A stretch of DNA of 64,000 nt from Dyella jiangningensis (GTDB taxonomy: Bacteria; Pseudomonadota; Gammaproteobacteria; Xanthomonadales; Rhodanobacteraceae), in contig CP007444.1 of the NCBI GenBank assembly GCA_000632805.1, positions 3,026,772 to 3,090,771 on the forward strand, read 5' to 3'. The notes under the pieces are model-generated. The model did no database searches. It had not been told where the DNA came from and worked only from the letters and a program-made list of their open reading frames with translations. The position numbers and the translations under genes were made by a program. Below are positions 1 to 64,000 of this stretch, one piece after another (position 1 is the first letter of the stretch; every line of letters starts with the position of its first letter).

Positions 1-1
1 C

Positions 2-2386
2 CTCATCGGCACCGTGCTGATCCTTATCGTCGGCGCGCTCGCGGCAGGATGGTTCCTGCTGGCCGGCAGCCGCGCCAGGCTGGATGGCGAAGTGCGCGTC
101 GCCGGGCTGGGCGATGCGGTGGCCATAACGCGCGACGCCTTGGGCACGGCCACGCTGCAAGGCAAGAGCCGCGACGACATCAGCTACGCGCTCGGCTACG
201 TACACGGCCAGGAGCGCTTCTTCGCGATGGACCTGATGCGGCGCCTGCCTGCCGGCGAGCTTTCCGAACTGGTGGGCGCCAAGGCGCTGGATACCGACAT
301 CAACCACCGCCGCCATCGCCTGCGCGCCGTGGCCGAAGCGGCGTATGCCGCGCTGCCGCCGGAGCAGAAGCGCACGCTCGACCTCTACGCATCGGGCGTC
401 AACGCCGGCCTCTCGCATCTGCACGTGAAGCCTTGGGAATACCTGCTGCTCAACACCAAGCCGCAACCGTGGCGTCCGGAGGATTCGTTCCTGGTGATCG
501 CGGCGATGTATCTGGACCTCAACGGTGACGGCCGCAACGAGCGCGAGCTGCACATGGCTCAGTTGCGCGCGACCTTGCCGCGACCCGTGGCAGATTTCCT
601 GCTGTCGCCCGATCCCGATTGGGAGGCGCCGCTCAAGGGTGATCTCTCGCGCCCGCCGGTTATCCCCGGTGCCGAGGTATTCGACCTGCGTCATGCAGAA
701 CCCGCCACGCGCGCCGACAGCACCGCGCTTACCGCCGCCCTGCTGCCGGCGCTCGACCAGGCGCGTCCCGGCAGCAACAGCTTCGCGGTCTCCGGCAACC
801 TGACCGAGACGGGCGCCGCCATTCTCGCCAACGACATGCACCTGAGCCTGCGTGTGCCGAACATATGGTTTCGCGCACGGCTGCGTTATCCCGATCCGAC
901 CGCGCCCGGCGGCCAGCGCGACGCCAGCGGCGTCACCCTGCCCGGCACGCCGGCCTTGGTCGTCGGTTCCAATGGCCAGGTGGCCTGGGGTTTCACCAAC
1001 AGCTATGGCGACTGGCTGGACTGGGTGCGCGTGCAACGCGATCCGAACGATGCCAGCCATTACAAGGTGGCTGACGGCTGGGCCAGCATCGAGACGCACG
1101 GCGAAATCATCCGCATCAAGGATGCGCCCAGCCATACGCTGAAAGTGGAAATGACGCGTTGGGGCCCGATCATGGGCAAGGACACCGACGGCACGCCCCT
1201 CGCGCTGGCCTGGGTGGGTGATCGTCCGCGCGGCTACAACATCAACGTGATGCAGCTGGAACACGCGCCCACCATGCGCGCAGCGCTGGATCTCGCCTCT
1301 ACCATGGGCATGCCGCCGCAGAACCTGCTGGCAGCCGATGCTGCCGGCCATATCGGCTGGACGATTACCGGCAACTGCATTCCGCTGCGCAAGGGTTTCG
1401 ACCCGAGGGGCCCGGCGGACTGGTCCACGCCGGATACGGGCTGGATGGGCTGCGCCGATGCATCGCAATACCCTCGTATCGAGGATCCATCGGATGGCCG
1501 CCTGTGGACGGCAAACAACCGCACCGTCGATGGCACCGAACTCGAAATGGTGGGCAACGGCGGCCACGATCTTGGCGCACGCGCACAGCAGATCCGCGAC
1601 GACCTGCGCGGCCGCAACAGCTTCACGCCCGGCAACCTGCTGGACATCCAGCTCGACAACCGCGCCGTGATGCTCACGCGCTGGCAGCGATTGCTGCAGG
1701 ACACGCTCGCCGGCACGCACGATCCCGGCCTGGAGCAGCTTCGCCAGCTCACCGCCACCTGGACCGGCCGCGCGGCCATTGAAAGCGTGGATTACCGTCT
1801 GGTGCGCGCCTTCCGCGACAAGGTGAAGGAAGCCACGCTTGCACCGTTCGTGGCGCAGGTGAAGGCCAGGTACGACGACTTCGCGTGGCCCGGCATGATC
1901 GACGCCGAAGCCGCGGTGTGGGCGATGCTGCGCGACCGCCCCGCCAACCTGCTCGATCCGAAGTACGACAACTGGAATGCCCTGCTCACCGCGGCCGCAC
2001 ACGAGGTGGTGGACGAACTCGGCAGCCAGCCCGGCGGCCTCGCCGCGCGTACGTGGGGCGAGTACAACCGCACGCAAATCCGCAACCCGCTGTCGCGTGC
2101 GCTGCCTTCCTTCCTCGGCCGCGCGCTCGACATGCCGGACGAACCCGTGGCCGGCGATCACAACATGCCGCGCGTCGTCTCGCCGGGGTTCGGCGCCTCC
2201 GAACGCCTGGACGTGATGCCAGGCCACGAGGCACAAAGCATCCTGCACATGCCGGGCGGACAGAGCGGCCATCCGTTGTCGCCTTACCACGGCGCCGGCG
2301 AAGAGGACTGGGTAAATGGACGTCCAACACCGCTGCTGCCGGGCCCGGACCAGCACACGCTGACGCTGATGCCGGCCTCGTCATAA
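2..2386 (+). CDS. Penicillin acylase family Ntn hydrolase (5' partial)
   Basis: Penicillin/acyl-homoserine-lactone acylase family (Ntn hydrolase), exported and matured by self-cleavage. The reading frame is open to the window edge. A GTG at 14 could start a 790-aa product, but the hydrophobic anchor begins at once and the frame is open upstream, so the true start probably lies outside. Counting from the GTG, residues 1-17 form a hydrophobic signal/anchor, followed by the alpha-subunit region (GYVHGQERFFAMD near residue 61). The conserved junction is PGSNSFAVSG, where Ser254 would become the beta-subunit N-terminal nucleophile, and NDMHL follows shortly after. Total length fits the family (about 750-850 aa). 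The natural substrate cannot be deduced: penicillin acylase, AHL acylase and other amidases share this architecture. It converges with the Tad locus. Confidence 0.85.
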   Translation, partial: LIGTVLILIVGALAAGWFLLAGSRARLDGEVRVAGLGDAVAITRDALGTATLQGKSRDDISYALGYVHGQERFFAMDLMRRLPAGELSELVGAKALDTDINHRRHRLRAVAEAAYAALPPEQKRTLDLYASGVNAGLSHLHVKPWEYLLLNTKPQPWRPEDSFLVIAAMYLDLNGDGRNERELHMAQLRATLPRPVADFLLSPDPDWEAPLKGDLSRPPVIPGAEVFDLRHAEPATRADSTALTAALLPALDQARPGSNSFAVSGNLTETGAAILANDMHLSLRVPNIWFRARLRYPDPTAPGGQRDASGVTLPGTPALVVGSNGQVAWGFTNSYGDWLDWVRVQRDPNDASHYKVADGWASIETHGEIIRIKDAPSHTLKVEMTRWGPIMGKDTDGTPLALAWVGDRPRGYNINVMQLEHAPTMRAALDLASTMGMPPQNLLAADAAGHIGWTITGNCIPLRKGFDPRGPADWSTPDTGWMGCADASQYPRIEDPSDGRLWTANNRTVDGTELEMVGNGGHDLGARAQQIRDDLRGRNSFTPGNLLDIQLDNRAVMLTRWQRLLQDTLAGTHDPGLEQLRQLTATWTGRAAIESVDYRLVRAFRDKVKEATLAPFVAQVKARYDDFAWPGMIDAEAAVWAMLRDRPANLLDPKYDNWNALLTAAAHEVVDELGSQPGGLAARTWGEYNRTQIRNPLSRALPSFLGRALDMPDEPVAGDHNMPRVVSPGFGASERLDVMPGHEAQSILHMPGGQSGHPLSPYHGAGEEDWVNGRPTPLLPGPDQHTLTLMPASS

Positions 2387-2401
2387 GCGGTGAAACGAGG
2401 T

Positions 2402-2422
2402 GTTCGCGACGGAAGAGCGAAC
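2402..2422. terminator. Weak hairpin between convergent genes
   Basis: GTTCGC (2402-2407) pairs with GCGAAC (2417-2422) across a 9-nt loop in the 70-nt gap between the acylase and the last gene of the Tad locus. A GCATTTTGCG stretch follows. No clear U-tract, so termination function is only a possibility. Confidence 0.3.
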
Positions 2423-2456
2423 GCATTTTGCGTCTTGCAAGTGAGCAGGGATGGCG

Positions 2457-3104
2457 TCAGCGGCCTCGACGGGCGGTGGGCAGCATCACGCTCTTGGGTA
2501 TCGCGAAGACCTCGTCGTCGAGCGATACCTGCTCGAAACTCACGGTCTGCATGCGATAGCGGTGTTCGGCGAGGTCACGCGCGTCGAACGCGAGCACGAC
2601 GCCCGTGGTGGCATCGATCCAGAATTCGCCCTGGTCGGTGCCATGCGGACCGCCGCGTTCGGCGTGGCGGTAACGCCAGCCGGTCGCCTGTCGCCCGGCA
2701 ATCGTCTTGCTCTCCAGCTCCTGGCATGGAAAACCGAGATCCCAGCAGGGGCGTTTCGGATCAAGTCTGGTGACGCGACCGATCGCCACGCCACCCGCCG
2801 GTATGGCCTGGTGCGAGTTGGGCCGGATCAGCCAGGCATGATCCTTGTCGCGCAGGATGCGTCCACGCATGTCCGGTCCCGCGTCGAAGTCCACGCGCAC
2901 CTTGTCGCCGCTGAGCCAGGTGGTCAACACCATCGACCCTTCGCGCGCTACGCTCGCTGTGGCGGCACGAATGCCATCGCCCGTGATGACGGAAGCCAGC
3001 TTGATGTCCTTCGGCTCGTCCGCGGCAAGCGCACTTGGCAGCACGCAGGCCATGGCGAGCAGCGCAAGGCCGCGCCACAGGAGTCGCCGACTTCGCAACG
3101 TCAC
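2457..3104 (-). CDS. Exported protein, last gene of the Tad locus
   Basis: Predicted 215-aa secreted protein of unknown function. The start is a GTG at 3104 that overlaps the TGA of the upstream tadE-like gene (GTGA). The same frame is open far upstream, but that part is only the shadow of the neighbouring gene. Residues 1-27 are a clear signal peptide (LALLAMACVLPSALA then AADEP). The mature part is beta-rich, with LTTWLSGDKVRVDFD, a Cys pair near PCWDLGFPC, and a segment reading TTGVVLAFDARDL. This resembles small periplasmic beta proteins of the DUF4412/LolA-like type, but that is a weak impression. The 4-nt coupling suggests co-translation with the pilus genes. Confidence 0.7.
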   Translation of the reverse strand: MTLRSRRLLWRGLALLAMACVLPSALAADEPKDIKLASVITGDGIRAATASVAREGSMVLTTWLSGDKVRVDFDAGPDMRGRILRDKDHAWLIRPNSHQAIPAGGVAIGRVTRLDPKRPCWDLGFPCQELESKTIAGRQATGWRYRHAERGGPHGTDQGEFWIDATTGVVLAFDARDLAEHRYRMQTVSFEQVSLDDEVFAIPKSVMLPTARRGR

Positions 3105-3766
3105 GGCAGCAACCCGCTGTCGCGGATCGGCGTCTGCATGCGAACCATCGCCTGCGTGGCGATGGGCAGCCGCCCGCTCTCCAGCATGGCGACTTCCTGC
3201 GCACTCATGCCTTGATAGAAGGCCAGCCGGTAGACGCCGAGGATGATCTTGTCGATCACCGGCACGATCATCTTGTAGCCGTACACCACGCGGATCTTCA
3301 GCACGTTGGCATCCTGCACCGTCAACCCGCTGCGGCCGCCGGTCGATGTGGAGCGATAAGGCAGGCTGTCGTTGGGAATCGCATCGACGCCGTCGAACTG
3401 GCGCACCTTCCAGTCGGCGAATGCGGCCTTGGTCGGGCTGATGACCTGGATCTGCGCAGCGAGTGGATTGAGCGCATCGGCATAAGCTTTCGCATAGGCG
3501 CCCAGCACGGCGGCATTGCCTGCCTCGGTGCTGTAAAGCGGCATGAGGCCGCGCGCCAGGCCCACACGCATGGCATCCATTTCCACACCATGCGTGGCTC
3601 CGTTGCGCGCGGCTTCCAGCGCGGCATAGTCGACCAGGCTCTTGGCCCGATAGAACAGGATCATCTGGAAGATGCCCAGCAGGAACGTGCCGAACACGAC
3701 CATCACCACGCAGGTTTCGACCACGCTCTGGCCGCGCTGCCGCTGCCGGACGGAACGCCGCTTCAT
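3101..3766 (-). CDS. tadE: TadE-like pseudopilin (second copy)
   Basis: TadE-type minor pilin/assembly protein of the Tad secretion system, 221 aa. The N-terminus is basic (MKRRSVRQRQ), followed by RGQSVVE, a type IV prepilin-like motif with the conserved Glu, and a single hydrophobic helix (residues about 18-40). The remainder would be outside the inner membrane. A prepilin peptidase would be expected to cut near the RGQS junction; none is encoded in the window. The gene overlaps the TPR gene upstream by 4 nt (ATGA, 3763-3766) and the exported-protein gene downstream by 4 nt (GTGA), so it sits inside a tightly coupled operon. Another TadE-like protein is encoded at 11059-11955. Confidence 0.8.
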   Translation of the reverse strand: MKRRSVRQRQRGQSVVETCVVMVVFGTFLLGIFQMILFYRAKSLVDYAALEAARNGATHGVEMDAMRVGLARGLMPLYSTEAGNAAVLGAYAKAYADALNPLAAQIQVISPTKAAFADWKVRQFDGVDAIPNDSLPYRSTSTGGRSGLTVQDANVLKIRVVYGYKMIVPVIDKIILGVYRLAFYQGMSAQEVAMLESGRLPIATQAMVRMQTPIRDSGLLP

Positions 3767-4269
3767 GGTCCGCGGCCCGCATCCGTGGACGTTGGTGCGG
3801 GTGCGCGACTGCCATCGGACGCCGACGTGAGGCGCGCAATGCCATCCACAAGCTGCGTGCTCTGCTGCTGCAGCGTGGGATCGTTGCCGTTTGCATCGAC
3901 CGCGCTTTCCGAGAATGCAGCCGCCGCCTGGCGCAGACGCAACACGCCCAGGTTGTGCCAGGCCTTCGCGTGCTTGGGCTCGATCTTCAACGCCTGCTGA
4001 TAGGCATCCACCGCCTGCTCCGGCTGCCCCATGCGCACATACGCATTGCCGAGGCGAAACCAGGCGTCGGCATTGGTCGGCAGCTGGTTGGCGAGCTTCT
4101 GGTAGCTCGCCAGCGCCTGTTCGGGACGTCCGCCTGACGCGTCGCGCTCGGCCTGCTCCTGCAGCGCCTTGATGCCAGCCAACGTGGGCTTGGGTGAACT
4201 GGACGATGCACAGGCAGCGAGCAAGGCGCAGGCCAGTGCTGTCATCGCGATGCGCAGCGTGTCACTCAT
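3763..4269 (-). CDS. tadD: TadD-like TPR lipoprotein
   Basis: Predicted outer-membrane or periplasmic lipoprotein with tetratricopeptide repeats, matching TadD, a pilotin-like assembly factor of Tad systems. I use the ATG at 4269 (MSDTLRIAMT); an in-frame ATG six codons upstream is possible. A signal peptide ends in the lipobox LLAAC, followed by a Ser-rich linker (ASSSSPKP). Two good TPR units follow: one around PEQALASYQKLANQLP, the other around AWFRLGNAYVRMGQPEQAV, then AWHNLGVLRLRQA. The C-terminus is low-complexity. It overlaps the next gene by 4 nt and lies 3 nt from the DUF192 gene's end. Confidence 0.8.
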   Translation of the reverse strand: MSDTLRIAMTALACALLAACASSSSPKPTLAGIKALQEQAERDASGGRPEQALASYQKLANQLPTNADAWFRLGNAYVRMGQPEQAVDAYQQALKIEPKHAKAWHNLGVLRLRQAAAAFSESAVDANGNDPTLQQQSTQLVDGIARLTSASDGSRAPAPTSTDAGRGP

Positions 4270-4619
4270 GCGGACTCCCATATCCATGCGTCTCCCAGGC
4301 TGGGCTTCAGGCGGCTCAGCGCGCCCGATGCGAATTCAATGGTTTGGTGGGCGCCGCGCGCGCGGCGCATTCGCCAGGGCTCGACATGCTCATGGCAATC
4401 GATCACACCGCCGCTGCGGTCGAGAAACACCAGGTCGAGCGGATACCGCATGCCGATCGTGTGGACGCTGCCGCATGGCACCAGCCACAAGGCTTCGCCG
4501 CGTTCGACACTCAGCGGCGCGCGTCCCAGTAACCCGCGCAGGCGCGACCAGGGTCGATCAGCGCGCCAGGCCTTCGTTGCAATCAATTGCCCACCGCTTC
4601 GGATGACGCCGCACCTCAC
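4266..4619 (-). CDS. DUF192 family protein inside the Tad locus
   Basis: 117-aa DUF192 protein. The start is a GTG at 4619 overlapping the tadC stop (GTGA); a longer open frame upstream in this frame is the shadow of tadC. Family hallmarks seen are RLRGLLGRAPL, then LVPCGSVHTIGMRYPLDLVF (the usual C-x-S-I-H-T-x-x-M-x-x-x-I/L-D core), and the DRSGGVIDC strand. DUF192 folds into a small beta barrel of unknown biochemical role and is often exported, but no signal peptide is visible here. Its coupling between tadC and tadD suggests a role in, or regulation with, the pilus system; that is inference. Confidence 0.8.
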   Translation of the reverse strand: MRCGVIRSGGQLIATKAWRADRPWSRLRGLLGRAPLSVERGEALWLVPCGSVHTIGMRYPLDLVFLDRSGGVIDCHEHVEPWRMRRARGAHQTIEFASGALSRLKPSLGDAWIWESA

Positions 4620-5506
4620 AAAATGCCCTCCTCCTGCATGCGCAGGAAGATGAAGTAGCCGAGCATCAGGAAGATCAGCGGAAAGAAGAACATCACCAGC
4701 GGCAGCATCATCTTGACGGGCGCTTCCAGCGCCAGTTTCTCCGCGCGCAGGAAACGTTCCTCGCGGCGTTGCGATGCCTGGGCGCGCAAGGTGTCGCCCA
4801 GGCTGGCCCCGACGCGATCGGCCTGGATCAGCGTGCCGGTGAAGCTCGAGATCTGCGGCATGTCCATGCGTTCGGACATGCGCGACAGCGCCTCGGAACG
4901 CGGCAGCCCCGAGCGCACGTCGCGCAGCAGACGGGTAAATTCCTGCCCCAACGGGCCTGGCGGACCCTTCTGCGTGGCCTGCTCGATGCCGCCCGTGACG
5001 TTGAGCCCCGCCTCCACCGCCATCGTGATGAAGTCGAGGTAGACCGGGAGGTCCTTGATCACCTGGCGTCGCCGTTTGTTGCGACGCTCGCCCAGCCACA
5101 GGTTCGGGTAAAACCAGCCCAGCACCGCACCGAAGCCGATCGCGCTGACATAGAGCGTCAGCCCCTGCGCCTTGAGCAGCCCGAGCAGCAGCCACATGAA
5201 CAGCGCCACCAATCCCGCGGCCACGACGCGCAGGCCCCACAACTGTTCCGGGCTGAGCACGAAATCCTGTCCGGCCGTCTGCAGTTCGCGATGCGCGCGC
5301 TCCAGTTTGTCCGGCGTCAGGCGTGGACCGATCACGAAGGTGGCCGCGTTGACCAACGGCCAGATCATGCGCAGCCCGAACGGCAGCGGATCCTGGAAAT
5401 GGCGATCGGCCTGGGGCACTTCGCGCATGAAGCCATACACCGACCAGATGACCAGGCCGATGCAGGCGCCCGCGCATACGGAAAGCACGATGAGCAGGAA
5501 GGTCAT
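4616..5506 (-). CDS. tadC: TadC inner-membrane platform protein
   Basis: Type II secretion GspF-family protein, the TadC half of the TadB/TadC inner-membrane platform for Flp pilus assembly. The chosen start, ATG 5506 (MTFLLIVLSVC), forms an ATGA overlap with the tadB stop; an ATG nine codons earlier is less likely. 296 aa. Hydrophobic segments lie near the N-terminus (residues 2-24), around residues 100-140, and at the C-terminus (MMLPLVMFFFPLIFLMLGYF). The central cytoplasmic T2SSF domain includes DLPVYLDFITMAVEAGLN and GTLIQADRVGASLGDTLR, typical of the family. Next to tadB and tadA, as in other Tad clusters. Confidence 0.92.
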   Translation of the reverse strand: MTFLLIVLSVCAGACIGLVIWSVYGFMREVPQADRHFQDPLPFGLRMIWPLVNAATFVIGPRLTPDKLERAHRELQTAGQDFVLSPEQLWGLRVVAAGLVALFMWLLLGLLKAQGLTLYVSAIGFGAVLGWFYPNLWLGERRNKRRRQVIKDLPVYLDFITMAVEAGLNVTGGIEQATQKGPPGPLGQEFTRLLRDVRSGLPRSEALSRMSERMDMPQISSFTGTLIQADRVGASLGDTLRAQASQRREERFLRAEKLALEAPVKMMLPLVMFFFPLIFLMLGYFIFLRMQEEGIL

Positions 5507-6345
5507 ATGTCGATACTCATGATCTTGCGACACATGCGGTAACCCAGGTACTCCATCACCGCGCAGATGGCGATGACCACCCAGCCGATGGGCGTGTGGT
5601 ACATGGCCCGCATCGTGTCGGGATAGGCGAACGTCAGAAAGGCGATCAGCCCGGCCGGCATCATGGCCATCACGATGCCTTGCAAACGTCCCTGCGCGGT
5701 GAGCGACTTCACCTTGCCTTCCATGATCTGCCGTCGCCGCAAGGTGTCCGAGAGCGATGCGAGAATCTCGGCAAGATTGCCGCCGACCTCGCGCGAGATG
5801 CCTACCGCCGACACGAACAGCGCCACGTCCTGCACCGGCACGCGCTCGTTGAAATGCGTCAGCGCATCATCGAGCTTCACGCCCATGCGCTGTTCGCGCA
5901 GCACCAGTGCGAACTCCTGCGCGAGGGGCGGTTCGATATCGCGCGCCAGGCTTTCGAGCGCAGGCGTAAACCCCAGGCCTGCCCGCATGCTTCCGGCAAT
6001 CATCATGAGTCCGTCCGGCAGCTGCGACTGGATGCGATCCACACGCCGCTGGCGCATCCACGTGTAGACCTTTTTCGGCAGCACGAAGATCAGCACCAGC
6101 ACGGCGCCCGCCAGCAACGGATTGCCGGTCGCCGCCCACAACACCAGGGGCAGCAGCACCATCGCGATCACGTTGAAGCGGAACAGGTTGCGCGTGTCCA
6201 TGAACATGAACATGTCGGCGAGGTTGAACCTCGCCTGCTCGGTGAACGTCTCCTGGTAACGCCCCCAGAACACGGTGGACGAGCGCGCCATCAGGAACCC
6301 CACCAGGGTCACGCAAGCGAATACGGCGATGGCGATGCCAAGCAT
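5503..6345 (-). CDS. tadB: TadB inner-membrane platform protein
   Basis: GspF-family membrane protein, the TadB half of the platform. ATG at 6345 (MLGIAIAVFACV) begins 1 nt after the tadA stop; the open frame upstream of it is shadow. 280 aa. Hydrophobic segments occupy residues about 1-17, 60-95 and two near the C-terminus (LQGIVMAMMPAGLIAFLTFA and GWVVIAICAVMEYLGY). The T2SSF core shows QLPDGLMMIAGSMRAGLGF and LFVSAVGISREVGGNLAEIL. Translationally coupled to tadC through a 4-nt overlap. Confidence 0.92.
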   Translation of the reverse strand: MLGIAIAVFACVTLVGFLMARSSTVFWGRYQETFTEQARFNLADMFMFMDTRNLFRFNVIAMVLLPLVLWAATGNPLLAGAVLVLIFVLPKKVYTWMRQRRVDRIQSQLPDGLMMIAGSMRAGLGFTPALESLARDIEPPLAQEFALVLREQRMGVKLDDALTHFNERVPVQDVALFVSAVGISREVGGNLAEILASLSDTLRRRQIMEGKVKSLTAQGRLQGIVMAMMPAGLIAFLTFAYPDTMRAMYHTPIGWVVIAICAVMEYLGYRMCRKIMSIDI

Positions 6346-6346
6346 G

Positions 6347-8050
6347 TCAGCGCTCCTCGCCTTCGGGACGGAAGATGCCCAGGTCGACGGACACCCCCCG
6401 GGCCGCCAGTTCCTCGTAGAACTCCGGGACCGAGCCCGTGGCGGCGAACTGGCCGCGTACCTTGCCACCCGGCCCACCCTGGTCGCGCGCGCGGAACACG
6501 AACAGGTCCTGCGTCTGGATGGTGCCGCTCTCGATGCCGGTGATCTCGCAGATGTGCGTGATCTTGCGCGAGCCACAGGGGAAGCGTCGCTGGTGGATGA
6601 TGAGATCGATGGCCGACGCGATCTGCTCGCGCACCACCACCATCGGCAGGTCCATGCCCGACATCATCACCATCACCTCAAGGCGCGACAGTGCATCGCG
6701 CGGCGAGTTGGCGTGCGCCGTGGTCAGCGAACCCTCGTGCCCGGTATTCATCGCCTGCAGCATGTCCAGCGCTTCGCCGCCACGGCACTCGCCCACCACG
6801 ATGCGATCCGGTCGCATGCGCAAAGCGTTGCGCACCAGGTCGCGGATGGTGATCAACCCCTTGCCCTCCACATTGGCCGGCCTCGACTCCATGGCCACCA
6901 GATTGGGCTGGTTGAGCTTGAGTTCGGCCGCGTCTTCGATGGTGACGATGCGTTCGTGGTCGGGAATGAAGTTGGAAAGAATATTCAGCAGCGTGGTCTT
7001 GCCCGAGCCGGTGCCGCCCGTGACGACCACGTTGCGGCGCTCGCGCACCGCCACCTGCACGAATTCCAGCATCTCGCGGTTGATCGAGCCGTACTTGAGC
7101 AAGTCCTCGCCACTGAGCTTGCGCTTGCTGAACTTACGGATGCTGATGCTCGGACCACGCAGCGCGACCGGCGGAATCACGGCATTCACGCGCGAGCCAT
7201 CGGTAAGGCGGGCATCGACCATCGGCGAGCTTTCGTCGATGCGTCGGCCGATGGGCGCAACGATACGCTCGATGGCGGCGATCACCGCCTTGTCGTTGGT
7301 GAAGATCACCGGCGACTTCTCGATGCGGCCGGAGCGCTCGATGAAGATCTCGTCGTGGCAGTTCACCATCACTTCGGTCACGGTGTCGTCTTCGAGCAAA
7401 TCCTCGAGCGGCCCCAGGCCAATGGCCTCGTCGAGCACTTCCTTGGCCAGGCGACGGCGATTGATGGTCTTGGGCAGTTCCTCGACGAACTCGCGATCGA
7501 TGATCTCCTCGATCAGCGCCGCCGTCTTGCTGCGAAGCTCCTCATCGCTCATGCCCCGTACGTCCACGCGTCGAAGATCCATCTGCCGCACCAGTGATTG
7601 ATGCACGCGCGTGCGCCACTCCAGCATGTCCGGCGGCATCACCACCGTGGAAGGCACGTTGGTGGCCTCGGCGCGTGTCGCTCCTGGCTCCGGCAGGTCG
7701 GCCTGCGGCTCATGGTTCGACGCCGCCTGCAACGGTCCTTTCACATGGTCGCTAGGCGCTTCGGCCAGCACGCGCAGGCGATAGGCGCCGATCAGTACGA
7801 TGTCGTCGCGCTGCAGCGGGCCGTGTTCGCTCTGCACCCGCTCGCCGTTGACCGTGATGGGCGCGCGGCTGCTCAACACCTCGATGAACACACCCATCTT
7901 GCGCGCACTGAGCGTCGCGTGTTCCTTGGCGATGTTCCATCCCTGCAGGATGACCAGATTGTCCTCGCCTCGCCCGATGCCGCAGCTCGTATTCAGGCAC
8001 CGCACCTGGCGCGGGTCGCGGTTGGCCGTTTCGATCAAAACCTCGAACAT
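6347..8050 (-). CDS. tadA: TadA/CpaF secretion ATPase with N-terminal FHA domain
   Basis: Motor ATPase of the Tad pilus (VirB11/CpaF type), 567 aa. Residues about 1-100 form a forkhead-associated (FHA) domain: GIGRGEDNLVI, then IAKEHATL, then ITVNGERV. The usual pThr-contacting Ser of the S-x-x-H motif is Ala here (AKEH), so phospho-threonine binding is uncertain. A proline-rich linker follows. The ATPase domain carries Walker A GGTGSGKTT at about residues 342-350, the Asp-box region VTIEDAAELKL, the RIVVGECRGGEALDML segment and the His box GSLTTAHANSPRDAL. Most TadA proteins lack the FHA domain; FHA-CpaF fusions occur in some lineages. It may stand in for regulatory input normally supplied by a separate protein. 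Confidence 0.93.
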   Translation of the reverse strand: MFEVLIETANRDPRQVRCLNTSCGIGRGEDNLVILQGWNIAKEHATLSARKMGVFIEVLSSRAPITVNGERVQSEHGPLQRDDIVLIGAYRLRVLAEAPSDHVKGPLQAASNHEPQADLPEPGATRAEATNVPSTVVMPPDMLEWRTRVHQSLVRQMDLRRVDVRGMSDEELRSKTAALIEEIIDREFVEELPKTINRRRLAKEVLDEAIGLGPLEDLLEDDTVTEVMVNCHDEIFIERSGRIEKSPVIFTNDKAVIAAIERIVAPIGRRIDESSPMVDARLTDGSRVNAVIPPVALRGPSISIRKFSKRKLSGEDLLKYGSINREMLEFVQVAVRERRNVVVTGGTGSGKTTLLNILSNFIPDHERIVTIEDAAELKLNQPNLVAMESRPANVEGKGLITIRDLVRNALRMRPDRIVVGECRGGEALDMLQAMNTGHEGSLTTAHANSPRDALSRLEVMVMMSGMDLPMVVVREQIASAIDLIIHQRRFPCGSRKITHICEITGIESGTIQTQDLFVFRARDQGGPGGKVRGQFAATGSVPEFYEELAARGVSVDLGIFRPEGEER

Positions 8051-8059
8051 GCATCCACC

Positions 8060-9409
8060 TCAATCGACGATATCGCTGCCGGCCACCTTGCGCATGTCGT
8101 CGCGCAGGTGGTCGCTCTTTTCGATCAATTCATGGTTCTTGGGCGACGCGGCATCGATCACCACCGGCGTCACGAAGATCACCAGGTCGGTGCGGTTGCG
8201 CTGGAAATTGCGTGAACGGAACAGCGAACCGAGGATCGGCACATCGCCCAGGCCAGGCATCTTGTCGAAGGTCTTGGAAGCCGTGGCATCCACCAGGCCT
8301 GAAATCACGATGGAATCGCCTTCGTGCACGTTGAGCTGCGCGCTGGCGCGACGCGTGATGAATCCGGGGTAGCCCTGCACGTTGACGCTGGGGTCGATGC
8401 GGCTGATCTCGGTCTCGATGTCGGTGGAGATATCGCCGCTGGCGCTCACGATGGGGGCGATGTGCAGCTTGATGCCGTACTGCTTGTACTCCACCGTGGT
8501 TTCACCCAGGCCCTGCGTGATGGGAATGGGCACTTCGCCACCCACCAGGAAGTCGGCAATGCCGCCGCTGCGCGCGGCCAGCTGCGGCGAGGCCAGCTCC
8601 CATGCGTTGCCGGTCTGCTCCATGATGTTGATCTGCGATCCGATCGACGTGGCGATGCCGAAGAAGGACGCGGTTCCCGGTACGCGCAATGGCAACTTCG
8701 CCGCCTGTCCGGCCGCATCGATGCCCTTGAAGGCGGGATCGGTGAGGCGATAGTAGGGATTGGTTACCCAATCGTGCACCAGCCCGCCGCCGGGGCCGGC
8801 GATCATGCTGTCCCACTTGATGCCAAGGTCGCTCATGGCTTTCTTGTCGAACTCCATGATGCGCACCTGCATCATCACCATCGGCTTCATGTCGACCGCG
8901 TTCGTGCTGGTGAAATCCAGCACCTGCGGATAGAGCTTCTTGATCGCCGCCACCTTGGCCGCATCGCCCGGCGAAAGATCGTTGCCCGTCATCACCACGT
9001 TGCCACCCACCGCATTGACGCGGATGGCGCTGCCATCGCCGACCAGTCGGCCGACAAGATCCGCCGCCTGGTCCGCGTTGCCCGCCACCACGTGCACGCT
9101 CACGCTGCGCTGTGTGCCATCGCTCATCCACAGCTGCACCGACGTGTCGCCCGGTTCGTTGGCGATGAGCACCATTTCCTTGGTCCCGATCACCTTGACC
9201 TGCAGCAGCTTGCCGTCGCCTACGGCAACGCGGCTGAGCGCGCCCGGCGCCTCCTGCACCAGGGCCTGTCCCGCATACATGCTCACGGCATCCGGGATGA
9301 CCTTGCTGGCGCCCTGCGCGGCCGCCTCCGATGGCCTGGTCGATACGCCCACTCCCATGACGAACATGCCGAGCAGCAATACGTTTCCGATTCGCTTGAT
9401 CGCTTCCAT
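8060..9409 (-). CDS. rcpA: RcpA/CpaC outer-membrane secretin
   Basis: Secretin forming the outer-membrane channel of the Tad pilus, 449 aa. The N-terminal signal peptide (VLLLGMFVMGVGVSTRPSEA) is followed by the pilus-assembly N-domain (residues about 35-110, with LTVP-like strand ISRVAVGDGKLLQVKVIG), a BON-like stretch, then the secretin domain from about residue 190 to 425. Diagnostic parts are SGGIADFLVGGEVPIPI and the terminal LGDVPILGSLFRSRNFQRN followed by TDLVIFVTPVV. Directly follows cpaB (2-nt gap) and precedes tadA by 9 nt. Confidence 0.93.
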   Translation of the reverse strand: MEAIKRIGNVLLLGMFVMGVGVSTRPSEAAAQGASKVIPDAVSMYAGQALVQEAPGALSRVAVGDGKLLQVKVIGTKEMVLIANEPGDTSVQLWMSDGTQRSVSVHVVAGNADQAADLVGRLVGDGSAIRVNAVGGNVVMTGNDLSPGDAAKVAAIKKLYPQVLDFTSTNAVDMKPMVMMQVRIMEFDKKAMSDLGIKWDSMIAGPGGGLVHDWVTNPYYRLTDPAFKGIDAAGQAAKLPLRVPGTASFFGIATSIGSQINIMEQTGNAWELASPQLAARSGGIADFLVGGEVPIPITQGLGETTVEYKQYGIKLHIAPIVSASGDISTDIETEISRIDPSVNVQGYPGFITRRASAQLNVHEGDSIVISGLVDATASKTFDKMPGLGDVPILGSLFRSRNFQRNRTDLVIFVTPVVIDAASPKNHELIEKSDHLRDDMRKVAGSDIVD

Positions 9410-9411
9410 GC

Positions 9412-10188
9412 TTACTCTTTCCCGCCAATGATGAATTGGATGCCCGAACCACTGACGACGGGTCGCCCCATCCGCAGGAGATCCGCCTTGCTGAGCGTCT
9501 CCAGGCCAAACGCTTCCTTGTTGCCCGCGCTGCGGAGCATGACGCGCAGCTCGCCGACCTTCATGGCCATGCCGAGCCGTTGTGCGTCGTTGGGGGTCAG
9601 GCCCAGCGTCAGGTTGGAATAGCTCTCATCGTCGCCCGACGGCTTGACGCCCTGCGCACGCTTGCCGGTGGCCAACACCAGCACGTCGCCCAGCAGCGGA
9701 CGGATCTGGTCCTTGCCGGCCGCATCGCCCGAGAGCAGCAGCATGATGTCCACGTGATCGCCCGGGACGATCAGGCCCGACACCGAGCCCGATTCATCCA
9801 CGCTGATGGTGTAGGCGACCTTGCCCGGGTCGATCACCGTCGAGAAATGATCGCTGACGAGATCGATCGCGCTTCCCGGGATCGGTGCGCCTTTCGTCAG
9901 GGGAGAGCGCAAGAGCTGCCCGAGATAGTTCTGGTAGTTCTCCGGGGTCAACGCATCGGCAGGCACGAATTCCTGCGGTACGTCGCGCGTGGCAACATCG
10001 TTTTCGCTGAGCAGCGCGCCTTTTTCAAGGTCGTTGACGGGAACCACTACGGTGCGCGTCGCCTGCGGCGCGACCTGGGTACGTTCGGCCACCTTGTTGT
10101 TGATGTAGTGCACCGCCATGAAACTGGCTGCGATGCCCAGCAGGATGGCAACCCCGAGAAACAGCAGGTTGCGGTTGATCTTTGGCAT
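9412..10188 (-). CDS. rcpC: RcpC/CpaB pilus assembly protein
   Basis: Flp pilus assembly protein CpaB/RcpC, 258 aa, periplasmic with an N-terminal membrane anchor. Residues 6-28 are hydrophobic (LLFLGVAILLGIAASFMAV). A SAF-like domain follows: VVPVNDLEKGALLSENDVATR, then GKVAYTISVDESGSVSGLI and PGDHVDIMLLLS, typical for the family. The C-terminal half (LTLGLTPNDAQRLGMAMKVG) matches the RcpC C-terminal domain. Located just before rcpA, as in most Tad loci, and coupled by a 2-nt gap. Confidence 0.92.
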   Translation of the reverse strand: MPKINRNLLFLGVAILLGIAASFMAVHYINNKVAERTQVAPQATRTVVVPVNDLEKGALLSENDVATRDVPQEFVPADALTPENYQNYLGQLLRSPLTKGAPIPGSAIDLVSDHFSTVIDPGKVAYTISVDESGSVSGLIVPGDHVDIMLLLSGDAAGKDQIRPLLGDVLVLATGKRAQGVKPSGDDESYSNLTLGLTPNDAQRLGMAMKVGELRVMLRSAGNKEAFGLETLSKADLLRMGRPVVSGSGIQFIIGGKE

Positions 10189-10203
10189 ACGAGTTCCCTT
10201 CCC

Positions 10204-10407
10204 TTAGATCCAGCTGACTGAAAGTGCGTAGACGAAGCTGCTGTAGGCTTCCTTGAGGCTCTGCACCAGCTTCGGAATCGCATCCGGATTGGCCACCAGC
10301 ACGAGCACGAGAAACAGCACCACGATGGTGTATTCCGCCACCGCACTGCCACGCTGATATCGCCGGGTCACTGATCGCGAAAGCTGGCGCATGGTTTGCC
10401 TCATCAC
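10204..10407 (-). CDS. Small pilin-like protein (second Flp/TadE-type)
   Basis: 67-aa protein starting at a GTG (10407) in a GTGA overlap with the gene upstream; ATGs at 10404 and 10392 are alternatives. It has a basic N-terminus, then YQRGSAVAEYTIVVLFLVLV, which looks like a type IVb prepilin motif (G, then A/S, with EY at the position corresponding to Flp E-Y), one hydrophobic helix and a short amphipathic tail with no Cys pair. It is distinct from the abundant Flp candidate at 14610-14900 and could be a minor pilin. No named family is recognised with confidence. Confidence 0.7.
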   Translation of the reverse strand: MMRQTMRQLSRSVTRRYQRGSAVAEYTIVVLFLVLVLVANPDAIPKLVQSLKEAYSSFVYALSVSWI

Positions 10408-11075
10408 GGTTGCAACACGTTGATCAACACCTGCGACTGGCTGGCGCCTTCACGCATGACGAGCAGGGTGAGCTTGCTGTCGCCGCGCTCGTAGCGCATG
10501 ACGCAGTCGTTGCCGCCACAGTTGCCTGCATCGCTCACCTTCCAGCCGTCGGCGAGCAGCCTTTCGCGGAAATACGCGCCGTTCTGCGTCGGCGAAAGGC
10601 TGTTGCGCATGGCGACCGTTCGCGCCGGCACGCTGTCGTCCGGGTAGGCAATGTCGTTGAATACCTTGGAACCCGCGGGTGCGGGCAGACCCTTGCCCGG
10701 CACGAAGTGCTTCGGCGCGGAGGCGACGTCCACGATGCCGATGTTGCCCTTGCTCCCCGAACCGCTGCTGCTCACCTGCACGGTGATGTAGTAGTCGCCA
10801 TCGCGATGGCCGATCACTTCGGCCGGGCCCATGCGATTGACGACGACTTCCTTGCCCCAGGCCTTGCGGTAGAAATCGATCAGTTCGTCCTGGCTGCGCG
10901 GCGAGACGAAGGTCTGCGCGCGCATGTCCAGGCCATTGAAGACGATGTGCTGCGCGACCTCGTTCGTGCGCGTCCCCGACGGCAGCGGCGGACTGGGCCA
11001 TGAGCTTGCGTGCGCCGTGCAGGACAGCAACACGCAGGCGACCCAGGCGAGCCGGTGCTTAACGCTTGTCCGCAT
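10404..11075 (-). CDS. Exported protein of unknown function in the Tad locus
   Basis: 223-aa secreted protein. Signal peptide at residues 1-23 (LAWVACVLLSCTAHA then SSWPSPPLP). The mature part contains QDELIDFYRKAWGKEVV, a DYYITVQV strand, and a Cys pair in GNCGGNDCVMRY near residue 190. The layout (a short amphipathic helix, a fine beta core, then a Cys-containing strand) is loosely reminiscent of the region before the OmpA domain of the divergent gene at 15267, which also has a YR/F helix and a Cys pair. No family can be named. Overlaps the tadE-like gene by 17 nt and the small pilin-like gene by 4 nt. Confidence 0.7.
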   Translation of the reverse strand: MRTSVKHRLAWVACVLLSCTAHASSWPSPPLPSGTRTNEVAQHIVFNGLDMRAQTFVSPRSQDELIDFYRKAWGKEVVVNRMGPAEVIGHRDGDYYITVQVSSSGSGSKGNIGIVDVASAPKHFVPGKGLPAPAGSKVFNDIAYPDDSVPARTVAMRNSLSPTQNGAYFRERLLADGWKVSDAGNCGGNDCVMRYERGDSKLTLLVMREGASQSQVLINVLQP

Positions 11076-11955
11076 ACTTCACCAGCTTGTCGGACGGCAC
11101 GACGTCCGGCGCCATCTTGCCAAGTTCGAACTCGTTGAAGCCAGGAGTAAAGATGTCATTGACAAAAGGAATGCTGCCCAACAGGTGCATCACGTTGTTG
11201 GTGACGTCGTCGAACTTGTCGCCTACCAGAGACGTCGGGACCAGCGGACGTATCACATTGCGCACGGTGCGGTTGCTCGCGCCGCTGATGCCCTTGCCGT
11301 CGCGATCCTCACCGCCCCCGGCCGCGTCCCAAGCGTCGGCCAGCAAGACGGTCCGCGATGAGAAATCCAGTTTCATCGTGTCCAGCGGATCGAGATAGGC
11401 GAGCGGGCTGCCATCCCTGCCAAGAATGACCTCGGGCCTGGCGTGCACTTCGGCGGTGACTAGGCCCTTGGTGTTCGGAGGAAGATTGCCCAGCGACTTC
11501 GTGGCCTTGCCGATGATTGCCAGTCCCTTGTCGAGGTAGCCCGGCGAACTGTCCTGCTTGTAGACCTGCAAGGTCACCGCGTTGGGCTTGAGCAACTCGT
11601 TGCCCGCGAACGTGGTGAGCATGGCGTCGTTGAACCTGCCTGGCGTGTTTGCGCCGCTACGCAAGGTGTCCTTGCTGTCGCCGTACTGGCGCACGCGTAG
11701 GTTTTGTTCGACGCGTCCGTGCGAGGGGAGCTGCTCGCCGATCAGGCTGCGATCCACCGTGGCCGCCCACGCGGCCTGGCGTGCCGCCGCCTGCGTCTGC
11801 TGCTTCACATGGATGTATTGGCCAAGCAGCATGATGCCTGCCGCCAGCGGCACGAGCACGATGCACGCCACCGCCATTTCGATGAGGCTTTGCCCACGTT
11901 GCCATTGCCTCGATCCAGGCCGGTGGCGTCGGGTCATCCCATGCTTCGCGTCCAT
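11059..11955 (-). CDS. TadE/TadG-like pilus assembly protein
   Basis: 298-aa Tad-locus pseudopilin-like protein. The start at ATG 11955 has a good ribosome binding site (GGAGGGAG). After a basic N-terminus comes RGQSLIEMAVACIVLVPLA, the TadE-type signature with the conserved Glu, and a single transmembrane helix, then QYIHVKQQTQAAARQAAW. The remaining 240 residues are polar and presumably periplasmic. Larger than the usual TadE (about 180 aa) and closer in size to TadE/TadG hybrids. It overlaps the exported-protein gene by 17 nt. Confidence 0.75.
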   Translation of the reverse strand: MDAKHGMTRRHRPGSRQWQRGQSLIEMAVACIVLVPLAAGIMLLGQYIHVKQQTQAAARQAAWAATVDRSLIGEQLPSHGRVEQNLRVRQYGDSKDTLRSGANTPGRFNDAMLTTFAGNELLKPNAVTLQVYKQDSSPGYLDKGLAIIGKATKSLGNLPPNTKGLVTAEVHARPEVILGRDGSPLAYLDPLDTMKLDFSSRTVLLADAWDAAGGGEDRDGKGISGASNRTVRNVIRPLVPTSLVGDKFDDVTNNVMHLLGSIPFVNDIFTPGFNEFELGKMAPDVVPSDKLVKYADKR

Positions 11956-11980
11956 TGCTCCCTCCGTGAAACGTCTGACT

Positions 11981-12859
11981 TCAGTTCGCCGTGGTCAGCG
12001 ATATGCCGGAGGGCACCTCGAACACCTTGCCGTCGATGGCTGCGCCTACCGTCATTTTTTCCGTAGTCCACTGTTTGCCCGTGCCCTGCGGCGGATGACG
12101 CCAGAGCAGGATGCTGTCGAGGCGGCCATTGAGACCTTCGGTGTCGTCGACCACATCGGAGGAGAAACCCCACTTCCTGCCGCCGCTCCACACGCACGAT
12201 TCACCGATGCCGGGCTGATCGAGGCGCTTGCATGGCTGGCCTGCGGCGCTGTCCGTGCCCGCGGACCGCGCCATCAGGTCACCCTGCCCCTGCTTGTTCA
12301 ACTGCGCCGCCACGGCTGCACGCAGCGCGGCATCGTCGTCGCTTTCCGCGGGCTTGGCGGCGTGCTCGGCGGCGGCATCCGTGCCGACTTCCCGCACGAC
12401 GCCTTCCGAAGGCTGGCGCGTGCCGGTCTTGCCGATGAGGTCGACGGTCACCGTCTCGCCGGGCTTGATGATGGCCAGCGTCGACTCGTGCACGGGCTTG
12501 AACTGGCAGGTGCCCGCGGTCTGGTAATCCCATCGGTCCGCGCGCTCGGAGAGTCGCGCGCCTTCGTACCACACGTCATAGAACGTTCGACCCAACTTTC
12601 CCACCACGTCGTCGCCAAGTGGCTGGGTCGGCAACGAGCCTTTGCGACAGTCAGCCAGCGCCTGGCGATAGTTTTCCTCGCTGGCGGGTCGACCATCGCG
12701 CAACACCACCATGGTCTGGCTGACGTGGATGGGCGGTGTCGCGTTGGCGGCATTCTTTGCGCCATCGGTGCCCGCGTCATGATTGCCACTGGCCAAACAT
12801 GCCACGAGCGGAAGCGCGACGAATGCGGACGCCAGCCAGGTCAGGGATCGATGCTGCAT
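11981..12859 (-). CDS. Putative lipoprotein in the Tad locus
   Basis: 292-aa predicted lipoprotein of unknown function. I choose ATG 12859 because GAGG lies 8-9 nt upstream; in-frame ATGs at 12877 and 12955 exist but lack a good ribosome site. Signal sequence (LTWLASAFVALPLVAC) ends in a lipobox Cys. The mature part contains a conserved-looking CRKGSLPTQPLGDDVVGKLG stretch, four further Cys residues (in CRKG, GTCQFK, QPCKRL and ESCVW, possibly two disulfides) and an Ala/Lys/Glu-rich low-complexity segment in the middle. It sits between the two largest pseudopilin-like genes. No domain recognised. Confidence 0.7.
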   Translation of the reverse strand: MQHRSLTWLASAFVALPLVACLASGNHDAGTDGAKNAANATPPIHVSQTMVVLRDGRPASEENYRQALADCRKGSLPTQPLGDDVVGKLGRTFYDVWYEGARLSERADRWDYQTAGTCQFKPVHESTLAIIKPGETVTVDLIGKTGTRQPSEGVVREVGTDAAAEHAAKPAESDDDAALRAAVAAQLNKQGQGDLMARSAGTDSAAGQPCKRLDQPGIGESCVWSGGRKWGFSSDVVDDTEGLNGRLDSILLWRHPPQGTGKQWTTEKMTVGAAIDGKVFEVPSGISLTTAN

Positions 12860-12894
12860 GAATTTCCTCGATTGCATTAAAAGAGATCGCCGGA

Positions 12895-14445
12895 TCATTT
12901 GGCGCAGGCCGCTGCACCGCCGTAACTCGCGGCCACTTCCCAGCGCACGGCGCACGGCGTGTCGACCAGGCGCACTTGCCAGTAGGGGCTGAAAAGACTG
13001 CCAAGCTCCCGGCGTGAATCGATCACGTTCGCAAACAGCTCGCGGGGCCGGCTGAAGTACACCTGCGCCGTGGACATGGCCGTCATGCTGTCCGCAACCG
13101 CCTGATCCTTGGTCTGGAAATCGGGTGGACCGCCGATGCCCTGCACGTTCTCGCTGGTGCGCACGGTATTCATGGGCTGCTCGACGAGCACGGTGAACAC
13201 GGGACCGACGTCAACCTTGTTGACGCCGTTCTGCGTCGCGTTGCGCCCGTTGTCGTAGGGCACTGTGGCCTTGTCGGCCGCGACGTCGTTGTAGTCCTGC
13301 AGGCCCGGGGAAGTTCCCGAGTAGCTTTTCAGCCACGCTTTGCTGGTACCACCCATGGCGGGCGAGGACAGCACGCTGCCGCTCGCCGCATGATTGTCGA
13401 GGCCGCCTGCGTAGCGGCTGTAATGGCCGCGATCGATTTCATAAGGAGAGTCCCAGCCACGGCCACTGTTGATTCCGGGGGACGCGACTGAGCGGAAAGA
13501 GCCCGGTGTCCGCGCCACGGCGGCCGCGCCGCCCCAAGCCAGGGGCACATCGAGATCTACTGGAGGAATAAGGGAGCTGAACTTCACATTGAGCGTGTCC
13601 ACGCCCACCCAGTCGCGGTAATTCACCAGATCAGTACCGCCGCGTTTGTGGATGGGGCCGATGCTGCCGTTGCGTTGTTTCGAAAAGCCATCGCGCGCTT
13701 CCATCACCACGTTCGCCAGGCGATCGGCGTCCGCCGTACGGCGCCCTGCGGTGGGAATGGTGTAGCGTCTGGCGTACTGCGCCGCGGCGATTGCATCAGT
13801 CTCGAGCAACCCCATGCCCCGCACGCCAACGGTCGCCTTGTTGTCGGTATTCAGCTGAACGATTTTCCGCGCGAGCAGCAGCGACGATTGAGGCTCGCCG
13901 ATGGCAATGAGCTGCGAAGCATCCGAGTACGCGGCATCCAGCGCGCTGATGGCGGTGACGCCTGCGGAGAACGCCACCTGCATGCCGTCGCGAAGTTCCT
14001 GCACTGCGGTCTTTACCTCGCTCAATGCGGAAACGATTTCCTGCAGCGCCGCCCCGACTTCCGCGCCAACGATGCTTATGTCGAAAATGACCGCGATCGC
14101 CTGCACCGCATCCTTGAAGTTGTCGGTGCCGCGCAGCATGTAATTGGTCCAGGAATACCAGCTCACCATCTGTGCCACGGCGACCTGGTTCGCTACGGTG
14201 GCGCGATTCATGTACGCGATGAGATTGAACGCGCGCGCCTGCTCCACGCCCACGCTGTAAGCGGCGGCATCGGCGGTGTTCACGAGCTCGACTTTTTTCG
14301 AAACCGTCTGGCCCGTGTTGAAAAGCACGATCACGCCAAGGCACAGCACCAGCAAGGAGATGACGGCCAGTATCAGCGCCTGCCCCTTCGCCTTCCCTTG
14401 TACGAAGCCTGCACCCCCAGGCTCAGCCCGTCGCAGCATCTTCAT
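12895..14445 (-). CDS. tadG: TadG-like protein with N-terminal Tad domain
   Basis: 516-aa Tad-locus protein. Residues about 20-65 hold a putative Flp pilus assembly TadG N-terminal domain: KGQALILAVISLLVLCLGVI, then VSKKVELVNTADAAAYS, where NTADAAA is the conserved signature. A single N-terminal membrane helix anchors a long periplasmic/extracellular region. Unlike classic TadG no von Willebrand A domain is apparent. It ends CGGAAACAK-like with a terminal Cys (GGAAACAK). First long gene after the flp pilin, separated from it by 164 nt containing a perfect hairpin. Confidence 0.8.
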   Translation of the reverse strand: MKMLRRAEPGGAGFVQGKAKGQALILAVISLLVLCLGVIVLFNTGQTVSKKVELVNTADAAAYSVGVEQARAFNLIAYMNRATVANQVAVAQMVSWYSWTNYMLRGTDNFKDAVQAIAVIFDISIVGAEVGAALQEIVSALSEVKTAVQELRDGMQVAFSAGVTAISALDAAYSDASQLIAIGEPQSSLLLARKIVQLNTDNKATVGVRGMGLLETDAIAAAQYARRYTIPTAGRRTADADRLANVVMEARDGFSKQRNGSIGPIHKRGGTDLVNYRDWVGVDTLNVKFSSLIPPVDLDVPLAWGGAAAVARTPGSFRSVASPGINSGRGWDSPYEIDRGHYSRYAGGLDNHAASGSVLSSPAMGGTSKAWLKSYSGTSPGLQDYNDVAADKATVPYDNGRNATQNGVNKVDVGPVFTVLVEQPMNTVRTSENVQGIGGPPDFQTKDQAVADSMTAMSTAQVYFSRPRELFANVIDSRRELGSLFSPYWQVRLVDTPCAVRWEVAASYGGAAACAK

Positions 14446-14556
14446 GTCGATTCATCCTGCATCCATCACCAGCCCACGTCCCTGCCGGAAACAGCTATAC
14501 GAGCGGGTCATGTTCGCGACGCCGTCGTTGCAAGGCTCAGGCAAAAGTTCACCCGA

Positions 14557-14582
14557 GGCGCGCCGCCATCAGGCGGCGCGCC
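14557..14582 (-). terminator. Perfect hairpin between flp pilin and the rest of the locus
   Basis: GGCGCGCCGCC (14557-14567) and GGCGGCGCGCC (14572-14582) are perfect 11-bp arms around a 4-nt loop, just downstream of the pilin gene on its strand. No U-run follows directly, so it is more likely an mRNA-stabilising or partial-termination stem that lets the pilin be expressed at higher level than the assembly genes. Function is inference; the stem is directly visible. Confidence 0.55.
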
Positions 14583-14609
14583 CTTATCGCTGACCAAGGG
14601 ATGGCGAAA

Positions 14610-14900
14610 TTACTGCGCCGTCGCGTTGTTGTAGCTCTTGAGGGTCTTGTCCTTCGTTCCCTCGGAGTGGGCCTTGTTGCCCTGATTGCCAGCGCGGCTG
14701 ATGTCCTGCGTTGCACTCTGGCCGGACAGCTCTCGGGCCATGCCGCCTATCTGTGCGCGGGCCGTTCCGCCGAAATAGGTCACGGCCGCGATCGCTGCGA
14801 TCGCGATGAGTGCGGTGATGATGATGTATTCCGTCATGCCCTGGCCACGCTGACGGATGCGGTACGAGGTGTTGCGGTTGCTCTGACGCTTCGGGTCCAT
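14610..14900 (-). CDS. flp: Flp-type pilin (major pilin candidate)
   Basis: 96-aa Flp/Fap pilin precursor. Start ATG 14900 (MDPKRQSNRN) has an AGGGG ribosome site; an upstream in-frame ATG at 14954 is less likely. The leader is basic and ends RQRGQG, followed by MTEYIIITALIAIAAIAAV, the classic Flp prepilin site (cleavage after Gly, Glu at +3, Tyr at +4) and hydrophobic helix. The mature pilin would be about 75 aa, slightly long for Flp, with a polar Ser/Gln/Lys-rich tail (SGQSATQDISR...). First gene of the locus, with a 366-nt divergent region upstream. Confidence 0.88.
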   Translation of the reverse strand: MDPKRQSNRNTSYRIRQRGQGMTEYIIITALIAIAAIAAVTYFGGTARAQIGGMARELSGQSATQDISRAGNQGNKAHSEGTKDKTLKSYNNATAQ

Positions 14901-15266
14901 CGGACTACCCCTATCGATAAAGGTGACGGCTCGTCCATGACGAGTCCGATCCACTAAGGATCAAGAGGCAAGCGTCCCCTGTATCAGTCTTGCGACTACG
15001 CATGCACTGAAAGCTACGCATGAACTTTCAGCGGCGTGCAAACTAGCGAATCAAGATGTTCGCTTTGTGAAAACTTAAGCGCGAATGCTCAAAAGTGTGA
15101 CTGATTCCGCGGAACGCGCGTAGGTATTCTCTGACACGGAAGTAGGAATATGAATGCGCACAATCTTCACAACGCTGAACAAATCAAGGCAATGCGCCGA
15201 CACAATCTTTCAAAACGTCGCCGCTCCGTTATGGTTACGCCGTAGGGAAACGAAGAGACGCGGTAC
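14901..15266. promoter_or_regulatory. Divergent regulatory region between flp and the OmpA-type gene
   Basis: 366 nt without a credible gene, A+T-richer than its surroundings, separating flp (minus) from the OmpA-type gene (plus). It should hold both promoters. The clearest element is an inverted repeat at 15007-15031. I could not pick sigma-70 or sigma-54 boxes with confidence. Confidence 0.5.
15007..15031. promoter_or_regulatory. Perfect inverted repeat, possible operator
   Basis: CTGAAAG (15007-15013) and CTTTCAG (15025-15031) form perfect 7-bp arms, 11 nt apart, extended outward by an imperfect TGCA..TGCA pair. Centre-to-centre spacing of the half-sites is 18 nt, suited to a dimeric regulator. 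It lies about 110 nt upstream of the flp start. Confidence 0.4.
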
Positions 15267-16256
15267 ATGATGTTCAGCGCACATCGCACGATGTCGGCCC
15301 TCCTTCTCCTGGGGGCTGCCATGGTCACCCATGCGGCCATTGCTACAGATGTTCCAGGCGCACACGACCATCCTTTGGTGACGCGCTTCGCCGGCTCGAG
15401 CATCGTGGGCTACCAGCAAGTCGCCTATGACAAGGCGGTGCTGCCGCTGGGCCCGATCAAGCCAGGCACATCGGACCAGTTCACGAAATCAGACCTGGCG
15501 GAGGGCCGCATTACCCGTATCGCGTACGAGGCCCCCGCGGGAAAGTCCGTGATCGAGGTGTATCGAAATTTTGCGCAGGCCTTGGCGAAGGCAGGCTTCA
15601 CGACACGCTTCGAATGTGCCGACCAGTCCTGCGGCAACGGCGCGGATTTCTCCGACCGTGTGATACAGCCCTTGCTCGAACCGATGCACGCCCGCAACGC
15701 CATGAGCAAGGCGCTGTATGCGGTGGACGGCAATATGCGACAGCTCACGGCACGCCTGGAACGACCGGAGGGACGCGTCGACGTCTCGCTGCTCGTGGCG
15801 CAGTCCGACGAGAACCAGCCAACGGGCGTTCTCTTGCAGATCGTCGAGGCCCAGCCCATGGCCACCGGCCAGGTGAGTGTCGACGCGAAGGCCATGAGCC
15901 AAGGGCTGAGCCGGCAGGGTCACATCGCCTTGTATGGCATCCATTTCGCCACCGACAGCGCTGACCTCACCGCAGACTCGGACTCCACGCTCAACCAGAT
16001 GGCGCAATTGCTGAAGAACGAGCCGGCGCTCAAGGTCTTCATCGTGGGCCACACGGACAACACTGGCGACCTCAACCATAACCTCGCGCTTTCGCAAAAG
16101 CGGGCCGAATCGGTCGCCAAGGCCTTGACCTCGCGCTTTGGCATCGCGGCCCAGCGCGTCGCCGCAAAGGGCGTGGCGTCCTATGCACCGGTTGCCAGCA
16201 ACCAGGATGAAGCGGGACGCACGCAAAATCGGCGCGTCGAGCTGGTGGCGCAATAG
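15267..16256 (+). CDS. OmpA-family envelope protein with DUF4892-like N-terminus
   Basis: 329-aa secreted protein with a C-terminal OmpA peptidoglycan-binding domain. Signal peptide: residues 1-26 (LLLLGAAMVTHAAIATD). The N-terminal part (residues 30-200) resembles DUF4892: HPLVTRFAGSSIVGYQ, VIEVYRNFAQALAKAGF, and a Cys pair in ECADQSCGNG. The OmpA domain starts at about residue 215 (LYGIHFATDSADLTADSDST) and carries VFIVGHTDNTGD and NQDEAGRTQNRRVELV, including the conserved Asp and Arg for diaminopimelate binding. Divergent from flp and possibly co-regulated with it. It has a plausible role in anchoring the envelope, perhaps around the pilus, but that is inference. Confidence 0.85.
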   Translation: MMFSAHRTMSALLLLGAAMVTHAAIATDVPGAHDHPLVTRFAGSSIVGYQQVAYDKAVLPLGPIKPGTSDQFTKSDLAEGRITRIAYEAPAGKSVIEVYRNFAQALAKAGFTTRFECADQSCGNGADFSDRVIQPLLEPMHARNAMSKALYAVDGNMRQLTARLERPEGRVDVSLLVAQSDENQPTGVLLQIVEAQPMATGQVSVDAKAMSQGLSRQGHIALYGIHFATDSADLTADSDSTLNQMAQLLKNEPALKVFIVGHTDNTGDLNHNLALSQKRAESVAKALTSRFGIAAQRVAAKGVASYAPVASNQDEAGRTQNRRVELVAQ

Positions 16257-16302
16257 CAGCGAATTCCCCAAACCTATCTGGGCATCGCCCGGGAGAGACC
16301 TG

Positions 16303-16776
16303 ATGAATCGCATGAAATCGAGGACGTCGCCTTTGAAGGGCATCGCACTGGCGTTGTTGCTGCTCCCCTTCAGCCACGCATTCGGCCAGGGCATTTCATC
16401 CCATGCGCTCACGCCCGCCGACAAGACGGCGGTGCGTCAGTACGTGATCACCGAGCCGGTATTCGACAAGGTGCGCGCAGCCAGCAAGGACGCCCAGGCC
16501 AAGGGGGTTGCGCTCAACCCGTTCAAACCGGGCGCGCACTCGCTCGACGAATCGGCAGCGGCGCTGGACGCACAACCCGCCGCGCACGACATCCTCAAGT
16601 CGCACGGACTCACGTCCCACGAATATGTGCTGACGAGCGCCGCCACGCTGGGCGCGGTAATGACGGTGAAATACGGCAACGCAAAATCCAAGAGTGGCGG
16701 CGATGAGTTGGTGAATCCGGCGAACATCGCCTTCGTGCAGAAACACATGAACGAACTCGGCGTCGACGACAACTGA
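16303..16776 (+). CDS. Exported protein of unknown function
   Basis: 157-aa predicted secreted protein. Start ATG 16303 has GGGAGAG upstream; the frame is open further but without a ribosome site. Signal peptide: residues 10-28 (GIALALLLLPFSHAFGQG). The mature protein is about 129 aa, soluble, with VRQYVITEPVFDKVRAASKD and AAHDILKSHGLTSHEYVLTS; this helical pattern occurs in small periplasmic proteins of Xanthomonadales but I do not recognise the family. Lies 46 nt after the OmpA-type gene, so likely co-transcribed. Confidence 0.75.
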   Translation: MNRMKSRTSPLKGIALALLLLPFSHAFGQGISSHALTPADKTAVRQYVITEPVFDKVRAASKDAQAKGVALNPFKPGAHSLDESAAALDAQPAAHDILKSHGLTSHEYVLTSAATLGAVMTVKYGNAKSKSGGDELVNPANIAFVQKHMNELGVDDN

Positions 16777-16873
16777 TCTGCCCGGCCATCCAACCGGGCT
16801 ACTTTCGCGCGATGCCATGGCCCGGCAGAATCTCCGTTCCGGCACTCGCAAGCCGGCACGCCACGAGGGAACG

Positions 16874-17554
16874 ATGAGCGACGATTTGCATTTTTCCAGC
16901 AACCACCGCGACCTGAGCGAGCAGTACGGCACCGGGTCGGGCTTTCAGTTCGAATTTTATTGCCAGTCGTGCAACGACACGTGGCGCTCGCCTTTTGCTC
17001 CCTACCGAAGCGGACAGGCTTCCGGCTGGGTCCGTGAGATCGGCAACTTCGCCAGCAACCTGCTGGGCGGGCTGGGCAGCGGCCTGGACAATGCGGTCGA
17101 CGGACTGGCAAAAGCCGGCTGGGGCGGTGCGCGCGACGAAGCGTTCAAAGAGGCCATCGCGGCCGCCCAGGCGCACTTCCATCGCTGCGCCAAGTGTCAC
17201 AACTACGTATGCGACCGCTGCTGGAGCACCGATAGCGGCCTTTGCCAGACCTGTGCACCCGACCTCTCCACGCAAGTGCAGGCGGCGCGTCATCAGGGCC
17301 AGCTCGAAGCAGCCATGGACAACGCGCGCGAGTTTGGCAAGGGACAGGCCGGACAGGTCGATGTTGCCACCGCCAAGCAGCTCGTGTGCCCGCAATGCGG
17401 CTGCGAAGCGCGTGGCGGCAAGTTCTGTCCGGATTGCGGATTCCGCCTCGCCGCACCGGATGAATGCGGTGCATGCCACGCCAAGCTTCCCGCGGGCAGT
17501 CGATTCTGCCCCGAATGCGGAGAACGCACCGGGGCATCACTGGCCAAGGCCTGA
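16874..17554 (+). CDS. Zinc-ribbon protein
   Basis: 226-aa cytoplasmic protein, start ATG 16874 with GAGGGA 6 nt upstream. Cys-x2-Cys pairs are arranged in several zinc ribbons: CQSC near residue 35; then CAKCHNYVCDRC and CQTC (residues 100-135); then CPQCGCEARGGKFCPDCGF and CGACHAKLPAGSRFCPECGE at the C-terminus, both of the double zinc-ribbon type. A Gly-rich helix (NLLGGLGSGLDNAVDGLAK) lies between the first and second clusters. Such proteins often act as adaptors; no ligand can be inferred. Last of three plus-strand genes. Confidence 0.8.
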   Translation: MSDDLHFSSNHRDLSEQYGTGSGFQFEFYCQSCNDTWRSPFAPYRSGQASGWVREIGNFASNLLGGLGSGLDNAVDGLAKAGWGGARDEAFKEAIAAAQAHFHRCAKCHNYVCDRCWSTDSGLCQTCAPDLSTQVQAARHQGQLEAAMDNAREFGKGQAGQVDVATAKQLVCPQCGCEARGGKFCPDCGFRLAAPDECGACHAKLPAGSRFCPECGERTGASLAKA

Positions 17555-17566
17555 CGGAAACGCGAT

Positions 17567-17603
17567 GCGCCTGCCGCGTCATCTCACGATGCGCGGCAGG
17601 CGC
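17567..17603. terminator. Long GC hairpin between convergent genes
   Basis: GCGCCTGCCGCG (17567-17578) pairs perfectly with CGCGGCAGGCGC (17592-17603), 13-nt loop. It lies between the zinc-ribbon gene and the M28 peptidase gene, converging on it. No U-tract on either side, so a Rho-independent role is uncertain. Confidence 0.45.
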
Positions 17604-17668
17604 CTGCGGCTGTCCATGCCCTGACGCCATCACCATCGCACCACAGAGCGCGATGGTGACCTGCCCGT

Positions 17669-19318
17669 TCAACGACCCGGTGCGCGGCCCGGGTGCGAGA
17701 TGAAGCGCGGTGGTGTGGATTCGTCGGCAAACTGCCAGGCGCTCAGGTAAGCCAGCTTCAGGATCTTCGCCATCTTCGGATAGTCGATCTTCTCGGCCGT
17801 ATCGCTGGGATGGTGATAGTCCGGGTGGAAGCCGGTGAACCACCAGAACGCCGGCACGTTGTGCAGCACGAACGGGAACTGGTCGGAGCGGAAGAACACG
17901 TTCAACGCGTACTCGTGGTCGAAGCGATCATCCAGCACCAGACCGACCTGCTCATTCTGCTTGGCGACCGTGTGCTGGTAATCGGGACTGTAGGCCGCGC
18001 CGATGAGGTTGAGCCGGTTGCTGGTATCGGCCGGCACGTCGATCAGACCGTCCGTCTGCTGGCTCGGCTTCTCGTCGCGGCCGATCATGTCGAAATTGAT
18101 CATGGCGCGCGTGGTGTCGAGCGGCCGCAGCGGATGCGCCGCCATGTAATAGGCGCCCAGCAGGCCGCGCTCTTCCGCCGCGAAGACCGCGAACAGGATC
18201 GAACGCTTCGGCTTGGCCGGATTCGCCGCGAACGCTCTCGCGAGCGTTACCACGCCCACGGTACCGGACGCATTGTCGTCCGCACCGTGCCAGATCTTGT
18301 CGCCACTCTGGCCGTCGTGGTCGTGATGGCCGCTGATGATGATGGTCTCCGGCGCCAGCTTCGGATCGCTGCCTTCCACCAGGCCCACCACATTCCAGGT
18401 GGTGGCCTCGCGGCGCGAGCTGTTGTGCAGGTGCAGGCTGATCGTGCCGTCCTGCAGGGCTTCCGAATGCGGCTTCAGGTCCTTGTCGATCGCACCCTGC
18501 AACGCCATCGGCGTTTCTCCGCCGGTACCGAGCAACTGCTCGGACACCGTCGACGAAATCACCATGGAGGGAATATGCACGGGGTTGTCCGCCAGCGCCT
18601 GCGCGGGAATTGGATTGGCGGAATGCTCCGCGTGATGGCCGATGCGCGTACGGATTTCCTGCGCGGAAGGATGATTGTGCGACGGCTCGGGAGCCAGCAG
18701 CACCGCCACCGCACCGTGTTCCTGCGCATTGAGGATTTTCACGTAGCTGGTGGCGTAACGGGTATTGCCGGTGCCGTTGAAGACGGAGTTCGCGTTCTTT
18801 TCCTGCGGCTCGTGATCGAACACCACGACGATCTTGCCCTTCACGTCCAGGCCGGCGTAGTCGTCATAACCGAGTTCCGGCGCGGTGATGCCGTAGCCGG
18901 CGAAAACGAGCGGCGCGTCGACATCGCGATCCTCGGGAAACGAGCCGGCGACATCCGGATCCTTCCACTCCACGACCTTGCCGTTACGCTTCATGGTGAG
19001 GCGCGTCGCTTTCGCATCCGGTCGGTATTCGATCAGCGGCACTGCCTGCAGATAGCTGGGCTTGCCATCGGCATCGGTGGCGGCGGGCTTGAGGCCTGCC
19101 TTCGCGAATTCGGACGCGATCCATTGCACGGCCGCGTCATCGCCCGGCTGCAGCGAAAGCCGGCCTTCGAGCGCATCAGAAGCGAGAAAACCGATATCGG
19201 CGCGCAGGTCGGTTTCGCGAATCTGGGCAAGGCCGGCCTGCTGTTGCAAAGAGGCGCCGGCGAAGGCCGTGGCCGAGAGCGTCGTGGCGAAGACAGCCGC
19301 GAGTAGCGTGCGAGACAT
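17669..19318 (-). CDS. M28 family metallopeptidase
   Basis: 549-aa secreted zinc aminopeptidase-like enzyme. Start ATG 19318 has GGGAG 5 nt upstream; the frame upstream of it is shadow. Signal peptide: MSRTLLAAVFATTLSATAFA. A PA-like domain (residues about 130-300) precedes the catalytic domain. Zinc ligands are visible in ISGHHDHDGQ (His and Asp), GADDNASGT (bridging Asp), FAAEERGLLG (Glu pair, general base and ligand) and NFDMIGRDE; the last His ligand is likely in YHHPSDTAEKIDY. Typical of periplasmic M28 peptidases in Xanthomonadales; the substrate is not known. Confidence 0.9.
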   Translation of the reverse strand: MSRTLLAAVFATTLSATAFAGASLQQQAGLAQIRETDLRADIGFLASDALEGRLSLQPGDDAAVQWIASEFAKAGLKPAATDADGKPSYLQAVPLIEYRPDAKATRLTMKRNGKVVEWKDPDVAGSFPEDRDVDAPLVFAGYGITAPELGYDDYAGLDVKGKIVVVFDHEPQEKNANSVFNGTGNTRYATSYVKILNAQEHGAVAVLLAPEPSHNHPSAQEIRTRIGHHAEHSANPIPAQALADNPVHIPSMVISSTVSEQLLGTGGETPMALQGAIDKDLKPHSEALQDGTISLHLHNSSRREATTWNVVGLVEGSDPKLAPETIIISGHHDHDGQSGDKIWHGADDNASGTVGVVTLARAFAANPAKPKRSILFAVFAAEERGLLGAYYMAAHPLRPLDTTRAMINFDMIGRDEKPSQQTDGLIDVPADTSNRLNLIGAAYSPDYQHTVAKQNEQVGLVLDDRFDHEYALNVFFRSDQFPFVLHNVPAFWWFTGFHPDYHHPSDTAEKIDYPKMAKILKLAYLSAWQFADESTPPRFISHPGRAPGR

Positions 19319-19403
19319 GGGGACTCCCGTGAAGTGGACTTCTGGATGTCTGGACTCCGCTGAGGGTGCCACGCCCCAAGCCCTTGGGCAAACCCGCGCC
19401 TCG

Positions 19404-20537
19404 TCAGCCGAGCAATTTCTCGCACACGGCCTGGTAAAGCGAGGGCAGCTTTTCGAGGTCGGCCACCGCCACGCACTCATCCACCTTGTGGATCGTTGCA
19501 TTCACCGGACCGAGTTCCACCACTTCGGCGCCCAGGGGGGCAATGAAACGGCCGTCCGACGTACCGCCGCCGGTGCTCTCTTCCGGCGAGATGCCGCACA
19601 GTTCTTCGCATACGGCGATCACCGCGTCCCGCACGGCACCACCAGGCGGAGTGAGGAACGGTTCGCCGGAAAGCGACCACTCGATCTGCCAGTCAAGGCC
19701 GTGCTTCGCAAGGATCGCTTCGGTGCGTGCCTGCAGATCTTCGGCACGGCTTGCGGTGCTGTAGCGAAAATTGATCAACGCCGTGAGCTGGCCGGGAATG
19801 ACGTTATTCGCGCCCGTGCCTGCATTGAGGTTGGATACCTGGAACGACGTGGGCGGGAAATCCTCGTTGCCTTCGTCCCATCGTTCGGCGGCAAGCTCGG
19901 CGAGCGCGGGCGCGAAGGCGTGGATCGGGTTCCTGGCTTTCTCAGGATAGGCCACGTGCCCTTGTATGCCCCGCACCATCAACGTGCCGGACAGCGAGCC
20001 GCGGCGCCCTACCCGAATCAGATCGCCCAGTTGCTCCTTCGAAGACGGCTCGCCCACGACGCACCAGTCGATGCGCTCGCCCTGTGCGCGGAAATGCTCG
20101 GCGACGCGGCGCACGCCATCCAAATTGTCCGGCCCTTCCTCGTCGCTGGTCAGCAGCAATCCCACGCGCCCGCGATGCTGTGGATGCCGCGTGACGAATG
20201 CTTCGAGTGCCACCACCATCGCTGCCACCGAGCCCTTCATGTCGGCCGTGCCGCGGCCGTACAGACGTCCGTCCCGAATGGATGGCTCAAACGGGTCGCT
20301 GCTCCAGGTGTCGACCGGACCGGTCGGTACCACGTCGGTGTGCCCGAGGAACACCAGGGTAGGCGCACCTTCGCCGTGCGTGGCCCAGAGGTTGTCGACC
20401 TCGCCATAGCGCAGCGACTCGCAGCGGAATCCGACCCGGGTGAGCCGCTCCGCAATCAATGCCTGGCAGTCGGCATCGTCCGGCGTTACCGAGCGGCGGC
20501 GGATCAGGTCACGGGTGAGTTCGAGCACATCGGTCAT
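19404..20537 (-). CDS. dapE: Succinyl-diaminopimelate desuccinylase
   Basis: Zinc enzyme of the succinylase branch of lysine/meso-diaminopimelate synthesis, hydrolysing N-succinyl-LL-DAP. 377 aa, matching the family (about 375). Start ATG 20537 ([12 protein letters not shown]); the open frame upstream is shadow. Motifs: [12 protein letters not shown] (His and Asp), [11 protein letters not shown] (bridging Asp), [13 protein letters not shown] (catalytic Glu), [21 protein letters not shown] and [11 protein letters not shown] (C-terminal His). dapD lies nearby in the same orientation but is separated by three genes. Confidence 0.97.
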
Positions 20538-20596
20538 GGCATACGGGTCGCGATAGAAGGCTGCCACAGCATACCAAGCAGCGATGCGTGCGCCCG

Positions 20597-21658
20597 TCAG
20601 CCGGAGATCGCCGCGCCGAGCAGATGTCCGACCAGGTACGTGATGGCGCTCGCCGAAAGCGTGATGCCTACCTGTCGCGCGATGGAGAACAGCAGGCCAC
20701 GGCCGGTGAACAGGGAGGTGCCCAGCGCGATCAGCACGAGCCCGATGAAGGTCGACGCGATGCTTACCGCCAGCGCCTCTTTTCCGTGCAGCACGAAGTA
20801 CGGCGCCACCGGAAAGATCGCGCCAAAGGCAAACAGGCAGAACGAGGAAATGGATGCGCTCCACGCCGAGCCGCCGAGATCCGCAGGGTCCACGCCCAGG
20901 TCTTCGCGCACCATCGTGTCCAATGCCGCACGCGGCGTATCGAGCAGATGCTTGGCCAATGCGTCCGCCGCCTTGGCATCCAGGCCTTTCTCGCGGTATG
21001 TGCGCGCCAGATATTGCAGGCCATCTTCGGGCGCCACTGCCAGGCGCTCCGCGCGCTCGGTGATCTGCGCTTGATAGAACTCGCGCGAACTGTTTACCGA
21101 CAGCCATTCACCCAAGGCCATGGAGCAGGCGCCGGCCACGAGGCCTGCGAGGCCTGCCAGCAGCACGGCGTGATCGCCGGTCGACGCGCCGGCCATGCCC
21201 ATCACCAGGCTGGTATTGGAAACGAGCCCGTCGTTTGCGCCGAGCACCGCCGCGCGCAGGGTATTGCCGCTCTGCGTGGCGTGCCTTCCATGCTGCATCG
21301 GCAAGGCGTCATCGGCAAAGTGATTGCGCTGGCCCTGTCGATCCACCGGTGTCGCCAGGTGATCGGCGTGCTCCATGCGCACGACCGTCGGCATGACGAA
21401 TTCCGTGCCGAACCGCGCGGCCAGCCAGCTCAGCACATGCACGCGCAAGCTGACGCGCGGCGTCGGCACGGCTTCTCCGTGTTCGCGTAGTCGCGCTTCC
21501 CAAAACCCCGCATTGGTCTGCTCGATGTCCGCGATGCGGCGATACGCGGTCGCCAGGCGTTCGTTGCGCGCGAGCTTGGCGAGCCGTCCATACAACACGG
21601 CGTTGTCGCGCTCAATGCGCAAGTTGCTCTTGAAGCGCTGCGTGCGATGCCTGCTCAT
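20597..21658 (-). CDS. Ferritin-like/VIT1-CCC1 family transporter
   Basis: 353-aa fusion of an N-terminal ferritin-like helical domain (residues 1-140) and a C-terminal VIT1/CCC1 iron or manganese transporter (four to five membrane helices from about residue 145). Start ATG 21658, after GGGAAAGG. The N-part reads [16 protein letters not shown] and [19 protein letters not shown]; the usual E-x-x-H of diiron proteins is E-x-x-N here (EQTN). The transporter shows [20 protein letters not shown] and [13 protein letters not shown], diagnostic of the family. Predicted to export Fe or Mn across the inner membrane; direction is not certain. Confidence 0.88.
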
Positions 21659-21674
21659 GCCTTTCCCAGGTAGT

Positions 21675-22172
21675 TCATTCGTCCAACGGATCGTCGCGCT
21701 GACCGAGATAAACCAGCGCTGCCAACAATACGACCACGAAGCGGAACGCACTCTCCAGTCCGTTCCACTGCGAAGACATCCACATGCCGAACCATTCGCC
21801 ACCCACAGCCATGAAGCCACCCAGCCACAACATCAGACCGGTGGTGACACCAAGCACGCCCAGGCGCTTTGCGCGATGGAACGTCTCGCTGCGCCCCATG
21901 CGGGTGCGCCAAAGACGCCAGGCGCCGAGGCTGCACAGGATCGCGGCGAAGGTTTCCGCGGCGATGATCAGCGCGTAGGCCGCGCGCTGCAGCCATGGCG
22001 ACGTGATGGCGCGATAGTGGATGCCTGCCCCCGGGAAGATCGTGTCCATCGCCAGCACGTGCTGCACGAAAGGCCAGTTGCTGCCGTAATCGGTGAGGTT
22101 GCCGAAGGCCACGAGCGCCAGCCACAACGCGATGGCGGCCATCAGCAGGATCTTGGACAGGCGCACCACCAT
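21675..22172 (-). CDS. DUF2165 membrane protein
   Basis: 165-aa inner-membrane protein with four predicted helices (residues 5-25, 65-90, 100-120, 135-155). The N-terminal FGNLTDYGSNWPFVQHVLAM is typical of DUF2165, as is HYRAITSPWLQRAAYALI and GGEWFGMWMSSQWNGLESAFR near the C-terminus. Function unknown. Followed 16 nt later by the VIT-family gene, so probably in the same transcript. Confidence 0.85.
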   Translation of the reverse strand: MVVRLSKILLMAAIALWLALVAFGNLTDYGSNWPFVQHVLAMDTIFPGAGIHYRAITSPWLQRAAYALIIAAETFAAILCSLGAWRLWRTRMGRSETFHRAKRLGVLGVTTGLMLWLGGFMAVGGEWFGMWMSSQWNGLESAFRFVVVLLAALVYLGQRDDPLDE

Positions 22173-22185
22173 GGAGCGCCTCCCC

Positions 22186-22542
22186 TCAGCGTCCGAACAG
22201 CTTCTTGAAGCCGTTGTCGGTGAAACCGACGCTGACCGAACCGTCTTCCTGCAGCACTACAGGCCGGCGTACCAGCGCGGGATATTCCTTGAGCAGCAGC
22301 GTCCACTCCGGATCACTGCCCGGGTTCTTGCGCTGCGGCAGCAGATTGCGCCAGGTGGTCGACGACTTGTTGACCAGTTTTTCCCAGCTGCCCAATTGCT
22401 GCGCCCAAGTCTTGAGCGTCGCTGCCGGCACCGGATTCGCGCGATAGTCAACGAAGGTGTATGGCACCTCGAAACGGTCCAGCCAGTTGCGCGCCTTACG
22501 GCAGGTATCGCAGGTGGTGAGGCCGTACAGGGTCACGCTCAT
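22186..22542 (-). CDS. yffB: ArsC/Spx-family reductase-like protein
   Basis: 118-aa thioredoxin-fold protein of the ArsC/YffB family. The N-terminal [18 protein letters not shown] has the active-site Cys-x-x-Cys, and the end reads [14 protein letters not shown] and [12 protein letters not shown] as in YffB-type sequences. Probably a glutathione-dependent thiol reductase; the physiological substrate is unknown. The start ATG overlaps the dapD stop by 4 nt (22539-22542), which matches the dapD-yffB-dapE neighbourhood seen in many proteobacteria. Confidence 0.9.
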
Positions 22543-23366
22543 TCGGCGCTCCGCAGCAGTTCGTTGATACCGGTCTTGCTGCGCGTCTTCTCATCCACCT
22601 GCTTGACGATGATCGCCGCATACAGGCTGTGCGTGCCGTCTTTCGAAGGCAGGCTGCCAGCGACGACCACGCTACCCGCCGGCACGCGGCCGTAGCTGAC
22701 CTCACCGGTGGCGCGGTTGTAGATGCGGGTGGACTGGCCCAGGAACACGCCCATGCCGATCACGCTGCCCTTCTCCACGATCACGCCTTCGACCACTTCC
22801 GAACGCGCACCGATGAAGCAGTTGTCTTCGATGATGGTCGGGTTGGCCTGCAGGGGCTCCAGCACGCCGCCGATGCCCACGCCGCCGGACAGATGCACGC
22901 CCGCGCCGATCTGCGCGCACGAACCCACCGTGGCCCAGGTGTCGACCATCGTGCCCGCGCCCACGTAGGCACCGATGTTCACGTAGCTCGGCATCAGCAC
23001 GGCGTCCTTGGCCACGTGCGCGCCACGGCGCACCAATGCGCCCGGCACCACGCGGGCACCAAGACCCTGCAGCTCGGCATCGTTGCCATGCGCGAAGCGC
23101 AGCGGCACCTTGTCGAACGCCAGCGCCGGGCCGCCGTCGACGACCTGGTTGCCGTTGATGCGGAAATACAGCAGCACCGCTTTCTTGATCCACTGGTTCA
23201 CCGTCCAGCCACCCTTCCCGTCCGGCTCGGCCACGCGACGCTCGCCGCTTTCCAGCAGGTTGATGACCTGCTCCACGGCCGGACGCAGGTGCGTCTCGAT
23301 CTCTGCCTGGGTCAGTTCGTTGCGACGCTCAAAGGCGTCCTCGATGAGGGACTCGATGCTTTGCAT
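22539..23366 (-). CDS. dapD: 2,3,4,5-tetrahydropyridine-2,6-dicarboxylate N-succinyltransferase
   Basis: Transfers succinyl from succinyl-CoA to tetrahydrodipicolinate in diaminopimelate/lysine synthesis. 275 aa, matching E. coli DapD (274). Start ATG 23366 ([15 protein letters not shown]); upstream frame is shadow. The N-terminal helical domain leads into a left-handed beta helix of hexapeptide repeats ([40 protein letters not shown] and following), and it ends NELLRSAE. Cotranscribed with the ArsC-like gene. Confidence 0.97.
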
Positions 23367-23507
23367 GGGGTGTTTCGCAGGACTGAGTGGATACCCGCGA
23401 ATGCTAACGCAGGCACAGGGCCGTCGTAACGAAAATGATCCTGCTTCCGTCAAAAAACACCATTCGATGGCGGTCTTTTCGCAGTACCCGCCTGCCGGCT
23501 GACGCCT

Positions 23508-26195
23508 TCAGGCGGCCCTGCTGGTTCCCAGCCGATCGAGCAAGGCATGCAGGAGCTTGTCCTGCTGGTCGATGCCGAGCGGTGCATCGTGGCGATTGGT
23601 GATCAGGAAGAAATCCTCCACGCGCTCGCCGAAGGTGGCGATGCGCGCGTCATGCACGCGGACAGCCGATTCGAACATCACTTGCGCCACCGCGGCGAGC
23701 AGTCCCGGGCGATCGCTGCACACCAGCGCCAGCCGTGTTCGCCCGCTCACGGTGCTGAACGAAATCTTTGGCGCCGCCTGGAAGTGCTTGAGATGGCGCG
23801 ACATGCTGCGTCGCGAGGGCTGGTGAATATGCCCAGGCTGCGAAAGCGCGCGGTGCAGGCGCTGCTTCAGTTCTTCGGCACGCTCGGCCGAGGCCGGCTG
23901 TTGCGACTCCGACTCCAGCAACAGGAAAGTATCCAGCGCCATGCCCGTCGACGAACTCAGGATGCGTGCCTCCATCACCGAGAAATGCAGACGATCGAGC
24001 ATGATCGCCACCGCGGCGAACAGGCCGTCGCGATCAGGCGTATAGACGAACAATTCGGTCGTGCCACGCACCGATTGCGGATGCACCGCGACCAGCGGCG
24101 TGGCCCCCCGCGCGTCGAGGATGGCGGCTGTTTGCCAGGCGATCTGCTCGGGTCGATGGCGCAGGAAGCTCTGCTCCGGAAAACCGCGCCACACCCGCGC
24201 AAGCGCATCGGACGCATAGCCCTCTTTCGCGAGAATCGCCTGTGCCTGCTCGCGACAGGCAGCAACACGAGCCGCGGCATCGGATGGAAGTTCGTCCTCG
24301 CTGCGCAGTGCATAACGTGTGGCCGTATAGAGGTCCGCCAGAAGGCGATCCTTCCATCCGTTCCAAAGCTTGGGACTGGTGCCGATGATGTCGGCGATGG
24401 TAAGCAGGTAAAGGTAATCCAGCCGCTCACCGTCGCCCACGGTCTCCGCAAAGCGGTGCACCACGTCCGGGTCGGTGATGTCCTGGCGCTGCGCCGTGGT
24501 GCTCATCAGCAGATGCCAGCGCACCAGCCACGCCACCAGTTGCATGTCTTCTTCCGGCAGCTCCAGGCGCTTGCCGAACGCCAGCGCCTCTTCCTCGCCG
24601 AGCACCGAATGATCGCCGCCACGCCCCTTGGCGATGTCGTGGAAGAGCGCAGCCAGCAGCAGCAGTTCCGGCTTGGGCAGCGCGGGCCAGATTTCGCAGG
24701 CGATCGGAAACTCCGTGGCCGCCCCGGGATCGGCAAAGCGCGCGACGTTGCGAAGCACGCGCAGCGTGTGCTCATCCACGGTGTACACGTGGAACAGGTC
24801 GTACTGCATGCGACCGAACACCTTGCCGAACGCGGGCAGGATCGCCGCGAGCAGGCCGTGGCGATTCATTCGCCACAACGCTTCCACGGCCGGCGCACCC
24901 AGGCGCAGCAAGCGCAGGAACGCGGCCAGCACGTCGCGATCATCGCCCAGCGAACCATCCAGCACCGCCGCGGCCTGATGCATGCGCCGCATGGTGTCCG
25001 CAGTGAAGCCGGTGATACCCGGCTCGCCGAGTCGTGCGATGAAGGCTTCGACCAGCGCTGCATGACGGCGCATGAAGATATCGGGATCGCGTGCAGCGAT
25101 GCGCTTGCCGTACCGCACGAAATCCTCGCCTACCGGCTGTGCCGCGGTTGGCGGCTCCAGCATTTCCTCGAAACGCTCGGCAATCTGCACACCCAGGCGC
25201 TCGACTTGGCTGGCTGCGCGGTAGTAACCCTGCATGAACTGTTCGACGCCGAGGTTCTTCTCATGCTCATCCTGGAAACCAAGGCTCGCGGCGAGCGCGC
25301 GCTGGTAGTCAAACAGCAGGCGCTCCTCGGCACGGCCCGCTTCCAGATGCAGCGCGAAGCGGTAGCGGCGCAGCGTTGCCTCGGACTGCTCCAGCGAATC
25401 CTTTTCCGCAGGATCGAGCAAGCCTTCGGCCACCATGTCGTCGAAATCATCCGCATGCGCAAGGCGTCTTCCCAACCAGCGCAGCGAATCGAGCGTGCGC
25501 AGTCCGCCCGGACCATCCTTCAGATTGGGCTCGAGGTTGTACGCCGTGTCGTTGTAACGCGCATGCCGCGCATCGCGTTCGGCCAGTCGCACGGCGAGAT
25601 AGGCCGCAGGCGGCCACAGCGCCGGATCGTTGATGATGGCGCCCAGCCCTTCTTCCATCGCCGGATCGCCAACCAGTCGTCGCGCATCGAGCAGGCTGGT
25701 GAAGACGCTGGCGTCCTGCGCAGCCAGCGCACGACATTGCGCGAGATCGCGCACCGCATGACCCACCTTGAGGCCGATGTCCCACAGCGTGGCGAAGCAC
25801 TGCTCCAGCGCACGCAGGCGCGCCGGCTCGGAAGGCCCGACCAGCGCCAGCAGATCGACGTCCGAATGCGGAAACAGCAAACCTCGTCCGAAGCCACCGA
25901 CGGCGAACAGCGCGGCGTCGTTCACCTCACCGAGGCACGCCGTCCACACATGCACCACGATGCGCTGCACCGACTCGCTGCGCCGATGAGCCAACGCAGT
26001 AGCGTCGGCGCCCTGCCGAAACGCCGTCGCCAGCGCACGATCCACATCCCCCAGCAGCTGGCGCAATGCCCGCCGCGCATCGCTCGACACGCCCGAACGC
26101 GGCACGACGATGGGCAGACGAGGCAAGGGAGGCAGCACGATCGGAGCGACAGGCATGGTCAGCGGGCGCGTGTGGCAGTGCAGCAAGTCTGCCAT
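23508..26195 (-). CDS. glnD: Bifunctional PII uridylyltransferase/uridylyl-removing enzyme
   Basis: Sensor of glutamine that uridylylates/deuridylylates PII proteins. 895 aa (E. coli 890). The nucleotidyltransferase motif is at residues about 99-115 (VGGFGRGLLFPHSDVDLL, with the catalytic SDVD). The HD phosphohydrolase site is near residue 519 (LFHDIAKGRGGDHS). Two C-terminal ACT domains follow, one around ELFVYTPDRDGLFAAVAIML and one around LALVCSDRPGLLAAVAQVMF. Either the ATG at 26195 or the one 13 codons later (MPVAPIV) may be the start. Lies upstream of dapD, separated by 141 nt; map is further upstream across a repeat-rich gap. Confidence 0.97.
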   Translation of the reverse strand: MADLLHCHTRPLTMPVAPIVLPPLPRLPIVVPRSGVSSDARRALRQLLGDVDRALATAFRQGADATALAHRRSESVQRIVVHVWTACLGEVNDAALFAVGGFGRGLLFPHSDVDLLALVGPSEPARLRALEQCFATLWDIGLKVGHAVRDLAQCRALAAQDASVFTSLLDARRLVGDPAMEEGLGAIINDPALWPPAAYLAVRLAERDARHARYNDTAYNLEPNLKDGPGGLRTLDSLRWLGRRLAHADDFDDMVAEGLLDPAEKDSLEQSEATLRRYRFALHLEAGRAEERLLFDYQRALAASLGFQDEHEKNLGVEQFMQGYYRAASQVERLGVQIAERFEEMLEPPTAAQPVGEDFVRYGKRIAARDPDIFMRRHAALVEAFIARLGEPGITGFTADTMRRMHQAAAVLDGSLGDDRDVLAAFLRLLRLGAPAVEALWRMNRHGLLAAILPAFGKVFGRMQYDLFHVYTVDEHTLRVLRNVARFADPGAATEFPIACEIWPALPKPELLLLAALFHDIAKGRGGDHSVLGEEEALAFGKRLELPEEDMQLVAWLVRWHLLMSTTAQRQDITDPDVVHRFAETVGDGERLDYLYLLTIADIIGTSPKLWNGWKDRLLADLYTATRYALRSEDELPSDAAARVAACREQAQAILAKEGYASDALARVWRGFPEQSFLRHRPEQIAWQTAAILDARGATPLVAVHPQSVRGTTELFVYTPDRDGLFAAVAIMLDRLHFSVMEARILSSSTGMALDTFLLLESESQQPASAERAEELKQRLHRALSQPGHIHQPSRRSMSRHLKHFQAAPKISFSTVSGRTRLALVCSDRPGLLAAVAQVMFESAVRVHDARIATFGERVEDFFLITNRHDAPLGIDQQDKLLHALLDRLGTSRAA

Positions 26196-26264
26196 GCATG
26201 GCGGCTAGAAGGGGTCATGCGTTGATGAAATTCGTGGCGAGACAGCCAAGCCCCATGCAAGCCC

Positions 26265-26311
26265 CTCCCCTCACCCCGGCCCTCTCCCCGGAGGGGAGAG
26301 GGAGAAGGCGC
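26265..26311. repeat. Dispersed CCCTCTCCC hairpin repeat, copy 1
   Basis: A run of CCCTCACCCCGG followed by CCCTCTCCCC, loop, GGGGAGAGGG and GAGAAGG. The same layout recurs at 31595-31639 upstream of frr. The two arms can form a stable hairpin. Widespread intergenic copies of this motif are known in many proteobacteria; function unknown. Confidence 0.7.
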
Positions 26312-26491
26312 GGCACTCATGCATTTCTCATCATCCAACGAAGCCGCTTTAAGTCCTCTTCGTATCGGCGCGTTGCGGCGTAGCCACTTCGTTCGAGGTA
26401 GTAACGAGCACACCCCGGCTGGCCTCGGTCCTCAGGCTCTATTCCTCATATCGCTACGAGCCTTGGCTCTAAAGGCCATTTTCTTTGGGTT

Positions 26492-26521
26492 ACTTTTCTT
26501 TTGGGCCAGCAAAAGAAAAGT
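26492..26521. repeat. Perfect 12-bp inverted repeat
   Basis: ACTTTTCTTTTG (26492-26503) and CAAAAGAAAAGT (26510-26521) around GGCCAG. Strong hairpin, A/T-rich arms unlike the surroundings. Elements of this form, ending in AAAGTAACC-like flanks, are dispersed in Xanthomonadales chromosomes. Confidence 0.7.
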
Positions 26522-26646
26522 GACTCGGCGGCCGGCAGGACGTCGAAACGCCCGCTGCGTAAGCGGCATCCTCGCGGCAGAGTGGCAACCGAAGGCCATA
26601 CCCAGCGCTCACAACAGCAGAACCATTCAGCCCGTCGCGAAAGGCT

Positions 26647-26672
26647 GTCGCGCACAGAGTGCGCTCCTACAG
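26647..26672 (-). repeat. REP-type palindrome
   Basis: Reverse-complement reads GTAGGAGCGCACTCTGTGCG, followed by CGAC. It is a single copy of the family also seen at 51.1, 54.9, 58.7 and 60.8 kb. Confidence 0.75.
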
Positions 26673-26769
26673 GGGGAGCGGGCGCCATGGTGCGTAAGGC
26701 GACGCTCGCCCAAAAAGGAAGGGCCGCCGAAAGCGACCCTCCAAAAAAAACTTCACGCCACATCAAACC

Positions 26770-27549
26770 TCAAGCCGCATCCGGCCAAGGCGTCAAAATC
26801 TCGAACCCGTCATCCGTCACCGCGATGGTGTGCTCCCACTGCGCCGACAGCGAATGATCCTTGGTGACCACCGTCCAGCCGTCCGGCAACTGCTTGGTCT
26901 GCGGCTTGCCGGCGTTGATCATCGGCTCGATCGTGAAGGTCATGCCCTTCTTCAGCTCAAGGCCCGTGCCCGAGCGACCGTAGTGCAGCACCTGCGGCTC
27001 GTCGTGATAGACCTTGCCGATGCCGTGGCCGCAGTACTCGCGAACCACCGAAAAGCCGGCCGCTTCCGCGTGCTTCTGGATCGCCGCGCCGATGTCGCCC
27101 AGCGTGGCGCCGGGGCGCACGGCGCGAATGCCCTGCATCATCGCCTCGAAAGTGGTGTCCACCAGGCGCTTGGCCAGCACCGACGGGGTGCCGACGAAAT
27201 ACATGCGGCTGGTGTCGCCGTGCCAGCCGTCCTTGATGACGGTGACATCGAGATTGATGATGTCGCCATCCTTCAGCAGCTTGGCCGGGCTCGGGATGCC
27301 GTGGCAGATCACGTGGTTCACCGACGTGCACAATGTCTTCGGGAAGCCGTTGTAGCCGACGTTGGCGGGAATCGCCTTCTGCACCTTGGTGATGTGCTCG
27401 TAGGCGAGGCGGTCCAGGTCCTCGGTGGTGACGCCGGGCTTGACATGCTCTTTGAGCATGGCCAGCACTTCGGCCGCCAGCTTGCCGGCGTCGCGCATGG
27501 ACTGGATGTCTTCGGGGGTTTTCAGGGTAACTGCCATAGCTGTGCTCAT
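26770..27549 (-). CDS. map: Type I methionine aminopeptidase
   Basis: Removes the initiator methionine from nascent proteins; cytoplasmic, two-metal enzyme. 259 aa. Metal ligands are seen in NLDVTVIKDGWHGDTSRMY (two Asp), GHGIGKVYHDEP (His), FTIEPMIN (Glu) and QWEHTIAV (Glu), and the substrate His in CHGIPSP. Start at ATG 27549 (MSTAMAVTLKT) or the ATG four codons later. Divergent from rpsB with 335 nt between, the common arrangement map / rpsB. Confidence 0.97.
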   Translation of the reverse strand: MSTAMAVTLKTPEDIQSMRDAGKLAAEVLAMLKEHVKPGVTTEDLDRLAYEHITKVQKAIPANVGYNGFPKTLCTSVNHVICHGIPSPAKLLKDGDIINLDVTVIKDGWHGDTSRMYFVGTPSVLAKRLVDTTFEAMMQGIRAVRPGATLGDIGAAIQKHAEAAGFSVVREYCGHGIGKVYHDEPQVLHYGRSGTGLELKKGMTFTIEPMINAGKPQTKQLPDGWTVVTKDHSLSAQWEHTIAVTDDGFEILTPWPDAA

Positions 27550-27594
27550 ATGGCGGCAATTGCCCGGGACTCAACTCATTGAATCCGCAGCAAC

Positions 27595-27624
27595 TTGCCG
27601 CGCCGCCGGCGTACCGGCTACAAT
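27595..27624 (+). promoter_or_regulatory. Probable sigma-70 promoter of rpsB-tsf
   Basis: TTGCCG (27595-27600), an 18-nt spacer, and TACAAT (27619-27624), a good -10 box. It would start transcription near 27631, giving a leader of about 250 nt before the rpsB start. Confidence 0.6.
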
Positions 27625-27630
27625 TTCGAA

Positions 27631-27884
27631 GTTTTGCTGACCCGACCTGTCCGTTTAGACGGACACATGCGGTAGTCGCAAAGCGGTGGAGATTGTAACC
27701 GCGTTGCGGTGCAAGCCCCACAAGTCCTTGATTGGACACTTTAAATCGCCACACACGCATCGGCACCGCCTTCGGGGTGCCTTGGTCAACCCTCCACATC
27801 ATACGGGTTGCCAGGGTCGAAGTCGGGGATGCGTGGAGGTCCCAACCCCCGGGCCTAGCCGGCCCAACAAATCGGAGTTTTACC
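27631..27884 (+). promoter_or_regulatory. Long rpsB leader with hairpins
   Basis: About 250 nt between the putative promoter and the rpsB start. TGTCCGT and ACGGACA (27648-27665, TTAG loop) form a perfect 7-bp stem, and GGCACC...GGTGCC forms another near 27760-27781. In Gammaproteobacteria S2 represses its own mRNA through the leader; this one plausibly contains such a site, but I cannot align it to the known structure by eye. Confidence 0.45.
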
Positions 27885-28775
<891 letters not shown>

Positions 28776-28833
28776 GCCTTCCCTGCCCCGGCCCGCAAGG
28801 GTCGGGGCGCATCAAAGCTTTTGAGGAACCCAG

Positions 28834-29712
28834 ATGACTGCCATTACCGCAAAACTGGTTAGCGAACTGCGTGAGCGTTCGGGCGCCGGCATGATGGATT
28901 GCAAGAAGGCGCTGGTCGAGAACAACGGCGACATCGACGCCGCGGTCGAGTACCTGCGCAAGACCGGCCTGGCCAAGGCCGACAAGAAGGCTGACCGCGT
29001 CGCCGCCGAAGGTCGCATCGCCACTGCCCAGGCCAATGGCCTGGCCGTGCTGGTCGAAGTGAACAGCGAAACCGACTTCGTCGCCAAGGCGCCGAACTTC
29101 ATCCAGTTCACCAACGACGTCGCCGAGGCCGTGCTGGCTTCGGGCGCTGCCGACATCGACGCCGCCAAGACTGCCGCCTTCCCGGGCGCCGACAACGTCG
29201 AGTCCGCCGCCAAGGCCCAGACCGCCACCATCGGCGAGAAGATCGAAGTGCGTCGCGTGGCCCGCATCGCGAATGATGGCCCGCTGGCCACCTACTCGCA
29301 CGGCGGCAAGATCGGCGTGATCGTGGCGCTCAAGGGTGGCTCGGAAGAGCTGGCCAAGGGCATCGCCATGCACGTCGCCGCCATGAACCCGCCGCACATC
29401 AAGCCGGAACACGTGCCGGCCGAGTTCGTCGCGAAGGAAAAGGAAATCGCGCTGAGCCAGATGACCGAGAAGGACAAGGCCAAGCCGGCCGAGATCCTCG
29501 AGAAGATCATCTCCGGCAAGATCAACAAGATCGTCTCGGAAGTGACCCTCGTCGGCCAGCCGTATGTGCTCGACACCAACACCACCGTGGGCGACGTCCT
29601 GAAGAAGGAAGGCGCTGACGTCGTGGCCGTGGTTCGCCTGGCCGTGGGCGAAGGCATCGAGAAGGTGCAGGAAGACTACCTGGCCGAAGTCGCCAAGGCG
29701 ATGCAGGGCTAA
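28834..29712 (+). CDS. tsf: Translation elongation factor Ts
   Basis: Guanine-nucleotide exchange factor for EF-Tu. 292 aa. N-terminal UBA-like domain ([20 protein letters not shown]), then the exchange motif SETDFVAK at about residues 77-84. The rest matches the core and C-terminal domains. 58 nt after rpsB; followed by a strong terminator. Confidence 0.98.
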
Positions 29713-29734
29713 GCCGTTCGCTGCATGCAACATC

Positions 29735-29764
29735 GAAAAAGCCGCGGGAAACCGCGGCTTTTTT
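29735..29764 (+). terminator. Rho-independent terminator after tsf
   Basis: AAAAAGCCGCGG, a GAAA tetraloop and CCGCGGCTTTTTT. Perfect GC stem followed by a run of T. Also functions in the opposite direction for the gene ending at 29774. Confidence 0.92.
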
Positions 29765-29773
29765 GTTGCCTGC

Positions 29774-30346
29774 TTAAGGCCCGAGATCGGCGCGGTGACG
29801 CATGCTCGATACGTTGAAGCCAAACGCACTGCGCTGGCCTCGCAACTCCATTTCCACCCGATGCCGAGGAAAGGATTCGTAGTACGACGAACGGACGCAT
29901 AGATGGCCAGGCATCGCATAGTTCAGGCGCCAGCCGATCGCCTGGTAATGACATTCACGCCCGTACCGATGCGCCAGCCTCAGCGTCGCCACTTCCGCAT
30001 GCGTCGTACCAAATAGCCTGGTGTAGGCACCCGCGGCACCGTGCACCAGCGCCATCCACAGGAAGCCGCCGGATGCCACGAACATCAGGGGCGAGAGTAC
30101 GATCAGGTCCGTCGCTCCTCGCTGGTACCTCGGGTTGCGCCCGCTGAGGATCAGCCATGTCAGCCATCCCGTCAGCAAGGCGGCAAGAACGGCCGATACG
30201 CACAGGCCCCACCACGGCAGCCACTCTTCCGGAATGAAGTCGTTCCACATCCCGTAGAGCGCGAACGCCAGCGTCGCCACGATCGAATGGATCGCGATGC
30301 GATGGCCCCTTGACGGGTTTCCTTGCCGAAGTAATGCGTGCGCCAA
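29774..30346 (-). CDS. Membrane protein of unknown function (start uncertain)
   Basis: Inner-membrane protein of about 190 aa with three predicted helices: SIVATLAFALYGMW, then LCVSAVLAALLTGWLTWLIL, then LIVLSPLMFVASGGFLWMAL. The C-terminal half is soluble (HAEVATLRLAHRYGRE, RVEMELRGQRSAFGF). No family recognised. The start is unclear: this frame offers TTG at 30346, but an ATG at 30351 with a GGGAGG ribosome site begins a different frame (MGWRTHYFGKETRQG), so a 1-nt shift near the 5' end is possible. A MITE-like element lies 36 nt upstream. Confidence 0.6.
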   Translation of the reverse strand: MAHALLRQGNPSRGHRIAIHSIVATLAFALYGMWNDFIPEEWLPWWGLCVSAVLAALLTGWLTWLILSGRNPRYQRGATDLIVLSPLMFVASGGFLWMALVHGAAGAYTRLFGTTHAEVATLRLAHRYGRECHYQAIGWRLNYAMPGHLCVRSSYYESFPRHRVEMELRGQRSAFGFNVSSMRHRADLGP

Positions 30347-30386
30347 CCCATGCCCAGCCTCCCTGCCCCATGGAAATGCACTCGAT

Positions 30387-30640
30387 GTTAGGGCCTGTTC
30401 GCGCGGCTCGCGCGGGGAGCTGCCAGACAATGAGGACCGAGGGAATGTGTCTGTACACGACCGAGCGATGACGCGGCATGGTGGACAAACAGACCCGGCC
30501 CGAAGGGTGGTTCGTCGGTGGCCGCCCGGGGGCAGCGCGCGACTTGACCCCGCAGCCAGCCAGGCCGGCGCCGCGCACAACCACGGAACGACCACGCATT
30601 AACCACGCGAGCTGCGCGAATAGCGCTAACAGGCCCTAAC
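30387..30640. mobile_element. MITE-like element A (13-bp terminal inverted repeats)
   Basis: 254-nt element bounded by perfect 13-bp repeats, GTTAGGGCCTGTT (30387-30399) and AACAGGCCCTAAC (30628-30640). The repeats extend inward imperfectly for about 15 more nt. No transposase. Its core (about 30410-30570) is related to element B at 53728-53994 in reverse orientation, including GACCGAG, GATGACGC and CAAACAGACCCGGCCCGA. Inserted between the membrane-protein gene and the pyrH promoter. No clear target-site duplication. Confidence 0.75.
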
Positions 30641-30658
30641 TGCAAAGTCACGCAAGTC

Positions 30659-30687
30659 TTACAGGCATGCGTCGCTGTCGCTACAAT
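30659..30687 (+). promoter_or_regulatory. Probable sigma-70 promoter of pyrH
   Basis: TTACAG (30659-30664), 17-nt spacer, TACAAT (30682-30687), about 34 nt before the pyrH start. It lies 18 nt after the end of MITE-like element A. Confidence 0.55.
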
Positions 30688-30720
30688 GCGGCGGTTTGCA
30701 TCACACAATCCGGAGACCCC

Positions 30721-31443
30721 ATGAGCAACCCGCTTAAGTACCGTCGCATTCTGCTCAAACTCTCCGGTGAAGCCCTCATGGGCGAAGCCGACTACGGCAT
30801 CGATCCCAAGGTCATCGGCCGACTCGCCGATGAAATCATCGAAGTTCAGAAAGCCGGCGTGCAGATCGGCGTGGTCATCGGCGGCGGCAACATCTTCCGC
30901 GGCGCCGGCCTTGCAGCGGCCGGCATGGATCGCGTGACTGGCGACCACATGGGCATGCTCGCGACCGTCATGAACGCGCTGGCCATGCAGGATGCGATCG
31001 AGCGTCGCGGCGGCTTCGCCCGCGTGATGAGCGCCATCCAGATCCACGACGTCGCCGAAGATTTCATTCGCCGCCGGGCGATCCGCCATATCGAAAAGGG
31101 CCGCATCGTGCTGTTCGCCGCAGGCACCGGCAACCCGTTCTTCACCACAGATTCCGCCGCCGCGCTGCGCGCAGTGGAAGTGGGCGCGGACCTGTTGCTG
31201 AAGGCCACCAAGGTCGATGGCGTGTACACCGCCGACCCTGCTCGCCACGCCGATGCGACGCGCTACGACACGCTCACCTACGACCAGGTGATCGAACGCA
31301 AGCTTGCGGTGATGGACACCGCTGCCATCGCGCTGTGCCGCGATCACGGCATGCCGCTGCGCATCTACGACATGACCGTGGCAGGCAACCTTATGCGCAT
31401 CATGACGGGTGAATCGGTCGGTACCATCGTTTCCGACAGCTGA
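30721..31443 (+). CDS. pyrH: Uridylate kinase (UMP kinase)
   Basis: Phosphorylates UMP to UDP; hexameric amino-acid-kinase-fold enzyme. 240 aa (E. coli 241). ATG 30721. Motifs: [41 protein letters not shown] (substrate loop), [15 protein letters not shown]. Classic tsf-pyrH-frr order, here separated from tsf by a lineage-specific gene and a repeat element. Confidence 0.98.
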
Positions 31444-31594
31444 CGCCGCAGCACCTCCTCTCCCCGTTGGGCGACGCGACGCTAGTTCCGCGGGAGCGCG
31501 GGTTGAGGCGTTGCCGCCTTTACGGTGGTGAGGGGCGTGGCTTGCGGTAGCGCTTCAATCCAAGCCGGCTTCGATGCTGCACTACGGCAAGAGT

Positions 31595-31639
31595 GCCCCC
31601 TCACCCATCCCTCTCCCTGCGGGGGAGAGGGGAAGAGCG
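31595..31639. repeat. Dispersed CCCTCTCCC hairpin repeat, copy 2
   Basis: CCCCCTCACCCATCCCTCTC, then CCTGCGGGGGAGAGGGG. Same layout as 26265-26311. Lies in the 259-nt pyrH-frr gap. Confidence 0.65.
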
Positions 31640-31665
31640 AACCCCAATGCCCCATGCCCCCCTGC

Positions 31666-31671
31666 TATACT
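31666..31671 (+). promoter_or_regulatory. Candidate -10 box for frr
   Basis: TATACT 32 nt before the frr ATG. No convincing -35 box at 17 nt, where the repeat's end lies, so a weak call. Confidence 0.35.
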
Positions 31672-31702
31672 CGCGGGCTTGCACGGTTCAAGGGGTGTAC
31701 CC

Positions 31703-32260
31703 ATGCTCAACGACATCAAGAACGATGCCCAGACCCGCATGGGCAAGAGCATCGACTCGCTCAAGCACAGCCTGACGCGCCTGCGCACCGGCCGCGCGAG
31801 CACCGCCCTGGTCGATGGCATCAAGGTGCCGTACTACGGCTCCGACATGCCGCTGAACCAGGTGGCTACGGTCGCGCTGGGCGATTCGCGCTCCATCATC
31901 ATCACCCCGTTCGAGAAGACCCTGGTGGGCCCGATCGAGAAGGCCATCATGGCCTCGGACATCGGCATCACGCCGAACACCGCCGGCACCACCATCCGCC
32001 TCAACATGCCGCCGCTCACCGAAGAGCGCCGTCGCGAGCTGGCCAAGCATGTGGCGCACGAAGGCGAGGATGCCAAGATCGCCATCCGCAACGTGCGTCG
32101 CGATGCCATGCAGCAGGTCAAGGATCTGCTCAAGGAAAAGCTGATCACCGAGGACGACGAGCGTCGTGCCGAGGACGAGATCCAGAAGCTCACCGACCGC
32201 TTCGTCAAGGACGTCGACGCCGTCGTGAAGCACAAGGAAGAGGAGCTGATGGCGCTCTGA
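31703..32260 (+). CDS. frr: Ribosome recycling factor
   Basis: With EF-G splits post-termination ribosomes. 185 aa (E. coli 185). Start ATG 31703 (MLNDIKNDAQTRMGKSIDSL). The two-domain fold is represented by LRTGRASTALVDGIKVPYYG, and by NVRRDAMQQVKDLLKEKLIT and DRFVKDVDAVVKHKEEELM. Followed 28 nt later by uppS. Confidence 0.98.
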   Translation: MLNDIKNDAQTRMGKSIDSLKHSLTRLRTGRASTALVDGIKVPYYGSDMPLNQVATVALGDSRSIIITPFEKTLVGPIEKAIMASDIGITPNTAGTTIRLNMPPLTEERRRELAKHVAHEGEDAKIAIRNVRRDAMQQVKDLLKEKLITEDDERRAEDEIQKLTDRFVKDVDAVVKHKEEELMAL

Positions 32261-32288
32261 GCGCCATCGCTCAGAGCCTGCCCTCGCC

Positions 32289-33035
32289 ATGACCACCAGC
32301 GCCGACTCCGCGCGAATACCGCGCCACATTGCCATCGTGATGGATGGCAACGGCCGCTGGGCAAAGCTCCGCCACCGACCGCGCACGTTCGGCCATAACG
32401 CCGGGCGCAAGGCGGTGCGCAACGTGGTCGAAGGCTGCCTGCGCCAAGGCGTCAAGGTCCTTACGCTCTTCGCGTTCTCCAGCGAGAACTGGAAGCGCCC
32501 GGAGGAAGAGGTCGGCGCACTGATGGAACTGTTCGTGCGCGCGCTCGACAAGGAAGTGGACGAACTGCATGGCAACGGCGTGCGCATCCGCTTCGTCGGC
32601 GACCTCAACGCGTTCGACACCGGCCTGCGCCAGCGCATGACCAGCGCGATGGCGCGCACGGCAGGCAATGACGCGCTGCATCTCAACATCGCCGTGAACT
32701 ACGGCGGCCGCTGGGACATCGTTCAGGCGGCGCGCAAGGCGGCGGAGTCGGTAGCGCGCGGCGAGCTGCGCGCCGACGAAATAGACGAGAAGCTGCTGGG
32801 CCACTGGATGTGCCTGTCGGAGCTTCCGCCGCTGGACCTGTTCATCCGCACCGGCGGCGAATGCCGTGTGAGCAACTTCCTGTTGTGGCAGCTGGCTTAC
32901 GCCGAGCTGCATTTCACCGATACCCTGTGGCCTGATTTCGACCAGGCGTGCCTCGAGCACGCCATCGACGATTACGCCCGCCGTGAACGCCGCTTCGGCA
33001 AGACCGGCGAACAAGTCGCCCGCCAGGCCAACTAA
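32289..33035 (+). CDS. uppS: Undecaprenyl diphosphate synthase
   Basis: cis-Prenyltransferase making the C55 lipid carrier precursor for peptidoglycan and O-antigen. 248 aa. The catalytic Asp is in [12 protein letters not shown] (Asp19). Also [25 protein letters not shown] and [19 protein letters not shown], where a Cys replaces the more common Gln/Arg after GGE. Precedes cdsA by 8 nt. Confidence 0.97.
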
Positions 33036-33043
33036 GGACCCGC

Positions 33044-33862
33044 ATGCTGCTTCAGCGCACCCTCACCGCCTTGCTGCTCGCTCCGTTGGTGATCGCACTG
33101 ATCCTGCTGACGCCGACCTGGCTGTTCGGGCCGATCGTTGGCATCGCCTTCCTGGCAGCGATGTGGGAATGGACACGCCTGTCGGGCCTCAAGGAGACCG
33201 CGCCCCGCGTCGGCCTGCTGGTGTTGACGGCCATCCTGTTCGCGCTGTGCTGGTGCGCGCGCGGCACCGTGTGGTGGCCGCTGGTGATCGGCATCGGCGT
33301 CGCCTGGTGGGTCGTGGTCGGCCAATGGCTGCGCCACTTCGCCTTCGGCGCCGCGCCGACGCGCGAGAACTGCCTGATGAAGCTGGGCGCGGGCCTGCTG
33401 GTGATCGTGCCGGCCTGGGTGGCAGTGATATCCATCCACGGTTCCGGCGAGAACGGCCACTGGTGGACCCTGCTGGCGCTCTTCATCGTCTGGGCTGCCG
33501 ATATCGGCGCCTATTTCAGCGGCCGCATGTTCGGCCGCCGCAAGCTCGCTCCCACCATCAGCCCGGGCAAGACCTGGGCCGGCGTGTACGGCGCCTTCGT
33601 GGCCGGCGCACTGGTTACCGTCGGCGGAGGCCTCATGCTCGGCGTCGAGGGCGGCAAGCTGGTCGGTCTGCTGGTGTTGTCCGTGCTGACCGTGGTCGCC
33701 TCCATCGTGGGCGACCTGCTGGAAAGCCTGATGAAGCGCCACGCCGCCGTGAAGGATTCGGGCAACCTCTTCCCAGGCCATGGCGGCCTGCTGGACCGCC
33801 TCGACAGCGTATTTGCCGCCCTGCCCGTGTTCGCCGCCGGCAAGCTGCTGCTGGGTTTATGA
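33044..33862 (+). CDS. cdsA: Phosphatidate cytidylyltransferase
   Basis: Makes CDP-diacylglycerol from phosphatidate and CTP in the inner membrane. 272 aa with about seven to eight membrane helices. The signature near the C-terminus is present: [40 protein letters not shown] and [12 protein letters not shown]. Overlaps dxr by 4 nt. Confidence 0.97.
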
Positions 33863-35049
33863 GCAGTACCGCACTTCGCCAAGTTGCCGTCCTGGGCGCC
33901 ACCGGCTCGATCGGTGGCAGCACGCTGGACGTCATCGCGCGTCATCCCGAGCGTTTCCGCGCGAGCGTGCTGACAGCACACAGCAATGTCGCCGCGCTCG
34001 CCGAACTCTGCATTCGCCACCGCCCCCATCTGGCCGTCATTGCGGATGCCGCGCTCGAAGGCGAACTCGCACGCCGTCTCGGCGCCGCCGGCGTGCGCTG
34101 CGATATCGCGAGCGGCCACGACGCCATTACCCAGGCTGTGTCGGGCACGTTGTGCGACACCGTCGTGGCTGCCATCGTCGGCGCCGCCGGACTTGATTCC
34201 ACGCTTGCCGCAGCGCGCACGGGCAAGCGGCTGCTGCTGGCCAACAAGGAATCGATCGTGATGGCCGGCCCCTTGCTGCTCGAAGCACTGGCCGAGGGCG
34301 GCGGCGAGCTGATTCCGGTGGATTCCGAGCACAACGCCATCTTCCAGTGCTTGCCGGGTGGCCGCCCCGAGCTGAAAGGAAATGGCGTACGGCGCCTGAT
34401 CCTCACCGCGTCGGGCGGCCCATTCCGCGGTCGTACGCGCGCCGAGCTCGCTGTCGTCACGCCGGAGCAGGCCTGCAAGCACCCGAACTGGGTGATGGGC
34501 CGCAAGATCTCGGTGGATTCGGCCACGCTGATGAACAAGGGCCTCGAGGTGATCGAGGCGCATCACCTGTTCGGCGCCACGCCTGACACCATCGACGTGC
34601 TGGTGCACCCGCAGAGCCTGGTGCACTCGATGGTGGAGTACGTCGACGGCTCGGTTCTCGCGCAATTGGGCAACCCCGACATGCGCACCGCCATCGCCCA
34701 CGCATTGGCGTGGCCCGCGCGTGTCGAAGCCGGCGTTTCGCCGCTTGATCTCGCCACGTCGGCGCCGCTCGCGTTCGAGCGCCCGGATCTGGGCACCTTC
34801 CGCTGCCTTGCGCTGGCCTTCCAGGCCTTGCGCGCGGGTGGCGATGCGCCAGCCATCCTCAACGCCGCGAACGAAGTGGCCGTGGAGGCCTTCCTGGCCG
34901 GTGGCCTGCCTTTCCTTGGCATCGCCGATCTCGTCGAAAGCGTTCTTGCGGAACTGCCGTCTCAAGCTGTGGTCGATGTCCAGACCCTGAATGAACGCGA
35001 CCGCTCGGCCCGCGAGGCTGCCCGCCGCATTCTCCGCAACGCCTGCTGA
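33859..35049 (+). CDS. dxr: 1-deoxy-D-xylulose 5-phosphate reductoisomerase
   Basis: Second step of the MEP isoprenoid pathway, NADPH dependent. 396 aa. Start ATG 33859 in an ATGA overlap with cdsA. NADPH motif [14 protein letters not shown] at residues 11-24; metal/substrate motifs [10 protein letters not shown] and ASGGPFRGR; then [20 protein letters not shown]. ispA (54.0 kb) and uppS (32.3 kb) belong to the same downstream pathway. Confidence 0.98.
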
Positions 35050-35071
35050 CAAGCCTGATAAGCTCTTGCCG

Positions 35072-36418
35072 ATGAATACTCTTCTTGGATCCGTGTTTTG
35101 GCTGCTGGTCACGCTTGGCGTGCTGGTGACCTTTCACGAATTCGGCCACTACTGGGTCGCCCGCCGCTGCGGCGTCAAGGTGCTGCGTTTTTCGGTGGGC
35201 TTCGGCAAAGCCATCTGGAAGCGCATCGGCAAGGACGGTACCGAATATCAGGTGGCAATGATCCCGCTGGGCGGCTACGTGAAGATGCTCGACGCGCGCG
35301 AAGGCGACGTCGACCCCGCGCTGGCCGGGCAGGAATTCACCGGCAAGCCCGTGTGGCAGCGCATCGCGATCGTCGCGGCAGGTCCGGCGTTCAATCTCAT
35401 ATTCACCGTGGCGGCGTTCTGGTTGATGTTCATGCTGGGCAAGCCGGACATCGCCCCGCTGGTCACTGCCGCGCCGCAAAGCATGGCTGCGCAGGCGGGC
35501 ATCCATCCGGGTGACCGGGTGCTGCGCATCGACGGCAAGCCCGTCGCCACGTGGAGTGACTCCCTGGAAGCCGTCGCCAACGCGATGCTGGGCCGCGAAC
35601 CGTTGCCGATGGATGTGCGCGGCACCGACGGGGCCGAGCGCCATGTCGTGCTCCCGCTGCAGGAGCTCCCCGCCGGCCAGGGCATCGACCAGTACCTGGA
35701 CAAGCTGGGCCTCAAGCCGGCGCCGCTGCCGGCCGTGGCCGCCATCGTCACCGAGGGCGATCCGGCACAGGTTGCCGGCATGCGTGGCGGCGATCGACTG
35801 ATCAGCGTGAACGGCCAGCCGGTGACGGATTTCGACACCTTCGCCAACCTGGTAAGGGACGAGGCGGGCAAGTCGCCCAGGCTCACCATCGCCATCGAGC
35901 GCGCAGGCCAGCCAAAGACGCTGACCGTCACTGCCGTCAGGAAGTCGTACGAAGGCCATCCCGAGCAGTGGCTGATCGGCATCCGGCCGCCGCAGCCTGA
36001 GCAGGCGCTGGTGCGCTACGGGCCATTCAAGGCCATGGGCGCCGCGCTGGCGACCACCTGGGACCGCGCCATGTCGATCTTCAACATGATCGGCAAGATG
36101 GTCAGCGGCCAGGCGTCCACCAAGAACCTGTCCGGCGTCATCGGCATCGCCCAGGTCGCCAATGCCTCGGCGAGCATGGGCGCCACCTGGTTCATCGAAT
36201 TCCTGGCGCTGGTGTCCCTCAGCCTCGCCGTGCTCAACCTGATGCCCATCCCCGTCTTGGACGGGGGTCACCTGCTGTATTACCTTATCGAGTTGGTCAA
36301 GGGCAGCCCCTTAAGCGAACGCGCAATGATGGCCGGTCAATATGTCGGCCTGATCCTGCTATTTACGTTGATGGGACTGGCCTTCTACAACGACATCCAT
36401 CGCTTCCTGCCCTCGTGA
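35072..36418 (+). CDS. rseP: RIP zinc metalloprotease RseP
   Basis: Inner-membrane site-2 protease that cleaves anti-sigma factors in the sigma-E envelope stress response. 448 aa. Start ATG 35072 (MNTLLGSVFW). Zinc motif HEFGH at residues 22-26 and the second ligand in LDGGHLLYY near residue 395. Two tandem PDZ domains between (residues about 120-290). Adjacent to bamA, as in E. coli and Xanthomonas. Confidence 0.97.
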   Translation: MNTLLGSVFWLLVTLGVLVTFHEFGHYWVARRCGVKVLRFSVGFGKAIWKRIGKDGTEYQVAMIPLGGYVKMLDAREGDVDPALAGQEFTGKPVWQRIAIVAAGPAFNLIFTVAAFWLMFMLGKPDIAPLVTAAPQSMAAQAGIHPGDRVLRIDGKPVATWSDSLEAVANAMLGREPLPMDVRGTDGAERHVVLPLQELPAGQGIDQYLDKLGLKPAPLPAVAAIVTEGDPAQVAGMRGGDRLISVNGQPVTDFDTFANLVRDEAGKSPRLTIAIERAGQPKTLTVTAVRKSYEGHPEQWLIGIRPPQPEQALVRYGPFKAMGAALATTWDRAMSIFNMIGKMVSGQASTKNLSGVIGIAQVANASASMGATWFIEFLALVSLSLAVLNLMPIPVLDGGHLLYYLIELVKGSPLSERAMMAGQYVGLILLFTLMGLAFYNDIHRFLPS

Positions 36419-36623
36419 CGCGCGCTGACCTTGTTGGGAATCGCGCCGTGTCCGAGGGCAAGGCGTACCTGCGGTGCGAGCCGCCGGCACGACGCGATGG
36501 TTGACCCGCCGCATCCGGGGAAGATGCAAGCACCCTTTCAAGGCTGGGCTCGTCCTGGCTTCACGCATTGATCGGGGCGGCTACCAAGCCGCCTCATCGA
36601 AATAAAAAACAACGGAATCGACG

Positions 36624-39068
36624 ATGAAGCGTATCGCCGCCCTGATCTTGCTTGCCTCACTGTCCGCCAACGCACTCGCCTTCGAGCCGTTCGTCGTTTC
36701 CGATATCCGTATCGACGGCCTAAGCCGCATTTCCCAGGGCACGGTACTCAACTACCTGCCTGTCAACCGTGGGGACCGCCTCACCAACGACAGCGCACAG
36801 CGTGCCATCCGCGCGCTGTACCAGACCAAGTTCTTCAGCGACGTCGAAATCGATCGCGAAGGCGACATCATGGTCATCAAGGTGGTGGAGCGTCCGTCCA
36901 TCTCCAAGCTCAACATCCGCGGCAACAAGGACATCAAGGAAGAGGACCTGCGCAAGGGCCTCAAGGAGATCGGCCTGTCGGAAGGTGAAACCTTCGACCG
37001 CCTGTCGCTGGATCGCGTGCAGCAGGAACTGGTCCGCCAGTACTACAACCGCGGCAAGTACAACGTGTCGGTCGAGCCGCACGTGACCAACCTCGATCGC
37101 AACCGCGTCGCCATCGATATCGAGATCCGCGAAGGCAAGGTCGCGAAGATCAAGGAAATCAACATCGTCGGCAACAAGGCGTTCACCGACAAGGACATCC
37201 GCAAGGGTTTCGAGTCGGACACGTCCAACTGGATGTCCTGGTACTCCAAGGACGACCAGTACTCGCGCGAGAAGCTCTCGGGCGACCTCGAGAAGCTGCA
37301 GTCCTACTACATGGACCGCGGCTATGCCGACTTCGGCGTGGACTCCACGCAGGTGACCATCGCGCCGGACAAGCGCACGATGTACATCGCCGCCAGCGTG
37401 AAGGAAGGCGACATCTACACCGTGTCGGACGTGCATCTGCTCGGCGAGCTGATCCTGCCGGAGGAATCGCTGAAGCAGCTGGTCTACGTGAAGAAGGGCG
37501 ACACCTTCAACCGCAAGGCCATCGAGGCCAGCACCAATTCGATCAAGAGCATCCTCGCCAGCATCGGCTACGCGTTCGCCAAGGTGACGCCGGTGCCGAA
37601 GCTGGACAAGGAAAAGCGCACCGTCGACCTCACGCTCTACATCGAGCCAGGCAAGCGCGTGTACGTGCGCCGCGTGATCTTCCAGGGCAACACCCGCACG
37701 GAAGACGACGTGATGCGCCGCGAAATGCGCCAGCTGGAAGGCAGCTGGTTCTCGCAGCCGGCGATCGACCGTTCCAAGATCCGCCTGCAGCGCCTGGGCT
37801 ACTTCAAGACCGTCAACATCGACAAGGCTTTGGTGCCGGGCACCGAGGACCAGGTCGACCTGACCGCGAAGGTGGAAGAACAGTCCGCCGGCAGCCTGAT
37901 GTTTGGCGTGGGCTACTCGCAGTACTCGGGCATCATCCTGTCCGCGTCGGTGTCGCAGAACAACTTCCTCGGCACGGGTGACAGCTTCACCGTGGGCGCG
38001 TCGCGCAGCGACTACTCCACCTCGATCAACGCGAGCTACTTCAACCCGTACCTCACGGACAGCGGCGTGGGCATCGGCTACAACGCCGGCTACACCAAGA
38101 GCAACTACGCCAACACCAACAGCGACTTCGTGAACTACGAAAGCTCGATGAAGTCGTTCTCGAGCTTCCTGAGCTTCCCGATCTCGGAAACGGACAACAT
38201 CCGTACCGGCCTGGGCATCAGCAGCAACAAGATCAACCTCGCGTACGACGTGTACGACACGACGGGTGCGATCACCACGGTGAGCTACTCGCCGCAGATC
38301 ATGGTGGACTACCAGAACGCGATCGGTCACAAGACCATCCACACCTGGGACGCGACCATCGGCTGGACCCACGACACCCGCAACGGTTACTGGGCCCCCA
38401 CCCGCGGCGGCCTGATCTCTCTGTCGACCGATATCGCCCTGCCCGGCTCGACCGTGCAGTACTACAAGATCTTCGGCGAGGCGAACCACTACTGGCCGAT
38501 CGGCAAGGGCTTCGTGCTGTACCTGGACGGCCAGGTCGGCTACGGCAAGGCCTACGGCCAGACGTTCGACTACAACGGCGGCACCAGCTACAAGGCGGGC
38601 GACCCGGTCACCTTCCCGTTCTGGGAAAACTACTACTCCGGTGGTGTGCGTGACGTGCGCGGCTTCCAGGACAACACCCTAGGCCCCCGCGTGTGTACCG
38701 GCACGAATGCCGACGGTTCGCCGATCCAGCCCAACAAGGATGGCACCTGTACCGGTGGCTACTATTCCTACGCGCAGCCGATCGGCGGTGCGTTCAAGGT
38801 GCTGGGCACGGCCGAGCTGTACCTGCCGCTGCCGTTCCTCAAGGACATCAACACCGCACGCGTGTCGTGGTTCGTCGACGTCGGCAACGTGTACCAGGAC
38901 TACCAGAGCTTCAAGGCCAGCGAACTGCGCGCCTCGACCGGTATCTCCCTGCACTGGCAGGCGCCGATCGGCCCGCTGATCATCAACTTCGCCGTGCCGA
39001 TCCGCACCAAGCAGGACGACAGCCACTACGAGGAGCGTATCCAGTTCACCTTCGGCAGCCAGTTCTAA
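36624..39068 (+). CDS. bamA: Outer membrane protein assembly factor BamA
   Basis: Central beta-barrel subunit of the BAM complex. 814 aa. Signal peptide: residues 1-19 (IAALILLASLSANALA). Five POTRA domains (residues about 20-420), e.g. VSDIRIDGLSRISQGTVLNY and FQGNTRTEDDVMRREMRQLE. The C-terminal 16-strand barrel contains the conserved VRGF motif (GGVRDVRGFQDNTLGP) and ends in an aromatic (FTFGSQF). Essential, and followed by a strong terminator before lpxD. Confidence 0.98.
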   Translation: MKRIAALILLASLSANALAFEPFVVSDIRIDGLSRISQGTVLNYLPVNRGDRLTNDSAQRAIRALYQTKFFSDVEIDREGDIMVIKVVERPSISKLNIRGNKDIKEEDLRKGLKEIGLSEGETFDRLSLDRVQQELVRQYYNRGKYNVSVEPHVTNLDRNRVAIDIEIREGKVAKIKEINIVGNKAFTDKDIRKGFESDTSNWMSWYSKDDQYSREKLSGDLEKLQSYYMDRGYADFGVDSTQVTIAPDKRTMYIAASVKEGDIYTVSDVHLLGELILPEESLKQLVYVKKGDTFNRKAIEASTNSIKSILASIGYAFAKVTPVPKLDKEKRTVDLTLYIEPGKRVYVRRVIFQGNTRTEDDVMRREMRQLEGSWFSQPAIDRSKIRLQRLGYFKTVNIDKALVPGTEDQVDLTAKVEEQSAGSLMFGVGYSQYSGIILSASVSQNNFLGTGDSFTVGASRSDYSTSINASYFNPYLTDSGVGIGYNAGYTKSNYANTNSDFVNYESSMKSFSSFLSFPISETDNIRTGLGISSNKINLAYDVYDTTGAITTVSYSPQIMVDYQNAIGHKTIHTWDATIGWTHDTRNGYWAPTRGGLISLSTDIALPGSTVQYYKIFGEANHYWPIGKGFVLYLDGQVGYGKAYGQTFDYNGGTSYKAGDPVTFPFWENYYSGGVRDVRGFQDNTLGPRVCTGTNADGSPIQPNKDGTCTGGYYSYAQPIGGAFKVLGTAELYLPLPFLKDINTARVSWFVDVGNVYQDYQSFKASELRASTGISLHWQAPIGPLIINFAVPIRTKQDDSHYEERIQFTFGSQF

Positions 39069-39097
39069 TGGCGTAGCCGGGCTGGAACGGCCCACGG

Positions 39098-39132
39098 AAA
39101 GAAGGCGCGGCCCTGCCGCGCTTTCTTTTTTT
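39098..39132 (+). terminator. Rho-independent terminator after bamA
   Basis: AAAGAAGGCGCGG (39098-39110), CCCTG loop, CCGCGCTTTCTTT (39116-39128) and further Ts. One G-U pair in the stem. This separates bamA from the lpxD operon. Confidence 0.88.
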
Positions 39133-39156
39133 CATGCGCCCGGTGGCGCCTTTTCC

Positions 39157-39162
39157 TACAAT
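39157..39162 (+). promoter_or_regulatory. Candidate -10 box for the lpxD operon
   Basis: TACAAT 23 nt before the lpxD start, downstream of the bamA terminator, so a promoter is expected here. No good -35 box is recognisable. Confidence 0.4.
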
Positions 39163-39185
39163 GGTCCGATTGCAGGGAGCCAAGC

Positions 39186-40214
39186 ATGAGCGTCTTCAAA
39201 ACCACCGTGTCCGAGCTGGCCGAACGCTTTGGCCTCGCTTTTCATGGCGAGGGCGATCGCGTCATCGACGGCGTGGGCACGCTTGCGGGCGCAGGACCGA
39301 GCCAGCTGAGCTTCCTTTCGAACAGCAAGTACGCCTCCCAGCTCGCCTCGACGCGTGCGGGCGTCGTGGTCATGCGCGAAGAGAATGTCACTGACAGTCC
39401 GTGCGCGGCGCTCGTGGCGCGTGACCCCTACGTGGCCTATGCCAAGATCGCGGCCCTGTTCGAACGGCTGCCCGCCTCACCGCAGGGCATCCATCCCACG
39501 GCGGTGGTGTCGCCGAGCGCGCGCGTCGCGGCGACCGCCAGCATCGGCCCCGGTTGCGTGATCGAAGACGGCGCCGTAGTGGAAGACGGCGCGATCCTCG
39601 GGCCGCATTGCATCATCGGCCCCGACTGCACGGTGGGCGCGCAATCGCGCCTGGTGGCGCGGGTGACGCTGGTGATCCGCGTGACGCTGGGCAAGCGGGT
39701 ACTGGTGCATCCGGGTGCCGTGGTCGGTTCCGATGGCTTCGGCCTCGCCTTCGATCGCGACCACTGGATCAAGCTGCCCCAGCTCGGCGGCGTGCGGATT
39801 GGCGACGATTGCGAGATCGGCGCGAACACCACCATCGATCGCGGCGCGCTGGACGACACCGTGCTGGAAGAGGATGTGCGCCTGGACAACCAGATCCAGA
39901 TCGCCCACAACGTTCATATCGGCGCGCACACCGCCCTGGCCGGCTGCGCCGCGGTTGCCGGCAGCGCCAAGATCGGCCGCTACTGCATGATCGGCGGCAA
40001 TGCCGGGGTGCTGGGCCATCTGGAAGTGGCCGACCGGGTTACCATTACCGCCAAGAGCCTGGTCACGCACTCCATACGCGAGCCCGGTGAATATTCTTCG
40101 GGCGTGCCGCTGCAGGAAAACCGCCTGTGGCGCCGCAATGCCGCCCGATTCAAGCATCTCGACGAATACGCGCGCCGGCTTTCGGCGTTGGAGAAGGACA
40201 GCAACAATGAGTGA
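39186..40214 (+). CDS. lpxD: UDP-3-O-(3-hydroxyacyl)glucosamine N-acyltransferase
   Basis: Third step of lipid A synthesis. 342 aa. Ribosome site GGGAG before ATG 39186. An N-terminal UDP-binding domain (residues 1-100) is followed by a left-handed beta helix (e.g. VAATASIGPGCVIEDGAVVE and IGANTTIDRGALDDT) and by the catalytic-His segment IQIAHNVHIGAHTALAGC. First gene of the lpxD-fabZ-lpxA-lpxB-rnhB operon; skp, often upstream, is absent. Confidence 0.97.
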   Translation: MSVFKTTVSELAERFGLAFHGEGDRVIDGVGTLAGAGPSQLSFLSNSKYASQLASTRAGVVVMREENVTDSPCAALVARDPYVAYAKIAALFERLPASPQGIHPTAVVSPSARVAATASIGPGCVIEDGAVVEDGAILGPHCIIGPDCTVGAQSRLVARVTLVIRVTLGKRVLVHPGAVVGSDGFGLAFDRDHWIKLPQLGGVRIGDDCEIGANTTIDRGALDDTVLEEDVRLDNQIQIAHNVHIGAHTALAGCAAVAGSAKIGRYCMIGGNAGVLGHLEVADRVTITAKSLVTHSIREPGEYSSGVPLQENRLWRRNAARFKHLDEYARRLSALEKDSNNE

Positions 40215-40680
40215 CCTCACCGTGCCTTTCCACCTTCCGGTTACCGTGGAACACATCCAGCAGCTGCTGCCGCACCGCTACCCGTTCCTGCTGGTCGACC
40301 GCGTGATCGAGCTGGTGCCCGACAAGAGCGTGGTCGCCCTCAAGAACGTGACCATCAACGAGCCGTTCTTCCAGGGCCATTTCCCGGGCCATCCGGTGAT
40401 GCCGGGCGTGCTGATCGTGGAAGCCATGGCTCAGGCCGCCGGCCTGCTCACGCAGATCTCCAGCCGCCTGAAGGGCAACACGGGCAGCCCGTTGTTCTAT
40501 CTCGCCAAGGTGGACAACGCGCGCTTCAACGCGCCGGTGGTGCCGGGCGACCAGCTACGCCTGGAAGTGACGCTCAAGCGCCTGCTGCGCAGCATGGGCC
40601 TGTTCGAGGCGCGCACCATGGTGGGTGACAAGGAAGTGGCCAGCTGCGAGCTGATGTGCGCCGCGAGGTCCGACAAATGA
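40207..40680 (+). CDS. fabZ: (3R)-hydroxyacyl-ACP dehydratase
   Basis: Hot-dog-fold dehydratase of fatty acid synthesis that also balances the 3-hydroxyacyl-ACP pool used by LpxA/LpxD. 157 aa; start ATG 40207 overlapping lpxD by 8 nt. Motifs: [17 protein letters not shown] and [20 protein letters not shown], with the catalytic His and Glu. Confidence 0.98.
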
Positions 40681-41450
40681 TCCACGCCACCGCGCAGATC
40701 GATCCCTCCGCCGTCATCGCCAGCAACGTCACCATCGGCGCGTTCAGCGTGATCGGTGCCGACGTGCATATCGGCGAGGGCACGGTGATCGGACCGCACG
40801 TGGTGATCGAGGGCCCGACGCGCATCGGCCGCGACAATCGCATCAGCCAGTTCGCCTCGCTGGGCGGCGCGCCGCAGGACAAGAAATTCGCCGGCGAGCG
40901 CACCGAGCTGGTGATCGGCGATCGCAACCAGATCCGCGAGTTCGTCACCATCAACCGTGGCACGGGTGATGGCGGCGGCGTTACGCGCATCGGCAACGAC
41001 AACTGGCTGCTTGCCTACGTGCATGTCGCGCACGACTGCCAGATCGGCAACAACACCGTGTTTTCCAATTACTCGGCATTGGCCGGCCACGTCGAAGTCG
41101 GCGACTGGGTAGTGATGGCCGGTTTCTCCGGTGCGCACCAGTTCTGCAAGGTGGGCGCGCATGCGTTCATCGGCATGGGTTGCCTGCTGGGTTCGGATGT
41201 GCCGCCCTTCGTGATGATGGCCAACGAGCAACGCGGCCGTCCGCGCGGCATCAACAGCGAAGGCCTCAAGCGCCGCGGTTTCGACGCGTCGCGCATCTCG
41301 GCGATCAAGCGCGCGTATCGCACACTCTACATGGCCGGCCTGACCCTGGCCGATGCACGCGAACAGCTGGTGTCGCAGGCCGCGGACAGCGAAGACGTAC
41401 GGGCCATGCTGGACTTCCTCGATCGCAGCGAGCGCTCGCTGGCGCGTTGA
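40677..41450 (+). CDS. lpxA: UDP-N-acetylglucosamine O-acyltransferase
   Basis: First step of lipid A synthesis. 257 aa; start ATG 40677 in ATGA overlap with fabZ. Hexapeptide-repeat beta helix (e.g. [20 protein letters not shown]) with the catalytic His in [13 protein letters not shown], then [16 protein letters not shown] and a helical C-terminus ([16 protein letters not shown]). Confidence 0.98.
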
Positions 41451-41529
41451 TATGAGCCGCTGATATGAGCTTCGCCCATATCGGCATGAGGCACGGGAGT
41501 TTGTTTGCTTTTGTCTTTTTTCATAAGCC

Positions 41530-42741
41530 ATGACTCCCACTGACACCGCAAACCAGGCTCCCCTCATCGCGATCATCGCCGGCGAAGACTCCGGCGATCA
41601 GCTCGGCGCCGATCTGATCATCGCCTTGCGCCGCCGCTATCCCGATGCACGTTTCGTCGGCATTGGCGGTGCGCGCATGCAGGCCTCCGGTTTCGAGTCC
41701 TGGTACGACATCAAGGAGCTGTCGCTGTTCGGCTTTGTCGAGGTGATCTCGCACCTGCCGCGGCTGCTGCGCCTGCGCAAGGAACTGGTTGCGCGCCTGA
41801 TCGCGGCAAAACCCGCTGTAGTGGTCGGCATCGATGCGCCGGATTTCAATCTTGGCGTGGAGAAGCGCCTGCGCGAAGCGGGCTTGCGTACCGTGCACTA
41901 CGTCAGCCCGTCGGTGTGGGCATGGCGCGAAAAGCGCGCGGAGAAGATCGGTCGCAGCGCGGACCGCGTGTTGTGTCTGTTTCCGATGGAACCGCCGATC
42001 TACGCAAGGCATGGTGTGGACGCGCGTTTCGTCGGGCATCCGCTGGCCGACCGTTTCGCCATGGTTTCGGACCGCGCCGGTGCGCGCGATTTCCTGCAGT
42101 TGCCGCACGACGTACCGGTACTGGCCGTGCTGCCCGGCAGCCGCCCGTCCGAAATCGAGCGACTGGGTCGCCACTTCATCGACGCTGCCCGCAAGGTGGG
42201 GGCCGCCCTGCCCGGCCTGCGCGTCATCGTGCCCGCCGCCAATGAACGCGTGCATGCAACGCTGAAGGGCATGATCGGCGACACCATGGGCGATGACGCG
42301 CCGCTGCTGTTGAACGGCCACGCCCACGAGGCGATGCTGGCCGCCGACGTCGTGCTGCTGGCTTCAGGCACGGCCGCGCTGGAAGCCATGCTCGCCAAGC
42401 GACCCATGGTGGTGGGTTATCGTGTCTCGCCCGTGAGCTATCGCATCGCACGCATGCTCAACATGCTGAAGACAGACGTCTATTCGCTGCCCAATATCCT
42501 GGCCCGTGCCGCGGGCATGGGTGAGAAGACCGTGCTCGTGCCGGAGCTGATGCAGGACGATTTCACGCCAGAGAAACTTGTCGAGGCGACGTTGGCATTG
42601 TTCCAGGACAGCGAGCGCCGAGGCGCCATCGTGGCGGCCTTCGAACAGTTGCATCGCGCCCTGCGCGGCGATCTTGAAGGACAGGCTGGCGATCTCGCCG
42701 CCGATGCCGTAGCGGAGCTCGTGGAAGCCGGACATGGCTAG
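41530..42741 (+). CDS. lpxB: Lipid-A-disaccharide synthase
   Basis: GT19 glycosyltransferase joining lipid X and UDP-2,3-diacylglucosamine. 403 aa. Motifs: [50 protein letters not shown] and [13 protein letters not shown]. The 79-nt gap after lpxA holds a tandem GATATGAGC pair (41449-41471). Overlaps rnhB by 8 nt. Confidence 0.98.
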
Positions 42742-43381
42742 TTCGAAGCTGAAAGCCGAAGCGCTGTCGTCCGTCGTCTCGACCGCCGAAACCGTCATCC
42801 GTCTCATCGCTGGCGTGGACGAGGCCGGTCGTGGCCCACTCGCTGGCCCGGTGTCGGTAGCGGCGGTGATCCTCGATCCATCACGCCCCAAGATTCGTGG
42901 TTTGGACGATTCCAAGAAGCTCACGGAAGCCAAACGCGAAGCGCTTTACGAAAAGATCGTGGAGCGTGCCCTGGCGTACTGCGTGGTGCTGGTCACGGCC
43001 GATGAGATCGACCGCATCAACATCTTCCAGGCCACCATGACCGGTATGTGTAGGGCCCTGGCCGGTCTCACGCCGTCTGCGCATGAGGCGCTGATCGACG
43101 GTAACGCCCTGCCGCGCGAGTTACCCTGCGCCGGGCGCGCCATCATCGGTGGCGACGGGATCGAGCCGGCGATCAGCGCCGCTTCGATCCTCGCCAAGGT
43201 GAGCCGCGATCGCTGGATGGTCGAACTCGATCGCGAGTATCCCGGTTACGGTTTCGCCGAACACAAGGGCTATGCCACGCCCTTCCACCTCGATGCGCTC
43301 AAGCGATTGGGTCCCTGCCCGCAGCACCGCCGCAGTTTTGCCCCTGTAAAAATTCTGGTGGACCAGGGCGTGCTGTTCTGA
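42734..43381 (+). CDS. rnhB: Ribonuclease HII
   Basis: Removes ribonucleotides from RNA/DNA hybrids. 215 aa. Active-site carboxylates are visible in [16 protein letters not shown] (D and E) and in ALIDGNALP (D); the fourth is in the [12 protein letters not shown] region. Starts at ATG 42734, 8 nt inside lpxB. End of the conserved operon; the next 429 nt hold no clear gene. Confidence 0.97.
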
Positions 43382-43810
43382 CCGCGTGATTGGACGTCCA
43401 AACGGTCGGCATACCCAAGCATCAAGAAGGCCAAAGAGCGCATGCGCGAGCATGCCCTATGGGCCACGTCATGCGCGTGCAACGGAGCTAGAATAGAGTC
43501 GACTTCGCAAGAGGCCGCGACCTGCGACGCGACCGCTGCAAAGCCGGGAAAACAGCGGCGGGAACAAGCTGCCACGCGGTGCGTGGATTGTGTCTCGGCA
43601 GTCAACCTTTTCCGCCGTTGCCGCATCCGAACGGATACAGGAAACGAAGTCACCGGGCCGTCATCAGGTAGAGCCTATAGCGACACCGCCACACGCGATT
43701 CCGCGGAACGGCGCACTTCCCTCCAAGGCATGGATGCATGGGTCGACCCGCATGGCCTCTGCCATGCGGCGTGCACATCATCGCGAGCATTAGACCGCAG
43801 GAGTGGTGCC
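43382..43810. other. 429-nt region before a small gene
   Basis: No credible coding sequence. A possible -10 box TAGAAT lies at 43489-43494; downstream, CCGCTG and CAGCGG form a short hairpin near 43535-43560. It may be a long leader for the small gene at 43811. No tRNA-like structure seen. Confidence 0.35.
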
Positions 43811-44026
43811 ATGACGCTTCCCAACCGCCCATACGACGTCGTTGCGTCGCCGGACGACACTTCGATCGAGGTAGCGCCGGAGTTGCTTTCATCCGACGAG
43901 CTCACGGCCATCGTGGGCACCGCCTATCAGCACGTGGACTACGATCGGCATCCGCTGTCGGTACGTCGTTTCGACCACTACATCGAGGGGCCGATTGGCG
44001 ACGGGCGCTTCCACATCTCAGGCTGA
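43811..44026 (+). CDS. Small conserved-looking hypothetical protein
   Basis: 71-aa acidic protein, no signal peptide or membrane helix. ATG 43811 preceded by AGGAG. Sequence features: PNRPYDVVASPDDTSIEVAP, LLSSDELTAIVGTAYQHVDYD and RRFDHYIEGPIGDGRFH. No family recognised. Placed between rnhB and a convergent permease gene in a lineage-specific insertion. Confidence 0.55.
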   Translation: MTLPNRPYDVVASPDDTSIEVAPELLSSDELTAIVGTAYQHVDYDRHPLSVRRFDHYIEGPIGDGRFHISG

Positions 44027-44078
44027 TCGAGAACGTGACGACGGCACCGCTCTGCGTGCCGTCGTCCAAAGCGGGGCT

Positions 44079-45518
44079 TCAGCCGCGGCTGCGCAGGAGG
44101 CTGTGCCGATAGCCGTAGCCGATGTAGATCAACATGCCGATCGCGGTCCAGGTCGCGAGCAGCAGCCAGTTGCCCATGTTCATCTGCGCCAGCAGGAACA
44201 GGCACACCACGACGCCCAGTGAACACACCACCGGCGCGGCGGGCACGCGGAAGCCGCGTGGCAGTTCAGGGTGCGTGCGACGCAGCACCAGCACGCCGAT
44301 GCATACCGTGGCGAAAGCCAGCAGCGTGCCCATCGACAGCAGGTCGCCCAGCAGGCTGAGCGGGAATACCGCCGCCAGCACGCCGCCCACCAGGCCCACC
44401 AGCAGGGTCGTGCGATGAGGCGTGCGGAAGCGCTCGTGTACGGCACCGAACATGCGCGGCAACAGGCCATCGCCCGCCATGGTGTAGAGGATGCGTGCCA
44501 GGCCCATGTGCATCACCAGGATCACCGAGGTCAGGCCGGCGACGGCGCCGACCTGGGTCAGCAGCTTCAGCCACGCCAGCGCCGGATGGGCAGCCAGCGC
44601 GGTCGCCACCGGCTCGGCGGTGGCGAGCTGGGGATACGGCACCAGGCCGGTCAGCACGGCCGCGACGATGATGTAAAGCACCGTGCAGATCGCCAGCGAG
44701 ATGAGAATGCCGGCCGGCACGTTCTGCTGCGGGTTGCGGGTTTCCTGCGCCGCGGTGGCCACCGCATCGAAGCCGATGTAGGCGTAGAACACGCTGGTGG
44801 CCGCCCGGAATACACCCGGCCAGCCGTAGTGGTCGCCGCCCTGGTTCGCCGGCACGTAGGGATGCCACAGCGAGGGATCGATGTACTGCAGGCCGAATAC
44901 CACGAACAGCACCACCACCAGCACCTTCAGCACCACGACGAAACTCGCGAACAGGGTCGACTGGCGGGTACCCACGTAGAGCAGCGCGGTGATCGCCGCC
45001 ACCACCAGCAGGGCTGGCAGGTTGATCCAGGCACCGGTGGTCACGAAATGGCCGTCGCGGAACGAGACCGGCGCATTGGCCAGTACCGATGGGATGTCGA
45101 TGCCCATGCTGTGCAGCAGGCCCACGCCGTAGCCGGACCAGCCCACCGCGACCGACGACACCGCCAGCAGGTATTCGGCCACCACATTCCAGCCGATGAA
45201 CCAGGCCAGCAGTTCGCCGAAGGTGGCGTAAGCGTAGACATAGGCGCTGCCCGATACCGGCAGCATCGCCGCGAACTCGGCATAGCTCAGCGCCGCCAAT
45301 GCCGCCGCCAGGCCGGCCAGCACGAAGGAAAGCGTGAGCGCAGGGCCCGCATGCTCCGCAGCCGCCTGTCCCGTGATCACGAAGATGCCCGCGCCGATCA
45401 CCGCGCCCACGCCCAGCACGATCAGGTCCTTGAGGCCAAGGGTGCGGCGCAGGTTGTCGCCGGCGGAAAGCGAGGCCTCGATGGGCTTGACGGTAAACAG
45501 CGAGCGGATCAGTGACAT
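44079..45518 (-). CDS. APC family amino acid permease
   Basis: 479-aa inner-membrane transporter of the amino acid/polyamine/organocation superfamily, close to the cationic amino acid transporter subgroup. About 12 to 13 helices. The first-helix signature reads LIVLGVGAVIGAGIFVITGQ and is followed by the segment SYAEFAAMLPVSGSAYVYAY, then GWNVVAEYLLAVSSVAVGWS; later AYIGFDAVATAAQETRNPQQ is typical. Substrate not determinable. In an insertion between rnhB and dnaE. Confidence 0.88.
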   Translation of the reverse strand: MSLIRSLFTVKPIEASLSAGDNLRRTLGLKDLIVLGVGAVIGAGIFVITGQAAAEHAGPALTLSFVLAGLAAALAALSYAEFAAMLPVSGSAYVYAYATFGELLAWFIGWNVVAEYLLAVSSVAVGWSGYGVGLLHSMGIDIPSVLANAPVSFRDGHFVTTGAWINLPALLVVAAITALLYVGTRQSTLFASFVVVLKVLVVVLFVVFGLQYIDPSLWHPYVPANQGGDHYGWPGVFRAATSVFYAYIGFDAVATAAQETRNPQQNVPAGILISLAICTVLYIIVAAVLTGLVPYPQLATAEPVATALAAHPALAWLKLLTQVGAVAGLTSVILVMHMGLARILYTMAGDGLLPRMFGAVHERFRTPHRTTLLVGLVGGVLAAVFPLSLLGDLLSMGTLLAFATVCIGVLVLRRTHPELPRGFRVPAAPVVCSLGVVVCLFLLAQMNMGNWLLLATWTAIGMLIYIGYGYRHSLLRSRG

Positions 45519-45789
45519 GCAGTGCCTTCGGAGGCCCGGACCGGCCGCCGTCCTTGCGTGAAAAGTCCTGAACCATGCCAGTCGCGCCGGTCACCCGCAA
45601 CCGCCAGAAGTCCGGAACGATCCGGTCGCGATGTCGCCGATCAAGCACGTGTCGCGTCAGGGCTCGGTACTCAACCGCCATGAAGTGGCGGACATGCTCG
45701 CCTCGCCGGAGCGGCCTCGGACGGTCAGCCACCGGTTCATGTCTGCTGCCTGCCTGGATCCGCTAAGCTGGCTTCAGGGGGGAATACTC

Positions 45790-46326
45790 ATGAAACGCAT
45801 CGTGCAACTCGCGTTGGCCATGCTCGCGCTGACGCTCGTCACCGTCTGCCAGGCTCGGCCCGGGCCCGGCGATGTGCCGCCGGATTATCTGGGCCGCGAC
45901 CGCCACGGCGATGACCTCCACGTGTCGGACTTGCGAGGCAAGGTCGTCATCGTGACGTTCTGGGCCACCTGGTGTGGCTACTGCATGAAGGAACTGCCGG
46001 TCCTCGCCGCGCTGCAAAAGATGAAGGGATCGAACGATCTCGCCGTCGTCGGTGTCAGCCACAACGACGATCTTGAGGCGTTCAAGAAGGCCCGCCACAA
46101 CTGGCGGAGCCTCGATGTCATCCTGACCTACGACGCCAAGGACCAGCGCATCGCCAAACCCTACGGCGTCAATACCATTCCGCACATGGTGATCATCGGA
46201 CGCGACGGCCGCATCGACGATGTGTACGTCGGTTACGACGAAAGCATGCTGGACCAGATCCTCGCCGAGGTGGACGAGCTGCTGAAGCAGCCTGCTCCGC
46301 AAGCGCCCGCGGCAGCCGCGCCCTGA
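45790..46326 (+). CDS. Thioredoxin-like (TlpA-type) exported protein
   Basis: 178-aa secreted thiol-disulfide protein. ATG 45790 after a GGGGGG-rich ribosome site. Signal peptide: residues 1-23 (LALAMLALTLVTVCQA). The thioredoxin fold holds IVTFWATWCGYCMKELPVLA, with the active site C-G-Y-C, a cis-Pro in VNTIPHMVIIGRDG, and an Ala/Pro-rich tail. AhpC/TSA or Redoxin-type TlpA/ResA proteins reduce periplasmic disulfides, for example in cytochrome c maturation; no such genes are nearby. Confidence 0.88.
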   Translation: MKRIVQLALAMLALTLVTVCQARPGPGDVPPDYLGRDRHGDDLHVSDLRGKVVIVTFWATWCGYCMKELPVLAALQKMKGSNDLAVVGVSHNDDLEAFKKARHNWRSLDVILTYDAKDQRIAKPYGVNTIPHMVIIGRDGRIDDVYVGYDESMLDQILAEVDELLKQPAPQAPAAAAP

Positions 46327-46409
46327 GCCGGACCGGCCGCCGCCGGATGTCAATTCTTGTTCGCCCGGGCCGGCGCCGGTAGGCTGGCGTTCCATCCCGC
46401 GCGCACGCC

Positions 46410-49400
46410 ATGTCCGTCCGCTTCGCACACCTCCACCTGCACAGCGAGTACTCGCTGGTCGACTCGACCATCCGCATCAAGGGGCTGGTCGACGCCTGCG
46501 TGCGCGCAGGCATTCCGGCGGTGGCGCTGACCGACGACAGCAACATGTTCGCGCTGGTGAAGTTCTACAAGGCCTGCAGCGCGGCCGGCATCAAGCCGAT
46601 CGGCGGCGCGGACCTGTGGGTGAGCTCGCCGGACGATCCGCGCCCGTGGCGTCTCACCGTGTTCTGCCAGAACCACGAGGGCTACCTCAACCTGTCGCGC
46701 CTGGTGTCACGCGCCTGGCGCGATGGCCAGCACGGCGGCCGCGCCATGGTCGACATGGCCTGGCTCACGCCGCAGGCGACGCATGGCCTGATCGCCATGA
46801 TGGGACGCGAGAGCGAGGTAGGCCGCATCGCGGTGAACCAGGGCGTGGATGCGGCCGCCGCGCGCCTGCGCCCGTTCGCGAACCAGATGAGCGACCGCCT
46901 GTACCTGGAGCTCACCCGCACCGGCCGAGAAGGCGAGGAAAACTGGAACGCCGCCGCGCTCGGCCTGGCCGCCGAACTCGACCTGCCGGTGATCGCCAGC
47001 AACGACGTGCGCTTCCTCAAGCAGGAAGGTTTCGAATCGCACGAAGCACGCGTGTGCATCAACCAAGGCCGCGTACTGGCTGATCCAAAACGCCCGCGCG
47101 ACTACAGCGACCAGCAATACCTGAAAACGCCCGAGGAAATGGAGGCGCTCTTCGCCGACATTCCCGAGGCGCTGGAAAACACCATCGAGCTGGCCAAGCG
47201 CTGCACGCTGGAACTGAGCTTTGGCACGTACTACCTGCCCGACTTCCCGGTGCCCGAAGGCCACGACCTGGCCAGCTACATCCGCGAGCTTTCCCGTGAA
47301 GGTCTGAAGGAACGCCTGGCGTTTGCCGGCGTCGCACCCGGTCGCACGCGCGAGGAATACGAAACGCGCCTGGAACGCGAGCTGGACGTCATCATCAAGA
47401 TGGGCTTCCCCGGCTACTTCCTGATCGTAGCGGACTTCATCAACTGGGGTAAGCAGAACGGCATCCCGGTCGGCCCGGGCCGTGGTTCGGGTGCCGGCTC
47501 TCTGGTGGCGTGGGTGCTGAAGATCACCGACCTGGACCCGATCCAGTTCGACCTGCTGTTCGAGCGATTCCTCAATCCCGAACGCGTGTCGATGCCCGAC
47601 TTCGACATCGACTTCTGCATGGATCGCCGCGACGAGGTGATCGACTACGTCGCGCGCAAGTACGGCCGCGACCACGTCAGCCAGATCATCACGTACGGCT
47701 CGATGGCGGCGAAGGCCGTGCTGCGCGACTCCGGCCGCGTGCTCGGCATGGGCTACAACGCCGTCGACCGCATCGCCAAGCTGATTCCCGCGCGTCCGCT
47801 CGATCTCACGCTGCAATGCGCGCTAGGTCGTTCGGAGAAGGCGAAGAAGGAACCCGATCGCATCGTCAAGGATTTCTGCGACCTCTACGAGCAGGACGAG
47901 GAAGCGCGCACGCTGATCGACCTGGCGCTCAGCCTGGAAAGCATCACGCGCGGCGTCGGCAAACACGCCGGTGGCGTGGTGATCGGTCCCAAGCCGCTCA
48001 CCGAGTTCGCCCCGCTGTATTGCGAACCGGGCGGCGGGGGTGTCGTCACGCAGTACGACAAGGACGACGTGGAAGCCGTCGGCCTGGTGAAGTTCGACTT
48101 CCTCGGCCTGCGCACGCTCACCATCATCGACTGGGCGGTGAAGGCCATCAACGCGCGTCGCGCGGCGACCGGCGAGGAGCCGCTGGACATCGCGACGATC
48201 GCCACCGACGACGTGGCCACCTACGAGCTGCTGAAGAGGGCGCAGACGGTCGCCGTGTTCCAGCTCGAATCCTCGGGCATGCAGCGCATGCTCAAGGACG
48301 CCAAGCCCGACCGCTTCGAGGACATCATCGCGCTGGTGGCGCTGTACCGCCCCGGCCCGATGGACCTGATCCCCAGCTTCGTCGCGCGTAAGCACGGCCG
48401 CGAGGAAGTGGTGTACCCCGACCCGCGCGTCGAACCGATCCTGAAAGAGACCTACGGCATCATGGTCTATCAGGAGCAGGTGATGCAGATGGCGCAGATC
48501 GTCGGCGGTTACTCGCTCGGCGGCGCCGACCTGCTGCGTCGCGCGATGGGCAAGAAGAAGCTCGAGGAAATGGCGAAGGAGCGCGCCAAGTTCCGCGAGG
48601 GCGCCGCCAAGGACGGACTCACCGGCGAAAAGGCCGATGAGATCTTCGACTTGATGGAGAAGTTCGCAGGCTACGGCTTCAACAAGTCGCACGCCGCTGC
48701 TTACGCGCTCGTCTCGTACCACACGGCCTGGCTGAAGGCGCACTACCCCGCCGAATTCATGGCCGCGACGATTTCGTCGGACATGGACAACACCGACAAG
48801 GCGGTGACCTTCATCGACGAGTCGAAGGCGATCGGCCTGAAGGTGTTGCCGCCAGACGTGAACGCCTCGGAGTTCATGTTCGTCGCGGTGGAACCCAAGG
48901 TGATCCGCTACGGCCTCGGCGCCATCAAGGGCGTGGGCCAGGGCGCGTGCGAGGCGATCGCCGACGAGCGCCGCCGCGGCGGCGCGTATACCGACCTCGC
49001 CGATTTCTGCCGTCGCGTCGATTCGACCAAGCTCAATCGCCGCGTGCTCGAAGCGCTGATCCTGTCCGGTGCGCTCGACGCACTTGCACCCAACCGCGCC
49101 AGCCTGATGGCGCAGCTGCCGAACGCCATGAAGGCGGCGGACCAGCATCTGCGCAACAAGCAGTCCGGCCAGAACGACATGTTCGGCGCGATGATGGGGG
49201 CGGCTGCGCCGACCGTCGACGTGGACTTGCCGGTTGCCGCCGACTGGCCGCTGGAACAGTTGCTGCAGGGTGAGCGCGACACGCTCGGCCATTACCTTTC
49301 CGGGCACCCCACCGATCCGTGGAAGGAAGAGCTCGCCCAGCTCTCCACCTGCCCGCTCGGCGAGATCGCCGACCGTTACCAGCCGCCCAAGCCGCGCAAG

Positions 49401-49964
49401 AACGACGGCGACGACAACCGTTTCCGCCGCGGTCCGGATACGCCGTGGACGGTGGCCGGCATGGTCACCGCCGTGCGCAAACGCGGCGACAGCGATGCCT
49501 TCGTTCGACTGGAAGACGGCACCGGCATCGTCGAGGTGAGCTTCTTCGGCGAGCTGTACCAACAGGTCGCCCCATTGCTGGTGCGCGACGAGCTGTTGGT
49601 GGTCGAAGGCGGCCTGCGTATCGACGATTTCTCGGGTGGCGGCTTCGCCCTGCGTGCGCGCAGCGCGCTCAGCCTGGGTGACGCCTGCCGCCGCTACGCC
49701 CGCCTGCTGCGTTTAAAACTGAACGGCGTGGGCCCTGGCTTCGTCGACGACCTGCGCCGCACCCTTGCCGGCTACCGCGGCGGACGCGCGAGCGTGATCC
49801 TGCACGGCTACCACAACAAGACAGCGCAGGCCGACCTGGAGTTGGGCGAGGAGTGGCGCGTAGACGCCATCCCCGAGCTGCTGCGCGCTATCCGCGCGGT
49901 GCCCGGCGTCGAAGCGGCCAAGCTGCGCATCGTCAAGACAGACGACAGGCCGCGCGGCGACTGA
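46410..49964 (+). CDS. dnaE: DNA polymerase III alpha subunit
   Basis: Catalytic subunit of the replicative polymerase. 1184 aa (E. coli 1160). N-terminal PHP domain (FAHLHLHSEYSLVDS). Palm motifs GPGRGSGAGSLVAWVL and MPDFDIDFCMDRRDEV with the catalytic Asp residues. Thumb and fingers follow (e.g. KFAGYGFNKSHAAAYALVS), then the tandem HhH and an OB fold at the C-terminus (WTVAGMVTAVRKRGDS). Confidence 0.98.
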   Translation: MSVRFAHLHLHSEYSLVDSTIRIKGLVDACVRAGIPAVALTDDSNMFALVKFYKACSAAGIKPIGGADLWVSSPDDPRPWRLTVFCQNHEGYLNLSRLVSRAWRDGQHGGRAMVDMAWLTPQATHGLIAMMGRESEVGRIAVNQGVDAAAARLRPFANQMSDRLYLELTRTGREGEENWNAAALGLAAELDLPVIASNDVRFLKQEGFESHEARVCINQGRVLADPKRPRDYSDQQYLKTPEEMEALFADIPEALENTIELAKRCTLELSFGTYYLPDFPVPEGHDLASYIRELSREGLKERLAFAGVAPGRTREEYETRLERELDVIIKMGFPGYFLIVADFINWGKQNGIPVGPGRGSGAGSLVAWVLKITDLDPIQFDLLFERFLNPERVSMPDFDIDFCMDRRDEVIDYVARKYGRDHVSQIITYGSMAAKAVLRDSGRVLGMGYNAVDRIAKLIPARPLDLTLQCALGRSEKAKKEPDRIVKDFCDLYEQDEEARTLIDLALSLESITRGVGKHAGGVVIGPKPLTEFAPLYCEPGGGGVVTQYDKDDVEAVGLVKFDFLGLRTLTIIDWAVKAINARRAATGEEPLDIATIATDDVATYELLKRAQTVAVFQLESSGMQRMLKDAKPDRFEDIIALVALYRPGPMDLIPSFVARKHGREEVVYPDPRVEPILKETYGIMVYQEQVMQMAQIVGGYSLGGADLLRRAMGKKKLEEMAKERAKFREGAAKDGLTGEKADEIFDLMEKFAGYGFNKSHAAAYALVSYHTAWLKAHYPAEFMAATISSDMDNTDKAVTFIDESKAIGLKVLPPDVNASEFMFVAVEPKVIRYGLGAIKGVGQGACEAIADERRRGGAYTDLADFCRRVDSTKLNRRVLEALILSGALDALAPNRASLMAQLPNAMKAADQHLRNKQSGQNDMFGAMMGAAAPTVDVDLPVAADWPLEQLLQGERDTLGHYLSGHPTDPWKEELAQLSTCPLGEIADRYQPPKPRKNDGDDNRFRRGPDTPWTVAGMVTAVRKRGDSDAFVRLEDGTGIVEVSFFGELYQQVAPLLVRDELLVVEGGLRIDDFSGGGFALRARSALSLGDACRRYARLLRLKLNGVGPGFVDDLRRTLAGYRGGRASVILHGYHNKTAQADLELGEEWRVDAIPELLRAIRAVPGVEAAKLRIVKTDDRPRGD

Positions 49965-50062
49965 GGGCCTGACCAGCACATTCCCATGACCTCGGCGCAG
50001 GGCTCACCAGCCCGTGCCACGTGAGGTGCCCTTCACTGTTTCATCACCCCATACGCCCCCGT

Positions 50063-50091
50063 TTCCGCGATTTTTTCCAGATCGGTATACT
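50063..50091 (+). promoter_or_regulatory. Candidate accA promoter
   Basis: TATACT (50086-50091), a good -10 box, 31 nt before the accA start, with TTCCGC (50063-50068) at a 17-nt spacing as a weak -35. Confidence 0.4.
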
Positions 50092-50121
50092 GGCGCGCTT
50101 CCGTGTTCTGAACTGCACCGA

Positions 50122-51078
50122 ATGAATCCCAACTTCCTCGATTTCGAACAACCCATCGCCGAACTGGACGCGAAGATTGAAGAGCTTCGCCATGCCAGCC
50201 ATGGCCAGGCGTTCAACATCGACGAAGAAGTCGCCCGCCTGCGCGAGAAGCTGAAGCTCAAGACCAACGAGATCTTCCGCAACCTTACGCCGTGGCAGGT
50301 GACGCAGCTGTCGCGCCATCCGGCGCGTCCGTACACGCTCGATTACATCAGCGTGATATGCGACGAGTTCCACGAGCTGGCCGGCGACCGCGCCTATGCG
50401 GATGATGCCGCCATCGTGGGTGGCCTGGGCCGCATCAACGGCCGCTCGGTGATGATCATCGGTCACCAGAAGGCGCGCGATACCAAGGGCAAGGTGCGCC
50501 GCAACTTCGGCATGCCCCGTCCCGAGGGTTACCGCAAGGCGCTGCGCCTGATGAAGATGGCCGAGCGCTTCGGCCTGCCGCTGTTCACCCTGATCGACAC
50601 CCCAGGCGCCTACCCGGGCGTCGGTGCCGAGGAGCGCGGCCAGTCCGAAGCCATCGCGCGCAACCTGCTGGAAATGGCCGATCTCAAGACGCCCATCATC
50701 TGCACCGTGATCGGTGAAGGCGGCTCGGGCGGCGCGCTCGCCATCGGCGTGGGCGACCGCACGGTCATGCTGCAGTACTCGACGTATTCGGTGATTTCGC
50801 CGGAAGGCTGCGCCTCCATCCTGTGGAAGAGCGCCGACAAGGCCAAGGATGCTGCCGAAGCATTGGGCCTCACCGCACCGCGCTTGCTCGAGCTCGGCCT
50901 GATCGACAAGGTCGTACGCGAGCCGCTGGGCGGCGCGCATCGCAATCCGCACTCGATGGCCGTGCGCCTGAAGGCGGTGCTGATGAACCAGCTCGACGAA
51001 CTGGAAGCAATGCCAACCAAGGATCTGCTCGAGCGGCGCTACAAGCGCCTGCGCGGCTACGGCGCATTCATCGAATAA
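50122..51078 (+). CDS. accA: Acetyl-CoA carboxylase carboxyltransferase subunit alpha
   Basis: Alpha subunit of the biotin-carboxyl transferase that makes malonyl-CoA with AccD. 318 aa (E. coli 319). ATG 50122 ([20 protein letters not shown]). Motifs: [39 protein letters not shown] and [15 protein letters not shown]. Follows dnaE, as in E. coli and Xanthomonas. A REP cluster begins 2 nt after its stop. Confidence 0.98.
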
Positions 51079-51080
51079 CC

Positions 51081-51232
51081 TGTGGGGGCGCACCCTGTGC
51101 GCGACAAGCCTACGGAGCGGTTATCCCGCTGCTCCGCGGTCGCCCACAGAGTGGGCTCCTACAAAAGAAAGCAGCGCCAGCTTCCCCTGTAGGAGCGCAC
51201 CCAGTGTGCGACAAGCCTACGGAGCATTATCC
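51081..51232. repeat. Cluster of three REP-type palindromes
   Basis: Three units: direct at 51081-51126 (TGTGGGGGCGCACCCTGTGC and continuing into ACAAGCCTACGGAGCGG), an inverted, diverged copy at 51129-51163 and a direct copy at 51188-51232 (TGTAGGAGCGCACCCAGTGT). The first and third share a tail ACAAGCCTACGGAGC, so the repeat unit is about 45 nt. Lies between accA and the NYN gene. Confidence 0.8.
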
Positions 51233-51341
51233 CCACAACCGCAATTACCGGGGCGATTCTTCGCCAGACAAGGCCCAGTCTCACCGTCCAGTCACGCCTC
51301 CGCGTTACCATTCCACGGCATCTCCGTCAGGAAAACGCGAC

Positions 51342-52094
51342 ATGGCCACCGACAGCACCAAGCTCGCCGTTCTCATCGATGCGGACAATGCGCAACCAGG
51401 CATTGCCGAAGCATTGCTCGCCGAAGTGGCCAAATACGGCACGGCGCATGTGAAACGCGCCTACGGTGATTGGACGTCCAATCACCTGAAGAGCTGGAAG
51501 GAGCAACTGCTCACCCAGTCGATCCAGCCGATGCAGCAGTTCGGCTACACCAGCGGCAAGAACGCCACCGACTCGGCGATGATCATTGATGCGATGGACC
51601 TGCTGTACTCGGGTCGCTTCGATGGCTTCTGCATCGTGTCCAGCGACAGTGATTTCACGCGGCTCGCCGCGCGCATCCGCGAATCGGGCCTGATCGTGTA
51701 TGGCTTCGGCGAGCGCAAGACGCCCGACCCCTTCGTCGCCGCATGCGACAAGTTCATCTATACCGACATTCTCGGTGCCAAACCGGACGAAGAGCAGCCG
51801 CTCAAGCCACGCACGGCCGCGCAACTGAAACAGGATTCCAGCCTGGTGAACCTGCTGCGCAACGCGGTCGACGCAGCCTCGGACGACGATGGCTGGGCCG
51901 CCCTCGGCGGCGTGGGCTCGATCGTCACCAAGCAGCGCCCCAACTTCGATGCGCGCACCTATGGCTACAACAAGCTCAGCGAGTTGATCACCGCCACCAC
52001 GCTGTTCGAGATCGATCGACGCAGCCCGGGCGAAGGCCGACCCAAGGTGATCTACGTGCGCAACAAGACGAAGAAAGCCGCGCCCCGTGAGTGA
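51342..52094 (+). CDS. NYN-domain (LabA/DUF88) protein with C-terminal OST-HTH/LOTUS domain
   Basis: 250-aa predicted PIN-like RNase. NYN domain, residues about 7-150: KLAVLIDADNAQPGIAEALL (first Asp pair), GKNATDSAMIIDAMDLLYS, and FCIVSSDSDFTRLAARIRE with the acidic active-site residues. The C-terminal OST-HTH domain (residues about 170-245) begins SSLVNLLRNAVDAASDDDGW and includes GYNKLSELITATTLFEIDRR. RNA binding by LOTUS plus nuclease activity suggests RNA processing or decay; targets are unknown. Overlaps tilS by 8 nt. Confidence 0.88.
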   Translation: MATDSTKLAVLIDADNAQPGIAEALLAEVAKYGTAHVKRAYGDWTSNHLKSWKEQLLTQSIQPMQQFGYTSGKNATDSAMIIDAMDLLYSGRFDGFCIVSSDSDFTRLAARIRESGLIVYGFGERKTPDPFVAACDKFIYTDILGAKPDEEQPLKPRTAAQLKQDSSLVNLLRNAVDAASDDDGWAALGGVGSIVTKQRPNFDARTYGYNKLSELITATTLFEIDRRSPGEGRPKVIYVRNKTKKAAPRE

Positions 52095-53376
52095 GCTCGC
52101 ATGCGTTCTTCGCAATGTCCTGCGCAAGGAGCCGCAGGGAGCGTTGTGCGTGGCGTACAGCGGCGGTCCTGACTCCACCGCGCTGCTGCATGCGCTCGCG
52201 CAATTGCCCGAGGCGCAGGAGCGTGGGTTGCGCGCATTGCACGTCGATCACGGCTTGCACGCCGACAGCCACGCCTGGGCCACGCATTGCCGCGAACTCG
52301 CGCAGGCATGGCAGGTGCCCTGCCTCGTGCTGCGCGTGGACGTGAACCACGCCAGCGGTTATGGCCTGGAAGCCGCCGCGCGCGACGCGCGTTATCGCGC
52401 CTTCGCGCTCTCGCTGCATGACGGCGAGCGCATCGTGCTTGGCCACCACCGGGACGACCAGGCGGAAACCGTGTTGCTGAAACTGTTGCGCGGCGCCGGG
52501 CCCGAGGGCCTGGGTGGCATGCGTGGCCTGCGTCCGCTTGGGCGCGGCCTGCTGTGGCGGCCGCTGCTGGACGTATCGCGCGAAGCATTGCGGCGTTACG
52601 TCGACACGCATGGCCTGCCCTGCATCGCCGATCCGTCGAACGCCGACCATCGACTGACCCGCAACTTCCTCCGTCACGAGATCCTGCCGCGACTCACTGA
52701 CCATTGGCCGCAGGCAGTCGAATCGATCGTGCATAGCGCACGCCACAGCCGGGAAGCTGCCGAAGTCCTATCGCGGCAATGGCGTGCTGCGCGCGACGCA
52801 TTGCTCGACCCCGCGACGGGAAGTCTCGATGCCGGCGGCTGGCTCACGCTGCTGCCGGCCTTGCGGCATCCCTTGCTGGACGACTGGCTACACACGCGCG
52901 GCCTGCCGGCCCCCACCACCGCGCAGCGTGCACAGATCGAGCGCCAGTGCCTGGCGCGTGATGGCCAGCTGCCATGCATCCGGTGGCCGGGCGCCGAGAT
53001 CCACGTGTGGAAGGGCCGCCTGTGGGCGCTGCCGCCGCAGCGTGCGATCGACCCGCAATGGCGTGCCGACTGGTCCGGTGCGCCGCTGGCCTTGCCCGAT
53101 GGCGGGAGCCTGCAGCTGGAACCGGCGGGCCGACTCGCCGAACCCGTCAGCGTGCGCCTGCGCCAGGGCGGCGAACAGTTGCGCCCTGCCGGCAATCCTC
53201 ACACCCGCGAGCTGCGGGATCTCATGCAACAGAACGGCATGCCGCCGTGGCGTCGCCTGGCGTGCCCGCTGCTGTACGCGGGCGGCGAACTGGTGGGCGT
53301 GGGCGATCGCTGGCTGACCGAACGAGGCGTGCAGCTGTTCGGTGCGCATAGGCCCCTCTGGCATCCGGCCTTCTGA
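52087..53376 (+). CDS. tilS: tRNA(Ile)-lysidine synthase
   Basis: Modifies C34 of tRNA-Ile(CAU) to lysidine. 429 aa (E. coli 432). The P-loop SGGPDST is at residues 25-31; it is followed by LHVDHGLHADS and LGHHRDDQAETVLLKLLRG. The C-terminal TilS domain ends LFGAHRPLWHPAF. GTG start at 52087, 8 nt inside the NYN gene. Confidence 0.96.
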   Translation: MSELACVLRNVLRKEPQGALCVAYSGGPDSTALLHALAQLPEAQERGLRALHVDHGLHADSHAWATHCRELAQAWQVPCLVLRVDVNHASGYGLEAAARDARYRAFALSLHDGERIVLGHHRDDQAETVLLKLLRGAGPEGLGGMRGLRPLGRGLLWRPLLDVSREALRRYVDTHGLPCIADPSNADHRLTRNFLRHEILPRLTDHWPQAVESIVHSARHSREAAEVLSRQWRAARDALLDPATGSLDAGGWLTLLPALRHPLLDDWLHTRGLPAPTTAQRAQIERQCLARDGQLPCIRWPGAEIHVWKGRLWALPPQRAIDPQWRADWSGAPLALPDGGSLQLEPAGRLAEPVSVRLRQGGEQLRPAGNPHTRELRDLMQQNGMPPWRRLACPLLYAGGELVGVGDRWLTERGVQLFGAHRPLWHPAF

Positions 53377-53470
53377 AGACTGCTCCATCCCGCCGCAAAA
53401 GCCGCTACAGCGCCGCGTTTGGCCCTTCGCAGATTGATTCCGCACGCCCCCTGCGTTAGCTTTGCGGGCC

Positions 53471-53728
53471 ATGGCCAAGTCTGCATCCGCCCCCGCTAAT
53501 CCCGCTCCCGCCGCCGATTTCGAGCACTCGCTGGACGAACTCGAGCAGCTGGTCGCGCGCATGGAAGGCGGCGAGCTGAGCCTGGACGAATCCCTCGCCT
53601 CTTTCGAGCGCGGCATCGGCCTTTATCGCCATTGCCAGCAGGCACTGGAAAGTGCCGAACTGCGCGTGCGACTCCTGCTTGATCCCGATGCTCCCGACAA
53701 CGCCGAACCGTTTGAACCCGAACTTTAA
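53471..53728 (+). CDS. xseB: Exodeoxyribonuclease VII small subunit
   Basis: 85-aa small subunit that assembles with XseA. Start ATG 53471 ([20 protein letters not shown]); a TTG three codons before is possible. The conserved core is [20 protein letters not shown] then [19 protein letters not shown]. Its TAA is the first base of MITE-like element B. xseA is not in the window. Confidence 0.95.
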
Positions 53729-53994
53729 GAGTCTGTCTTCACCATCCAAATGCGCCGCGTTGTCCTGCAGCGGCTGTCAGGTGGCAGACCGCGGCGCAAC
53801 CCATGCTGGCTGCATGGGTAAGTCGCGGGCTGGCGCATGACGGCCGCTGCAGGGCAACCCGTCGGGCCGGGTCTGTTTGCCCACGTGGCTGCGTCATCAC
53901 TCGGTCATGTATCGACATACATTCCCTCGCTCTTCCTTGCCCCGCAGGCAAACAGCTCCCGGCGCGGCGTATTTGGATGATGAAGACAGACTCT
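53728..53994. mobile_element. MITE-like element B (32-bp terminal inverted repeats)
   Basis: 267-nt element with near-perfect 32-bp repeats, 53728-53759 and 53963-53994 (2 mismatches), beginning AGAGTCTGTCTTCA. No transposase. The core, read on the minus strand, is related to element A (30387-30640), including GAGGGAATGT, GACCGAG, GATGACGC and CAAACAGACCCGGCCCGA. A hairpin within the core (TGTAT...ATACA, 53908-53921) covaries with that of element A. It lies between xseB and ispA; its right end contains the apparent ispA start codon. Confidence 0.8.
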
Positions 53995-54879
53995 AAGCTC
54001 GGCGCAGGTCTCAAGTCGCTGGTCGTGCGCGCCGACGAGGCGCTGGCCCGTTCGCTGCCGTCGGAAGACACCGCTCCCTTCGAATTGCACCGCGCCATGC
54101 GCTACGCCGTCCTCGGCGGTGGCAAGCGCCTGCGCCCGCTGCTGGTTTACGCCGCTGGCCATGCCTTCGGCGAGCGCGGCTCGCGACTCGACGCGCCGGC
54201 CTGCGCGGTTGAACTGATCCACGCCTATTCGCTCGTGCACGACGACCTGCCGGCCATGGACGACGATTCGCTGCGCCGCGGCCGTCCCACCTGCCATATC
54301 GTGTTCGGCGAGGCGATGGCGATCCTTGCCGGCGATGCGCTGCAGGCGCTCGCCTTTGAGTTGCTGGCCCACGACATCGAGCTGGGCGTGGCACCTGCGC
54401 GCTGCGTGGAAATGCTGCGCGTGCTGGGTCGCGCCTGTGGCGCCGAGGGCATGGCGGGCGGCCAGGCGCTGGACCTCGCCGCCGTCGGTCGCAAGCTGAC
54501 GCTGGCCGAACTGGAACATATGCATGCCTGCAAGACCGGCGCGCTGATCCGCGCCTCGGTGCGCCTCGGCGCCCTCGCGGCCGGCGCGTCCGATGATGCG
54601 CTGGAAGCGCTCGACGGCTACGCCCATGCGGTGGGCCTGGCCTTCCAGGTGCGCGATGACATCCTCGACGTGGAAGGTGAGGCTGCCGTGATCGGCAAGA
54701 CCGCCGGCAAGGATGCCGCCGCCGACAAGCCGACCTTCCCCTCCATCATCGGCATGGATGCGTCGCGCGAGCATCTCGCCCGCCTCACCCGCGACGCGCT
54801 GGAGGCCATCGCACCGCTGGGCGAAAAAGCCGCCCTGCTGGAAGAACTGGCGCGCTACGCCGCCGCCCGCCTGCACTGA
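53977..54879 (+). CDS. ispA: (2E,6E)-farnesyl diphosphate synthase
   Basis: trans-Prenyltransferase making FPP from IPP and DMAPP. 300 aa. First Asp-rich motif LVHDDLPAMDDDSLRRGRP, the second in LAFQVRDDILDVEGE; also GGGKRLRPLL. The candidate start is ATG 53977 or the adjacent ATG 53980, both inside the right inverted repeat of element B with no strong ribosome site; the frame is open through the element. In relatives xseB and ispA are nearly contiguous, so the element has replaced the native start region. Confidence 0.93.
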   Translation: MMKTDSKLGAGLKSLVVRADEALARSLPSEDTAPFELHRAMRYAVLGGGKRLRPLLVYAAGHAFGERGSRLDAPACAVELIHAYSLVHDDLPAMDDDSLRRGRPTCHIVFGEAMAILAGDALQALAFELLAHDIELGVAPARCVEMLRVLGRACGAEGMAGGQALDLAAVGRKLTLAELEHMHACKTGALIRASVRLGALAAGASDDALEALDGYAHAVGLAFQVRDDILDVEGEAAVIGKTAGKDAAADKPTFPSIIGMDASREHLARLTRDALEAIAPLGEKAALLEELARYAAARLH

Positions 54880-54892
54880 CCTGCTGAGCCCT

Positions 54893-54920
54893 TGTAGGAG
54901 CGCACCCAGCGCGCGACCAC
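54893..54920 (+). repeat. REP-type palindrome (single)
   Basis: TGTAGGAGCGCACCCAGCGC, then GCGACC. Same family as at 51.1, 58.7 and 60.8 kb. It sits 14 nt after ispA; where dxs follows ispA in related genomes, a different gene follows here. Confidence 0.7.
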
Positions 54921-54995
54921 GGCATCCAGGCGTCCCGCAGTCAACACCCTCAGCACACAGACGTTCCCCTAGGAACCTCCGCTGACGTCCCCTCG

Positions 54996-55754
54996 ATGAC
55001 CGCCACACCTTCCCCGGCCCCGCGCCTGCTGGGCTCGATCCTTCTCGCCGCGGTATTCGCGCTGCCCGCCTACGCAGCGCCCGGCCAGAAACCCGACTTC
55101 ACCGGCGCCTGGCGGCTCGACGACCGCAACAGCGACACCATCGACACGCTTACCGCAGCCATGCGCAACGAAGCGCGCCACGAGCAGCAGGCATCGCCGC
55201 CCCAGAACCCGGGCGCGGGCAGCCCCGGCCCGACCACGGGAGGCGCTGGCAATGGCGGCAGCCACCGCGGCGGCATGGGTAGCCACGGCGGTGGGATGGG
55301 TGGCGGTGGCATGGGCGGCCACGGCGGCGGCATGGGCGGTGGTGGGCACGGCCGCCATGGCGGCGGCGACAGCAGTACCGCCAAGAAGTCGGACGCCGAC
55401 AAGGACCCCATCGCCACGGCCACCTATCCGATGCCGCCGATGCTGAAAGTGGATTCGGTGCTGCTGGTGCAACAGGACGACAAGACCTTCCAGGTGCGCC
55501 TGAACGATGGCAGCCAGCTCACCGGCAAGCTCGACGGGCAACCGCGCCAGTCGCTCAGTGGCAACGCCATGGTGCGTGGCCATATGGAGAACGGGCAGCT
55601 CAACGTTTCCGTGCAGTACGCCGACGGGATGCAACTGGAGCAGACCTGGGCGATGTCTCCGGACGGTCAGCAGATGATCGTTACCGGCGCCTGGAAAGTA
55701 CCCACGCTGGAGCAGCCCGTCACCTTCAAACGCACCTACGTCGGACTTCACTAG
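54996..55754 (+). CDS. Exported glycine-rich protein of unknown function
   Basis: 252-aa secreted protein. Signal peptide, residues 8-27 (RLLGSILLAAVFALPAYA). The mature N-terminus reads GQKPDFTGAWRLDDRNSDT. Between residues about 70 and 130 lies a low-complexity tract of GGMG, SHGGGMGGG and GHGRHGGGDS units (Gly, His, Met-rich). The C-terminal half is beta-rich (LLVQQDDKTFQVRLNDGSQL, ENGQLNVSVQYADGMQ). No family named with confidence. Followed by a strong terminator. Confidence 0.75.
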   Translation: MTATPSPAPRLLGSILLAAVFALPAYAAPGQKPDFTGAWRLDDRNSDTIDTLTAAMRNEARHEQQASPPQNPGAGSPGPTTGGAGNGGSHRGGMGSHGGGMGGGGMGGHGGGMGGGGHGRHGGGDSSTAKKSDADKDPIATATYPMPPMLKVDSVLLVQQDDKTFQVRLNDGSQLTGKLDGQPRQSLSGNAMVRGHMENGQLNVSVQYADGMQLEQTWAMSPDGQQMIVTGAWKVPTLEQPVTFKRTYVGLH

Positions 55755-55758
55755 ACAA

Positions 55759-55786
55759 AAAAAGGCGGCCCAAAGGCCGCCTTTTT
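55759..55786. terminator. Bidirectional Rho-independent terminator
   Basis: AAAAAGGCGGCC (55759-55770), CAAA loop, GGCCGCCTTTTT (55775-55786). Perfect stem with A- and T-tails, serving the glycine-rich gene and the convergent DUF4870 gene. Confidence 0.92.
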
Positions 55787-55804
55787 CGTCATTCGGCTAT
55801 TGGA

Positions 55805-56242
55805 TTATTTGATCAACCGCAGCGTGAACGGGTAGCGATAACGCACGCCTTCGTTGGCGCGGATCGCAGCGAGGATGGTGAACACCAGCCAGGCGATGCC
55901 GACCACCACACCAATGGGAATGGCCAGCAACACACCCAAACCGAAGGTGATGGCGGTGAGCACCAGCAAAGCCACGCCGATGATGGCGATGGTGATGTTG
56001 AAGTTCAGCGCTTCCTTGGCCTGATCGTCCACGAAGGGCATGGTGTCCTTCTTGACCAGCCAGATGATCAGCGGGCCGAGAAAGCAGCCCCAGCCGAACC
56101 AGGCGCCGGTGACGATGCACCCCAGCAGCGCGGACAAATGGGCGAAGAGCGCCCACTGACGCTCATCGGCGGAGGGCGTGTCGGACGGCCCCGCGGGGCT
56201 CGCTGACGGCGGCGGTACGACGGACTCGGGCGGAACGCTCAT
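55805..56242 (-). CDS. DUF4870 domain membrane protein
   Basis: 145-aa protein. Pro/Ser-rich N-terminus (residues 1-25), then three or four helices: WALFAHLSALLGCIVTG, GCFLGPLIIWLVKKDT, INITIAIIGVALLVLTAITF-like and GVVVGIAWLVFTILAAI. The segment AHLSALLG...FLGPLIIWLVKKDTMPFVDDQAKEALNF region is typical of DUF4870 (YtxH-like small membrane proteins). Function unknown. Confidence 0.82.
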   Translation of the reverse strand: MSVPPESVVPPPSASPAGPSDTPSADERQWALFAHLSALLGCIVTGAWFGWGCFLGPLIIWLVKKDTMPFVDDQAKEALNFNITIAIIGVALLVLTAITFGLGVLLAIPIGVVVGIAWLVFTILAAIRANEGVRYRYPFTLRLIK

Positions 56243-56368
56243 GCGTGCTTCTCCTGTCGTGAACCTGTGTTTTCAGGGCCGGTCCCCAGCGCCGGCAAAT
56301 GCGATCCTAGCAAGGTCGCGCAGGTTTTTCCGATGCCGGAAGTCCTATTTGTCTCATGCCGAAAAGGG

Positions 56369-57721
56369 CTATTCGCCGGCTATCGTCATCTGCTCCAGCA
56401 GGATTGAGCCGGTAAGGATGTGCGAGCGCGGATCCACGTCCGCACCGACGGCCACGATGTTTGCGTACATGTCCCGCAGGTTGGCGGCGATGGTGATTTC
56501 TTCCACCGGGTAGGCAATCTGGCCGTTCTCCACCCAGAAGCCGGCCGCGCCACGTGAATAGTCGCCCGTCACGGTGGATACGCCCTGCCCCATCACCTCG
56601 GTCACCAACAAGCCCGTGCCCATGCGCTTGAGCATCGCGGCCAAGTCGTCCTGTCCAGTTTCGACGATCAGGTTGTGGATGCCGCCTGCGTTGCCGGTCG
56701 ACGCCAGGCCCAGCTTGCGGGCCGAATAGCTGCCCAGCACGTAGCGCGCCAGCACGCCGTTTTCAATCAACGAGCTATCGCGCGTGGCCACGCCCTCGGC
56801 GTCGAAGACGCTGGAACCCTGGCCGCGCATGAGAAACGGGCGTTCGACGATGTTGAGCCACGACGGCATGATCTGCTTGCCGGCATGGTCGAGCAGGAAG
56901 GACGCGCGCCGGTACAGCGCACCTCCGCTTACCGCGCCGATCAGGTGGCCGATGAGGCCGCGCGCGACTTCCGGCGCAAACATCACCGGCGACTGGCGCG
57001 TGGAAAGGCTGCGCGCGCCCATCCGGGACAACGTGCGCTGCGCGGCCTTGTCCCCCAGCGATGCCGCGCTCATGAAATCGTCGGCGGAGCGCACGCTGTC
57101 GTACCAGTAGTCGCGCTGCATGCCTTCTTCGTCGCCGGCGATCAGCGAGAGCGACAGCGAATGGCGGGTGCCGCGCTCGCGCCCCAGGAAGCCATGCGAG
57201 TTGGCATAGACCGCGACGGCCTCGCCCATCTGTACGCTGGCGCCGTCCGAGTTGGTGATGCCGGCATGACTGCGGCCGGCGTCTTCGATCTGCTTGCCCA
57301 GCGCAATGGCGCCCTCGGTATCGATGCGCCACGGGTGCCACAGGTCCAGATCCGGGAACTGGGTGGCCATGCGCTCCGCATCGGCTAGGCCGGCCGCTTC
57401 GTCTTCCTCGGTATAGCGGGCGATCGCGCAGGCCTGGTCCAGCGTGGCCTGGATCGAATCGGGGTTGAGGTCGGCCGTGCTCGCCGAGCCCTTGCGCTTG
57501 CCGAAGTACACGGTAAGGCCGAAACCGCGGTCGCGGGTGTGCTCCACCGTCTCCACCTCGCCCAGGCGCACGTTCACGTTCAGCCCGGTGTCGATGCTGG
57601 CCGCCACCTCCGCCTGGCTGGCACCGGCGGCGCGGGCGCGACGGATCACGTCCTCGGCCAGCTGGGCCAGTCGGTCGAGTTCTTCGAGGCTGCGGTCCTG
57701 GGTCGGGCTGAGTTCGGTCAC
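56369..57721 (-). CDS. pmbA: TldE/PmbA metalloprotease-complex subunit
   Basis: Partner of TldD in the TldD-TldE zinc protease complex that degrades unfolded peptides and matures microcin-like peptides. 450 aa. The start is GTG 57721 (VTELSPTQDRS) after AGGA; upstream frame is shadow. N-terminal domain includes GASQAEVAASIDTGLNVNVR and GFGLTVYFGKRKGSAST; the C-terminal domain ends GSILLEQMTIAGE. tldD lies 1.5 kb away on the same strand, with three small genes between. Confidence 0.95.
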   Translation of the reverse strand: MTELSPTQDRSLEELDRLAQLAEDVIRRARAAGASQAEVAASIDTGLNVNVRLGEVETVEHTRDRGFGLTVYFGKRKGSASTADLNPDSIQATLDQACAIARYTEEDEAAGLADAERMATQFPDLDLWHPWRIDTEGAIALGKQIEDAGRSHAGITNSDGASVQMGEAVAVYANSHGFLGRERGTRHSLSLSLIAGDEEGMQRDYWYDSVRSADDFMSAASLGDKAAQRTLSRMGARSLSTRQSPVMFAPEVARGLIGHLIGAVSGGALYRRASFLLDHAGKQIMPSWLNIVERPFLMRGQGSSVFDAEGVATRDSSLIENGVLARYVLGSYSARKLGLASTGNAGGIHNLIVETGQDDLAAMLKRMGTGLLVTEVMGQGVSTVTGDYSRGAAGFWVENGQIAYPVEEITIAANLRDMYANIVAVGADVDPRSHILTGSILLEQMTIAGE

Positions 57722-57753
57722 GCGTGAAATTCCTGCAGGCAATCGGGTACGGG

Positions 57754-57759
57754 TAGAAT
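57754..57759 (+). promoter_or_regulatory. Candidate -10 box upstream of the DUF1653 gene
   Basis: TAGAAT in the divergent region between pmbA and the DUF1653 gene. No good -35 box. Confidence 0.3.
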
Positions 57760-57837
57760 ACGCGGTCCAACCCGCGCAGCTTCCCGAAATGGGGGTGGCG
57801 CGGCCGAATGCAAAGAGCGTCCCGCGGAGATAAGCCC

Positions 57838-58086
57838 ATGTCACCGGCAGCCGGCATCTACCGCCACTACAAAGGCCAGCGTTATCGCGTACTGGGCACG
57901 GCCCGGCACAGCGAGACGATGGAGGAAGTAGTGGTCTACCAGGCGCTCTATGGCGACTTCGGGCTGTGGGTGCGCCCTGCCGTCATGTTCTGCGAAACCG
58001 TGGAACTGGACGGCGAACCGATCCCTCGCTTTGCGCTGGAACAGGCCGAGCCCAATCCGTTCGATCACGCCGACGCCGCACGCTGA
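57838..58086 (+). CDS. DUF1653 domain protein
   Basis: 82-aa cytoplasmic protein. Start ATG 57838 with a GGAG-like site. The DUF1653 core is clear: GIYRHYKGQRYRVLGTARHS, then EEVVVYQALYGDFGLWVRP and MFCETVELDGEPIPRF. The function is unknown. Ends 29 nt before yjgA. Confidence 0.85.
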   Translation: MSPAAGIYRHYKGQRYRVLGTARHSETMEEVVVYQALYGDFGLWVRPAVMFCETVELDGEPIPRFALEQAEPNPFDHADAAR

Positions 58087-58115
58087 GTGCCGCGCTGGCC
58101 CGCTGGAAGTTTTCC

Positions 58116-58691
58116 GTGAAACGCACCTATACCCACGACCCCGACCACGATTACGGCCCCACCCGCACGCAGCAGCGCCGTGACGCGCTGGCCGTGCTGG
58201 CGCTCGCCCAGCAGCTGATGGAGATGCCGCCATCGAAGCTGGCGAAGCTGGAGCTGCCCGAGGACGTGGAACGCGAAATCGCCAACACGCGTCGCATCAC
58301 CGCGCATATCGCGCGCAAGCGGCAGCTGCAGTTCCTCGCCAAGGTCATGCGTCGCCACGAATCGGAAGTGTTCGACGGTGTGCGCGCCGCGCTCGGTGAA
58401 AACAAGGAACGCCAGCGACAGGAAACCGCCGCCATGCATCGCATGGAAGCCCTGCGCGAACGGCTGTTGGAAAACACCGACGAAGCGATGAGCCTGCTCA
58501 TCGCCGAGTACCCGAACGTGGACCGTCAGCACCTGCGCTCGCTGGTTCGTCAGGCCAAGGCCGAGAAGGATGCGAACAAACCGCCGCGTGCGTATCGCGA
58601 GATCTATCAGCTGTTGAAGCAGCTGGCGACGGGTGGCGACGAAGCCACCGATAAAGCCGCGGACGAACTGCCGGGTAACGCTGAAGACTGA
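58116..58691 (+). CDS. yjgA: Ribosome-associated protein YjgA/DarP
   Basis: 191-aa DUF615 protein that binds late 50S assembly intermediates (DarP in E. coli). GTG start at 58116 with GGAAG upstream; the frame before it is shadow. Core: RRDALAVLALAQQLMEMPPS, LPEDVEREIANTRRITAH and RQLQFLAKVMRR. Followed by a REP pair. Confidence 0.93.
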   Translation: MKRTYTHDPDHDYGPTRTQQRRDALAVLALAQQLMEMPPSKLAKLELPEDVEREIANTRRITAHIARKRQLQFLAKVMRRHESEVFDGVRAALGENKERQRQETAAMHRMEALRERLLENTDEAMSLLIAEYPNVDRQHLRSLVRQAKAEKDANKPPRAYREIYQLLKQLATGGDEATDKAADELPGNAED

Positions 58692-58700
58692 GGCGAATTA

Positions 58701-58765
58701 GTCGCGCACAGGGTGCGCTCCCACAAGGTCCTCGCAACACTGTGGGAGCGCACCCTGTGCGCGAC
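58701..58765. repeat. REPIN (perfect inverted pair of REPs)
   Basis: Two identical 25-nt arms, 58701-58725 and 58741-58765, in inverted orientation with a 15-nt spacer. The right arm starts TGTGGGAGCGCACCCTGTGC. Such paired REPs are the typical mobile form (REPIN) moved by a RAYT transposase, none of which is encoded here. Confidence 0.85.
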
Positions 58766-58775
58766 TGCCAGTACC

Positions 58776-58988
58776 TCAGTTATTCGTCGCACGAAACCTC
58801 GAACAACTATCCTCCGGCGACACCCACGCATCGTGCAGTTCGCACAACGCACTCGCCGCGATGCTCGCGCCATATGCCGTACCGAACGACACCACGCCCG
58901 GCAAACGTCGCTCGATCTCGCACGGATCGTCGCAGCGAGAGCGGCAGTGCTCGCAACACGCCTGGCGACGATCGGCGAGCCCGCTCAT
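58776..58988 (-). CDS. Small Cys-rich protein of unknown function
   Basis: 70-aa acidic/cysteine-rich protein. ATG 58988 (MSGLADRRQACCEHCRSRCD) with a GGGCGG site. Seven Cys: two in ACC, then CRSRC, DDPC, ALC, and one in SC near the end; the spacing CCxxCxxxCxxxC suggests zinc or cluster binding. The IERRLPGVVSFGTAYGASIA stretch looks like genuine coding sequence. No family named. Alternative: fortuitous. Confidence 0.55.
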   Translation of the reverse strand: MSGLADRRQACCEHCRSRCDDPCEIERRLPGVVSFGTAYGASIAASALCELHDAWVSPEDSCSRFRATNN

Positions 58989-59220
58989 CCGCCCAGGCCG
59001 TTCCAATGACCGGCAAACACATGCACTTGGTGCGGACATCCAGACGTCCATACGACCTTGGACGGCGGCAAGGCCCTAACACACACTGTCCGGCGCGATG
59101 AGCGGAAAGCGAAATGAGCTTTGGTTCTGTCGATATGCAGGAACGAGACACCCTGCAGGCGCCGCTAACAAATAAAGGGGCGCAGACGCCCCTTTATTTT
59201 GCAAAGCCGAAAAAGGCGCC
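58989..59220. other. Short region without further genes
   Basis: Between the small Cys-rich gene and tldD, 232 nt. It holds only the terminator at 59171-59198 and no credible coding sequence. Confidence 0.5.
59171..59198. terminator. Rho-independent terminator after tldD
   Basis: AATAAAGGGGCG, CAGA loop, CGCCCCTTTATT: perfect 12-bp arms, T-rich on both sides. Just downstream of the tldD stop. Confidence 0.85.
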
Positions 59221-60660
59221 TCAGGACGCCGTCCCGCCCACCGTCATCGCATCCACCTTGAGCGTCGGCTGGCCCACGCCCACGGGCACGCTCTGGCCAT
59301 CCTTGCCGCACACACCCACGCCTTCGTCGAGGGCCAGGTCGTTGCCGATCATGGAGACACGGGTGAGCACTTCGGGACCGGCACCGATCAGGGTGGCGCC
59401 CTTCACCGGGCGGGTGATCTTGCCGTCTTCGATCAGGTAGGCCTCGCTGGCGGAGAACACGAACTTGCCGTTGGTGATGTCCACCTGGCCGCCGCCGAAA
59501 TTCACTGCGTACAGGCCCTTCTTCACCGAGCGAATGATCTCCTGCGGGTCATGCTGGCCGGCGAGCATATAGGTGTTGGTCATGCGCGGCATCGGCAACT
59601 GCGCGAACGATTCGCGGCGACCGTTGCCGGTGGGCGCCACGCCCATCAGGCGCGCGTTGAGCTTGTCCTGCATGTAGCCCTTGAGGATGCCGTCCTCGAT
59701 CAGCGTGGTGCATTCGGTCGGCGTGCCTTCGTCGTCCACGCTGAGCGAGCCGCGGCGACCCGCCAGCGTGCCGTCGTCCACCACGGTGACACCGGGAGCG
59801 GCCACGCGCTGGCCGATGCGGCCGGCGAAGGCGGAGCTGCCCTTGCGGTTGAAATCGCCTTCCAGGCCATGGCCGATCGCCTCGTGCAACAGCACACCCG
59901 GCCAACCGGGGCCGAGCACGACCGGCATGCTGCCAGCGGGTGCGTCCACCGCGTCGAGGTTCACCAGTGCCTGGCGCACCGCCTCGTCGGCAAAGGCCAT
60001 GGCGCGGCCGTTGTCGATCAGCTCCCGATAGCCGTAGCGTCCGCCGCCGCCCGCGCTGCCTTGCTCGCGGCGGCCGTTCTGCTCGGCGATCACCTGCACA
60101 TTAAGGCGCACCAGCGGGCGTACATCGGCGGCCAACGTGCCGTCGGAAGCGGCCACCAGCACGGTGTCCATGGTCGCGGCGAGGCTCACGATGACCTGCT
60201 TCACGCGCGGATCGCGCGAACGCGCATAGGCGTCCACCTCGCGCAGCAAGGCGATCTTGTCGGGATTGGGCAGGCTTTCGACCGGGTCGATGGCCGGATA
60301 GAGCTGGCGCGCGCCGTTCAGCGCCAGCGGCTTGCCGGCGCCGTTGCCGCCCTGCGCGATGGCGCGTGCGGCCTTGGAGGCTTCCAGCAGCTGCGGCAGC
60401 ACGATCTCATCGGAGTAGGCGAAGCCGGTCTTCTCGCCGCTGATGGCGCGCACGCCCACACCCTGTTCGATGGAATGGCTGCCGTCCTTGACGATGCCCT
60501 CTTCCAGCAGCCACGACTCGCTGCGCGAATGCTGGAAATACAGGTCGGCCGCGTCGATCGACGGGCCCATCAGCTGGTTGAACACGCGTTCGAGATCGGT
60601 GGCGGCCAGGCCGCCCGGCGCCAGCAGGCGGCGTTCGGCCTGCGCGATCAGGGAATCCAT
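59221..60660 (-). CDS. tldD: Metalloprotease TldD
   Basis: Catalytic subunit of the TldD-TldE protease. 479 aa (E. coli 481). Zinc-binding HExxxH motif in [16 protein letters not shown]. Also [20 protein letters not shown] near the N-terminus, [20 protein letters not shown] and the [12 protein letters not shown] strand. Partner pmbA/tldE is encoded at 56369-57721. Upstream lies a REP pair and yhdP. Confidence 0.97.
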
Positions 60661-60740
60661 GAAGTCGTTGCCATGCGTAAAAAGGGGACTTTACCAAGGT
60701 GGGGCCGCCGGCAGGGGTTTAAACCCTGCTCGGAAGCCCC

Positions 60741-60820
60741 GTAGGAGCGCACCCAGTGTGCGAAAAGCCTACGGAGCGGGGACGCCAGGCACTGCGATCG
60801 CGCACTGGGTGCGCCCCTAC
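60741..60820. repeat. REPIN (inverted REP pair) at the 3' end of yhdP
   Basis: Direct unit 60741-60778 (GTAGGAGCGCACCCAGTGTG, with a CCTACGGAGCGG tail) and inverted unit 60796-60820. The TAG stop codon of yhdP (60817-60819) lies inside the inverted unit. Confidence 0.8.
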
Positions 60821-63800
60821 AGCTGAGGCTCCTTCACTGTGGGTGGCTCATCGGTCAATGGCGGCGTGACGGGCGCCACCGTCACATCCTTCTTCTCGAT
60901 CAGCGTGATCACCGGCTTGTCCCAGCTTCCAGTGATCTTGTAGCGGGCGCTGGCGGCATGGTTGATGCCCTTGCCGAGAATGCCCTGCGCCACGAAGCCC
61001 GCCGCCACACCGATCGGCCCGCCCACCACAGCGCCCACGATCGGCAGGCTGTTGCCGGCATGCGGGATGGCCTGCACCTGAAGGTCGTAATCCTTGGCGC
61101 GCACGCCCGTGCGCCCCTTCACCGAGATTTCTGCCGCCGGGCTGCGGATCTGCAGGTTGTCAGTGTTGGCATTGCCCTCGCCCAGCTTGAAGTCGCCGGT
61201 GATCGCATCGAAGGCCAAGCCCTTGCCGAACACGTCGCCGAAATCGAACGACAGGCGGCGCGGCAGTTCCAGCACGGACACCAGGCCGAACAAGCGCGCC
61301 ACGCCGGGCGCCACCTCGGGCATGCGGCCATCGGTAATGTTGATGCTGAGCTTGCCATCCATGTTGCCCATCTCCATCGCGGAGGGGCCCCGGGCCAGGT
61401 GGCGTCGAGCTGGGCGCGCACCTTGCCGCCAGCGACCAGTGCGTCATAGCCGAACGCGCCCAGCATCTCGCCGAGGTTTTCCGCCGAGAAATCGATGCGC
61501 ATATGCGAGTGGCTATTGCCGGCGGTGCCCTCCCAATCGCCCGTACCATTGATCTGCACGCCGCGCGACAGCGTGCGCAGCTGCTCGACGTGCATGCCGC
61601 GATCGGTGGGCCAGGTTTCGAGTCGCGCATCGCCCAGCTTGGAGTCGCCGAAACGCAGGTCGCTCACCCACAGGTGGAACGGCGGCAGCGCCGATGGCGT
61701 GATGCCGGTGGCCGCAGGATTGGGTGCAGGCGTTGCCGCGGCCCCTGGCGCCATGGAAGACGCTTCAGCCTGCGTCGCGCCAGCGGGCGTCGCCTCGGAG
61801 CCGGTTCTCTTCGGCGGCACGACGTCCTTGGGCCAGTACAACCGCTGCAGGCGCGCGGTCACGCCACGGCGGCTGAGGTCGGCCAGCGGGATCGAGAAGC
61901 GACCCGCCAGACCGGTGCTGTCCACATCCACCGTCAGACCGTCCGCCTGCGACGTCGCCGTCAGGCGCATGTCGGGAAAGGTGTGGCCGAACACCATGGC
62001 CTGGTCGGCATTCACCTCGATGCTTTCCAGGCCCGGGCCGCCACTGCTGCTGCCGGAGGCGGCGTATTGCACCCAGCCGGTGACATCGAGCTTCGCCGGA
62101 CGACCGCGGATGCGGATGCCCTTGTCGGGCACGGTGTCAGGCGCCTTCGTGCCGAAGGCGAATGTCGCGGCGAGCTGCTGGTTGTCGGTCTGCGGCAAGC
62201 GCAGCCGCGCGCGAACGACCTGGCCCACACTCAGCTGCACGTCGCTGCCCTGCATCGGCAGGTTCATCTCCACATGCAACGGCAGCGTGGCATCGGCGGA
62301 TTTCTTCAGCGGCAGGGGGAAATCCAGCGCCATGCCGTTCAACGCCGAATCCACGCTCAGGCGCTGCGTGGTCGCGGCAGAGCCATTCGCGTGCGCGATA
62401 TCGAAGCCGATGGTGAAATCGCTGCGCCCGTCTGCCACCTGGTTCAACCAGTCGAGCTGCTTGTAACCCTGCGTCAGCTCGCCCATGGCATAGCGGCCGG
62501 TGAGCTTGGCGGCCAGCACCTTGTCGGGCTGGCCGGTGGCACCGGCAATGGCGAGGTCGAGCTGCGACGGCTGCCCGCGAAAACTGGTTTCCAGCGGGCC
62601 GGCGTGGAAGCCGGCCTTGTCGAAGGTAGCGGGGCCGGTGAGCTTGTCGAGTTTGAGATTCCATTCGGGCGCGTCGAAATCCACGCCCTTGAGCTGCGCA
62701 CGTCCATCGAGCACGAGGTCGCTGGCCTGCGCCACCGGCAGCGACAGATGGAAGTCGAAGGCGCCGTTGCCGCCGAGCTTCAGCTTGGACAACACGTCGG
62801 CCTGGTTGCGACCGATCGGGCTGCGCCGCACGAAGTCGAGCATGCTGGCGCCGGTGCCCGAACCGCTCACGTTGAGATCGAGCACGGTATTGCCGAACTC
62901 GGGAATCAACGCCACGGCGCGATCGACCTTGTTGCCCAGCGACTGCGCCGCGCTTGCCTCCACCATCATGCCGCTGTTGATGAAGTTGGCCACGGCGTTG
63001 ACGCCTTCGGCGCGCGGCCAGTCCTTGCCGTACTCGAGCACAAGGCCGCTCAATTCCGCGCGTGCTTCGAAACGACCTTCGTTGTGATGGAACGGCCAAT
63101 CCTTCAGATCGCCGCGCACCACGACGTCGCCATGGTCGACCTTGCCATCCACCAGCGCCTGGTCCAGCCATTGCACGGCAGCCGGCGACATCGAATCGAT
63201 CGGCCAGAACAGCTTGGCCGCCGCCACTTCGGCGTGATCCACCGCTGCATACAGATCCATGAAGGGACGCCCGCCGGCATCCGGCAGCGCCACCTCGCCG
63301 CGGGCCGAACCACCGAAGCCCGCGCCTTCGAAGGTGAACGGGTCGGTGCCGATATGCCACGCATCGTCCTCATGCCAGAACGCCACGTCGCCACCGAAAC
63401 GCGACATCGCAAACGGCTGTCGGAACGTATGCGGAAAACGCAGCGTCGTGGCCTGCAGTGGCAACGACAGCAACATGGCCTGTGCATCGCCACGCAAAAC
63501 GCCCTTCAGCCCATCCACGCCGGGCAGCTTGCCCACCGGATCGATCGCCAGGCCGCCGAATTCGGCGCTGAGTTGTTGCACGCCGTCGGCACGACTCCAG
63601 TTCACCTGCGCACGCTCGATCTGTCCTCGCGGCCTGCCACTGCCCACCCACTGCGCGAGCGTCGGCGACATCTGCGGCTTGAGCGCCAGCCATGGCACCA
63701 AGGCCGCCAGCTGGAGATCCTTCGCCGCAATCGATGCCTGCAATCCATCGGTCCCGATGCCCTGCACGCGTGCGACCAGGGCACCGCCGTCGTCACCGGC

Positions 63801-64000
63801 CCATCGGACCTGGCAGGCGTCCCTGCCCATCGTCACTTCGGCCAAGCCCTGCAGCGTGGGCACGTTTGCCCGCACGCCGTCGGGGTTGGCGATGGAAAGC
63901 TGCGACAAGTGGAAGCTGGTGAGGCTGCGCACGATCTTCGCGTCGCGCCAGTCCAGCCAGGTGTCGAACGAGCCGCTGCCGCTTTCAGCCGTATAGCCGC
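60817..64000 (-). CDS. yhdP: YhdP-type AsmA-like envelope protein (5' partial, apparent frameshift)
   Basis: Large inner-membrane-anchored periplasmic protein of the AsmA/YhdP clan, implicated in lipid transport to the outer membrane. The frame runs in from beyond the window end. The C-terminal domain is clear: LPRRLSFDFGDVFGKGLAFD, IPHAGNSLPIVGAVVGGPIG and HAASARYKITGSWDKPVITL. Between about 61384 and 61394 the reading frame shifts: upstream it reads QLDATWPGAPP, downstream MEMGNMDGKLSINITDG. One extra base in the GGGGCCCC run would restore ATWPGAPSAMEMGNMDG. So either a real mutation or an assembly error. N-terminus is missing. Confidence 0.8.

Follow-up and report, generated by a model that had tools for sequence, protein, structure and literature searches.

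Gene content and organisation of the Tad locus

We analysed a stretch of 64,000 nucleotides from Dyella jiangningensis, referred to here as the window (positions 3,026,772-3,090,771 of a genome assembled as a single contig of 5.4 Mb). Its minus strand carries a tightly packed Tad operon at 2457-14900 with open frames throughout. The genes are listed below in minus-strand order, followed by the divergent neighbour; FHA loci are the 50 loci with an FHA domain on TadA surveyed further on.

14610-14900, minus strand: pilin 1, Flp-like, with a G^QGMTEY motif (PF04964 at 14.5 bits, below its cut-off of 32.2)
12895-14445, minus strand: TadG-like protein (PF13400, E 8.5e-8)
11981-12877, minus strand: putative lipoprotein of no family, present in 9/50 FHA loci
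11059-11955, minus strand: TadE-like pseudopilin 1 (PF07811)
10404-11075, minus strand: orf223, secreted, with two similar domains
10204-10407, minus strand: second small pilin-like protein (pilin 2), with a G^SAVAEY motif in its sequence
9412-10188, minus strand: CpaB/RcpC (PF16976, SAF)
8060-9409, minus strand: RcpA/CpaC secretin with an N-terminal pilus domain (PF00263, PF13629)
6347-8050, minus strand: TadA/CpaF motor ATPase, with an N-terminal FHA domain, a linker and the CpaF core (PF00437, PF00498)
5503-6345, minus strand: TadB platform protein (PF00482)
4616-5533, minus strand: TadC platform protein (PF00482)
4266-4619, minus strand: DUF192 protein (PF02643)
3763-4287, minus strand: TadD-like TPR lipoprotein (TPR matches)
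3101-3766, minus strand: TadE-like pseudopilin 2 (PF07811)
2457-3104, minus strand: secreted protein of no family, present in 8/50 FHA loci
15267-16256, plus strand: divergent OmpA-domain protein with DUF4892

Across the 14 genes from tadG onward, neighbours overlapped or were separated by at most 25 bases, and a gap of 164 bases followed pilin 1. The operon is flanked by an acylase gene (14-2386, plus strand) and by the OmpA-domain gene, with both of its ends lying inside the window. Among the core features of a Tad/Flp system, a TadA/CpaF-type motor, a platform split into TadB and TadC with one T2SSF domain each (Pfam), the secretin RcpA and CpaB/RcpC were present. Pfam matches above the cut-off were obtained for CpaB, RcpA, TadA with its FHA domain, TadB, TadC, the TPR protein, both TadE proteins and one Tad/TadG protein. 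The Tad genes named in the first-pass annotation were thereby confirmed on the minus strand, the pilin by its motif, with PF04964 under the cut-off. That annotation did not list the pilin-like gene at 10204-10407, the DUF192 gene at 4266-4619 or the family-less genes at 11981-12877, 10404-11075 and 2457-3104; the second, canonical Tad locus of the genome, described below, was also unlisted. No NCBIfam match was returned for five of the eight window proteins submitted.

A second Tad locus and the genes absent from the window

Profile searches detected neither TadZ nor a TadV/prepilin peptidase in the operon or in the rest of the window. One A24 peptidase of the genome was located at 534 kb and the other at 4,051 kb, both outside the window, and its sole full-length TadZ match was located at 4,055 kb. 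The genome carries two matches each for RcpC, T2SS-T3SS_pil_N and A24, and a second, canonical Tad locus (L004) was identified with TadV, RcpA, TadZ, TadA without FHA, and TadC. The TadV of this locus is a protein of 180 aa at 4,051.7 kb with PF01478 only. The TadA proteins of the two loci are 44-45% identical over the core.

PF13614 (AAA_31) failed to detect the TadZ of L004 and was thus a poor test for this protein; searches were made instead with a TadZ protein and, later, with a TadZ profile of 17 rows. The TadZ of L004 gave a PF16968 match below the cut-off, a weak MinD match and 414 bits with the TadZ profile. The first-pass annotation held that TadZ and a prepilin peptidase are missing from the locus and called for a genome-wide search for CpaA/TadV and TadZ; that search placed all such genes away from the window, and none lay just beyond the operon.

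Conservation of the locus

To place the operon among its relatives, 200 genomes of the window's order were searched. Nine of them, the window's included, encoded a TadA at least 61% identical to that of the window (61-78% within the order); in eight the match, FHA included, ran the whole length of the protein, and the TadA of the ninth (G117) likewise carried FHA. In each of seven loci from two families, 13 or 14 of the window's 15 genes were matched, and 11 of the 15 were matched in G117, which belongs to a third family and has a cut contig. tadD was not found in the five genomes of family f2 in this sample. Relatives of pilin 1 were present in 8/8 loci of the order sample and those of pilin 2 in 7/8. 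Iterated pilin profiles cross-matched (165 genes for pilin 2), and no pilin counts were taken from them. The closest TadA from a named organism was that of Dyella sp. EPa41 (93%).

Stretches from both genome samples were combined with 59 named loci from one contig scan, giving 92 TadA loci that were compared by profiles and that include near-copy rows (L069-L071 and L081/L083). FHA was found on TadA in 50 of the 92, mostly from Gammaproteobacteria in the wide sense; the survey leans towards the window's relatives, since the TadA of the window served as the query that found the FHA loci. The FHA locus L102 is deltaproteobacterial. Flanking sequence exceeded 8 kb on both sides in 33/50 FHA loci and 4 kb upstream in 48/50. 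Searching beside TadA, neither TadZ (0/50) nor TadV (0/50) was detected in the FHA loci, whereas the loci without FHA had TadZ in 36/42 and TadV in 23/42. Six loci had neither FHA nor TadZ: in L131 and L132 TadA is cut by the contig end; L133 and L134, from Lachnospiraceae, showed no more than TadA and a weak TadB; L126 lies on a cut contig of 9.2 kb, and the N-terminal part of its TadA was not matched by the FHA profile; the last, L130, is considered below. A further hand-picked sample of non-FHA loci across families had TadZ in 36/40, two of these calls being weak (L187, 61 bits; L194, 42 bits). In its four loci without TadZ (L198, L200, L204 and L205), all from one family, tadA stood by itself, the queries used having found no further Tad gene. 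Among 398 Pseudomonadota genomes, TadA was detected at E 1e-80 in 167, of which at least 11 were of the FHA type (G000, which is the window's, G554, G564, G388, G391, G579, G381, G487, G514, G508 and G365).

Other genes of the operon followed the FHA class to differing degrees. The orf223 profile was matched in 44/50 FHA loci and 0/42 others. Five of the six FHA loci without a match have less than 4.3 kb of upstream sequence, so that the gene may have been cut off in them; the sixth is L102. By this count, orf223 is a signature gene of the FHA subtype. DUF192 profile matches occurred in 44/50 FHA loci and 13/42 others. The N-terminal part of the OmpA/DUF4892 protein occurred in 12/50 FHA loci and 0/42 others, which makes the protein a possible envelope component of the system.

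On these comparisons, the locus can be described as a distinct, conserved Tad (type IVc) pilus subtype with an intact operon. The first-pass description of a "reduced, rearranged" locus was not borne out, as the subtype is conserved and has extra genes of its own.

Predicted structure of orf223

Orf223 had no Pfam or NCBIfam match. Its predicted model (pLDDT 92) displayed two similar domains, each read as strand-strand-helix-strands, and no Foldseek match was obtained at E 0.001 or better. A second structure comparison showed that the C-terminal half resembles PA1624 (Z 11.1, rmsd 2.0, 100 residues). Weaker resemblances to SciW, Flpp3 and PsbP-like folds (Z 7 to 9) may mean only a common arrangement. 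These matches do not point to a function. Given where orf223 sits in the operon and the signal-like character of its N-terminus, our guess is that it might be an envelope component of the system.

The FHA domain and the absence of TadZ

In the predicted model of the window TadA (mean pLDDT 71), the FHA domain occupies approximately residues 1-95 and is followed by a linker at residues 99-138 of low model confidence. The best solved relative of the protein was CpaF, with 41-43% identity to the solved CpaF structures. The FHA part had no PDB match at E 0.01 (phmmer) and was unmatched among the best 50 Foldseek rows, which were filled by the motor core.

The TadZ profile, applied to 28 genomes, scored at most 108 bits in the 12 genomes in which the FHA type is the only Tad system, over the ATPase part, and at least 384 bits in 15 genomes with a usual TadZ. 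The second locus (L165) of G388, a genome that also has an FHA locus, reached 138 bits over the full length. A tree of TadA cores (FastTree), built from 89 of the 92 loci after L125, L131 and L132 were dropped, grouped the 49 FHA members in one clade (support 0.91), adjoined by L126 and L130.

Of 54 FHA rows, the 5 not fused to TadA were dropped, and residue conservation was counted in the remaining 49 domains. The Gly of the GR motif was kept in all 49, and the position of its Arg (R27) held Arg in 15/49 and Lys in 34/49. In the SxxH motif, Ser (S41) was present in 8/49, while His was found in 46, as was Asn. We take R27 and S41 to be the phosphate-contact pair of the FHA phosphothreonine pocket. 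The two residues occurred together only in L102 (1/49), leaving the pocket incomplete in 48/49; the window FHA has the Arg, with Ala instead of Ser.

These observations bear on whether the FHA domain directly takes over the function of TadZ/CpaE, with six FHA domains placed around the motor hexamer and perhaps engaged in phosphothreonine signalling. The two were never found together in one locus, as seen in the absence of TadZ from all 50 FHA loci, and no FHA-TadA occurred among 44 loci of a further comparison, 40 of which had TadZ. Such an arrangement would also have a parallel in the six CpaE dimers that have been fitted around CpaF (PMC13170226). Against this, all FHA-bearing TadA proteins fall in one clade, so that the switch from TadZ to FHA counts as one event, and the phosphate-contact pair is complete in a single domain. 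Pseudidiomarina salinarum (L130) shares the gene order of the FHA loci and has one A24 peptidase; its TadA (404 aa) lacks FHA, and TadZ was found neither in the locus nor, at E 1e-20, elsewhere in the genome. TadZ can therefore be missing without FHA, unless this locus is inactive. We regard direct replacement as doubtful. Of the first-pass suggestion that FHA replaces TadZ, the mutual exclusion stood (TadZ with none of the FHA loci and with most of the others), whereas the single clade and a locus with neither spoke against it; substitution would be only plausible.

Maturation of the prepilins

In each of the 12 genomes with the FHA type as their only Tad system, a single A24 peptidase was found (8/8 in the order sample; 4/4 in the phylum sample, namely G391, G579, G381 and G508), together with one RcpC. 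Its gene, pilD, adjoins pilC and coaE in these genomes as well as in G000 and G388. In contrast, all eight canonical-TadA genomes of the order that were searched, the window's included, had two A24 peptidases. Where both Tad types occur (G554, G564, G487, G514 and G365), a further short A24 peptidase lay in the TadZ-bearing locus in 5/5 genomes; G487 additionally has a frame of 534 aa holding two A24 matches. The other canonical genomes of the phylum sample had at least two A24 peptidases in 18/20 cases and one in G208 and G242. In G388, PilD is the sole A24 peptidase despite the TadZ-bearing L165. Given these three TadZ-bearing genomes with one peptidase, the absence of an own peptidase is, by gene counts, not special to the FHA type.

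Among named organisms, Rhodanobacter spathiphylli, Dyella sp. EPa41, Vreelandella utahensis and Motilimonas pumila had one A24 peptidase each. No full-length TadZ was detected in any of these four at E 1e-20, and it is from the matches to the ATPase part alone that they appear free of another Tad locus. Three Paraburkholderia genomes and Cupriavidus necator had more A24 peptidases and more TadZ matches.

As the only A24 peptidase of the FHA-only genomes, PilD is well supported by elimination as the enzyme that would serve the FHA-type Tad system where it stands alone. This agrees with the earlier proposal that the peptidase is encoded elsewhere or shared. Prepilin peptidases are described as broad in general, with known exceptions (PMC4471445), the exception to promiscuity cited there being the FppA paper (de Bentzmann 2006). 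PilD has PF06750 (A24_N) in addition to PF01478, and TadV is reported to be without the methylation domain of PilD (PMC10191384).

Two other sources of processing were weighed. A prepilin peptidase outside family A24 may mature the FHA-type pilins. In the window genome, it could also be TadV of the second Tad locus, rather than PilD, that matures the pilins of the window locus; the gene is there, at 4,051.7 kb, but the 12 genomes that have the FHA-type locus and no second A24 peptidase imply that TadV is dispensable for the FHA type, and we find this alternative improbable.

Comparison with known systems

The window locus shares with the canonical Tad/Flp systems (Cpa of Caulobacter, Tad of Aggregatibacter) a pilin that is Flp-like by its motif, TadE/TadG, CpaB, RcpA, TadA, TadB, TadC and a TadD-like TPR protein. 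It differs from them in having no TadZ/CpaE and no TadV/CpaA, and in carrying FHA on TadA as well as orf223.

The architecture of the window TadA matches that of the class III CpaF proteins, in which FHA is joined to a disordered linker and which are described as mostly betaproteobacterial (PMC12019362). FHA loci of betaproteobacteria were likewise present in our survey (L094-L096, L099 and L125). The main text of that paper is silent on CpaE, TadZ and CpaA, whereas our survey links this class with loci that lack these genes.

An N-terminal FHA domain is also reported for KilF of Myxococcus xanthus (PMC8460266), and the FHA-fused motor is thus common to Kil and the window locus (PF00498 in TadA). 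In the published description, TadG and TadD are missing from Kil, which encodes a dedicated peptidase, KilA, and a short secretin without N0. The window locus, in contrast, has a PF13400 Tad/TadG protein and a TPR protein, and no peptidase. Its secretin has an N-terminal PF13629 domain, which may or may not be equivalent to N0. Membership in Kil was rejected on account of the TadG-like and TadD-like proteins. PilD has been proposed as a further peptidase for Kil, as KilP does not depend on KilA (PMC8460266, PMC12075869).

MSHA loci without a peptidase may use that of another system (PMC6668835); MSHA pili resemble the window locus in this respect but are not a Tad machine. The Tad detection model in the same source lets tadV lie apart, and its final form no longer accepts PilD as a substitute for TadV. 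FHA on CpaF (class III, KilF) and possible use of PilD by Kil are, accordingly, already in print in these sources. In the open-licence literature searched, we did not find the link between the FHA class and the absence of TadZ and TadV, nor orf223 as a signature gene. As far as that literature shows, it is new that the FHA class goes with the absence of both genes and has a signature gene of its own.

Proposed model and its implications

We consider it probable that the locus represents a distinct Tad subtype without TadZ and TadV, whose pilins are cut by PilD and whose motor operates without a CpaE/TadZ ring. The prepilins of the window locus would be substrates of PilD, the type IVa pilus peptidase, which in the window genome could be assisted by the TadV of L004. 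Unlike TadV, PilD contains A24_N at its N-terminus, so that FHA-type Tad pilins may become N-methylated, in contrast to pilins that TadV processes. The motor would work without a CpaE/TadZ ring, a step less secure than that of PilD. Docking of the hexamer, to the envelope machinery or to some other partner, may be the task of the FHA domain on its flexible linker; for the most part this would not involve the classical recognition of phosphothreonine. A bolder version, in which this Tad lineage gave up the positioning ATPase and its own peptidase, a docking domain on the motor replaces the CpaE ring, and PilD both cuts and N-methylates the pilins, is offered tentatively and in its entirety seems rather unlikely. 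That two usual Tad genes are missing could suggest a decaying remnant whose losses lead toward inactivity, but the open frames, the overlapping genes, the same gene set across families and the 61-78% TadA identity in the order make this exceedingly improbable, and it was rejected.

If the PilD-based model is correct, one step of maturation is common to Tad and type IVa pili. The FHA-type loci make the roles of TadZ and of the CpaF FHA domain testable, and likewise whether a Tad pilus can be served by PilD on its own, a question that could not be addressed in Myxococcus, where pilD is essential (PMC12075869). They constitute a natural exception, which the survey placed in at least 11 of the 398 Pseudomonadota genomes, that of the window included.

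Genes accompanying the FHA-type loci

Two genes of the window were followed across the Tad loci:

10404-11075, minus strand: orf223, a putative secreted protein with two domains
15267-16256, plus strand: OmpA-domain protein with DUF4892, divergent from and adjoining the Tad operon

The orf223 gene was present in 44 of the 50 loci whose TadA carries an FHA domain, and in none of the Tad loci that are not of this type (0/42). The N-terminal part of the OmpA/DUF4892 protein was present in 12/50 FHA loci.

Other Tad loci

The host genome holds a second Tad locus, of canonical type:

4,042,000-4,061,999: TadV, TadZ and TadA without FHA

A locus of Pseudidiomarina salinarum (L130, 5194-13525) presented the same gene order as the window locus with both FHA and TadZ absent; it constitutes a test case supplied by nature.

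The FHA-TadA of a deltaproteobacterial MAG (L102, 9986-14373) retains both the Arg and the Ser of the FHA pocket and is adjoined by an additional protein with two FHA matches, an arrangement reminiscent of the Kil system of Myxococcus xanthus. In Cupriavidus necator UYPR2.512 (L125, 9983-11867), TadA is divided between two frames. In four genomes of one family (L198, L200, L204 and L205), tadA was alone, with the other Tad genes not found within 20 kb. Two matches to the A24 prepilin peptidase family were located in one 534-aa open frame of genome G487 (L158, 8413-10014).
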